NCBI RefSeq assembly: GCF_018698455.1
Contig: NZ_JABIOQ010000066.1
Span: 1 to 34,034, forward strand
Length of the DNA stretch: 34,034 nt
Reading direction: 5' to 3'
Source: Sulfurimonas sp.
GTDB taxonomy: Bacteria; Campylobacterota; Campylobacteria; Campylobacterales; Sulfurimonadaceae
In this document: in pieces, positions 1 to 34,034 of the stretch
Numbering within the stretch: position 1 is the stretch's first letter
Layout of the letters: each line of letters opens with the position of its first letter
Program-made: the position numbers and the translations under genes
The notes under the pieces: model-generated
The model's database searches: none
What the model saw: only the letters and a program-made list of their open reading frames with translations
What the model was told of the DNA's origin: nothing

Positions 1-551
1 ACATTTTTCCTCACAATGAAGATAGCAAGGATAAAGCCGAGCTTACTGATGAAGAAGTGTTAGTACAAGAGAAAGAGAATATTAAAGATGCGGTTGTTAC
101 GGATTTTGTATTGTCTATTGAAATTGTATTGATTGCCTTGAGTACTGTCATGGATAAAAGTTTAACTGAGCAGATCATCATCACATCTCTTGTTGCGTTT
201 GCAGCAACTGTTGGGGTATATGGAATTGTTGCTCTTATAGTGAGACTAGATGACCTCGGTGTTTGGTTTGTAAAGAGAGGACAAAAAGAAGTTGGAGTTT
301 TCCTTGTTAAGATGATGAGTGTAATTATTGTAGCACTTGGATATATTGGAACTACAGCGATGCTTTTAGTTGCCGGAGGAATTTTTACTCATAATATTCA
401 TCTATTACACAGCTTCTTTGAAAGCAACCTTACCTTTTCTGGAATAGCTTTTCTGATAACTATTGCATCTGAAATTGGTGTGAGTTTAATAGTTGGACTT
501 ATTGCATTCATGCTGTTTAGAGTCTTTAAGACTATAAGCAAGAAGAATTAG
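1..551 (+). CDS. DUF808 (YedI-like) inner-membrane protein, C-terminal part
   Basis: The frame is open from base 3 to the TAG at 549-551, so only the C-terminal ~183 residues are in the window and the true start lies upstream. The visible protein has a charged stretch, then the segment DFVLSIEIVLIALSTV, and several long hydrophobic helices (VGVYGIVALIVRLDDLG; VKMMSVIIVALGYIG; FLITIASEIGVSLIVGLIAF). These match the C-terminal half of the DUF808/YedI family, polytopic inner-membrane proteins of unknown function. The GTG at 57 is an internal valine codon, not a likely start, because the family signature already runs through it. About 400 bases without a gene follow. The family call is fairly sure. 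Nothing in the sequence gives a function. Confidence 0.75.
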   Translation, partial: IFPHNEDSKDKAELTDEEVLVQEKENIKDAVVTDFVLSIEIVLIALSTVMDKSLTEQIIITSLVAFAATVGVYGIVALIVRLDDLGVWFVKRGQKEVGVFLVKMMSVIIVALGYIGTTAMLLVAGGIFTHNIHLLHSFFESNLTFSGIAFLITIASEIGVSLIVGLIAFMLFRVFKTISKKN

Positions 552-608
552 AAATGGAAATAAATAGTGTGCTGGAATGTAATATATCAGTATATAACAC
601 ATTTTAAA

Positions 609-787
609 GTTCCAAAACCTACAGAGACTGTGAAAGAACTCAAAAAAACCTGTAATTTATATTTCAAAGCGTGATTTTTATGTCAAATATGCTCAAAATC
701 ATGCATTTTTCAAGTAAAGTAAGACTAAAATCAAGTTCTAATTGAGAATGTAGTAAGTTGTTTCACAGTCTCTCTTATATTTGGAAC
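609..787. repeat. MITE-like element with 32-bp imperfect terminal inverted repeats
   Basis: Bases 609-640 and 756-787 are inverted copies that match at 26 of 32 positions. Each begins with GTTCCAAA, has a divergent 6-base stretch (one match), then AGAGACTGTGAAA, then one mismatch and AACT. The ~115-bp interior has no ORF. Ends like these on a short non-coding body fit a miniature inverted-repeat transposable element or the remnant of an insertion sequence. I could not find a clear target-site duplication, so a long transcribed hairpin or a recombination site remains possible. Confidence 0.5.
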
Positions 788-897
788 AACTTTTTAGCAA
801 CGGGAGGATTGTTCAAAATAGAGTTGAATTGTGGAACACACATCAAGCCTACAGGTTACTATTTAATATAATTTCAAATTGTGCTTAGAGTTTTGTC

Positions 898-927
898 TTG
901 CTAACACCAAACTATTTTAGCTATAAT
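898..927 (+). promoter_or_regulatory. Probable sigma70 promoter of the toxin-antitoxin pair
   Basis: TTGCTA (898-903), an 18-bp spacer and a perfect TATAAT (922-927) lie upstream of the antitoxin start. An AAGGAA ribosome binding site at 943-948 is 5 bases before the ATG at 954. This is motif reading only. TA operators usually sit here, but I see no clear palindrome. Confidence 0.5.
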
Positions 928-953
928 CTAGATAATTAATACAAGGAACTGAT

Positions 954-1154
954 ATGACTATGCCAGTAAATTTACATCCTCAATATATTACAGATGATAA
1001 TGGTGATAAGGTCTCCGTAGTTATAGGTATGCAAGAATTTGAAAGTATGTTAGAAGACATAGAAGATTTAACTGCTATCGCAGATAGAAAAGACGAAGAT
1101 ACAACTTCACATAGTGACTTCTTAAAAGAACTAAGAGCTGATGGCACTTTATAG
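954..1154 (+). CDS. RelB/Phd-type antitoxin of a type II toxin-antitoxin pair
   Basis: This is a 66-residue acidic protein with the pattern PQYITDDNGDKVSVVI followed by EFESMLEDIEDLTAIADRK, which is typical of short RelB/Phd-YefM antitoxins. The N-terminal half would form the DNA-binding, autorepressing dimer. The C-terminal acidic tail (residues ~48-66) would wrap the toxin. The gene overlaps the downstream RelE-like toxin by 14 bases, the usual translationally coupled layout. The start at 954 is backed by AAGGAA at 943-948; a second in-frame ATG at 960 is possible. The exact antitoxin subfamily is uncertain, but the pairing is clear. Confidence 0.8.
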   Translation: MTMPVNLHPQYITDDNGDKVSVVIGMQEFESMLEDIEDLTAIADRKDEDTTSHSDFLKELRADGTL

Positions 1155-1407
1155 TATTGAATGGAAAACATCAGCTAAAAAAGAACTTCGTAAAATTGAT
1201 AAGAAACAGATTCCAAAAATAATTGAAGCGGTAGAAAATCTAGCTTCAAATCCACATCCTTCAAGCCATAAAAAATTATTAGGTACTGAGCATAACTTTA
1301 GAATTAGAGTTGGTAACTATAGGGTTGTATATTTTATAGAAGATGATAAACTATTGATTGAAATAATCAGAGTACGACACCGTAAAGATGCTTATTCAAC
1401 AACTTAG
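1141..1407 (+). CDS. RelE/ParE-superfamily toxin
   Basis: This is an 88-residue basic protein with the RelE-fold layout: YSIEWKTSAKKELRKIDK at the N terminus, a helical IPKIIEAVENLASNPHP segment, the core RIRVGNYRVVYFI (residues ~55-67) and the C-terminal IIRVRHRKDAY. The R..GNYR..Y and RVRHRKDAY motifs are characteristic of RelE-type mRNA interferases that cut mRNA on the ribosome. The conserved Arg, His and Tyr near the end are where RelE-family catalytic residues sit. ParE-type gyrase poisons share the fold and cannot be excluded. The ATG lies inside the antitoxin gene (14-base overlap), so the two are translated together. Confidence 0.85.
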   Translation: MALYSIEWKTSAKKELRKIDKKQIPKIIEAVENLASNPHPSSHKKLLGTEHNFRIRVGNYRVVYFIEDDKLLIEIIRVRHRKDAYSTT

Positions 1408-1549
1408 CTATAGATAGTCACAGAAAAGCTTTCATTTGTTACATGTGAAATACTGTTCTCAGTAGTCTTTAAAATCAGGGAAAATCTCCAAAACCTACAG
1501 GTTTAGTAACTGTTTATTTATAGGGAACATTCCAGTTCCAACCAAGTAC
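1408..1549. other. Short non-coding gap between convergent genes
   Basis: The gap lies between the toxin and the convergent four-gene operon. It holds a copy of a 14-mer (1487-1500) identical to 611-624 and a short inverted repeat GGAAC/GTTCC (1524-1528 and 1535-1539). No convincing terminator was seen. Confidence 0.4.
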
Positions 1550-2242
1550 CTATATAGAAAATTTAAAATTATCATTATCAAAACCATAGTTCTGTTTATA
1601 GTCATCAAACTTATAGTTATCTAACTCAATTCGTCCGTGTTCTTCATCCAAAAAGTGTTTTGGTTCTGACATCCAATAGTCATTAATATAATCTTCATCT
1701 ATATAACTATAAGTACATGTTTCGTCACCTACATCAAATGAAATAGATGATAAAAACACTTCATATTTACTTGGAAATAGTTCTATCACATACTCATTAA
1801 GGTGGATACTTTCAATTAAAGCTATAAACATATCACTCTTAAATTTCATAGAAGTAATATTTCGCCCTTTTGTTGGAAAGACACCATTGTGAAAAGTAAA
1901 AGTTTTTATTTCTTTCTCATATGTTGGAGCAATAATGAGATTATCTTTACGGAGTAAAAAAGTCAATCTAAATGCACTTACATGCTCTTGTAAATAATCT
2001 TTTTTCAATACTGCATCGAGTAGTTTACTCATGGACAAAACTAAGTCCATTGGCTTTATATTTTTTGAGCTCTCTTTATTACAATAATCTATCATCTCTA
2101 CAGATAACTTTAATATAGATGCATTCTTTTCATTTACAAGCACTTGAAGTTCTTGAAGTTTTTGATCTATTTCACTTGAGTTCCATTCACTACTAGCAGA
2201 ATCGAAATACTTCCTCATAGAACATGGGTTATCACTTAACAT
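1550..2242 (-). CDS. Hypothetical protein, last gene of the UDG-fold operon
   Basis: This is a 230-residue soluble, acidic protein with no family that I recognise. It has no signal peptide and no membrane segment. Residues ~24-75 look helical (EIDQKLQELQVLVNEKNASI). The middle is beta-rich (RLTFLLRKDNLIIAP; IKTFTFHNGVF). The C-terminal ~60 residues are rich in Asp, Glu, Tyr and Phe. It overlaps the upstream UDG-fold gene by 11 bases, so it is almost certainly co-translated with it. In a four-gene operon beside a toxin-antitoxin pair it may be an accessory or immunity-like partner, but that is inference from position only. Confidence 0.6.
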   Translation of the reverse strand: MLSDNPCSMRKYFDSASSEWNSSEIDQKLQELQVLVNEKNASILKLSVEMIDYCNKESSKNIKPMDLVLSMSKLLDAVLKKDYLQEHVSAFRLTFLLRKDNLIIAPTYEKEIKTFTFHNGVFPTKGRNITSMKFKSDMFIALIESIHLNEYVIELFPSKYEVFLSSISFDVGDETCTYSYIDEDYINDYWMSEPKHFLDEEHGRIELDNYKFDDYKQNYGFDNDNFKFSI

Positions 2243-2900
2243 ATTTTTTCACCTTTGACCAATCTTCTTTTTGTAACCTCAAGCTTCTATTGCGTAAACC
2301 TAAACCACCACAATGGAACATAGGAAATAGTAATTTTCCATCATTGAGTTTAACAGGTTCTTGACCGACAAGTTCTTTCAATGACATACTTTTTTTTAAG
2401 TCATAAACTTCTGCCACAGCTTTATATGGATTTGTTCCAAGTGTTATTATAATATTTGGCTGAAGTATAGTAATTAATTGTGCTAAAAATTCATTTACAC
2501 CTTCATTAACCCATTTAGCATTTACAGATGAAGACATACCACCATCTTTCATTCCCAAGATAGCATTAGTAAAAAAGAGTTTTGTATTTAGATTTGGATT
2601 GTTAGGAAGTCCTATATCTATATCCAGCATACTAAAAAGTTCAACTAAATTTTTTGATGTGGGATTAGAATCAGTGTCATATCCTTTATTATTTAGATAA
2701 TAGTTTTCATCACCCCAGTCTTGCCCAACTACTAAGATTTTAGCTTCTAAATCACCATGCCAAGCTGACCAAGGTCCAAGATGGTTTGCAGAGTCATATT
2801 TGCCATTTTCAATCTTACTAGGATTAACTAGTCCATCACAAAATGTAAATTCTTTTCTTTTAGAAACTAGTTTATCATATTGTGATTGTTTTGATGACAT
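2232..2900 (-). CDS. Uracil-DNA glycosylase superfamily protein
   Basis: This is a 222-residue protein with the UDG-superfamily motif order. ILVVGQDWGDE (residues 55-65) sits where the active-site G-Q/E-x-P/W-G loop lies. FFTNAILGMK (109-118) corresponds to the Y-x-T-N motif of family 4/5 enzymes. PNIIITLGTNPYKAV (148-162) matches the conserved LG strand, and LFPMFHCGG (191-199) stands where the HPS motif is usually found, keeping His196. Enzymes of this fold remove uracil or other damaged bases from DNA. The altered HCGG loop suggests a divergent specificity or a nucleic-acid-sensing role. The start follows the small upstream gene by 8 bases and overlaps the next gene by 11, so it belongs to a compact operon. 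Superfamily is fairly sure; substrate is unknown. Confidence 0.75.
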   Translation of the reverse strand: MSSKQSQYDKLVSKRKEFTFCDGLVNPSKIENGKYDSANHLGPWSAWHGDLEAKILVVGQDWGDENYYLNNKGYDTDSNPTSKNLVELFSMLDIDIGLPNNPNLNTKLFFTNAILGMKDGGMSSSVNAKWVNEGVNEFLAQLITILQPNIIITLGTNPYKAVAEVYDLKKSMSLKELVGQEPVKLNDGKLLFPMFHCGGLGLRNRSLRLQKEDWSKVKKYVK

Positions 2901-2908
2901 CAGATTAC

Positions 2909-3217
2909 TCAGGCTTTGTTCTCAAGCATTTGCAAATAGTGTTTTGCTTTACTTGAAAGAGAGTCATATAGACCAGAATCATTAGAGCCAACTTCAGTCA
3001 AAGCAACTAAAAACTCATCTTGTAGATAGTTTTTTATTGCATCTTTGTGAATAAAAAAATCTTCTAATGCCCAAGCTAAATTTCTATTTTTGTAAAGTTT
3101 TATCTTTTCAAAGGCATTGACACAAACCTGCATATCAGAAGCATATAGTCTTGCTGTATCTTCTTTTACTTTACCTGTTAAATATTCTTTAAACTCATTT
3201 TTATTAAAGCTATCCAT
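2909..3217 (-). CDS. Small paralogue of the N-terminal domain of the upstream helical-repeat protein
   Basis: This 102-residue protein consists of one domain that is about 58% identical (59 of 102 by eye) to residues 1-102 of the protein encoded at 3239-4621. The shared features are FNK-EF--YL--KV, T-A--YASDM-VCVNAFE, NYL-DEFL-AL and GLY-SL-SK-KHYL. The pattern of short helices with T-A-x-x-Y-x-S-D loosely recalls SAM-like core-binding domains of phage integrases, which bind DNA, but that is an analogy. The ribosome binding site AAAGGAAAAT is also nearly identical to that of the larger paralogue, pointing to a tandem duplication. A standalone copy could compete with or multimerise with the larger protein. 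Confidence 0.65.
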   Translation of the reverse strand: MDSFNKNEFKEYLTGKVKEDTARLYASDMQVCVNAFEKIKLYKNRNLAWALEDFFIHKDAIKNYLQDEFLVALTEVGSNDSGLYDSLSSKAKHYLQMLENKA

Positions 3218-3238
3218 AATTTTCCTTTTTATCCATTA

Positions 3239-4621
3239 TTAAATTATTTCTGTACCTAAATGAAATGGCCAATAACCTGAGTTTTCTACTGGCTCTATTG
3301 CATTTTGGATCATATCTATATCTCCTTCTTTTATGTAGAACATGCAAAGCTCAAAACCTTTTTCATCATCTTCACATTCTTCTTCCATATTAGAAGCAGC
3401 ACCTTCTTTTAAATACCAAATATCATCTGTATCGTCTTCGTTAAGTTCACTAGCATGTATTACATATTCATATATATTTTCTGCTAATGTATCTAATACA
3501 CTTGTATCTTCCTCTTCTGTGCTAATACTTTCTTCTAATATATCTCCAGCAGCATTAACAACAACGGTCCACTCACTAGAGTCAACCCCTTTCCATACTT
3601 GACCTGATACAACATCAGTTTTAAAGAACCATCCTCCTTCGGTAAATGGTTGCCCTAGTACATACATATAATGAAAAAGGTTATCACCACTGCTTATTGA
3701 CTTAGCACTTATAGCTAATTGTAAGAACTCTTCATCTTCTTCAGAACACTCACCATTTGCTCGGATAAATATTGTATTTAATGGAGCTATCTCTTTGATT
3801 TCTTCTGCCCACTTAGAATCTCCTAAATACTCTTCGACTAACATAGCAATATTTTGGTATTCCAATGGATCATTTGCAGTATCCACTGCTTTTTGGTAAA
3901 GTTCTCTTGCTTTGCTTTCTTCTTCTGCCGCATAATCGTTAGCAAAACCAGCAAAATCCATATAGTCTTCTGCATTATCTAATGCAACTTTCAAAAGTTT
4001 ATTTCCCCAATCTTCGTTATTAAAACCATCAGGATCTTTTATACATTTTGCAAGTTTTTTTAAATCGCTAGAATCTTCCGCTTTCTCAACTGCTATTTCA
4101 TACAATGACTTTGCAAGTTTTAAATTTTTATTAAAATCTTCTGTACATAATTTTTCAGCCCAGTAGTCATGATAGCCATCATCTTCTAAATCAGTAATCA
4201 TTTCTTCAAGATCTTCATGACCTGCATATACACTTTTCAATTCATTAATTATGTCTGCAATAGGCATTAATGTTTGTAAAGCACCTGCATTTATCTTTTG
4301 CTTCTCTTCAATTCCTGCATTACTAGCAAGCATTTTCAAATAATGTTTAGATTTACTAGGTAGTGAACCATATAACCCAGTATCCGATGATCCAACCTTA
4401 ACAAGTGCATCTAAAAACTCATCATATAGATAATTCCTATTTATTTTTTTATTCTCTAAAAAATCTTCAAGTATTTTTGTAAGTTCTTTTCCTTTATACA
4501 CATCCATCTCTTCAAATGCATTTACACATACCAGCATATCAGATGCATATGTTTTTGCTGTAGCCGATGCCACCTTTGTTTCAAGATAATCCCTAAACTC
4601 ATCTTTGTTGAAATCACTCAT
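3239..4621 (-). CDS. Acidic helical-repeat protein with duplicated N-terminal domain
   Basis: This is a 460-residue, very acidic, soluble protein and the first gene of the four-gene operon. Residues 1-103 form the domain shared with the next gene. Residues ~115-285 contain degenerate ~35-residue helical repeats with the pattern W-x-x-K-L-x-x-x-A-x-x-x-A-E-D and LA--I-D (for example DWGNKLLKVALDNAEDY and KARELYQKAVDTANDP), like Sel1/TPR-type alpha-solenoids. Residues ~290-460 form a mixed region with SEEDEEFLQLAISAKSI and WFFKTDVVSGQVWKG; I do not recognise it. No enzyme motif, signal peptide or membrane helix is visible. The start is supported by AAAGGA 5 bases upstream. A scaffold or sensor role next to the UDG-fold protein is an inference. 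Confidence 0.65.
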   Translation of the reverse strand: MSDFNKDEFRDYLETKVASATAKTYASDMLVCVNAFEEMDVYKGKELTKILEDFLENKKINRNYLYDEFLDALVKVGSSDTGLYGSLPSKSKHYLKMLASNAGIEEKQKINAGALQTLMPIADIINELKSVYAGHEDLEEMITDLEDDGYHDYWAEKLCTEDFNKNLKLAKSLYEIAVEKAEDSSDLKKLAKCIKDPDGFNNEDWGNKLLKVALDNAEDYMDFAGFANDYAAEEESKARELYQKAVDTANDPLEYQNIAMLVEEYLGDSKWAEEIKEIAPLNTIFIRANGECSEEDEEFLQLAISAKSISSGDNLFHYMYVLGQPFTEGGWFFKTDVVSGQVWKGVDSSEWTVVVNAAGDILEESISTEEEDTSVLDTLAENIYEYVIHASELNEDDTDDIWYLKEGAASNMEEECEDDEKGFELCMFYIKEGDIDMIQNAIEPVENSGYWPFHLGTEII

Positions 4622-4643
4622 TATTTTCCTTTTATTCGCATAT

Positions 4644-4692
4644 AAGAAGTTTATTGTGTATATCGGACATCTTTATGTCTGGAAAACTTCTT
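4644..4692. repeat. Nested inverted repeat upstream of the four-gene operon
   Basis: AAGAAGTTT (4644-4652) and AAACTTCTT (4684-4692) are perfect inverted copies. Between them GGACAT and ATGTCT form an inner stem around CTTT. The structure begins 22 bases upstream of the ATG of the first operon gene, so it lies in its promoter or leader. It could be an operator or a leader hairpin. Confidence 0.45.
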
Positions 4693-4863
4693 GCTAGCTG
4701 TTATTTTAAATTTATTTATACTAGTGTTTTGTTAATCTGTCTTTAAAATAATTAATTCATACCCTGGAGATATTAGCTACAACCAAACTTTACTTATCTG
4801 TAATATAGTTCAGTAATTGGAATGTCACCAATAAACTAGACAGTGATACATTCAACAATCTCT

Positions 4864-4925
4864 TACTTTTGGAACACGAAGCACTCATATTAGTTTCCCG
4901 TGCTCCACAAAGTGTTCAAAAAGTA
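4864..4925. repeat. 14-bp inverted repeat with inner stem
   Basis: TACTTTTGGAACAC (4864-4877) pairs with GTGTTCAAAAAGTA (4912-4925) at 13 of 14 positions. An inner AGCAC/GTGCT pair supports a two-part stem. No ORF overlaps it. It could be a terminator-like or recombination structure; its role is unknown. Confidence 0.4.
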
Positions 4926-5072
4926 AAAACTACAAAGTTCCATAAACCTTAAGGGATTATTGAACAAAAGAAGTGAGCTTTTTACTTACATTTTCAACAC
5001 TTTCTTCACAAAACATCATAGTCTTCATCATGCCAGGGGGAGATATAGTTTTTCATTTTACCCCTTTAAGTG

Positions 5073-5078
5073 TATAAT
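5073..5078 (+). promoter_or_regulatory. Probable -10 box of the ABC-F operon
   Basis: A perfect TATAAT lies 32 bases upstream of the ABC-F start, with a weak TTTTCA near 5050 as a possible -35. The coding start at 5111 follows an AAAAGAG Shine-Dalgarno-like stretch. Confidence 0.4.
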
Positions 5079-5110
5079 ACAACGAAAAGATAAATAATTA
5101 AAAGAGTCAT

Positions 5111-6985
5111 ATGATACAACTTCAAAACATTACAAAAAACTTTGCTTCACAAGAATTATTTCTTAACTTAAACCTTAAGTTAAACTCTGGAAACCGTACA
5201 GGCTTAGTTGGGAGAAACGGGAGTGGAAAGTCTACTCTTTTTAAGATGATTTTAGGAGAAGAAACTCCTGATAGTGGAGACATTATCATCCCTAAAAACT
5301 ACAAGATAGGAACGCTTAAACAGCATCTTGTATTTACTGAGAAGACTCTAAGAGAAGAGGCTGCATTAGCACTAGAAGATGAGATGCAGTATGATGTGTA
5401 TAGAGTTGAGAAGATTCTCTTTGGACTTGGGTTTACACAGGATGACTTAGAAAAAGATCCACTCTCATTCTCCGGTGGATTTCAGATACGTATAAATCTT
5501 GCCAAGTTACTTGTGACTGAGCCAAACCTACTTTTACTTGATGAGCCTACCAATTACCTTGACATAGTTTCCTTGCGTTGGTTAAAGACATTTTTACGAG
5601 CCTTTGATGGTGAACTTATTCTTATAACACACAACCGTGACTTTATGGATAGTGTTTGTACTCATACTATGGGACTTGTACGAAAAGACATTGAGATTAT
5701 TCAAGGAAATACTCATAAGTTTTATGAACAGTTAGCGTCAAACGATGAACTTTACTCAAAACAAAAAGTTGCACAAGATAAAAAAGTTAAAGAGTTAGAA
5801 GAGTTTATAGCAAGAAACAAGGCTCGTGCTTCAACAGCAGCATTAGCACAGTCTAAAGTGAAACAGTTAGAGAAGATGGACCTCATGAATGACCTTGCGT
5901 TTGATAATACTCTCGCATTTGACTTTAACTTTAAAGAGACACCAGCTAAAGTAATGCTAGAGGTTGAAAATCTAAGCTTTGGCTATAGCCCTGATAATAT
6001 TTTGTTTAAAGATATAAACTTTGACATTAAACGCGGTGAGTGCATAGGCATCATCGGAAAAAATGGAAAAGGAAAATCAACCCTTTTAAATACAATAGCT
6101 GGAGAATTAAAAGCACTTTGTGGAACAACTCACTCTCACCCCTCTGTAGAGTTTGCCCACTTTGGACAAACAAACATAGCAAGACTCCATGAAAAAGCAA
6201 CGGTATCAGATGAAATTCATTCGGCAAACACAAAACTTAGTACACAAGTCATTCGAAGTATTTGTGGGGCGATGATGTTTAGTGGAGATAGTGCTGATAA
6301 AAAAGTCTCTCTTCTTTCAGGGGGAGAAAAATCTCGTGTTATGCTTGGACAGATTTTAGCTCGTCAAGTAAATCTCCTTTTTCTAGATGAGCCAACAAAT
6401 CACCTTGATATGGAAAGTATAGAAGCACTTACCGAAGCTATCATTAACTTTGAGGGTGCTGTGATGATTGTTACTCACTCCGAAGAGATGCTTCGTCGCG
6501 TTTGTGACAGACTCATCATTTTTTCAAAAGAGGGTGCTCAGCTCTTTGATGGTGGCTATGATGACTTTTTGACTAAGATAGGATGGGAAGATCAAGGTGA
6601 ATCTGGCAAAGCCAGAGAGAGGGACCACCTGGGTGGTGAAGCACAAGAGAGCGAGATAAAGTCAGCTCCAAAGTCTAACAACAAAGAGAATAAAAAACTT
6701 AAAGCTGAACTGGTACGTGAAAGAAATAAGGTTGCTTCACCTTTAAAGAAAAAAGTAGAGAAACTTGAAGAGAAGATAATGAACTTAGAAGATGGTTTAT
6801 CTGGACATCATCAAGAACTTATAGAAGTTTCAAACTCTGGAGATAGTGCAAGGTTAATGGAACTCTCTAAACTAGTCTCGTCAGAAGAGTCCGAGGTTGA
6901 AGAGTTGTTTGAAGAACTAGAAGTTGTCCAAACAGAGCTCGATGAGATACTTGATGAGTATGAAGAGAAGATGCTAGAGCTGTAA
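5111..6985 (+). CDS. ABC-F family ATPase (Uup/YheS-like)
   Basis: This 624-residue protein has two ABC domains and no membrane segment. Domain 1 has Walker A GRNGSGKS (34-41), signature FSGGFQIRINLAK and Walker B LLLLDEPTNYLD. Domain 2 has Walker A GKNGKGKS (~315), signature LSGGEKSRVMLGQ and LLFLDEPTNHLD. The linker between them has the charged helical arm typical of ABC-F. The C terminus (~550-624) is a Glu/Lys-rich coiled coil like that of Uup, used for nucleic-acid or ribosome contact. ABC-F proteins act on translating ribosomes in the cytoplasm. A short stretch near residues 498-520 (SGKARERDHLGG) is encoded by unusually palindromic, GC-richer DNA and looks inserted. Sirtuin and HAD genes follow closely. 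Confidence 0.9.
   Translation: MIQLQNITKNFASQELFLNLNLKLNSGNRTGLVGRNGSGKSTLFKMILGEETPDSGDIIIPKNYKIGTLKQHLVFTEKTLREEAALALEDEMQYDVYRVEKILFGLGFTQDDLEKDPLSFSGGFQIRINLAKLLVTEPNLLLLDEPTNYLDIVSLRWLKTFLRAFDGELILITHNRDFMDSVCTHTMGLVRKDIEIIQGNTHKFYEQLASNDELYSKQKVAQDKKVKELEEFIARNKARASTAALAQSKVKQLEKMDLMNDLAFDNTLAFDFNFKETPAKVMLEVENLSFGYSPDNILFKDINFDIKRGECIGIIGKNGKGKSTLLNTIAGELKALCGTTHSHPSVEFAHFGQTNIARLHEKATVSDEIHSANTKLSTQVIRSICGAMMFSGDSADKKVSLLSGGEKSRVMLGQILARQVNLLFLDEPTNHLDMESIEALTEAIINFEGAVMIVTHSEEMLRRVCDRLIIFSKEGAQLFDGGYDDFLTKIGWEDQGESGKARERDHLGGEAQESEIKSAPKSNNKENKKLKAELVRERNKVASPLKKKVEKLEEKIMNLEDGLSGHHQELIEVSNSGDSARLMELSKLVSSEESEVEELFEELEVVQTELDEILDEYEEKMLEL
6603..6637 (+). repeat. Two small palindromes inside the ABC-F gene
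   Basis: CTGGCAAAGCCAG (6603-6615) and ACCACCTGGGTGGT (6624-6637) lie in tandem inside an otherwise AT-rich gene. They encode a charged linker between the second ATPase domain and the C-terminal coiled coil. The frame is kept. The local base composition differs from the rest of the gene. Confidence 0.5.
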
Positions 6986-7000
6986 CTAAAGGAGTCTATT

Positions 7001-7705
7001 TTGGCAAAAATTATTATATTTTCAGGTGCTGGTATTAGTGCTGAGAGCGGAATCTCGACTTTTAGAGATAGTGATGGACTTTGGGAAAACAATAAGATAG
7101 AAGATATATGCATGGCAGGGTGCTTGGACTGGAACTATCAAGAGACGATAGATTTTTATGATAATCGCCGTGAAGACATAGAAAAAAAGGAAGCAAACTA
7201 TGCTCATAAAGAGCTCAAAAAGTTTGTAGAGAAGTATCCACATGATGTAAAACTTATCACCCAAAATATTGACAATATGTTTGAAAAAGCTGGATGTAAA
7301 GATGTCCTGCATCTTCATGGTTTTTTACCAGAGATTCTGTGTGAATCTTGTGAATTTAAAGACAATATCGGTTATGAGAAACTTCAAGAGGCTTATAACG
7401 CTTGTCCAGAATGTCATAATAAACTTCGTCCAAATGTTGTCTTTTTTGGTGAGGCTGCTCCAAAGTATGAAGAGCTGTATAGTGAACTAAATGATTGTGA
7501 GGTTTTTGTGGTCATTGGAACAAGTGGAAATGTGATAAATACCGATATGTTTCTATCTCGGGCCATCAAATTATCTATACTCAATAATCTTGAACCAAGT
7601 GATGCTATTAACGATGAGTTGTACTCTAAAGTTCTGTACAAAAAAGCAACAGAGGCTATCGATGAGATAATTGTTGACATAGAGTCTTTTTTGGAAGGTA
7701 ATTAA
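7001..7705 (+). CDS. Sirtuin, NAD-dependent protein deacylase (CobB-like)
   Basis: This is a 234-residue Sir2-family enzyme that removes acyl groups from lysines using NAD+. The NAD-binding motif is GAGISAESGISTFRDSDGLW (9-28). TQNID is at 87-91, and the catalytic His106 lies in HLHGF. A zinc-binding Cys4 set is at 114, 117, 135 and 138, and RPNVVFFGE at 143-151. Y53 and R56 in FYDNRRE match the Tyr-x-x-Arg pair of class III sirtuins (SIRT5, CobB), which favours acidic acyl groups such as succinyl. The start is TTG at 7001, supported by AAAGGAG six bases upstream; no ATG gives a complete Rossmann strand. It follows the ABC-F stop by 15 bases, so the two are probably one operon. Confidence 0.92.
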   Translation: MAKIIIFSGAGISAESGISTFRDSDGLWENNKIEDICMAGCLDWNYQETIDFYDNRREDIEKKEANYAHKELKKFVEKYPHDVKLITQNIDNMFEKAGCKDVLHLHGFLPEILCESCEFKDNIGYEKLQEAYNACPECHNKLRPNVVFFGEAAPKYEELYSELNDCEVFVVIGTSGNVINTDMFLSRAIKLSILNNLEPSDAINDELYSKVLYKKATEAIDEIIVDIESFLEGN

Positions 7706-7706
7706 T

Positions 7707-8342
7707 ATGCAAAAGAAATATATACTTTTTGATAATGATGGTGTTTTAGTGGAGACTGAAAAGTGGTACCATCGAGCTAATGTAGATGTTCTGGAGCTTA
7801 TGGGCTTAAAGATAAGTGAAGAACGCTATAGAGAGATAATGATAAATGGGCAGAGTGCTTTGATGATTGCTGATGAACATGGTATTGAGAGTGAAGTAGT
7901 CGAGAGCTACCGCGATAAACGCAACGAGTTGTATCAGCATTATATTCGTACTGAAAATATAGATATAGATGGTGTAGGTGAGATACTTAAAAGACTAGGA
8001 GAAAAGTATAGAATGGGAGTGATAACATCCTCGCGTAGAGATGACTTTGACCTTATTCACAACTCAAGAGATATTATGTCTCATATGGAGTTTGCACTTT
8101 GTAGTGGAGAGTACACTCGTGCTAAACCACATGCAGATCCTTATCTAGAAGGGTTAGCACTTTTTAAGGGACAAAAGCATGAGGCCATAATTGTAGAAGA
8201 CTCTGGTCGCGGTCTTCGCTCAGCAGTAAACGCAGGTATAGAGTGTGTGGTTGTGTATAACGACTTTACATCTTCTCATGACCTTTGTGATGCGACATAT
8301 AACATAGATGCATTACATGAACTAGAGAGTTTACTAGACTAA
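7707..8342 (+). CDS. HAD-superfamily phosphatase (CbbY/beta-phosphoglucomutase-like)
   Basis: This 211-residue protein opens with the HAD motif I FDNDGVLVETE (8-18), with the nucleophile Asp8 and the acid/base Asp10, followed by a helical cap domain. Motif II is ITSSRRDDFD. The motif III region is KPHADPYLEGL, and motif IV VEDSGRGLRSAVNAG holds the metal-binding acidic residue. This order fits subfamily I HAD enzymes that hydrolyse small phosphomonoesters. The substrate is not predictable. It starts one base after the sirtuin stop, with GGAAGGT overlapping that gene's end, so it is translationally linked. Its stop overlaps the stop of the convergent modC gene (CTAA at 8339-8342). Confidence 0.85.
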   Translation: MQKKYILFDNDGVLVETEKWYHRANVDVLELMGLKISEERYREIMINGQSALMIADEHGIESEVVESYRDKRNELYQHYIRTENIDIDGVGEILKRLGEKYRMGVITSSRRDDFDLIHNSRDIMSHMEFALCSGEYTRAKPHADPYLEGLALFKGQKHEAIIVEDSGRGLRSAVNAGIECVVVYNDFTSSHDLCDATYNIDALHELESLLD

Positions 8343-9187
8343 CTTATAATTGGGGAAAAAGCCTTTGTGCTGATGGTGACTTTGTCACCAATGCTCAGCT
8401 CACTAGTCTCTTCTTCACTAAGAACTACTTCTACTAACTGCTGACCAATAGCTACAATAGCTATAAAAATAACATCTACTTTTTTGAGTTCTAAAAGTTC
8501 ACCAGTAAATGAAAACTTTTGACTTCCCTGTGTTTTGAGGAGTATCTCTTTGGTATTACCATCACTTGTAACTTTCCCTTGGTTGAGGACTATAACACGT
8601 GATGCTAGTTTGTATATTTCGCTTGGGTCATGGCTAACCATTATAGTTGTTGTATTGAATTCACGATGAAGTGTTAATATCTCATCTTGGAGTTTTCTTC
8701 GCATTAGAGGGTCAAGAGCAGAAAGAGGCTCGTCTAGAAGAAGAAGTTTTGGTTCATTCATCATAGCACGACAGAGACTTACTCTCTGTTTTTGTCCACC
8801 ACTTAAAGTATTTGGGTATCTATTTTGTAGCTCAGTGAGCTCTGTGATTTCTAGTAAACGCAGAGCAAGATTTTTATTTATACTCACGAACAGTAGATTC
8901 TGTAAAACACTCATATTCTCAAAGAGAGCATAGTCTTGAAATACAAAACCTATTTGGCGTTTTTGAGGAGGGAGTGTTTTGGCTGCGTTTAACCAGCTTG
9001 TATCATTTACTTTTATCTCACCATTTGCTTCTTCTAATCCTGCTAAAATACGAAGTAGTGTTGTTTTCCCACTTCCACTTTCTCCAGTTAAAGCGATAAA
9101 CTCACCTGCATTGAGTGTGAGATCTACATCTAAACTCATTGCTGCGTTTGAACCATGAAGTTCTTTTTTTATGCAGATTTTTATCAT
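8339..9187 (-). CDS. modC: Molybdate ABC transporter ATPase ModC
   Basis: This 282-residue ATPase energises molybdate (possibly tungstate) uptake. It has Walker A GESGSGKTT, a Q-loop in GFVFQDYALFENM, signature LSGGQKQRVSLCRA, Walker B LLLLDEPLSALDP and a switch His in MVSHDPSEI. The last ~60 residues form a small beta-rich TOBE/Mop-like domain (SFTGELLELKK onward), which is usual for ModC. It overlaps modB by four bases (ATGA), and this is the last gene of the molybdate operon. The neighbours modA, di-Mop and modB make the assignment firm. Confidence 0.9.
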   Translation of the reverse strand: MIKICIKKELHGSNAAMSLDVDLTLNAGEFIALTGESGSGKTTLLRILAGLEEANGEIKVNDTSWLNAAKTLPPQKRQIGFVFQDYALFENMSVLQNLLFVSINKNLALRLLEITELTELQNRYPNTLSGGQKQRVSLCRAMMNEPKLLLLDEPLSALDPLMRRKLQDEILTLHREFNTTTIMVSHDPSEIYKLASRVIVLNQGKVTSDGNTKEILLKTQGSQKFSFTGELLELKKVDVIFIAIVAIGQQLVEVVLSEEETSELSIGDKVTISTKAFSPIIS

Positions 9188-9858
9188 CGTTTGAGTCCAA
9201 ACTTTCTGTTGTGTTTAGCATTAAAAACATATACACTTAGTAGAACTATAAAACTCATTCCTAGCATGATAGCACTATAAATATGTGCACCCTTGTAGTT
9301 CATAAGTTCGACCATTTCATAGATAGCAACAGATGCAACTTTTGTCTCTCCCGGGATGCTTCCACCTACCATTAGTACCACTCCAAACTCTCCGACAGTA
9401 TGTGCAAAAGTAACTATGATAGCAGTGATAAATGCAGGTTTGATGTTAGGAAGAGCAACTCTAAAGAGTGTTTCGCACTTACTTTTTCCTGCGATATAAC
9501 TCGCTTCGAGCATATTTTTATTTATAGACTCAAAACCACTTTGTAAGGGTTGGACCATAAAAGGGAGAGAGTAAAAACAGCTTGCGATTACTAAACTTGT
9601 AAAGTTGAAAACTAAACTGACATCAAAAACATTTTTAAAGAATGCACCAATAGGTGAATTTTGCGAAAGTGATACTAAGATGTAAAAGCCTAAAACAGAG
9701 GGTGGAAGAACAATAGGTAGAGCAGTGAGAGCTTCTATGAATGGCTTAAGTCTTGACTGCGTTTGAGAGAGATACCATGCAAGTGGTAGAGATATGAAAA
9801 ACAGAACAATGACGGTAATAGATGCTAATTTAAAAGAGATTAAAAAAGGTTCAAACAT
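9184..9858 (-). CDS. modB: Molybdate ABC transporter permease ModB
   Basis: This 224-residue polytopic inner-membrane protein has about five to six transmembrane helices. It carries the conserved EAA-loop region (MLEASYIAGKSKCETLFRVALPNIKPAF), where the ATPase docks, and the ModB-typical segments ALPIVLPPSVLGFYIL and AHTVGEFGVVLMVGG. It forms the channel for molybdate delivered by ModA. Its ATG abuts the stop codon of the di-Mop gene, and its stop overlaps modC. That layout implies strict co-translation. Confidence 0.92.
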   Translation of the reverse strand: MFEPFLISFKLASITVIVLFFISLPLAWYLSQTQSRLKPFIEALTALPIVLPPSVLGFYILVSLSQNSPIGAFFKNVFDVSLVFNFTSLVIASCFYSLPFMVQPLQSGFESINKNMLEASYIAGKSKCETLFRVALPNIKPAFITAIIVTFAHTVGEFGVVLMVGGSIPGETKVASVAIYEMVELMNYKGAHIYSAIMLGMSFIVLLSVYVFNAKHNRKFGLKR

Positions 9859-10254
9859 TTAAAGTATCCCGATTATGGAGAGGTCAGAAGATTTTATTAG
9901 TGCTGTAACTTCATCATTTACTTGTAAGTTCATTCTTTCTAATGATGAAGTTGTAATAATAGACTCTAAGGTGAAGTCCTCTTTTTGGAGAATAAGACTT
10001 GATAGTAACTCTCCATGATTAATAATAGCTATTTTCATAAGAATTTGATTTGAATAACTCAAAGAGCCTTTGAATTCTTTGGCTAACGCAACTGTAGTTG
10101 CTTTACATGTGAGCTGAACATTTGTATCGACTTTTATGTTATCGTTTAAATCAAGACTAATCATTTTTAATATTACACCATGGGCATTAAAGCTTACAAT
10201 GTGCAGTTCTTGCTCACTCTGTATATCTATGATACTTGCTTTAAATTTACTCAT
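9859..10254 (-). CDS. Stand-alone di-Mop (TOBE) molybdate-binding protein
   Basis: This 131-residue cytoplasmic protein appears to be two tandem TOBE/Mop domains. Residues 1-65 have FKASIIDIQ, HGVILKMISLDL and VQLTCKATTVALAK, the last being the typical Mop anion-site pattern. Residues ~68-131 have ILMKIAIINHGELLSSLIL and VNDEVTALIKSSDLSIIGIL. Such proteins bind molybdate as oligomers and act in storage or sensing. There is no helix-turn-helix, so it is not a complete ModE repressor, although it resembles the ModE C-terminal half. It sits between modA and modB, with a four-base overlap with modA and no gap to modB. Regulation or buffering of cytoplasmic molybdate is the likely role. Confidence 0.75.
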   Translation of the reverse strand: MSKFKASIIDIQSEQELHIVSFNAHGVILKMISLDLNDNIKVDTNVQLTCKATTVALAKEFKGSLSYSNQILMKIAIINHGELLSSLILQKEDFTLESIITTSSLERMNLQVNDEVTALIKSSDLSIIGIL

Positions 10255-11009
10255 TCGACTATATATCCAAATTTTTTAAATATTGCTTTGGCTTCTAGGC
10301 TAAGTATAAACTTGTAAAATACTTTGGCTTCTTTATTGGCAATAGCATTTTTTAGAATTACAATGCCTTGATTTATGGGAGTGTAGAGTTTTGAGTTGAC
10401 CTCTATCCAATGCTTGTTTTTTGTATACTGAAACATTTGAGGAGTAAAAAGTGCTGATTTAGAGATGAAACCAATATCCGTAGCTATTCTCGCATAGGAA
10501 AGTGTTTGTGAAATAGATTCGGCATAGACTAGTTTCTTTTTGTTATTTTCATAAGTACTAGAGTTTTTTAGAGCTTGAAGTGTGGCGATTCCATAGGGTG
10601 CAGTTTTTGATGCTATGGCAATTTTATTAATTAGTTTGCTATTTACTAAATTAATACCAAGAGTAAAATCTTGAGGTGTAGTACTAAACATCACTAAAGA
10701 GCCTTTGGCATAAAGCACAGGGGTTAAGAGAGTAAGATTATCTTTAAATAGTGCCTCAGGGTAAGCCATATCTGCGGACATAAAGATATGATACGGGGCA
10801 CCATGTCGTATTTGAGCTGCGAGTTTTCCACTACTTGCAAGAATTATTTGTATTTTTGTATCAGGATATTTTTTTGTAAACTCTTGCTTTATTGCTTGTA
10901 TTGCATAACTGACATTTGATGCAACAGCTACATTAAGTGTTCCTGCATTTAAAGTTACTAGTCCCAATAGAAGAGATAAAAATAATAATTTAGAAGGAGC
11001 TATACCCAC
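10251..11009 (-). CDS. modA: Molybdate-binding periplasmic protein ModA
   Basis: This protein (~252 residues) is the high-affinity binding component of the molybdate importer. It has a Sec signal peptide (KLLFLSLLLGLVTLNA, cleavage near LNA-GTL). The ModA signature LASSGKLAAQIRHGAPYHIFMSADMAYPE follows in two parts: SSGKLAAQI, then GAPYHIFMSAD. A helix-rich second lobe follows. I chose the GTG at 11009 because AAAGGT lies seven bases upstream and the signal peptide follows directly. An in-frame TTG at 11057 would add sixteen residues before the signal and has a poorer site. It heads the operon modA / di-Mop / modB / modC. Confidence 0.88.
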   Translation of the reverse strand: MGIAPSKLLFLSLLLGLVTLNAGTLNVAVASNVSYAIQAIKQEFTKKYPDTKIQIILASSGKLAAQIRHGAPYHIFMSADMAYPEALFKDNLTLLTPVLYAKGSLVMFSTTPQDFTLGINLVNSKLINKIAIASKTAPYGIATLQALKNSSTYENNKKKLVYAESISQTLSYARIATDIGFISKSALFTPQMFQYTKNKHWIEVNSKLYTPINQGIVILKNAIANKEAKVFYKFILSLEAKAIFKKFGYIVE

Positions 11010-11084
11010 AGTTAAGACCTTTATATAGATATTTAATGATATAATTATATCCTGCAAAGATTAAGTACCCATAAATCTTAATAA

Positions 11085-11129
11085 ATCCTTAAATTAAGTC
11101 AAAATTAATTAATTTATCCTTAAATTAAG
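11085..11129. repeat. Direct repeats in the modA-rplM intergenic region
   Basis: ATCCTTAAATTAAG occurs exactly at 11085-11098 and 11116-11129, 31 bases apart (about three helical turns). The copies lie between the divergent modA and rplM starts. That position suggests an operator for one of them, but no known site matches. Confidence 0.4.
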
Positions 11130-11134
11130 CTATG

Positions 11135-11156
11135 TTAAAGCTATTAAAGCTATAAT
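11135..11156 (+). promoter_or_regulatory. Probable rplM promoter with tandem 9-mer
   Basis: TTAAAGCTA is repeated in tandem (11135-11143, 11144-11152) and runs into a perfect TATAAT (11151-11156), 59 bases before the rplM start. No good -35 is seen. Weak or absent -35 boxes are usual in Campylobacterota. Confidence 0.45.
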
Positions 11157-11215
11157 TTCGCCACAAAACAAATACATTTGTATTCTGTTAATAAAATTAC
11201 TTAAAAAGGTTCATG

Positions 11216-11638
11216 ATGAAATTTACAAAAATTGCAACAACTGAACAAATTGATCAAAAGTGGATTTTGATTGACGCTGAAGGTAAAACATTTGGTCGTA
11301 TGATCACTGAAGTAGCAACTGCTCTTCGTGGTAAGAACAAGGTTTGCTGGACTCCAAACATTGACTGTGGTGACTATGTAGTTATCATTAATGCTTCTAA
11401 AGCAAGATTTAACGGTCTTAGTAAGCTAAACAACAAAGAATATTTTTCTCACTCAGGTTACTTCGGTTCTACTAAGAGTGTTAAAATGACTGAGCTTTTA
11501 GAAAAAAATCCTGAGAAACTATACAGATTAGCTACTCGTGGTATGCTTCCTAAAACTAAGCTTGGTGCTAAAATGATTAAAAAATTAAAAATTTATGCAG
11601 GTGCTGAACATCCTCACACTGCACAACTTGCTAAGTAA
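11216..11638 (+). CDS. rplM: Large-subunit ribosomal protein L13
   Basis: This 140-residue protein matches bacterial L13 along its full length. DAEGKTFGRMITEVATALRGK lies near the N terminus, NIDCGDYVVIINASKARFNG follows, and the C-terminal half has RGMLPKTKLGAKMIKKLKIYAGAEHPH. Two ATGs stand in tandem (11213 and 11216). I prefer 11216 because AAAAGG lies six bases upstream of it, against three for the first, and L13 usually starts MKFTK. It is followed ten bases later by rpsI, the conserved L13-S9 operon. Confidence 0.96.
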   Translation: MKFTKIATTEQIDQKWILIDAEGKTFGRMITEVATALRGKNKVCWTPNIDCGDYVVIINASKARFNGLSKLNNKEYFSHSGYFGSTKSVKMTELLEKNPEKLYRLATRGMLPKTKLGAKMIKKLKIYAGAEHPHTAQLAK

Positions 11639-11648
11639 GGATTGATAT

Positions 11649-12044
11649 ATGTCAGCAAAAACAATATATGCAACAGGACGCCGTAAAGCGTCAATAGCAA
11701 AAGTATGGTTAACTCCAGGAACTGGTACAATGACGATCAATGGTCTTTCTCTAGATGCATGGTTAGGTGGACTTGAAGCTAAGAAACTTCGTGTTAAGCA
11801 ACCATTAGTTCTTTCTAAGCAAGATACTTCAGTTGATATCGTTGCTACTACTTTAGGTGGTGGTTTTGGTGGTCAAGCTGATGCTCTTCGTCACGGAATT
11901 TCTCGTGCTTTAGTTGCTTTTAATCCTGAGATTAAAGCAATCCTTAAGCCAGAAGGTATGATGACTCGTGATTCACGTGTTGTTGAACGTAAGAAACCAG
12001 GTAAGAGAAAAGCTCGTCGTTCTCGTCAGTTCTCTAAACGTTAA
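11649..12044 (+). CDS. rpsI: Small-subunit ribosomal protein S9
   Basis: This is a 131-residue protein with the S9 features [20 protein letters not shown] at the start, the glycine-rich [19 protein letters not shown], and the basic C-terminal tail ending RRSRQFSKR that reaches into the ribosomal P site. AAGGA lies seven bases before the ATG. It is co-transcribed with rplM and followed by a clear terminator at 12056. Confidence 0.97.
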
Positions 12045-12055
12045 TATCGCTTTAC

Positions 12056-12091
12056 TTTATTCAGAGTTTTCTCTGGATAAATCTTCTTTCT
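12056..12091 (+). terminator. Rho-independent terminator after rpsI
   Basis: TTTATTCAGAG and CTCTGGATAAA form an 11-bp stem with one wobble pair and a TTTT loop (12056-12081), followed by a T-rich stretch (TCTTCTTTCT). It ends the rplM-rpsI transcript. Confidence 0.75.
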
Positions 12092-12141
12092 AAAAAAACT
12101 CCAAAATTCTATCAAAAGTTATATTTTAATTAATCTTTTAT

Positions 12142-12167
12142 TATAATAATAGTAAAATATTTTACTA
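12142..12167 (+). promoter_or_regulatory. -10 box followed by an 18-bp palindrome upstream of carbonic anhydrase
   Basis: TATAAT (12142-12147) is followed directly by the perfect palindrome TAGTAAAATATTTTACTA (12150-12167), which would cover the transcription start. The gene starts at 12231 after AAAGGA. The placement is that of a repressor operator, but the regulator is unknown. Confidence 0.45.
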
Positions 12168-12230
12168 ATGTGAATCATTTAATAGAGCAATAGCAAACTA
12201 TAAATTTTAATGAAAACAAAGGAAAATAAT

Positions 12231-12995
12231 ATGAAAAAAGAAGTATTAGCATTGAGTGTATTAGCACTTTTATTAGTAGGGTGTAATGGTTCAACAGAAG
12301 TTAAAGAGACAGCACATATGCATACTAAAGCAGAACATGATAAGCACTGGGACTATGGAAAAAATAACGGTCCAGCACACTGGGAAGAGTTCTCTCAAAC
12401 ATGTGCTACGGGTATTCACCAATCTCCAGTAAATATCATCCCTGGAAAAACAATCAATATGGATCATAATTATGATTTAAGTATGCATGAAGATGTTACT
12501 GGACTAGCAAAAATCCTAGATAATGGTCACTCCATTAAAGTAACTCCACAGCATGGTGGTACAATAGATCTTCATGGTGAGACTTTTACTCTTTTACAGT
12601 TTCATTTTCATGGAAAGTCTGAGCACACTATTGATGGTAAGCGCTATGATATGGTTGTGCATATGGTTCACCAAAATCCTATAACAAAACAGTTTGCAGT
12701 TGTAGCAGTTTTCTTTGAAGAGGGCGAAGCAAATAGTATCTTAGATACGGTTATTGATAATGTAGGTAAAACAGTAACTCTTGACCCTCAAAATCTACTT
12801 CCAAAAGACAACTCTCATTACTACCACTATGTGGGTTCTTTAACAACACCTCCATGTTCTGAAAATGTTCAATGGTATCTGCTAAAGGCTCCAAAGACTG
12901 CTTCTGCAGTACAAATAGAACATTTTAGAAAGTTTTATGTGGATAATGAACGTCCAGTTCAAGAACTTCACGATAGAGTGGTTGAAGTAAACTAG
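12231..12995 (+). CDS. Alpha-class carbonic anhydrase, lipoprotein
   Basis: This 254-residue zinc enzyme interconverts CO2 and bicarbonate outside the cytoplasm. The signal sequence ends in the lipobox LLVGC, so Cys18 is probably lipidated. HWDYGKNNGPAHWEE and the QSPVNI motif follow. Zinc ligands are His125 and His127 (QFHFHG) and His144 (VVHMVH), with the catalytic-support Glu131 in KSEH. The Cys58 and TPPC cysteines would form the disulfide typical of bacterial alpha enzymes. I start at 12231, since AAAGGA lies eight bases upstream and the signal peptide begins there; an ATG at 12210 is possible but poorer. In an autotroph it would supply inorganic carbon. The solute-binding gene follows after 6 bases. 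Confidence 0.93.
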   Translation: MKKEVLALSVLALLLVGCNGSTEVKETAHMHTKAEHDKHWDYGKNNGPAHWEEFSQTCATGIHQSPVNIIPGKTINMDHNYDLSMHEDVTGLAKILDNGHSIKVTPQHGGTIDLHGETFTLLQFHFHGKSEHTIDGKRYDMVVHMVHQNPITKQFAVVAVFFEEGEANSILDTVIDNVGKTVTLDPQNLLPKDNSHYYHYVGSLTTPPCSENVQWYLLKAPKTASAVQIEHFRKFYVDNERPVQELHDRVVEVN

Positions 12996-13001
12996 AGTAA
13001 T

Positions 13002-14501
13002 ATGAAATTTTTCTTCATTCTTTTTGTTTATGCTAATCTCTTAGCATCAACTCTTCACCTTGCAACTTCTACAAATCCTGCAAGGTTAAACCCCATCTTA
13101 GCAACAGATTCAAGCTCTTCAGAAATAGCAAGCTTTCTTTTTAATGGGCTTGTTAAGTATGATAAGGACTCTAAAAATATTATTGGAGACTTAGCAAAGA
13201 AGTTTTATTTCAAAGATGATAAAACTCTTATTTTTGAACTCCATAAAGGGGTGAAATGGCATGATGGAAGAGAGTTTTCGGCACAGGATGTTATATTTAC
13301 CTATGAAACTATTATCTCCGATAATGTGATCTCTCCATATGGATCGGGATTTAGATTTGTTAAAAGTGTTATAGCTCTTGATAGATATACAGTTGAAGTA
13401 AAATATAAAAAGGCATATTTTAAAGCACTAGAGACATGGATGATGGGGATACTTCCTTTTCATATTCTTTGCAATGACAAAAATTTAATGAGCTCGAGTT
13501 TTAATACTAACCCTATTGGTACAGGACCCTATAAACTAGAACAGCTTGAATATTCAAAAAATATTGTTATTAGAGCTTTTGATAATTATTTTGAGGGAAA
13601 AGCTAAGATAGAGAGAATATCTTTTCATATTATTGCTGATTCTATGACACGCTTTTTAATGTTGAAATCTTCACAACTTGATATTGGAAGTATTGAGCCA
13701 ATTGCCCATGAGAGAAAGCTAACAAAAGACTTCTTTTCAAAGTTTAATCTTTACGAAAAAATAAGTCTTTCATACACATATCTAGGATTCAACCTGCGTT
13801 TAGAAAAGTTTAAAAATCCAGATGTAAGAAAAGCTATATCTTTAGCAATTGACAGAGAAGAACTAGTAGACATCTTATTTTTCAAACATGCAAAAGTTTG
13901 TACAGGGCCTTTTCTACCAGGAAGTAATGCCTTTAATTCAGATGTAGTTGCGCCCAAAACGGATCTAGAAGAAGCAAAAAGACTTTTAAAAACTGCTGGT
14001 TACGATGAGAGTCACCCTTTTACTTTTGAGATAGTGACTTCAAACTCTAGTCCAATTCGGCCTTATGCAGCACAGATACTGCAACATCAACTTAAGAAGG
14101 CTGGTATAGTAGTAAAATTACGAGTTATGGAGTGGCAAGCCTTTTTAAATATGGTTGTTTTCCCTCATAAGTTTGATACTGTTTTACTTGGCTGGGGACT
14201 TTCTCCTACTCCTGACCCTTATCTTTTTTGGCATAAAGATAGTGACAAAAAAGGTGGATTTAATCTTGTTGGATATAACAACCCTCAGGTAAACAAAATG
14301 ATAGAAGAGTCTCAAAGTATGGTAGACAGAGAAAAGCTATCTAAAAATTTACGAAAAATATTTAAATTGATAACAGATGATAATCCCTATCTTTTTCTGT
14401 ATATACCAAATTCTATAACTGCAGTTGATAAAAAAATAAAGAATATAGAGCCAAGTTTGAGTGGAATTTGGCACAATTACAAAGAGTGGTATAAAGATTA
14501 A
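13002..14501 (+). CDS. ABC transporter solute-binding protein, family 5 (peptide/nickel type)
   Basis: This 499-residue exported protein has a short signal peptide (FFFILFVYANLLAS) and the hallmarks of extracellular solute-binding family 5. These are LNPILATDSSSSEIASFLFNGL near the N terminus, FELHKGVKWHDGREFSAQDV (residues ~75-95), the NPIGTGPYKLE segment, RKAISLAIDREELVD and the C-terminal half with WGLSPTPDPYLFWH. Members deliver oligopeptides, nickel chelates or similar ligands to an ABC permease. No permease or ATPase is next to it, so it is an orphan or uses one encoded elsewhere. It begins 6 bases after the carbonic anhydrase, implying a shared transcript. Its stop codon lies at the junction of the first two copies of a 10-bp tandem repeat. 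Confidence 0.85.
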   Translation: MKFFFILFVYANLLASTLHLATSTNPARLNPILATDSSSSEIASFLFNGLVKYDKDSKNIIGDLAKKFYFKDDKTLIFELHKGVKWHDGREFSAQDVIFTYETIISDNVISPYGSGFRFVKSVIALDRYTVEVKYKKAYFKALETWMMGILPFHILCNDKNLMSSSFNTNPIGTGPYKLEQLEYSKNIVIRAFDNYFEGKAKIERISFHIIADSMTRFLMLKSSQLDIGSIEPIAHERKLTKDFFSKFNLYEKISLSYTYLGFNLRLEKFKNPDVRKAISLAIDREELVDILFFKHAKVCTGPFLPGSNAFNSDVVAPKTDLEEAKRLLKTAGYDESHPFTFEIVTSNSSPIRPYAAQILQHQLKKAGIVVKLRVMEWQAFLNMVVFPHKFDTVLLGWGLSPTPDPYLFWHKDSDKKGGFNLVGYNNPQVNKMIEESQSMVDREKLSKNLRKIFKLITDDNPYLFLYIPNSITAVDKKIKNIEPSLSGIWHNYKEWYKD

Positions 14502-14530
14502 TAAAGATTAATAAAGATTAATAAATATTA
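14491..14530. repeat. 10-bp tandem repeat (ATAAAGATTA), three copies plus one degenerate
   Basis: Perfect copies lie at 14491-14500, 14501-14510 and 14511-14520, and a degenerate one at 14521-14530. The junction of the first and second copies holds the TAA stop of the solute-binding gene. Copy-number change would alter the spacing to the next promoter. Confidence 0.75.
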
Positions 14531-14553
14531 TGTTTGTATACAGATTTTTTTAG

Positions 14554-14582
14554 TACAATGGTTTTAAATATTTTTTCAAGGG
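14554..14582 (+). promoter_or_regulatory. Probable -10 box and ribosome binding site of the hybrid kinase-like gene
   Basis: TACAAT at 14554-14559 lies 30 bases before the ATG at 14590. AAGGG at 14578-14582 is seven bases before it. Confidence 0.4.
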
Positions 14583-14589
14583 TAATAAA

Positions 14590-16728
14590 ATGCGACAATT
14601 TTTGATGATTCTATTGATAAGTACAGCTTTACTAGCAGAGACCTTAGCAGACCCTGCATTTATGAATGGTTCTGAAAGGTTATTATGGATGCTTTTAGTA
14701 TGCGCAAGCATTATTGCTCTATTAGTCTCTTCTTTTCAAATTATAAAGCTTAAAAAAGAGCATAAAGAGTTACTTCAAAAACAAAATGCAATACAGAGTT
14801 CCCAAGATAAAATTATTTCAGATATGAGCGAAAATATTTATAGTATCGTTCAAGAAGCAGTTGATAATAAGAGTCTTCTTTCTCAAAAAATAGAAGATAA
14901 CCCTCAAGATAAAGAATTATTAGAAGTAATGAATTCAGAGAAAAAAGTTTTAGATATGACAAGTAATCTCATAGAATTTTTGCGTATTAAATCTAAAAAA
15001 GTAGAAATTTCTAAAGAAAATTTTAAATTTGTCAACCTTTTAAATGATGTTTCTGGTTTACTGATATCAGATTTTCAAAATAGTAATATTGAGCTTACTT
15101 TTGATGTGGACAGTGATATACCATATATTCTCATTGGAGATACACTTAATTTAACGACGATATTAAAAAGCCTTCTCGAGTTCTGTATGAGTAAAAAAGC
15201 TAGAAAAGTAACATTAAGAATCTCAAAAGTAAAAGAGATGTCATTAAAGACAAAGCTTCACTTTTTGATTTCAACTGATGTTAAAATTCCAGCAGATAAA
15301 AGTATTTTTGAGTATACATATAGTGAACATACAAAAAAATATGAAGGTCTTGGGCTTGTTATTTCTAGAGATTTATCTCTTCTTATGAGAGGAGAACTTG
15401 TAGCAAGAAACACAAGTATAGGTAACATAGAACTCTCTCTAACTATTCCTTTTAATACTTCAAGCGAGAAAGGAGAGAATAAAGATTATAGAAGAAGACT
15501 TGATCCAAGACTTGCAAAGAAAAAAATTCTTGTTGTGGACGATAATAACGATTCTGCAACAGCTCTAGAAAAAATATTTTTAAACTTTAAGTATAGTGTG
15601 AAAGTTGAAAAACGCGATGAATATTTGAGGAATCTAAATGATTTTTCAATGTATGATATCGTTGTTATAGATGAGAGACTTTTTACAACTAAGTGTATAG
15701 ATACACTTAAAACATCATCATGTAAAATCATATCACTAGGAAATTTTTTAAGTTCATCAGATATGGATATTGATGAGCTAAATACATACAGTTTAAAAAA
15801 ACCATTTACTCAAGAGCGTATATATAATGCACTAAGTGCATTATATATACCTGTAGTTAAAGAAGCAGTTGTCATTGAAGAAGTAGAAGAGGAGAGTACT
15901 GAAAAACTTGAAGTATATAAGAGTGTTTTCCCAGATACAGCTGGTATTTCACTTAGTAGCTTTTCTAAATTTAGTGGTAAGAAGATTTTGCTTGTTGAAG
16001 ACAACTTAATAAACCAAAAAGTTATTATAAGTATTTTAGGAAAATCCGGTATTGATATTTCTATCGCAAATAATGGTCAAGAATCTGTTGATATGATTAA
16101 CTTTCACGATGAGTTTGATTTAGTTCTTATGGATATTAACATGCCGATCATGGATGGTTATACAGCGACTAAAATAATAAGAGATGATTTAAATCGTAAG
16201 ATGTTACCTATAATCTCTTTAAGTGCATTGACCTCTGTAAACGAAGTAAGCCAAATGTTTGCTTCTGGAATGAATGGATACATTGCAAAACCTTTACATA
16301 AAGAAAAGCTATTTACGGCATTTTCTATGTTTATAAATACAGAGCTTAACACTGTTGAAGAAGAAGTAGTTGAAGAAGTTAAGGAGTTGGTATATGAAGG
16401 GCTTGATATACACAAAGGAATTGAGCAGGCTGATGGAAATTCTATGCTTTATAAAGAGCTTCTAGGGGAGTTTAGAGATGCCTATGGACAAAGTCATCAA
16501 GTATTTAAAGATTTAGTTGAAGATCACAGATATGAGCAAGCTAAAATGCTATGTTTAGACCTTCAAGGTTTAGCTGGTTCTATCTGTGCGGATGATATGC
16601 ATAAGTTAGCAACAGAGATGCATAAGCAACTTATTTATAAAAAGTATGACCTTCTTCCTAAATACATCAAAGCATACACGATAGAACTTAAAATTTTGAA
16701 TAATTCAATTACTGAGTATGTTACTTGA
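14590..16728 (+). CDS. Hybrid sensor kinase-like protein with two receiver domains and HPt, phospho-histidines missing
   Basis: This 712-residue membrane protein follows the BarA-type layout: a short N-terminal signal or anchor, a transmembrane helix (31-52), a coiled coil, a kinase dimerisation helix, an ATPase-like domain (~125-290), two receiver domains and a C-terminal HPt domain. In the dimerisation helix SDMSENIYSIVQ aligns with the H-box MSHEIRTPLN, and Glu81 replaces the phospho-accepting His. The N-box lacks its usual Asn-rich motif (GDTLNLTTILKSLLEFC), but GLGLVISRD is kept. Receiver 1 keeps VVDDN, Asp361 and the KKPF lysine. Receiver 2 keeps VEDN, Asp515 and AKP. In HPt, CLDLQGLAGSI aligns with AHTLKGSAG, with Leu656 in place of His. 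It is therefore probably a pseudo-kinase read by other kinases. Confidence 0.85.
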   Translation: MRQFLMILLISTALLAETLADPAFMNGSERLLWMLLVCASIIALLVSSFQIIKLKKEHKELLQKQNAIQSSQDKIISDMSENIYSIVQEAVDNKSLLSQKIEDNPQDKELLEVMNSEKKVLDMTSNLIEFLRIKSKKVEISKENFKFVNLLNDVSGLLISDFQNSNIELTFDVDSDIPYILIGDTLNLTTILKSLLEFCMSKKARKVTLRISKVKEMSLKTKLHFLISTDVKIPADKSIFEYTYSEHTKKYEGLGLVISRDLSLLMRGELVARNTSIGNIELSLTIPFNTSSEKGENKDYRRRLDPRLAKKKILVVDDNNDSATALEKIFLNFKYSVKVEKRDEYLRNLNDFSMYDIVVIDERLFTTKCIDTLKTSSCKIISLGNFLSSSDMDIDELNTYSLKKPFTQERIYNALSALYIPVVKEAVVIEEVEEESTEKLEVYKSVFPDTAGISLSSFSKFSGKKILLVEDNLINQKVIISILGKSGIDISIANNGQESVDMINFHDEFDLVLMDINMPIMDGYTATKIIRDDLNRKMLPIISLSALTSVNEVSQMFASGMNGYIAKPLHKEKLFTAFSMFINTELNTVEEEVVEEVKELVYEGLDIHKGIEQADGNSMLYKELLGEFRDAYGQSHQVFKDLVEDHRYEQAKMLCLDLQGLAGSICADDMHKLATEMHKQLIYKKYDLLPKYIKAYTIELKILNNSITEYVT
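15821..15847. repeat. Perfect 27-bp inverted repeat inside the hybrid kinase-like gene
   Basis: Arms of 13 bases (15821-15833 and 15835-15847) are perfect reverse complements around one A. The left arm is TATATAATGCACT. It lies at the end of receiver domain 1, at the junction with the linker to receiver 2. Confidence 0.75.
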
Positions 16729-17360
16729 TAATTCTTTTTGATTTAGATGGAACATTGATAGATTCAACCGATGCTATTTTAGAGAGTTTTCATAACTCTT
16801 TTGATGTACATAATTTCCCACACCCAGACGATAAAGATATAAAAAATCTTATTGGTTACCCCTTAGATGTAATGTATAAAGAACTAGGAGTAGATGAAAG
16901 TCTTGCTTGGGCTTTTGTGAAAACATATAAAGAGTACTATCAAGTAGTATCTACTCAAAAGACTTACTTACTTCCTAAAGCAAAAGAATCAGTACTTCTT
17001 GCAAATGATTTTGCTGAGCTAGGGATAGTAACAACAAAAACAGGTATATATTCAGAAGTACTGATGGAACATTTTGATATAATGGATTACTTTAAAGTGC
17101 TAATAGGTAGAGAACATGTAGAACATCCAAAGCCGCACGAGGAACCAATTTTAAAGGCATTAGAGAGTTTTGATGTACTAAATAAAGAAATCTGGATGAT
17201 AGGCGATACGAAACTTGATCTCATTTCTGCAAAAAATGCAGGTGTAAATTCGATCGGTGTTTTGAGTGGTTATGATGATGAAGGTACCTTAAAAAAATAT
17301 ACTGAGTATATATTTACTACTGCTTACGAGGCAATAGTATTTTTAAGAAATAAAAAGTAA
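16725..17360 (+). CDS. HAD-superfamily phosphatase (phosphoglycolate phosphatase-like)
   Basis: This 211-residue protein has motif I ILFDLDGTLIDST (3-15; nucleophile Asp6 and Asp8), a helical cap, a threonine-rich motif II strand (LGIVTTKTG), KPHEEPILKAL as the motif III region, and MIGDTKLDLISAKNAG with the metal-binding Asp. The FDLDGTLIDS start and VGxxHPKPHxxP pattern resemble Gph/PpaX-type enzymes, which hydrolyse 2-phosphoglycolate or pyrophosphate. The substrate is not certain. It starts with TTG at 16725 inside the TTGA that ends the kinase-like gene, so translation is coupled. A hairpin plus T-run follows at 17354. Confidence 0.85.
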   Translation: MIILFDLDGTLIDSTDAILESFHNSFDVHNFPHPDDKDIKNLIGYPLDVMYKELGVDESLAWAFVKTYKEYYQVVSTQKTYLLPKAKESVLLANDFAELGIVTTKTGIYSEVLMEHFDIMDYFKVLIGREHVEHPKPHEEPILKALESFDVLNKEIWMIGDTKLDLISAKNAGVNSIGVLSGYDDEGTLKKYTEYIFTTAYEAIVFLRNKK

Positions 17361-17380
17361 GCACTTAGCTTCTTTTTTTT
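17354..17380 (+). terminator. Possible intrinsic terminator after the HAD gene
   Basis: AAGTAA and TTAGCTT can form a short bulged stem around GCAC, followed by a run of eight T (17373-17380). The stem is weak, so the call rests mainly on the T-run and position. Confidence 0.4.
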
Positions 17381-17411
17381 CAAAATAATTAAATTAAAGA
17401 AGAGAGTGTAA

Positions 17412-17774
17412 ATGAAATTATTAATAGTAGATGATGCGAAAATAATACATTTTATGGCCAAAAAAATATTGAAAGAAAATGGACTGGCAGATGTGGAATG
17501 CCAGGATGCATTTGACGGCAACGAAGCCGTTTGGCAAGTACATAAATTTAAACCGGACTTGATTCTTCTTGATGTTGAAATGCCAGAAAGAGATGGGATA
17601 AGTGCACTCGAATTGATTAAAAAAAATGACCCTAATATTATTGTGATTATGGTTAGCTCTCATGGATCAAAAACAATGATTTCAAAAGCTACATCGCTTG
17701 GAGCAAATGGCTTTATTCAAAAACCATTTGATAAAGATGAGCTATGCAGTTGCATTAGAAAAGTACTTCCATAA
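17412..17774 (+). CDS. CheY-like single-domain response regulator
   Basis: This 120-residue protein is a lone receiver domain. The acidic pair Asp7-Asp8 (LLIVDDAK), the phosphorylatable Asp54 (LILLDVEMPERDG), the switch Ser in VSSHGS and Lys in FIQKPF are all present. There is no output domain, so it works by protein contact like CheY, or as a phosphate carrier in a phosphorelay. It lies right after the histidine-less hybrid protein and a HAD gene. It could compete for the same upstream kinase, but this is an inference from position. Confidence 0.92.
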   Translation: MKLLIVDDAKIIHFMAKKILKENGLADVECQDAFDGNEAVWQVHKFKPDLILLDVEMPERDGISALELIKKNDPNIIVIMVSSHGSKTMISKATSLGANGFIQKPFDKDELCSCIRKVLP

Positions 17775-17872
17775 AAGTAGTTTAGTTGATACTAATTACA
17801 TAACTTCTTTGTTTCAACAAAATTAAATTAAAATCAGCTAGAATGCCTTTAATATAATTTAAGGAAATAGCA

Positions 17873-18379
17873 ATGCCATTATTAGACTCGTTTACAGTAG
17901 ATCACACAATTATGCCAGCTCCAGCAGTTCGTAAAGCTAAGGGAATGAAAACTCCAAGTGGGGATGATATTACTGTTTTTGACTTACGTTTTGTAAGACC
18001 AAATGAAGATATACTTTCAGAAAAAGGTATTCATACATTGGAACATCTTTTTGCTGGTTTTATGAGAAATCATTTAAATTCTAAAGATACGGAGATAATA
18101 GATCTTTCACCTATGGGTTGTAGAACAGGTTTTTACATGAGTGTACTTGGCGCACCATCTGAAGAGAGTGTGGCTAAGGCTTGGGCAGAGGCTATGCAAG
18201 ACGTTCTTGGAGTACAAGCACAGAGTGATATCCCTGAGTTAAATATTTACCAGTGTGGAACATATAAAATGCACTCACTTCAAGAGGCAAAAGATATAGC
18301 TTCAAACATTTTAAATAAAGACATTGACATCATGGATAATGATGCCCTTACTCTTGATTTAACAAAAGTAGACCAGTAA
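17873..18379 (+). CDS. luxS: S-ribosylhomocysteine lyase LuxS
   Basis: This 168-residue protein cleaves S-ribosylhomocysteine to homocysteine and DPD, the precursor of autoinducer-2, in the activated methyl cycle. Metal ligands His54 and His58 ([10 protein letters not shown]), the catalytic Cys83 (MGCRTGFY) and Cys128 (YQCGTYKMH) are all in place, and the length is normal. The start is supported by AAGGAA 6 bases upstream. A TATAAT at 17853 is too close to the start to leave a full leader. The methyltransferase gene follows within ten bases. Confidence 0.97.
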
Positions 18380-18388
18380 CCCTCGCAA

Positions 18389-19132
18389 GTGTTTGACAGT
18401 AAACTCCATACAATGACTCTGAGTGAAGATGGCTCTTATACAGCCTATTCAAAAGAGTATGAAGAACATTACCACTCGACAAGAGATGGGGCACTTCATG
18501 AGTCTCTTGTCAAACATGTTATTCCTGCGTTTAATGTGATAAAGGAAGACGAAGTAAATATCTTAGATATTTGTTACGGACTCGGATTTAATACCCTTGC
18601 AACATTACTACATTGTAAAAGAAATTTCCCAAATAAAAAGTTAAATATTTACTCCCCTGAACTTGACACATTACTTGTGAAATCACTAGAAAATTTTACC
18701 TACCCTCCAGAATTTGATGAGTTTAGAGATGTTATTTTAACTCTCTCACGAGAAGGTGTGTGTAAAGATAAAAATATTTCCATAGAAGTTTTTTTAGGTG
18801 ATGCCCGAGAGTATATTAAAAAGTTTGAGAACAAGTTTGACATAGTCTACCAAGATGCTTTTTCCCCTAGCACAAATCCAATGCTATGGACGCAGGAATA
18901 CTTTGCGGATATAAAAAAGAGTATGAAGCAAAATAGTATTTTAACTACATACTCCATTGCATTCGCAACTAGACTTGCCCTATATAAGAATGGATTTTTT
19001 CTTTATATAAATCGTGGAGATGGTTTTCGAGATGCTACTGTAGCTTCTTTGCATGAGTTAAGCGAGTTTTACAAAGTTGATATGGAACATAAAATATCAT
19101 GTAATAAAGATGCCCAACCACTCAGGGATTAA
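18389..19132 (+). CDS. mnmD: tRNA 5-methylaminomethyl-2-thiouridine methyltransferase domain protein (MnmD-like)
   Basis: This 247-residue protein matches the methyltransferase half of MnmC (DUF752), without the oxidoreductase half. It finishes the wobble uridine of certain tRNAs using S-adenosylmethionine. Visible features are the N-terminal LSEDGSYTAYSKEYEEHYHS signature, the SAM-binding motif ILDICYGLGFNTLA, and the catalytic-region YQDAFSPSTNPMLWTQEYF. It starts with GTG at 18389, ten bases after luxS; the next ATG would cut into the conserved N terminus. The ribosome binding site is weak, so it may depend on read-through from luxS. Confidence 0.85.
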   Translation: MFDSKLHTMTLSEDGSYTAYSKEYEEHYHSTRDGALHESLVKHVIPAFNVIKEDEVNILDICYGLGFNTLATLLHCKRNFPNKKLNIYSPELDTLLVKSLENFTYPPEFDEFRDVILTLSREGVCKDKNISIEVFLGDAREYIKKFENKFDIVYQDAFSPSTNPMLWTQEYFADIKKSMKQNSILTTYSIAFATRLALYKNGFFLYINRGDGFRDATVASLHELSEFYKVDMEHKISCNKDAQPLRD

Positions 19133-19158
19133 AAATCGACTCGATAAAAGTAGATACT

Positions 19159-20067
19159 TTAAAACAGCTCTAACAGCTTTACCCCAATGAAAATAACCCC
19201 TAAAAAAATCAAAGAGGAGATAAAAACTAACGCCGTCACGACTTTAGCATTGCACTCATAAAGTGATGCAAGATTTACATTAGCGACTGCTAGTGGCATA
19301 AGAAGTTCTATAAATACTATACCTTTTATCATCGGGTCTATCGAGAGAGGGTAGAGCACGCAAAACGCGAGGAGAGGTAAAAGGACAAACTTGAAAATCA
19401 TAACCCAAACCAGCAATTTTTTACTCAGTTCTTTAACTTTTGTGCCATAAAGATAGATACCAAATAAAAAGAGTTGCATTGTCATAGAAGCATAAGCTCC
19501 CATCATGAGCATATTTAAAATAGAAGAGTGAATGCTCACTTCATAAACACTTAAAAGAATGGCAATGATGGTTGCCCAGAGGATTGGTAGTTTGATTATG
19601 TTAAGTAGGGAAGTCTTAGTATCGTAAGTTCCACGGGAGTAAAAGTATACACCAATAGTGTAAACTACAAATACATTGACAAGATTGACTATGGTCGTAT
19701 AGGGGATAGAATCCTCTCCAAAAATGGCAATGTTTAGAGGAATCCCTAAATTTCCTGTATTTCCTATGATAGCAGCAACAGTTGCAATAGAGTATTCTTT
19801 TTTGTTTTTAAAGAGATATCTTGCAAAAAATGCAGAAATGAGTAAAAGAACCAGGACAATAAAAAGATAGATGGAAGGGGCATAGAGTAAAGAAATATCT
19901 ACAGGACGAATCAAGAGACCCCAAAATGTTAAAAAAACTTGTAAGAAATAGACATTGATGAGAGTAATGGTTTTATCATCAATTTTCTCTTTAAAACTCA
20001 TTTTAGCGAGATAACCCATCACAATAAAAACATAAATGCTTAATATACTAAATATAATTGAACTCAT
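19159..20067 (-). CDS. AEC-family (auxin efflux carrier-like) transporter
   Basis: This 302-residue protein is almost wholly hydrophobic with about ten transmembrane helices. The Asn-rich GNTGNLGIPLNIAIFGEDSI motif near residues 106-125 and PLAVANVNLASLY near the C terminus are typical of bacterial AEC permeases for carboxylates or malate. The substrate is not clear. It is transcribed away from the thioredoxin gene, with only 24 bases between the two starts, and no Shine-Dalgarno sequence is seen before its ATG. Confidence 0.85.
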   Translation of the reverse strand: MSSIIFSILSIYVFIVMGYLAKMSFKEKIDDKTITLINVYFLQVFLTFWGLLIRPVDISLLYAPSIYLFIVLVLLLISAFFARYLFKNKKEYSIATVAAIIGNTGNLGIPLNIAIFGEDSIPYTTIVNLVNVFVVYTIGVYFYSRGTYDTKTSLLNIIKLPILWATIIAILLSVYEVSIHSSILNMLMMGAYASMTMQLFLFGIYLYGTKVKELSKKLLVWVMIFKFVLLPLLAFCVLYPLSIDPMIKGIVFIELLMPLAVANVNLASLYECNAKVVTALVFISSLIFLGVIFIGVKLLELF

Positions 20068-20086
20068 AGGCTAATTTTACTATAAT
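20058..20086 (+). promoter_or_regulatory. Promoter for a probable leaderless thioredoxin transcript
   Basis: TTGAAC (20058-20063), a 17-bp spacer and a perfect TATAAT (20081-20086) place the transcription start at about 20092-20094, on the start codon itself. No Shine-Dalgarno sequence is present. Confidence 0.55.
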
Positions 20087-20091
20087 TTTAT

Positions 20092-20409
20092 ATGCAAACA
20101 CTAGAAAATATAAATAAAACAATAAAAGAAAATATAGCAGTAATGGTTTACTTCTCGGCACCAACTTGTAATGTTTGTCATGCCTTAAAGCCAAAGTTAC
20201 TAGAGGCACTTGATGAAAATTTTAGTGAGTTTAAAGTAGAGAGTGTAGATATTTCTATTGATGAAGACATCGCACCGCATTTTGGTATTTTCACTATTCC
20301 TACGGTACTTATCTTTTTAGACTCAAAAGAGTTTGTACGTAAGTCTAGAAATATGAGTGTGAATGAACTCATGAAAGAGATACAGCGTCCTTATGAGATA
20401 ATGACTTAA
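20092..20409 (+). CDS. Thioredoxin-family protein
   Basis: This 105-residue cytoplasmic protein has the thioredoxin layout: a strand with YFSAPTCNVCHALKP holding the redox pair Cys26-Cys29, a central helix, the VDISIDEDIAPHFGIFTIPT segment with the cis-Pro and a C-terminal helix. The usual Trp before the first Cys is replaced by Pro-Thr, and the CNVC centre differs from CGPC. It is therefore a thioredoxin-like protein rather than the main thioredoxin. A promoter only six bases before the ATG and the lack of a ribosome binding site suggest leaderless translation. Confidence 0.85.
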   Translation: MQTLENINKTIKENIAVMVYFSAPTCNVCHALKPKLLEALDENFSEFKVESVDISIDEDIAPHFGIFTIPTVLIFLDSKEFVRKSRNMSVNELMKEIQRPYEIMT

Positions 20410-20432
20410 GAGTTTCATATGTCAACAAATAG

Positions 20433-20438
20433 TATAAT
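20433..20438 (+). promoter_or_regulatory. Probable -10 box of the PAS-chemoreceptor operon
   Basis: A perfect TATAAT (20433-20438) lies 25 bases before the PAS gene start. AAGG at 20454-20457 is six bases upstream of the ATG. Confidence 0.5.
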
Positions 20439-20463
20439 ATTTAAAATTTTATTAAGGTAAAGT

Positions 20464-20973
20464 ATGAACAAAGTCAAACTGATTAATAATGAGAAGTTTC
20501 TTTCGGACGATGAATTTATCGTCTCTAAAACTGATAAACATGGAAAAATATTATATGGAAATAAGATTTTCATAAAAATATCAGGATATGAAGAGCATGA
20601 GCTTTTAGATAAGCCCCACTCCATACTAAGACATCCAGACATGCCAAGTTGTGTTTTCAAACTATTATGGGAGAGACTACAAGCGAAGCAAGAGATATTT
20701 GCTTATGTAAAAAACCTAGCCAAAGATGGATCTTTTTACTGGGTATATGCAAATGTAACAGTTACTCTGAACAAAAATGGTGGAGTAGTTGACTTACACT
20801 CTGTCCGAAGAAAGCCATCTTCAAAAGCGATGGAAGTGATACCGGGACTTTATAAAGCCTTACTTGCCCAAGAGAAGAAAGCAGGCATAGACAGTGGAAC
20901 TAAGATGCTTATGAATATACTAAATGACAAAGGAGTATCATATGACGATTTTATCTTCGATTTACAAAACTAA
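20464..20973 (+). CDS. PAS-domain protein (Aer/CetB-like energy sensor)
   Basis: This 169-residue soluble protein is mainly one PAS domain. [19 protein letters not shown] and [17 protein letters not shown] form the start of the fold. [21 protein letters not shown] is the typical Aer-type FAD-binding PAS C-terminal strand. There is no kinase or effector. The gene overlaps a chemoreceptor gene that lacks a periplasmic domain. This resembles the Campylobacter CetB/CetA pair, where a PAS protein senses the redox state for a separate receptor. Binding of FAD is an inference from family. Confidence 0.8.
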
Positions 20974-22414
20974 GCAGACATTAGCTCTCTATGTAATTCT
21001 CCTTTTTATAGTTGTTTATTTTATAGTTATAGATGAATTTTTAATAGCAGGTGTACTATTTATTTTTATGGCCATAACGACACTTCTTTCGTTAAGAGAG
21101 AATGAAACATGCGAAAAGATTTTTAATGATCCAATAGTAAGACAGATAAGAGATGTTCTTTTAAAAGCGGGTAAGGGCGAACTCTCGTATAGAATAACAC
21201 ATATTGATGATGAGCATACCATGCATGATGTTGCTTGGGGTGTAAATGATCTACTAGATCAAGTCGAACAATATATGCGTGATGGAAAAGCAGCTATTGA
21301 GAATGCAAACAAGGGGCATAGAAATAGAATTGTTCCACCCCGTGGATACAAAGGTGATTTTGCAACGGCAGTACCTTCTCTTAACACGGCAATTCATTCT
21401 ATCTTCCTTTCTTATAAAGGTGCACAAGCTAAATCACTTTCAGAGATATTTGAGAATAATAGTAAGGGTGGTGTATCCCGCGGATTGTCAATTATTCAAG
21501 AAGATATTATAACAAACTTGGATGTTGTAAACGAGATAGCCATAAGAACTAAAGAAACATTTAGCGAAGTGGTTGAATCAAGGGATGTGATTCAAAACAT
21601 CACCTCAAGTCTAGATGAACTTATCACACTCATAACAAACTCCAATGACTCAATCTCTATGTTGAGTGAAAGAACTAATGACATTACTGCTGTGGTAGAA
21701 TTGATTAAAGATATTGCAGAACAAACAAATCTACTTGCATTAAATGCGGCTATAGAAGCTGCCCGTGCGGGTGAACATGGACGAGGTTTTGCCGTTGTCG
21801 CCGATGAGGTGAGAAAACTTGCAGAACGAACACAAAAAGCGACACAAGAGATAGCTATAACTACAAACAGTTTAAAGCAAGAAGCAAATGATATACAAAT
21901 GAATTCGGACAAAGTGACAAGCTTAGCTACTGGTTCTCAAGAGGATGTAGAAAATTTCCATAATACACTAGAGAGATTTTCTCTCAATGCAGATAAATCT
22001 GCAAACCAGTCTGAAAATGTACATAATTCACTCTTTACAAGCTTGGCAAAAGTTGATCATATTATTTTTAAGCATAAGGCTTATGTAGCAATATTTCATG
22101 GAGATAAAGATAACTTAGAATTCTTGGGCGATCATCACTCTTGTAGATTAGGAAAGTGGTATGATAATGATAGCGATCAAGCTAAAGAAAGATTTGGAGC
22201 TACAAAAGCTTACAAAGAGATACATGTACCGCATGAAAAAATTCATACAAATATACTGAGAACATTGGAATGTGTTGAAAAGGGAAATTGTACATCTCCT
22301 GAAAATAGAGATCAGATAATCTTATCTATGAAAAATGCAGAAGAGGCTAGTTTTGAACTCTTTGAATTATTTCAAAAAATGGTAGCAGAAGCGAATCCAT
22401 CACTTAAAGCATAA
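20942..22414 (+). CDS. Methyl-accepting chemotaxis protein with CZB domain (CetA-like)
   Basis: This 490-residue membrane chemoreceptor has an N-terminal hydrophobic hairpin ([17 protein letters not shown] and [18 protein letters not shown]) with almost no periplasmic loop. A HAMP-like region follows, then the signalling hairpin with the highly conserved tip [20 protein letters not shown]. The C terminus is a CZB domain ([28 protein letters not shown]) with the His/His/Cys/His zinc set that senses zinc or oxidants. I choose the ATG at 20942 because AAAGGAG lies six bases upstream; a longer start at 20924 has no such site. The gene begins 32 bases inside the PAS gene, so the two are co-translated. 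Its end overlaps the convergent rlmB-like gene by 11 bases. Confidence 0.9.
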
Positions 22415-23153
22415 ATGCAATTAGTGATGCAGTTACTGCAACATTAAGTGATTCTACTCCGCGTTTCATAGGAATTTGGAGTGATTCATTACATAAGTCT
22501 TCGACTTCTTTACTAACACCTTCACTTTCATTTCCAAGAACATAGATACTTCTCCCAGTAGGCTTAACATCATAAATACTTTGTTTTGCATGAGATGAAA
22601 GAGAATAAATTTGAGTATCTTTTACTTTTGCGAGTACATCTTCAAGTGCATCACAGAAGTAGATAGGAAGTTTAAAAAGTGTTCCCGCACTTGCTTTTAT
22701 AACTAGAGGAGAGATTTTTGCAGAGTTCTTTTTAGGAAGAATGAGTCCATCAATATTTCCAGCCGCACAACTCCTTATAATCATTCCTAAGTTTTGAGGA
22801 TTTTGAATGCCATCAAGTGCAAGAAGTCTGTACGAATTGAGTTCTAAGATTGCCGTCGCATTTGAGTAAGATTGAGAAATAATATCTATACAAACACCTT
22901 GGTCTTGTTTTGCATTTTTACTAATTCTACTTAAAGCACTTTTAGTGTGGTAAGAGATTTCAATATCGCGCTTTTGTGCAAGTGCTAGTATCTCTTTGAT
23001 ATTTCCATCAGTTTTGTTTGAGTCAGCCATATGCAGCTTATGAATTTCAACACTTGTATCCTGCAAAACTTCTATAACCACATTTCTTCCGTAGAGAGTG
23101 ATTATTTTCTCAAAAAACTTTTTTTTATCTTTATATTCTTGTGAATCTTGCAT
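22404..23153 (-). CDS. rlmB: SPOUT-family 2'-O-methyltransferase (RlmB/TrmH-like)
   Basis: This 249-residue protein has an N-terminal substrate-binding domain ([11 protein letters not shown]; residues ~20-95) and a C-terminal SPOUT knot domain. The knot carries the three conserved motifs: [32 protein letters not shown] and [17 protein letters not shown]. This matches RlmB, which 2'-O-methylates a guanosine in 23S rRNA. Related TrmH or RlmB-like enzymes acting on tRNA are possible. A plausible ribosome binding site AAAGGT precedes the ATG. The 3' end overlaps the chemoreceptor gene. Confidence 0.88.
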
Positions 23154-23257
23154 TGTATATACCTTTGTAATGATAAATGCAATGTTATCACAAATAGGAT
23201 TTATATCTAAAGAAAATAGATTTATTTGATAACACTTAGCTATAGTTTTTCTAAAAA

Positions 23258-25513
23258 TTAGCCTTTTGTATTGTGTTTGAATACACCGTTAAAGTCAACT
23301 GGAGGCATATCTATATAGTGTTCACATCTTTGTATATAGATGCCATAAATATTTTTATTAGATTTATCTGGCCAACTTTCTAACTCATTAAAAACAAGTA
23401 GAGCATCTTCAAAATTTTTATTTTTATAGAGGTCTATACCTTTATGATAGTAATCAAGCTCATCTAATAATCTCTCTTTGGAAGCTTTATATAGTGGATT
23501 TCCTTCCCATTTCATTGGTATTGCTTGATAGTCTACAATTTGCCAAATTTCAACAGGAACTGATTGCCCCTTAACGGTTACCAGGTCTAAAAATCTAAAT
23601 ATATATTTTCCCTTTGGTATTTTTTCTTTTACATAAATTGAAATATTACATGATGAGTTGTAGTATTTACATAAAGATTCAAGTCTTGCACCAAGGTTAA
23701 CGGGGTCTCCAATAACAGTATAGTCACTTCTACCACTACTCCCCATTTCACCAACAACGCCAACTCCAACATTAATTCCAATGCCAATTTCTATGGGTTC
23801 TACTCCATTGTCTGCAGCTAAATCACATATAGCTTTATATCTATCGTCTAACTTTAGTTTTGCATTTAATGGTTTAAGAGCATGGATCTGGTCAAGTGTT
23901 GCATCAACAGCTTTTTCGACATGATTTTTTACAAGAACGGGAGCATTCCAGTATGACATGATGGCATCGCCAATGAACTTGTCAACAGTGCCTTCGTACT
24001 TCATAATTATTTGAGTCATTTCATCCATATACTCATTTAAAAACTGTATAAGTAAACGTGCACCTCCAGCCACTTCGGATATGTTTGTGAAATTTCTAAT
24101 GTCGGAGAATGTTACTGTAATTTCATGTTCCTTGGCAATAAAAGTATTGCCTTTATCGGCAGCTCTTTTCATGATGTCCTCCATAACTTGAGGTGAAACT
24201 TTAGAAGCAAACTTTCCTTTAATGAGATTTTTTTGTTTTGTTTCTAGAAAATAGTTAACAATTATGGAGACTAGTGCCCCAAAGACAAGAGCAAAAAGTG
24301 GATAAAATAGAGTGAGAATTATACCTTCGACAAAAAGCATGTAATTTACAAAATATATAAATGAAGCTCCTAATACAATTATAATGATAGGAAGCAGAAC
24401 GGCTCCACTATATCCGATGCTCATGACAACTATAATGGACATAATTAAAGTTATTGTTATGTTGTATGCACTTGCTTCAGCAGGAATATATAAAAAATCT
24501 CCCTTTAAGATATTGTCAATAACATTTGCATGGACTTCTACACCAGGATAAATAGAATCATAAGGGATGTTCCTTAAGTCCAAGAGTCCTGCTGCCGAAG
24601 TGCCTACAAGTGCTATTTTACCCTCTAACTCTTTTGGATCAACTCTATTTTTTATAATGTCAGCAGCGGAAATATAGGTAAAAGTATATGAGGGTCCTCT
24701 AAAGTTGACAGCTAGTCTTCCATATATATCTGTTGGAATGTTAAACTCCCCTAGCTCAATGTTTCGTACTCCTAGTTCATCATAATTTACAGTAAGTTTG
24801 TTGATTTGATGAACCGCCCTAATTAGCTCTAAGGCTAAAGATGGGTAAACAGACATGTCATAACTCATAGCCAAAGGAACACTTCTGATAACTCCGTCAG
24901 TATCAGGAGTGGCATTGAAAAATCCACTCGAATAAGAGTTATCTTGAATTATTGGAATATTTTTAATTACCCCTTTGGGCTGGAGGAGATGTTCAGTTTT
25001 CCCTTTGCCTTTTTGAGTAAATATCGCTGGGATATCGGGAGTTTCTACATCTAGATATTGTTGGTTCCCATTAAAATCAAAGGTATATCCCAAAATAGTT
25101 GGAGTTTGAGAAAGCACGGAAGCGAATATCTCGTCATAATCTACTTCCTTATCATCAGGGACTAAATCTTCTATACCTAAGTCATAAATTATTTTCTTTG
25201 GGCTTGATCGATCAGCCTCGGGAAACATAATATCAAATCCGACAGCTGCAATCCCATTTAGCGCTAAATTATAGACCATTGTGGCAATTTTATCTCTACC
25301 CCAAGGAAACTGGCCTATCTCATTTAATGATTTCTCATCAATATCAATAATAATGACTTGCCCTGTTGTTTCAATGGCACCACGATTAATAAATAGCATG
25401 TCTCTGAGTTTTTTGTCAATTGTGTCAAAGTGATTTGGCAGGTATAAGTATAATGAGGTAGAGAATAAAGCAACGGATATTGACAAACTAAAGTAGATAA
25501 GAAATTTTTTCAC
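23258..25513 (-). CDS. CHASE2-domain class III adenylate/guanylate cyclase
   Basis: This 751-residue membrane protein has an N-terminal transmembrane helix (residues ~4-25), a large extracytoplasmic CHASE2 sensor domain (~30-330), three or four membrane helices (~345-420) and a cytoplasmic cyclase domain (~440-620). The cyclase has the metal-binding Asp in TFSDIRNFTN, DKFIGDAIMSYWNAP with a lysine and second Asp, and YTVIGDPVNLGARLESL with the substrate-contacting region. It would make cyclic AMP (or GMP) in response to an external signal. A ~130-residue C-terminal tail follows with a TPR-like look. The start is GTG at 25513. It follows a small lipoprotein gene by 47 bases and is divergent from the Slam/FecR operon. 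Confidence 0.9.
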   Translation of the reverse strand: MKKFLIYFSLSISVALFSTSLYLYLPNHFDTIDKKLRDMLFINRGAIETTGQVIIIDIDEKSLNEIGQFPWGRDKIATMVYNLALNGIAAVGFDIMFPEADRSSPKKIIYDLGIEDLVPDDKEVDYDEIFASVLSQTPTILGYTFDFNGNQQYLDVETPDIPAIFTQKGKGKTEHLLQPKGVIKNIPIIQDNSYSSGFFNATPDTDGVIRSVPLAMSYDMSVYPSLALELIRAVHQINKLTVNYDELGVRNIELGEFNIPTDIYGRLAVNFRGPSYTFTYISAADIIKNRVDPKELEGKIALVGTSAAGLLDLRNIPYDSIYPGVEVHANVIDNILKGDFLYIPAEASAYNITITLIMSIIVVMSIGYSGAVLLPIIIIVLGASFIYFVNYMLFVEGIILTLFYPLFALVFGALVSIIVNYFLETKQKNLIKGKFASKVSPQVMEDIMKRAADKGNTFIAKEHEITVTFSDIRNFTNISEVAGGARLLIQFLNEYMDEMTQIIMKYEGTVDKFIGDAIMSYWNAPVLVKNHVEKAVDATLDQIHALKPLNAKLKLDDRYKAICDLAADNGVEPIEIGIGINVGVGVVGEMGSSGRSDYTVIGDPVNLGARLESLCKYYNSSCNISIYVKEKIPKGKYIFRFLDLVTVKGQSVPVEIWQIVDYQAIPMKWEGNPLYKASKERLLDELDYYHKGIDLYKNKNFEDALLVFNELESWPDKSNKNIYGIYIQRCEHYIDMPPVDFNGVFKHNTKG

Positions 25514-25560
25514 ATTTTGCCTTAAGATAATATATAAACTACAAGAGAATAAGTTAACTT

Positions 25561-25755
25561 TTACTCAAGAATAGTTTTCAAGTCTTGAGTAGGTATGGCT
25601 TGGGAATCTGGAGGAAGATTTGGCATGTTAATGGCATTGTCATTAAAAGAAGCTACAGGAACTTGTATATTAACATTTGAATCGCTTTGCTCTGTTCCAC
25701 TTCCACACCCAATAAATAACACTGATATAAATAAATGTAATACAAATTTATGCAA
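25561..25755 (-). CDS. Small lipoprotein
   Basis: This is a 64-residue protein with a signal peptide ending in the lipobox LFIGC, so it should be lipidated at Cys17. The mature part is short, polar and Pro/Asn-rich, with no family I recognise. I start at TTG (25755), which has AGGA six bases upstream. It lies 47 bases upstream of the cyclase gene in the same direction and could be co-transcribed. An accessory role for the CHASE2 sensor is an inference. Confidence 0.6.
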   Translation of the reverse strand: MHKFVLHLFISVLFIGCGSGTEQSDSNVNIQVPVASFNDNAINMPNLPPDSQAIPTQDLKTILE

Positions 25756-25831
25756 ATGAAGTCCTGTTTAATAATTTATAAGTAATTATACTGTAAAATT
25801 GTTTATTTTAAATACCCTATACAGGAATATA

Positions 25832-27163
25832 ATGAAAAAACTATTTATCTTGTTTTTTATCGCTTTTACGAGTTTAGCCTTTACATATGAACCCTCATAC
25901 GTAACCCCTCAGATAGATACCTACAATCAAGCCAAAGAACTTTTTAAAAACAAAAAGTACCAAAAGGCGTATGACTTATTTTATAAGCTTTTTGAAAAAA
26001 ACCTAGAAGATCCGAATATTAATTTTTATCTAGGAAGAAGTGCTTATATGTTACAACACTTTGAGTTAGCGATAGCTGCCTATGAAAGAGTTCTTATGAG
26101 TGATCCAAAATCCGTTAGATCAAACCTTGAAATTGCAAAATGTTATTTCGAGCTCAAAGACTACAAAGAATCAAAAAAAATATTTTTAGAAACTTTAAGC
26201 GATCAAATGCCAACGAATGTACAGCAAAATATTAGAATGTATTTAAAAGCATTAGATTCAAAAACTAAAAAAAACTTTATTAGTGGATCAGTAGTCCTAG
26301 GTCTTAATTATGACTCAAACATATATAGCCGTGCAAATGACGATATATTTACAATACCCGGAATTATAGACAACATCACAAATCAGCCCATAAAAACGAC
26401 AAACTCTACACCAGAAGCTTCTGGATACGCTCATCAACAAGCTGTTAGTCTAAATCATTTGTATAAGTTTGATAATGAAATTAACTTCAAGAATAATTTC
26501 GTATTTTTTGCAAAAACGATAGTTGAGCATCATAATAGAGATATTATGCTCGCCCAATACTCTCCAGCGGTCTCCGTCACCTACAATCACAATAAAATTT
26601 TAGTAGATTACGCTCTCTTGTTTAGTAAAATATGGTTAGGCTCGAAATCAACAATGACCTACTATGGTATCAACCCGAGATTAACGTATGTGTTCGATGC
26701 ATATAATATTTTGAGTTCCTCTTTTAAGTATCAAGAAAAAAATATCGTAACAAATACATCCCATATAACAGAACTTGATTTTTCCCTTAGACGAATACAG
26801 TCGAGTAAAACAACATTTTTATTTTATACGAGATTGGCAGCAGAGAGAAAAGTTTCAGATGGTTTACAAAACATAGACTCTGATTTGATAAATGTCGCCT
26901 TTTCTACATCGTATTGTTTTACACCTCTATTAAGTATAACTCCAAAGTTACAGTATTACATGAAGTGGTATAAGGATGAGGATGTTTTTTATGTAAAGAA
27001 GCAAGAAGACAAAGAACTTCAGTTTTTACTAAATTCGACTTATTCCATTAGTAAAAGTTCTTTATTTAGCATGGATTACTCATATATGAATCATATATCA
27101 AACATTCCATCGTGGGAGTTTAACAAACACTCTCTAACGGCTAACATCATCTTATTATTTTAA
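25832..27163 (+). CDS. Slam-like outer-membrane translocator: TPR plus DUF560-type beta barrel (type XI secretion)
   Basis: This 443-residue protein has a signal peptide (KKLFILFFIAFTSLAF), about three TPR-like helical units (residues ~25-140: YNQAKELFKNKKYQKAYDLF, FYLGRSAYMLQHFELAI, LEIAKCYFELKDYKESK) and a C-terminal ~290-residue beta barrel made of alternating aromatic strands ending in LTANIILLF. The strand start SVVLGLNYDSNIYSR resembles the Y-D-S-N-x motif at the start of the Slam (DUF560) barrel. This layout, with a periplasmic TPR arm and a barrel, is that of Slam translocators, which move cargo proteins across the outer membrane. I start at the ATG 25832, backed by AGGAA and the signal peptide; the upstream ATG adds 11 residues. 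The cargo-like gene follows after 11 bases. Confidence 0.75.
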   Translation: MKKLFILFFIAFTSLAFTYEPSYVTPQIDTYNQAKELFKNKKYQKAYDLFYKLFEKNLEDPNINFYLGRSAYMLQHFELAIAAYERVLMSDPKSVRSNLEIAKCYFELKDYKESKKIFLETLSDQMPTNVQQNIRMYLKALDSKTKKNFISGSVVLGLNYDSNIYSRANDDIFTIPGIIDNITNQPIKTTNSTPEASGYAHQQAVSLNHLYKFDNEINFKNNFVFFAKTIVEHHNRDIMLAQYSPAVSVTYNHNKILVDYALLFSKIWLGSKSTMTYYGINPRLTYVFDAYNILSSSFKYQEKNIVTNTSHITELDFSLRRIQSSKTTFLFYTRLAAERKVSDGLQNIDSDLINVAFSTSYCFTPLLSITPKLQYYMKWYKDEDVFYVKKQEDKELQFLLNSTYSISKSSLFSMDYSYMNHISNIPSWEFNKHSLTANIILLF

Positions 27164-27174
27164 AAGGCTTAAAT

Positions 27175-29115
27175 ATGAAAATATTAATATTGTTATTCTT
27201 ATTATCAGCAACACTTTTTGCGAATATAGGACAAATAAGCTCCTTAAGGGGCTCATGCATCATATCTAGAGATAATATGAAAATGGATGCTTCAATTGGG
27301 TTTAAATTAAAAGCAAAAGACGTATTAAACACTGGAAAGAAATCAAAACTACAAATAATTTTTAAAGATGGAAGTATCGTTACAATAGGTAAATCATCAA
27401 CATTTGACATAGCGGAGTATGTTTTTGACGCGGCATCTCCTAAGAAGTCCAAAGTTAACTTCGGATTTTTAAAGGGTTCATTTAAATCTATAACGGGTCA
27501 GATAGGTAAATTTGCACCTGAGAAGTTTAAGCTTAGAACTAAAACAGCGACAATTGGGATAAGGGGAACAACAGTAGTCGGTAACCAAGATAAAATAGCA
27601 TGTACATACGGAAAGATAAATGTAAGTTCTCATGGCGTTACTCGCTCTGTTCCTGCTGGAATGTTTTCTAAGACACCAAAAGAATCTCCACCGAGTGTTC
27701 CAGAAGTGTATGTAGCGGGTAGTATTGAAGCTGGTGACATTGAAGACTCGACAGAAGCTTCATCTGAAGAGGAAGAGGCAACAAGCGATTCCGAAGAAAC
27801 GGATGAAGGCGAGGTTCAAGACGAAGAACAAACGGATGAAGGCGAGGTTCAAGACGAAGAACAAACGGATGAAGGCGAGGTTCAAGACGAAGAACAAACG
27901 GGTGAAGGTGCAGTTGAGGGAGAAGAACAAACGGGTGAAGGTGCAGTTGAGGGAGAAGAACAAACGGGTGAAGGTGCAGTTGAGGGAGAAGAACAAACGG
28001 GTGAAGGTGCAGTTGAGAGAGAAGAACAAACGGGTGAAGGCGAGGTTCAAGACGGAGAACAAACAAGTGCTCAAGTAGAAGATGGAGGTAATCCGACTTC
28101 AGAAACGGAAGAGACAACGGAAGCAACTCCAGTTGCTGCCGCAGCTTCAGTTCCTCTTGCAAGTACTCCATCGACTGCCGATGAAGGGGAAGCAACAACT
28201 GGGCAAGAGCAATCGGAAGTGAATCCGACTTCAGAAACTGAAGATGTTTCATCGACAAAAGTTACTCCAACTGTAGCTGAAGAATCAGTTCCAGTTGCAA
28301 GCATACCATCCACAACTGATGAAAGCGATTACGATTCGGTGAGTGACCTTGAAGGTTCTGGAATTGATTCGACTTCTGTTAGCGAAGTGGGAACCGTGAT
28401 AGACACCTCTACAACACAAACTCAAGATACATCTTCAACTGAAGTAGGTGATACTCTGACCCAAGTTCAAGATAATGTGCAAACAGTTGAACAAGTAGTG
28501 CAAACTGACGCTAAAATAGTTACTGAAACGATAATTATAATTAGCGATTTATCCGTAGCAGATGTAACGAATGAAATTATTTCAACAAGTACTTTGGACA
28601 ATTTACAAATAGACACAGCGGACTTAACGAAAGTAAGTGCATTTGGAGATGCTTATTTGGAGTATGGCTACTGGGAAAGTGTCGATACTGGAGCTGCTGT
28701 TTACACTTATCTTAGTGGTATGCTAACTTCAAGTGAGACTGTTGATCAGATGATTGGACTAGCCCCAACAGCGACATATACTGGTGGACTTAGTGCAATA
28801 GTTACGGATCCTAATGGAGCCACTATAGCATCCGATGGAAGCGTAGTCTTAGATTTTGACTTTGTAAATCAAAGCTTCGCAGGTAACATAAATGTGACTC
28901 AGGGTGGTTTTAGTGCAGATGTCGCTGGAAATGTACATAAGTACGGATTTGACACGACTAGTGTCACTACTGCAACAAGTAGTACTGCAACAAACATCGC
29001 CGGAGACTTGAGTGGACAGTTTTACGGAACAAATGCCGAAGCGGCGGGAGGCTCGTTTAACTTGACGAGCGACAATGTGGGTAGTGTTAACGGCGTGTTT
29101 GGAGTCGCAAAATGA
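27175..29115 (+). CDS. Exported FecR-domain protein with acidic repeats and TbpB-like C-terminal barrel
   Basis: This 646-residue protein has a signal peptide without lipobox (ILILLFLLSATLFA). A FecR-like beta domain spans ~20-150 (GQISSLRGSCIISRDN; DGSIVTIGKSSTFDI; TATIGIRGTTV). A low-complexity acidic linker (~175-470) holds eight 11-residue repeats. The C-terminal ~170 residues look like an eight-stranded TbpB-type barrel: YLEYGYWES, VVLDFDFVNQSFAGN, GFSADVAGNVHKYGF and, at the end, FYGTNAEAAGGSF and GVFGVAK. That barrel is the part recognised by Slam translocators in transferrin-binding protein B and similar cargo. The gene lies 11 bases downstream of a Slam-like gene, and its stop overlaps the next start (ATGA). 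The cargo assignment is an inference but well supported by context. Confidence 0.7.
   Translation: MKILILLFLLSATLFANIGQISSLRGSCIISRDNMKMDASIGFKLKAKDVLNTGKKSKLQIIFKDGSIVTIGKSSTFDIAEYVFDAASPKKSKVNFGFLKGSFKSITGQIGKFAPEKFKLRTKTATIGIRGTTVVGNQDKIACTYGKINVSSHGVTRSVPAGMFSKTPKESPPSVPEVYVAGSIEAGDIEDSTEASSEEEEATSDSEETDEGEVQDEEQTDEGEVQDEEQTDEGEVQDEEQTGEGAVEGEEQTGEGAVEGEEQTGEGAVEGEEQTGEGAVEREEQTGEGEVQDGEQTSAQVEDGGNPTSETEETTEATPVAAAASVPLASTPSTADEGEATTGQEQSEVNPTSETEDVSSTKVTPTVAEESVPVASIPSTTDESDYDSVSDLEGSGIDSTSVSEVGTVIDTSTTQTQDTSSTEVGDTLTQVQDNVQTVEQVVQTDAKIVTETIIIISDLSVADVTNEIISTSTLDNLQIDTADLTKVSAFGDAYLEYGYWESVDTGAAVYTYLSGMLTSSETVDQMIGLAPTATYTGGLSAIVTDPNGATIASDGSVVLDFDFVNQSFAGNINVTQGGFSADVAGNVHKYGFDTTSVTTATSSTATNIAGDLSGQFYGTNAEAAGGSFNLTSDNVGSVNGVFGVAK
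27799..28062 (+). repeat. 33-bp tandem repeats, eight copies, in the FecR-cargo gene
   Basis: Eight 11-codon units: three TDEGEVQDEEQ, three TGEGAVEGEEQ, one TGEGAVEREEQ and one TGEGEVQDGEQ. The three copies within each of the first two types are identical in DNA. Unit length is a multiple of three, so gain or loss keeps the frame. Confidence 0.9.
28090..28326 (+). repeat. Second, degenerate duplication in the acidic linker
   Basis: Two ~100-base units, starting at 28090 and 28222, each encode NPTSETE, then a Thr-rich stretch, then SVP-AS-PST-DE. They are about 132 bases apart and share exact stretches such as ATCCGACTTCAGAAAC. Confidence 0.65.
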
Positions 29116-32100
29116 AAAATATAATATTAAAATTACTTGTCCTATTCTCTATCTCTCAGGTTTCACTTTTTTCGGCTGAACTAAGTTTAAAAGCTCATGG
29201 TGGAGTTGCTCAATTTAATGGGAATACAAGTGTAGTTTCTATAGCCGATAGTCCTCTTTTAGATATTTCTTCAAATATAACTTTGGAAGCATGGATATAT
29301 ATGGATGAACAAATTCAATTTAATCATGTAATTACAAAATGGAATACGGCAACAAATGACCGTAGTTATCAGCTACAAATTTTAAACAACAAAGTTAATT
29401 TTTCTACTTCACCAAACGGAGACAATGCAGATACTCTAGAAGGAATATCAACTTTACAAACTGGACAATGGTATCATATTGCAGCAGTATATGATGGAAG
29501 CGAAAAGAGAATTTATCTTAATGGACAATTAGATGGAAACGTATCAAGTACTGGGTTACTCTTTAATTCTACTGCTCCTTTAGTTCTAGGAGGCCATGAC
29601 CTTAACGCGACTTCTTTTGTTGGAACACTTAAAGGTGAACTTGATGAAGTAAAGGTTTGGAATACAGCTAGAACTTCTGCAGAGATAAATGCAACAATAA
29701 ATCATCAGTTAGATGGAAATGAAACAGGACTAGTAGCTTATTATAACTTTGATGAGAGAGTAGGGAAAACGGTTAAAGATATAACTTCAAACAATCTTGA
29801 CGGAACGATTAGTGGAGATGTGACTCGTCTGAATTTTTTAGGTGATGGACTTGTTTTTGATGAGATTGACAACAATAGTAGTACTATTACAGTTGCAGAA
29901 AGTAATGTTTTAGACTTAAACACTACTTTCACTATTAATACATGGTTTAAAACTAATGAAGACTCATCAACTGGTATACAGCAACTAGTTAATAAATATA
30001 ATGAAGAATTGGGGGGTTATGCTATTGGCCTAGTAAATATAGGTGGAGAACAAAAGATTGAAGTAGCGATTAGCCCTGATGGGACAAACAAAACTACCGT
30101 TAATAGTTCGTCAAATATAAATATTGGTCAGTGGTATCACTTAAGCATAGTAAGTGATGGCTTAAATATTCAAATTTATCTCAATGGTAAATTAGACAAG
30201 ACGGCAGCTTATAATCAAGGGCTATTTCAAAATAATATTGATTTAAAAATCGGTGCAAATATTATTGATACTGAAGTATTTAATGGAAGTATCTCAGAAG
30301 TTTCCATCTTTAACAGAGTGATATCTCAAAATGAGATAATACATAACATGCATACTTCTCTAAAAGGGGACGAAACTGGACTAGTTGGTTACTGGCCACT
30401 AAACGAAGGTTCCGGGCTAGTGGCGAATGACAGAAGCTTAAGTGCCAATAATGGAGTTATAAGTCTAGCTGCTTGGTCGGAAAATGCACCAATTCTCTAT
30501 GGGGATAAGCTTTATACGACAGATGCTATGGATACCTTTCACAAACTCTTTGTTGAAAACAATACAAGTAGCCCTACTTACAGTTATAACGGAAGTATTC
30601 CCTCTACTCTTCGGAATTTTGATGGAACAACTGGAACTTTTTTATATACAGCTGATGGAACGGCTGGAGAAGTACTTGATTTTAACGCAAGCGATGGAAT
30701 AGACTTAAATAAACTAGTAAATGTTCAAGCTTATGTGAATCCATATAGCACACAGTTTAACTTAACAAATGTAAACTTGTCAGACCATAATATTACAAAT
30801 ATGCAACTCATTAAAACTGATGGAAATACCGACAGTTTCAATATTCAAGGCTCAGAAGCTTTATCCGATGGGGTGAACAACTTAAGCACTCTAGTTTACA
30901 ATAAGGATAATAACTTTAGTATTAGATTCGACGTTAATAACTCTGGGGTAGAAAATAGCTACTACTATAATTTTCCTAATTCTACATTTGATTCCGATGT
31001 TATATATAACTCGTCATTAGCTAACTCGTCATTAGCTAACTACAAAACTATAATAAACGCAACGACGAATACATTCGACATCGATGCTAACTCGACAACT
31101 TTTTTTTCTGCTTTGGACCTTCACTTTAATTTTGAAGGGAATACATCACTTGTTATTAATAATAATGCGATTATTCAAAGCCACCTTGATGGATATACTA
31201 TCATGGACTCAGCACTCCAACCTATTCTAAATACAAGCTTAGATTATAATAAAACATTTGCACATAAATCAAGCTCTCAAACTCTATCTACCAATATATC
31301 CATTTTTATGCCGGGAGTCTTGTGGGAGACGAATATATACAGGAAAGTTAAGGCGACAGAAGATATATTTGTAAGCGATGTGAATGTATCCTTTTCAAAT
31401 ATTACCGTGAATTTAGATGAGCAAAACCTTGACTCTATTGATTTCAAAAATAGTGATGGCGGTTATACTCGCTATAAGATTACAGATAGTCAAATCGCAG
31501 GTACAAGCTTTACCATTCCTTTGATTACTGATGCTTCTTATGAAATTGTCGCTACTTACTCAGACTTAAATAAGTCAGTATACGATTCTGGTAGTGGAAA
31601 CTGGTTACCTTTTGGTGAAAGTGCCGATCACTTTATTGCGACAGATGGACTTGTCTTGCCTGATATACCTGTTAGTGCACCTAGAAAACCAACTCTAAAA
31701 GTTACAAACAACCTTACTCAGTATTTAGGAAAATGGGATACTACCGACTATACATATGGAGTAACGCTATCAAGTGATGGCACAAAAGCTTATGTTGCCG
31801 ATAATATAAATGGATTAGCCATTATAGACATTACAAATCCTACTGCTCCAGTTACTCTTGGAACACTACCTACTAATGGTTCAGCAAGGAGTGTTGTTCT
31901 TTCAAAGGATGGAACTATTGCTTACATTGGGGATTGGGAGAATGGACTTGTAATCGTTGATGTTTCAAATCCAATCTCCCCCGAAGTGCTGGGAACATTT
32001 GATACGAGCGGCAAAGCCGCTTTTGTGAGTTTATCAAGTGATGGGACTAAAGCATATATAGCTGACTATACGAAGGGATTAGTAATAGTTGATATAAGTG

Positions 32101-34034
32101 ACCCTATGGCACCAGTAGAAGTAGGTTCGTATCCAACAGGTGAAAGTTCATTCATACAACCAGAAGTAGAAGGTTCGCCCAATAGTCTAGAAGTTAGAAT
32201 CTCAAACGATGAAACTAAAGCTTATCTTGCCGACGCAAACGGACTATTTGTTATAGATATAAGCAGTCCGGCAACTTCTACTCCTTTATCACCGATTTTA
32301 GAGATGCCTTATAACGCTGTAACATTGTCTAGCGATGATACTATAGCATATCTTTCAAGTTCTTATGGTGTTGACATTTTCGATATTAGTGATCCAAGTA
32401 ATCCAATTTTTTTATCAACTTTTGACACGAATGAAAATACTTTGGGAGTCACTCTTTCGGGTGATGGTTCTAAAGCTTATGTTTCAGTTGGTCATGGAGG
32501 AATAGTGATACTAGACATTACGAATCCTACCGAAGAACCGGTTCTTTTATCAACATTAAAGACTACTGGAAGAGTATCCGAAATTGCTTTGTCGGATGAT
32601 GAAACAAAAGCATATGTTGCAGATAGTGCAGGTGGTTTAGTAATTATAGACATCGCAAACATTGAATCTCAGCTTTTGCCGGGATCATTTGAAAGCGTTG
32701 GAAATGTTAGAGGTCTTACTCTTTCAGATGACGGTACAAAAGCATATGTTGCAGCTAATCATGATGAAACAGCTTCTAATAATGGGTTTAAAGTTCTAAA
32801 TATTTCAAGTCCTAGCACACCAGGACTTATGGATTATGTTCCTACTGAAAATGCTTATGGAGTGGCAGTATCAAATGACGGGACAAAAGCGTATGTCGTA
32901 GGTACAAATGGATTGGTCATTCTTGATATAAGTAATCCAACCGGGGTATTGCAGATTGGAACCTTTGACACAAATGGAGTAGTTTATAAGGTTGTCTTAT
33001 CTACGGATGGAACGACCGCTTATATAGCTTATGACGGTGGATTAGCTATACTAGATATTACAAACCCAAGCATACCAATAATGTTAGGTTCATATGATAC
33101 ACAAGGCTCTGCTACTAATATTGTACTCTCAGATGATGGGAGAAAGGCTTACATCTGTGCTTCTGAGAGTGGTTTAGTAATATTGGATGTCTCAAATCCA
33201 GCTACTCCTACTTGGTTGCCAACTTATGCTTTAGACTATCCTGAAGCAGTCGCTCTCTCCGATGATGGGACAAAGGCTTACATTACCGATAACTTAGGTA
33301 TGACTACTCTCGACATTACCGGCATTAACCCTCCTAGTCTAATATCAAATTTCCATACATCTAGTAAAGCTTTTGGGGTTAGATTGTCAGATGATAACAC
33401 AAAGGCATACATTAATCTTGATAAAAAGGTAAGTGTAATTGATGTAACTATTCCAAGTAGCCCTATAGAAATAGCATCTTATAGTACGAAAGATACTAGT
33501 GATATTGTATTGTCAGAAAATGGAACGAAGATTTATGTCGCTGATGGTGCTAATGGTTTAGTTATACTAGATACTAATCTTAACTTGCACCTAAATAAAA
33601 ATTTTGCAGATACAAACATTACTCTGGAGATAGACGACTTAGACCAGAGTAGCTTAACTCTTAACATAGACATGAACGATACTTCGATTATTACTCTTGG
33701 CGATTATAATCAAAGTCTAGTTTATAATGACTACAACAATACTCAACTCACAATACCAATACAGCCCATAGCGGATAAGCTTGGTTCTACAAGAGTGGAT
33801 GTAAATATTAGCGATGGTACTTATTCGGTACTTAAAAGTTTTAACATTAAAGTGTTTGACCAAACTTTTCCTCCAACTTTAAGTGCTATCGCTGATATAA
33901 ACACAAGCGAAGACTTCAGCGACTTTAACATAACGGTAAACGCGACGGATACAGATGGTGACGTAATCACTTACTCAGTAGGCTCAAGCGACATCAATAT
34001 TTCAACTGTGACAATGGTGGGAAATGTAATCGTG
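29112..34034 (+). CDS. Giant exported multidomain surface protein (LamG, LVIVD propellers, cadherin-like), 3' end outside window
   Basis: The frame is open from the ATG at 29112 to the window end, at least 1641 codons. It has a signal peptide (LKLLVLFSISQVSLFSA). Two concanavalin-like LamG/LNS domains follow: residues ~32-225 (ITLEAWIYMDEQ; WYHIAAVYDGSEKRIYLNGQ; GELDEVKVWNTART) and ~240-440 (FTINTWFKTN; QWYHLSIVSDG; SEVSIFNRV). A threonine/asparagine-rich beta region runs ~440-870, then fourteen LVIVD-type repeats ~873-1492, then Asp-rich cadherin/Ig-like modules (DLDQSSLTLNIDMND; NTSEDFSDFNITVNATDTDGD). This is the make-up of large adhesins or surface-layer proteins. It overlaps the FecR-cargo gene by four bases (ATGA), so it is the third gene of the Slam operon. 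It may need its own export route; no type I secretion or anchor signal is visible in this part. Confidence 0.8.
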   Translation, partial: MKNIILKLLVLFSISQVSLFSAELSLKAHGGVAQFNGNTSVVSIADSPLLDISSNITLEAWIYMDEQIQFNHVITKWNTATNDRSYQLQILNNKVNFSTSPNGDNADTLEGISTLQTGQWYHIAAVYDGSEKRIYLNGQLDGNVSSTGLLFNSTAPLVLGGHDLNATSFVGTLKGELDEVKVWNTARTSAEINATINHQLDGNETGLVAYYNFDERVGKTVKDITSNNLDGTISGDVTRLNFLGDGLVFDEIDNNSSTITVAESNVLDLNTTFTINTWFKTNEDSSTGIQQLVNKYNEELGGYAIGLVNIGGEQKIEVAISPDGTNKTTVNSSSNINIGQWYHLSIVSDGLNIQIYLNGKLDKTAAYNQGLFQNNIDLKIGANIIDTEVFNGSISEVSIFNRVISQNEIIHNMHTSLKGDETGLVGYWPLNEGSGLVANDRSLSANNGVISLAAWSENAPILYGDKLYTTDAMDTFHKLFVENNTSSPTYSYNGSIPSTLRNFDGTTGTFLYTADGTAGEVLDFNASDGIDLNKLVNVQAYVNPYSTQFNLTNVNLSDHNITNMQLIKTDGNTDSFNIQGSEALSDGVNNLSTLVYNKDNNFSIRFDVNNSGVENSYYYNFPNSTFDSDVIYNSSLANSSLANYKTIINATTNTFDIDANSTTFFSALDLHFNFEGNTSLVINNNAIIQSHLDGYTIMDSALQPILNTSLDYNKTFAHKSSSQTLSTNISIFMPGVLWETNIYRKVKATEDIFVSDVNVSFSNITVNLDEQNLDSIDFKNSDGGYTRYKITDSQIAGTSFTIPLITDASYEIVATYSDLNKSVYDSGSGNWLPFGESADHFIATDGLVLPDIPVSAPRKPTLKVTNNLTQYLGKWDTTDYTYGVTLSSDGTKAYVADNINGLAIIDITNPTAPVTLGTLPTNGSARSVVLSKDGTIAYIGDWENGLVIVDVSNPISPEVLGTFDTSGKAAFVSLSSDGTKAYIADYTKGLVIVDISDPMAPVEVGSYPTGESSFIQPEVEGSPNSLEVRISNDETKAYLADANGLFVIDISSPATSTPLSPILEMPYNAVTLSSDDTIAYLSSSYGVDIFDISDPSNPIFLSTFDTNENTLGVTLSGDGSKAYVSVGHGGIVILDITNPTEEPVLLSTLKTTGRVSEIALSDDETKAYVADSAGGLVIIDIANIESQLLPGSFESVGNVRGLTLSDDGTKAYVAANHDETASNNGFKVLNISSPSTPGLMDYVPTENAYGVAVSNDGTKAYVVGTNGLVILDISNPTGVLQIGTFDTNGVVYKVVLSTDGTTAYIAYDGGLAILDITNPSIPIMLGSYDTQGSATNIVLSDDGRKAYICASESGLVILDVSNPATPTWLPTYALDYPEAVALSDDGTKAYITDNLGMTTLDITGINPPSLISNFHTSSKAFGVRLSDDNTKAYINLDKKVSVIDVTIPSSPIEIASYSTKDTSDIVLSENGTKIYVADGANGLVILDTNLNLHLNKNFADTNITLEIDDLDQSSLTLNIDMNDTSIITLGDYNQSLVYNDYNNTQLTIPIQPIADKLGSTRVDVNISDGTYSVLKSFNIKVFDQTFPPTLSAIADINTSEDFSDFNITVNATDTDGDVITYSVGSSDINISTVTMVGNVIV
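31011..31040 (+). repeat. 15-bp tandem duplication in the giant surface gene
   Basis: TCGTCATTAGCTAAC occurs twice in tandem (31011-31025 and 31026-31040) and encodes SSLAN-SSLAN. It is in frame and looks like a recent slippage event. Confidence 0.8.
31728..33585 (+). repeat. Fourteen LVIVD-type repeats, predicted two seven-bladed propellers
   Basis: Repeats spaced about 45 residues apart each have the pattern S-D-D/G-T-K-A-Y-V/I-A-D followed by L-V-I-L/V-D-I-S-N-P. I count fourteen such LVIVD strands between 31814 and 33557, for example LAIIDITNP, LVIVDVSNP and LVILDISNP. Fourteen would give two seven-bladed beta-propellers. Confidence 0.7.

Follow-up and report, generated by a model that had tools for sequence, protein, structure and literature searches.

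The window, the whole 34,034-nucleotide stretch of Sulfurimonas sp. DNA analysed here (contig NZ_JABIOQ010000066.1), encoded a Slam-like outer-membrane protein and a FecR-domain protein with a TbpB-type barrel, flanked by a cyclase gene and a giant open reading frame:

23258..25513, minus strand: 751-aa protein with a CHASE2 sensor and a class III adenylate/guanylate cyclase, oriented divergently to the Slam-like gene (Pfam)
25832..27163, plus strand: Slam-like (DUF560-related) outer-membrane protein, 443 aa (linked to PF04575 via distant homologues)
25910..26266, plus strand: TPR helices, residues 27-145 (Pfam TPR, model helices)
26273..27157, plus strand: predicted 14-strand barrel, residues 148-442 (AlphaFold2, pLDDT 90.6)
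27175..29115, plus strand: 646-aa protein with a FecR domain and, at the C-terminus, a TbpB-type cargo domain (Pfam)
27319..27585, plus strand: FecR domain, residues 49-137 (PF04773, 45.2 bits)
27793..28064, plus strand: acidic repeat linker, 8.2 copies of 33 bases (TRF)
28624..28767, plus strand: residues 484-531, pedestal strands plus linking helix, N-terminal to the barrel (model; TbpB C-lobe alignment)
28768..29112, plus strand: eight-strand TbpB-type barrel, residues 532-646 (PF01298, AlphaFold2, Foldseek)
29112..34034, plus strand: giant LamG and LVIVD-repeat protein, running off the contig end (Pfam)

The Slam-like gene ran from an ATG at 25832 to a stop codon at 27161-27163, and the FecR-protein gene followed 11 bases downstream (ATG at 27175, stop at 29113-29115), exactly as placed by an initial annotation that had proposed a Slam translocator of type XI secretion and its cargo. 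The Slam-like protein, P0001, had an N-terminal TPR domain (TPR families above the Pfam cut-off), and its AlphaFold2 model comprised helices at residues 27-145 and 17 strand segments from 148 to 442, which we read as 14 predicted barrel strands plus one loop hairpin, counting 272-280 and 283-287 as one. The Y-D-S-N motif named as the barrel start lay at residues 160-163, with Y160, D161 and N163 invariant in all 22 sequences of alignment A1. Among the matches listed, the best solved structures for the barrel were CymA and OmpG (Z 20-22), which we take to be 14-stranded; generic outer-membrane barrels and TPR proteins were also among them, and no Slam was present in the 50 matches listed per fold search, which excludes nothing. 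P0001 had no PF04575 match at E≤1 in Pfam and scored 21.4 bits against TPR_Slam, below the 35.2-bit cut-off. The nearest homologues of P0001 from the family search (G149, G011 and G121, 47-60% identical) did not figure among the PF04575 hits at the corresponding sites, nor did PF04575 match the Slam-like protein of L128 or that of L129 at E≤0.01. Homologues that link P0001 to PF04575 were distant (21-31% identical) and themselves above the Pfam cut-off; one such homologue (L019; 28% identity, 1.8e-30) matched PF04575 with 52.9 bits across positions 4-288 of 288. Of the 151 family genomes, 23 had PF04575 above cut-off, and for at least 15 of the 23 it lay at the site of a P0001 match; in alignment A4, 8 of the 24 members matched PF04575 at E≤0.01. 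Judged from sequence, a place for P0001 in the Slam family would depend on distant intermediates: the translocator assignment kept its TPR domain, predicted barrel and remote PF04575 link, but not a direct Slam/DUF560 match of 25832-27163.

The 646-aa partner was much as the initial annotation had described it. Its FecR domain, which in FecR itself is a periplasmic signalling domain, scored 45.2 bits against a cut-off of 24 and was followed by the acidic repeats; its signal peptide contained no Cys and no lipobox. TbpB_B_D (PF01298) matched residues 550-645 with 34.9 bits (cut-off 26), and the TbpB-like FYGTNAEAAGGSF and GVFGVAK pattern was present in both its parts. Structure prediction, which had been set as a test for both proteins, returned an eight-strand barrel within a model of residues 472-646 (pLDDT 92.8) alongside the 14-strand barrel of P0001. 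In the model's own numbering, strands occupied 13-20, 24-31 and 37-44 and a helix 49-58; ahead of the barrel, these three strands form a pedestal whose YxxxGYW pattern aligned to the TbpB C-lobe. PF01298 was found in 18 of the 20 members of alignment A5 at E≤0.01. Searched against the PDB, the A5 profile listed 43 sequences, all named TbpB (best match 4e-19), NHBA/GNA2132, LbpB, hemophilin/haemophore, fHbp or plain lipoprotein, the last of which are presumably fHbp. All 50 rows listed by Foldseek for the barrel belonged to the same families (NHBA/TbpB/LbpB/fHbp). Proteins related to this barrel that have solved structures reside on the cell surface or are secreted.

Recurrence of the pair in relatives, as predicted, was evident in loci collected through resemblance to P0001 or through a PF01298 match, a non-random sample in which some near-copies remain: of 53 distinct Slam-like genes, 46 had a FecR gene within 300 bp on their own strand, and the neighbour of 30 carried a cargo-type barrel. 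Among the seven others, the FecR gene was 317 bp away in L021 and 870 bp away in L052, three Slam-like genes were at contig ends (L058, L068, L072), one was broken (L070), and the TPR protein of L074 was taken to be unrelated. A C-terminal TbpB-type barrel was found in 33 of 49 distinct FecR proteins, two of these matches being partial (L053, cut at the stretch end; L066, profile positions 44-100 only). Of the 16 barrel-less proteins, three were cut by contig ends (L061, L067, L094) and one was unreadable (L065), leaving 12 complete FecR partners without a barrel though a Slam-like gene was present; mapped onto the Slam tree, the presence/absence label needs at least 6-7 switches. PF01298 matches occurred in 14 genomes (9 of 151, plus 5 further among 150), and a Slam-like gene adjoined the match in 13, the 14th being cut by a contig end; two of the matches (G040, G069) sat in genomes without a P0001 match. 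In L129, another Campylobacterota genome, an OmpA-domain protein beside the Slam-like gene had the same kind of C-terminal barrel and could be a second envelope-spanning cargo.

Reading the locus as secretion alone captured the Slam-like/cargo pair but missed the adjacent CHASE2 adenylate cyclase, here and in many relatives. The cyclase (CHASE2, 191 bits; Guanylate_cyc, 59 bits; Pfam) was encoded 318 bases upstream of the Slam-like gene on the opposite strand. The genome contained one further CHASE2 match, and its two detected FecR genes each adjoined one of the two CHASE2 genes. A cyclase lay within 8 kb of 30 of the 53 Slam-like genes; none was found within 8 kb at the other 23, where some contigs end and where 14-19 kb were examined at seven loci (L014, L017, L020, L052, L071, L083, L086). 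Across the five nearest tree relatives of the window, the stretch examined contained a cyclase only in L015, 8.7 kb off. cAMP PDEase_II and GAF-HD proteins were found near the pair at several loci, and TPR-FecR-CHASE2 operons on two alphaproteobacterial plasmids, from Shinella and Paracoccus. An apparent FecR-CHASE2 fusion in a single ORF of L065, which if real would have put FecR in the periplasm, was dropped as evidence because its translation crosses an assembly gap (X residues) and then continues in an apparent shifted frame ahead of the cyclase's own start. Downstream, the giant LamG/LVIVD ORF overlapped the stop of the FecR gene by 4 bases, an overlap also shown by a giant ORF in L082 and in L128, and it is possibly the third gene of an operon. 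Contig C57, a candidate continuation of the giant, ended in a piece with the same conserved C-terminal domain; its end and that of the window had zero 16-mers in common. Scanning for promoters and terminators yielded no more hits than in shuffled sequence, within the spread of the shuffles. FecI/FecR/FecA regulation was rejected, since no ECF sigma factor or TonB receptor was recognised beside the FecR gene, by eye among the surrounding ORFs or by Pfam on four proteins.

We postulate that this locus relays cues from the cell surface to cAMP, with a type XI-like (Slam/DUF560-related) pair as the two outer components of the signalling module, a reading we hold to be about evenly poised between right and wrong. 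The observations behind it are domain make-up, predicted folds and recurrent linkage; export, topology and signalling would then run as follows. The TPR-barrel protein would sit in the outer membrane, recognise the C-terminal TbpB-type barrel of its FecR neighbour and translocate that neighbour so that the TbpB-type end lies on the surface. The FecR domain would be periplasmic, where it may contact and act on the cyclase in the inner membrane via that enzyme's CHASE2 domain, and a cue from outside would alter cAMP via FecR-CHASE2. We suggest more tentatively that the Slam-like barrel holds its cargo half-exported, so that events at the surface-exposed TbpB-type barrel would set cAMP through a periplasmic FecR domain kept on the cyclase.

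Plain type XI secretion, which would export the FecR-TbpB protein in its entirety, to the surface or into the medium, like a hemophilin-like soluble cargo and leave the cyclase linked only by regulation or history, is possible but somewhat doubtful. Soluble (SPI) cargo with one barrel is a known type of subcluster 1B (PMC8406197), unfolded TbpB passes via Slam1 (PMC9090332), several of the closest window relatives show no cyclase nearby, and the LamG/LVIVD giant resembles a surface protein; set against this are the linkage of the cyclase in more than half of the loci and on the two plasmids, the retention of a Slam-like neighbour by barrel-less FecR partners, and the periplasmic signalling role of the domain in FecR itself (PMC5498481).

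It is improbable that the TPR barrel is instead an NsrA-like surface receptor without export, with the TbpB-type domain serving only for periplasmic docking. Such an arrangement would suit the barrel-less partners beside Slam-like genes, the repeated switches on the Slam tree, and the 1190-aa protein adjoining S. meliloti cyaK (L116), a single chain with FecR, TPR and a weak match to a barrel, whose make-up fits NsrA and which we infer to be NsrA. That protein, however, was not found by the Slam profile at E≤0.01, and the solved relatives of the TbpB-type barrel are surface-located or secreted. Very improbable is that the TPR barrel belongs to a different class of TPR-porin, for instance the polysaccharide exporters (BcsC, PelB), and stands beside the TbpB-type barrel by coincidence: PelBC and BcsC were among the Foldseek matches, and PF04575 matches neither P0001 nor its closest homologues, but distant homologues match PF04575 end to end, over half of the Slam-like genes have a cargo-type barrel next door, and none of nine neighbours scanned was a polysaccharide synthase.

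Like the Slam1/TbpB and the hemophilin-like HrpB/HrpC pairs of type XI secretion, the window has an outer-membrane protein with TPR and a predicted 14-strand barrel adjoining an eight-strand TbpB-type barrel protein, which shares the missing lipobox with subcluster 1B. It differs in the FecR domain and acidic repeats of the partner, in the CHASE2 adenylate cyclase next door, in a partner barrel that is sometimes absent in the family, in an outer-membrane protein only distantly linked to PF04575, and in its Campylobacterota host. The proposed extension of type XI secretion would apply to this host group, but the taxonomic step is smaller than first claimed because Slam relatives in epsilonproteobacteria, found by psi-blast in 2017 (PMC5449769), and type XI clusters from free-living and marine bacteria (PMC8406197, PMC12282271) precede it; free-living organisms are indicated as subjects for type XI work. 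A Campylobacterota cluster of CHASE2 cyclase, cAMP phosphodiesterase, 'FecR' and 'TPR' proteins was reported in 2022 (PMC9239204), and we take it to be the cluster in the window. The main text of that paper contains neither 'Slam' nor 'TbpB', and the present analysis adds the interpretation of its TPR and FecR genes as a type XI-like pair. Two unexplained genes of the cAMP cluster are thereby proposed to be a type XI-like translocator and its cargo, an identity that would link type XI export to second-messenger signalling, for which we found no published link in openly licensed PMC papers, nor any experiment on this system in the literature. The proposal offers a testable route for outside signals to CHASE2 cyclases, and it suggests that machinery of the type XI kind, with which some pathogens expose proteins on their surface, may have been drawn into sensing at the cell surface. 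In the BiofilmReg operon of Burkholderia, a LysM-FecR gene likewise adjoins a CHASE2 sensor gene, whereas its output is a histidine kinase and the account of the operon in PMC5192318 describes no outer-membrane barrel. In S. meliloti, NsrA is the outer-membrane receptor for CyaK (PMC7529298) and has been found experimentally to relay its signal to the CHASE2 cyclases CyaK, CyaD1 and CyaD2 (PMC7529298, PMC13001267); against a sensing role for such genes, three Clr-target genes, including a FecR gene near cyaD1, were dispensable for signal perception (PMC5498481). On the domain reading of the protein beside cyaK, FecR, TPR and an outer-membrane barrel act there with a CHASE2 adenylate cyclase, and the window likewise encodes FecR, a predicted TPR barrel and a CHASE2 cyclase together; in the NsrA-like protein beside cyaK, where no TbpB-type domain was matched, the parts form one chain, whereas in the window FecR and barrel are two chains, and we liken the system to NsrA/CyaK rather than file it there.

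The window is a complete contig (C15, 34,034 bases) of a 2.23-Mb genome in 76 contigs, and the locus runs in the following order:

23258-25513, minus strand: CHASE2-cyclase
25832-27163, plus strand: Slam-like gene, encoding P0001
27175-29115, plus strand: FecR-TbpB protein gene
29112 to the contig end, plus strand: giant LamG/LVIVD protein

Its closest named relative is in a Sulfurimonas MAG (L079, 61% to P0001), and the same layout of divergent cyclase, Slam-like gene, FecR-TbpB gene and giant overlapping by 4 bases was found again in another family (L128). Elsewhere in the window, neighboring ORFs at 2909-3217 and 3239-4621 (minus strand) have starts that look similar on visual inspection, as a tandem duplication might leave them.

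In the 646-aa FecR-TbpB protein, FecR (45.2 bits, cut-off 24) and TbpB_B_D (34.9 bits, cut-off 26) both exceeded their Pfam cut-offs. Searched against the PDB as a single sequence, the cargo end gave weak matches (best E 0.13), all five to NHBA (Gna2132) or TbpB. A profile built from 20 homologous C-termini (A5) matched TbpB (4.4e-19), NHBA (3.4e-14), LbpB (3.5e-7), hemophilin (3.1e-5) and, more weakly, fHbp-type chains (E 0.036-0.21); the remaining names among the 43 sequences listed were the same families or plain "lipoprotein". Passages of PMC8406197 and PMC12282271 describe TbpB, LbpB, hemophilin-like proteins and fHbp as Slam cargo or Slam-type surface proteins. The AlphaFold2 model of residues 472-646 (pLDDT 92.8, pTM 0.86) comprises three pedestal strands, a helix and eight strands, for which Foldseek returned NHBA first (1.2e-8), then TbpB, LbpB and fHbp among the 50 best listed. 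NHBA is likewise a Slam cargo or Slam-type surface protein. At E<=0.01, TbpB_B_D was present in 18 of the 20 A5 members and FHBP_C in four, and every ORF that an iterated cargo-end profile picked out in the fetched loci also contained FecR. The initial annotation read the TbpB-type motif here correctly, and the match exceeds chance.

P0001 carried TPRs above cut-off, TPR_Slam below it (21.4 bits, cut-off 35.2), and no match to the Slam/DUF560 family PF04575 at E<=1 in Pfam. Of 151 family genomes, 23 had PF04575 above cut-off, versus 0 of 14 controls; for no fewer than 15 of those 23 genomes, the place coincided with that of a P0001 match. One distant homologue (L019, genome G075; 28% to P0001, 1.8e-30, across residues 26-440) matched nearly the whole PF04575 profile (52.9 bits, positions 4-288 of 288), and L059 scored 51.9 bits. 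None of P0001's closest homologues (47-60%) was among the PF04575 matches in family genomes, and the Slam-like proteins of L128 and L129 had no match at E<=0.01. Because distant homologues match PF04575 while P0001 itself does not, we call P0001 Slam-like, DUF560-related through intermediate sequences, and a putative translocator. Its AlphaFold2 model (24 sequences; pLDDT 90.6, pTM 0.67) has a barrel counted as 14 strands, closest among solved structures to CymA and OmpG (Z 20.4-22.4, rmsd 3.1-3.9, 229-275 residues).

P0001 was matched at E<=1e-4 in 47 of 151 family genomes, many weaker matches covering the TPRs only. Pairing was scored in 35 loci from P0001 and PF01298 (TbpB_B_D) matches, 23 named loci (some on the same contigs) and the window, together holding 53 distinct Slam-like genes; a same-strand FecR gene lay within 300 bp of 46, with a cargo barrel in 30 of these. 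PF01298 was found in nine of 151 family and seven of 150 phylum genomes (two overlapping, giving 14), and adjoined a Slam-like gene in 13, the 14th (L127) being cut by a contig end. The barrel carrier was a FecR protein in 12 of the 13 and an OmpA-domain protein in L129. Of 151 genomes, 17 had matches to the A5 profile, at 19 places in all; for 17 of these places a Slam-like gene lies about 1.2 kb away or less. The place in G069 is at a contig end and interrupted by a stop; that in G040 is a FecR gene adjoining a cyclase split over two ORFs, with no Slam-like gene; neither genome had a P0001 match at E<=1e-4. What the initial annotation had observed is confirmed. In L129, from another Campylobacterota genome, the carrier (3394-6329; OmpA 52.4 bits, TbpB-type barrel 36.7 bits) has a lipobox-like start and overlaps the Slam-like gene by 4 bases, and L057 (8853-11138) has a tandem pair of FecR-barrel proteins after one Slam-like gene, ahead of a cyclase.

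A CHASE2 cyclase, a gene that the initial annotation left unmentioned, lay within 8 kb of 30 of the 53 Slam-like genes, and PDEase_II (cAMP phosphodiesterase class II) and GAF-HD proteins occur near the cyclase in relatives. In the window's genome two FecR and two CHASE2 genes were found, paired in the window and on contig C57, where the second set (18000-24254, L013) comprises FecR, CHASE2 cyclase and GAF-HD. An apparent FecR-CHASE2 fusion (L065, 8795-12061) was discarded, as its ORF crosses an assembly gap and is probably frameshifted. No cyclase was found within 8 kb of the other 23 genes, including L014, L017, L020, L052, L071, L083 and L086 (14-19 kb fetched), and among the window's five nearest tree relatives (L079, L015, L017, L014, L083) only L015 has one, 8.7 kb off. 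These cyclase-less loci count against a tight link between Slam-like protein and cyclase.

What the analysis establishes are domains, predicted folds and gene linkage. The wider view is of a type XI-like pair lying within or next to a cAMP cluster that is already known but unexplained. According to the text of PMC9090332, Slam1 passes unfolded TbpB into proteoliposomes, a C-terminal motif being proposed as the recognized part; P0001 would recognize and pass its FecR-TbpB partner similarly, and the FecR domain would contact CHASE2. The type XI reading of the initial annotation is largely supported by cargo barrel and pairing, but indirectly, P0001 being tied to DUF560 through intermediates only. 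The best explanation, to which we give an even chance, is a surface-to-cAMP module with a type XI-like outer pair. Plain type XI secretion of the FecR-TbpB protein we consider less likely; since P0001's closest homologues lack PF04575 and mostly lack a nearby cyclase, we lowered our estimate for the module and raised that for secretion. That the Slam-like protein may have a role beyond export is suggested chiefly by 12 complete FecR partners that lack a cargo barrel though a Slam-like gene is present; among those 12 genomes, A5 matched only in G017, at its other Slam-like locus. In a tree built from 48 Slam-like proteins, at least six to seven changes of the barrel label are required; gain and loss are indistinguishable, several branches are long, and one barrel-less row is the unreadable L065. 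This pattern fits a receptor unit that carries the displayed barrel as an optional outer element; possibly, the 12 partners instead carry a diverged barrel that escaped detection.

Giants beside FecR genes differ in make-up (GLUG, RCC1, PKD and other repeats); their C-termini have a conserved domain in common, roughly 215 residues long (NGYTYISLPSSKTLC...ESYWV; weaker in L128 and L020), which in L079 matched no Pfam family at E<=0.01:

L079, 5406-9560
L080, 10235-14470
L014, 2442-9023
L128, 2205-7538
L020, 4977-9110

The window's giant (29112-34034) stops at the contig end, its C-terminus outside the sequence. The end of C57 is a piece of a giant bearing the common domain and could be its far end; no overlap between the two was found.

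Beyond the phylum, Slam-like, FecR-barrel and cyclase genes stand in a row in a Desulfobacula MAG (L100) and a Pseudomonadota MAG (L095). Against 72,556 plasmid records (E<=1e-5), P0001 matched two, one from Shinella and one from Paracoccus. Each match belongs to an operon that combines a TPR (or unnamed) protein with a FecR protein and a cyclase. Toward the C-terminus of these FecR proteins, TbpB_B_D and FHBP_C match below threshold, but A5 did not reach E 0.01 on them. As reported in part of PMC5449769, Slam relatives occur in all proteobacterial clades including epsilon, which was omitted from the neighborhood set. A Campylobacterota cluster of CHASE2 cyclase, cAMP phosphodiesterase, FecR protein and TPR protein, probably the present one, was already described in PMC9239204 (mBio 2022), from whose main text "Slam" and "TbpB" are both absent. 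Neither PMC8406197 nor PMC12282271 mentions "FecR" or "Campylobacter" in its main text; "cyclase" is likewise absent from the former and "adenylate" from the latter. On the Sinorhizobium meliloti pSymB record, cyaK is adjoined by a gene for a 1190-aa FecR and TPR protein, which weakly matches a barrel toward its end. From its place and length this protein would be NsrA, described in passages of PMC7529298 and PMC13001267 as an outer-membrane barrel protein required to relay a plant signal to CHASE2 cyclases.
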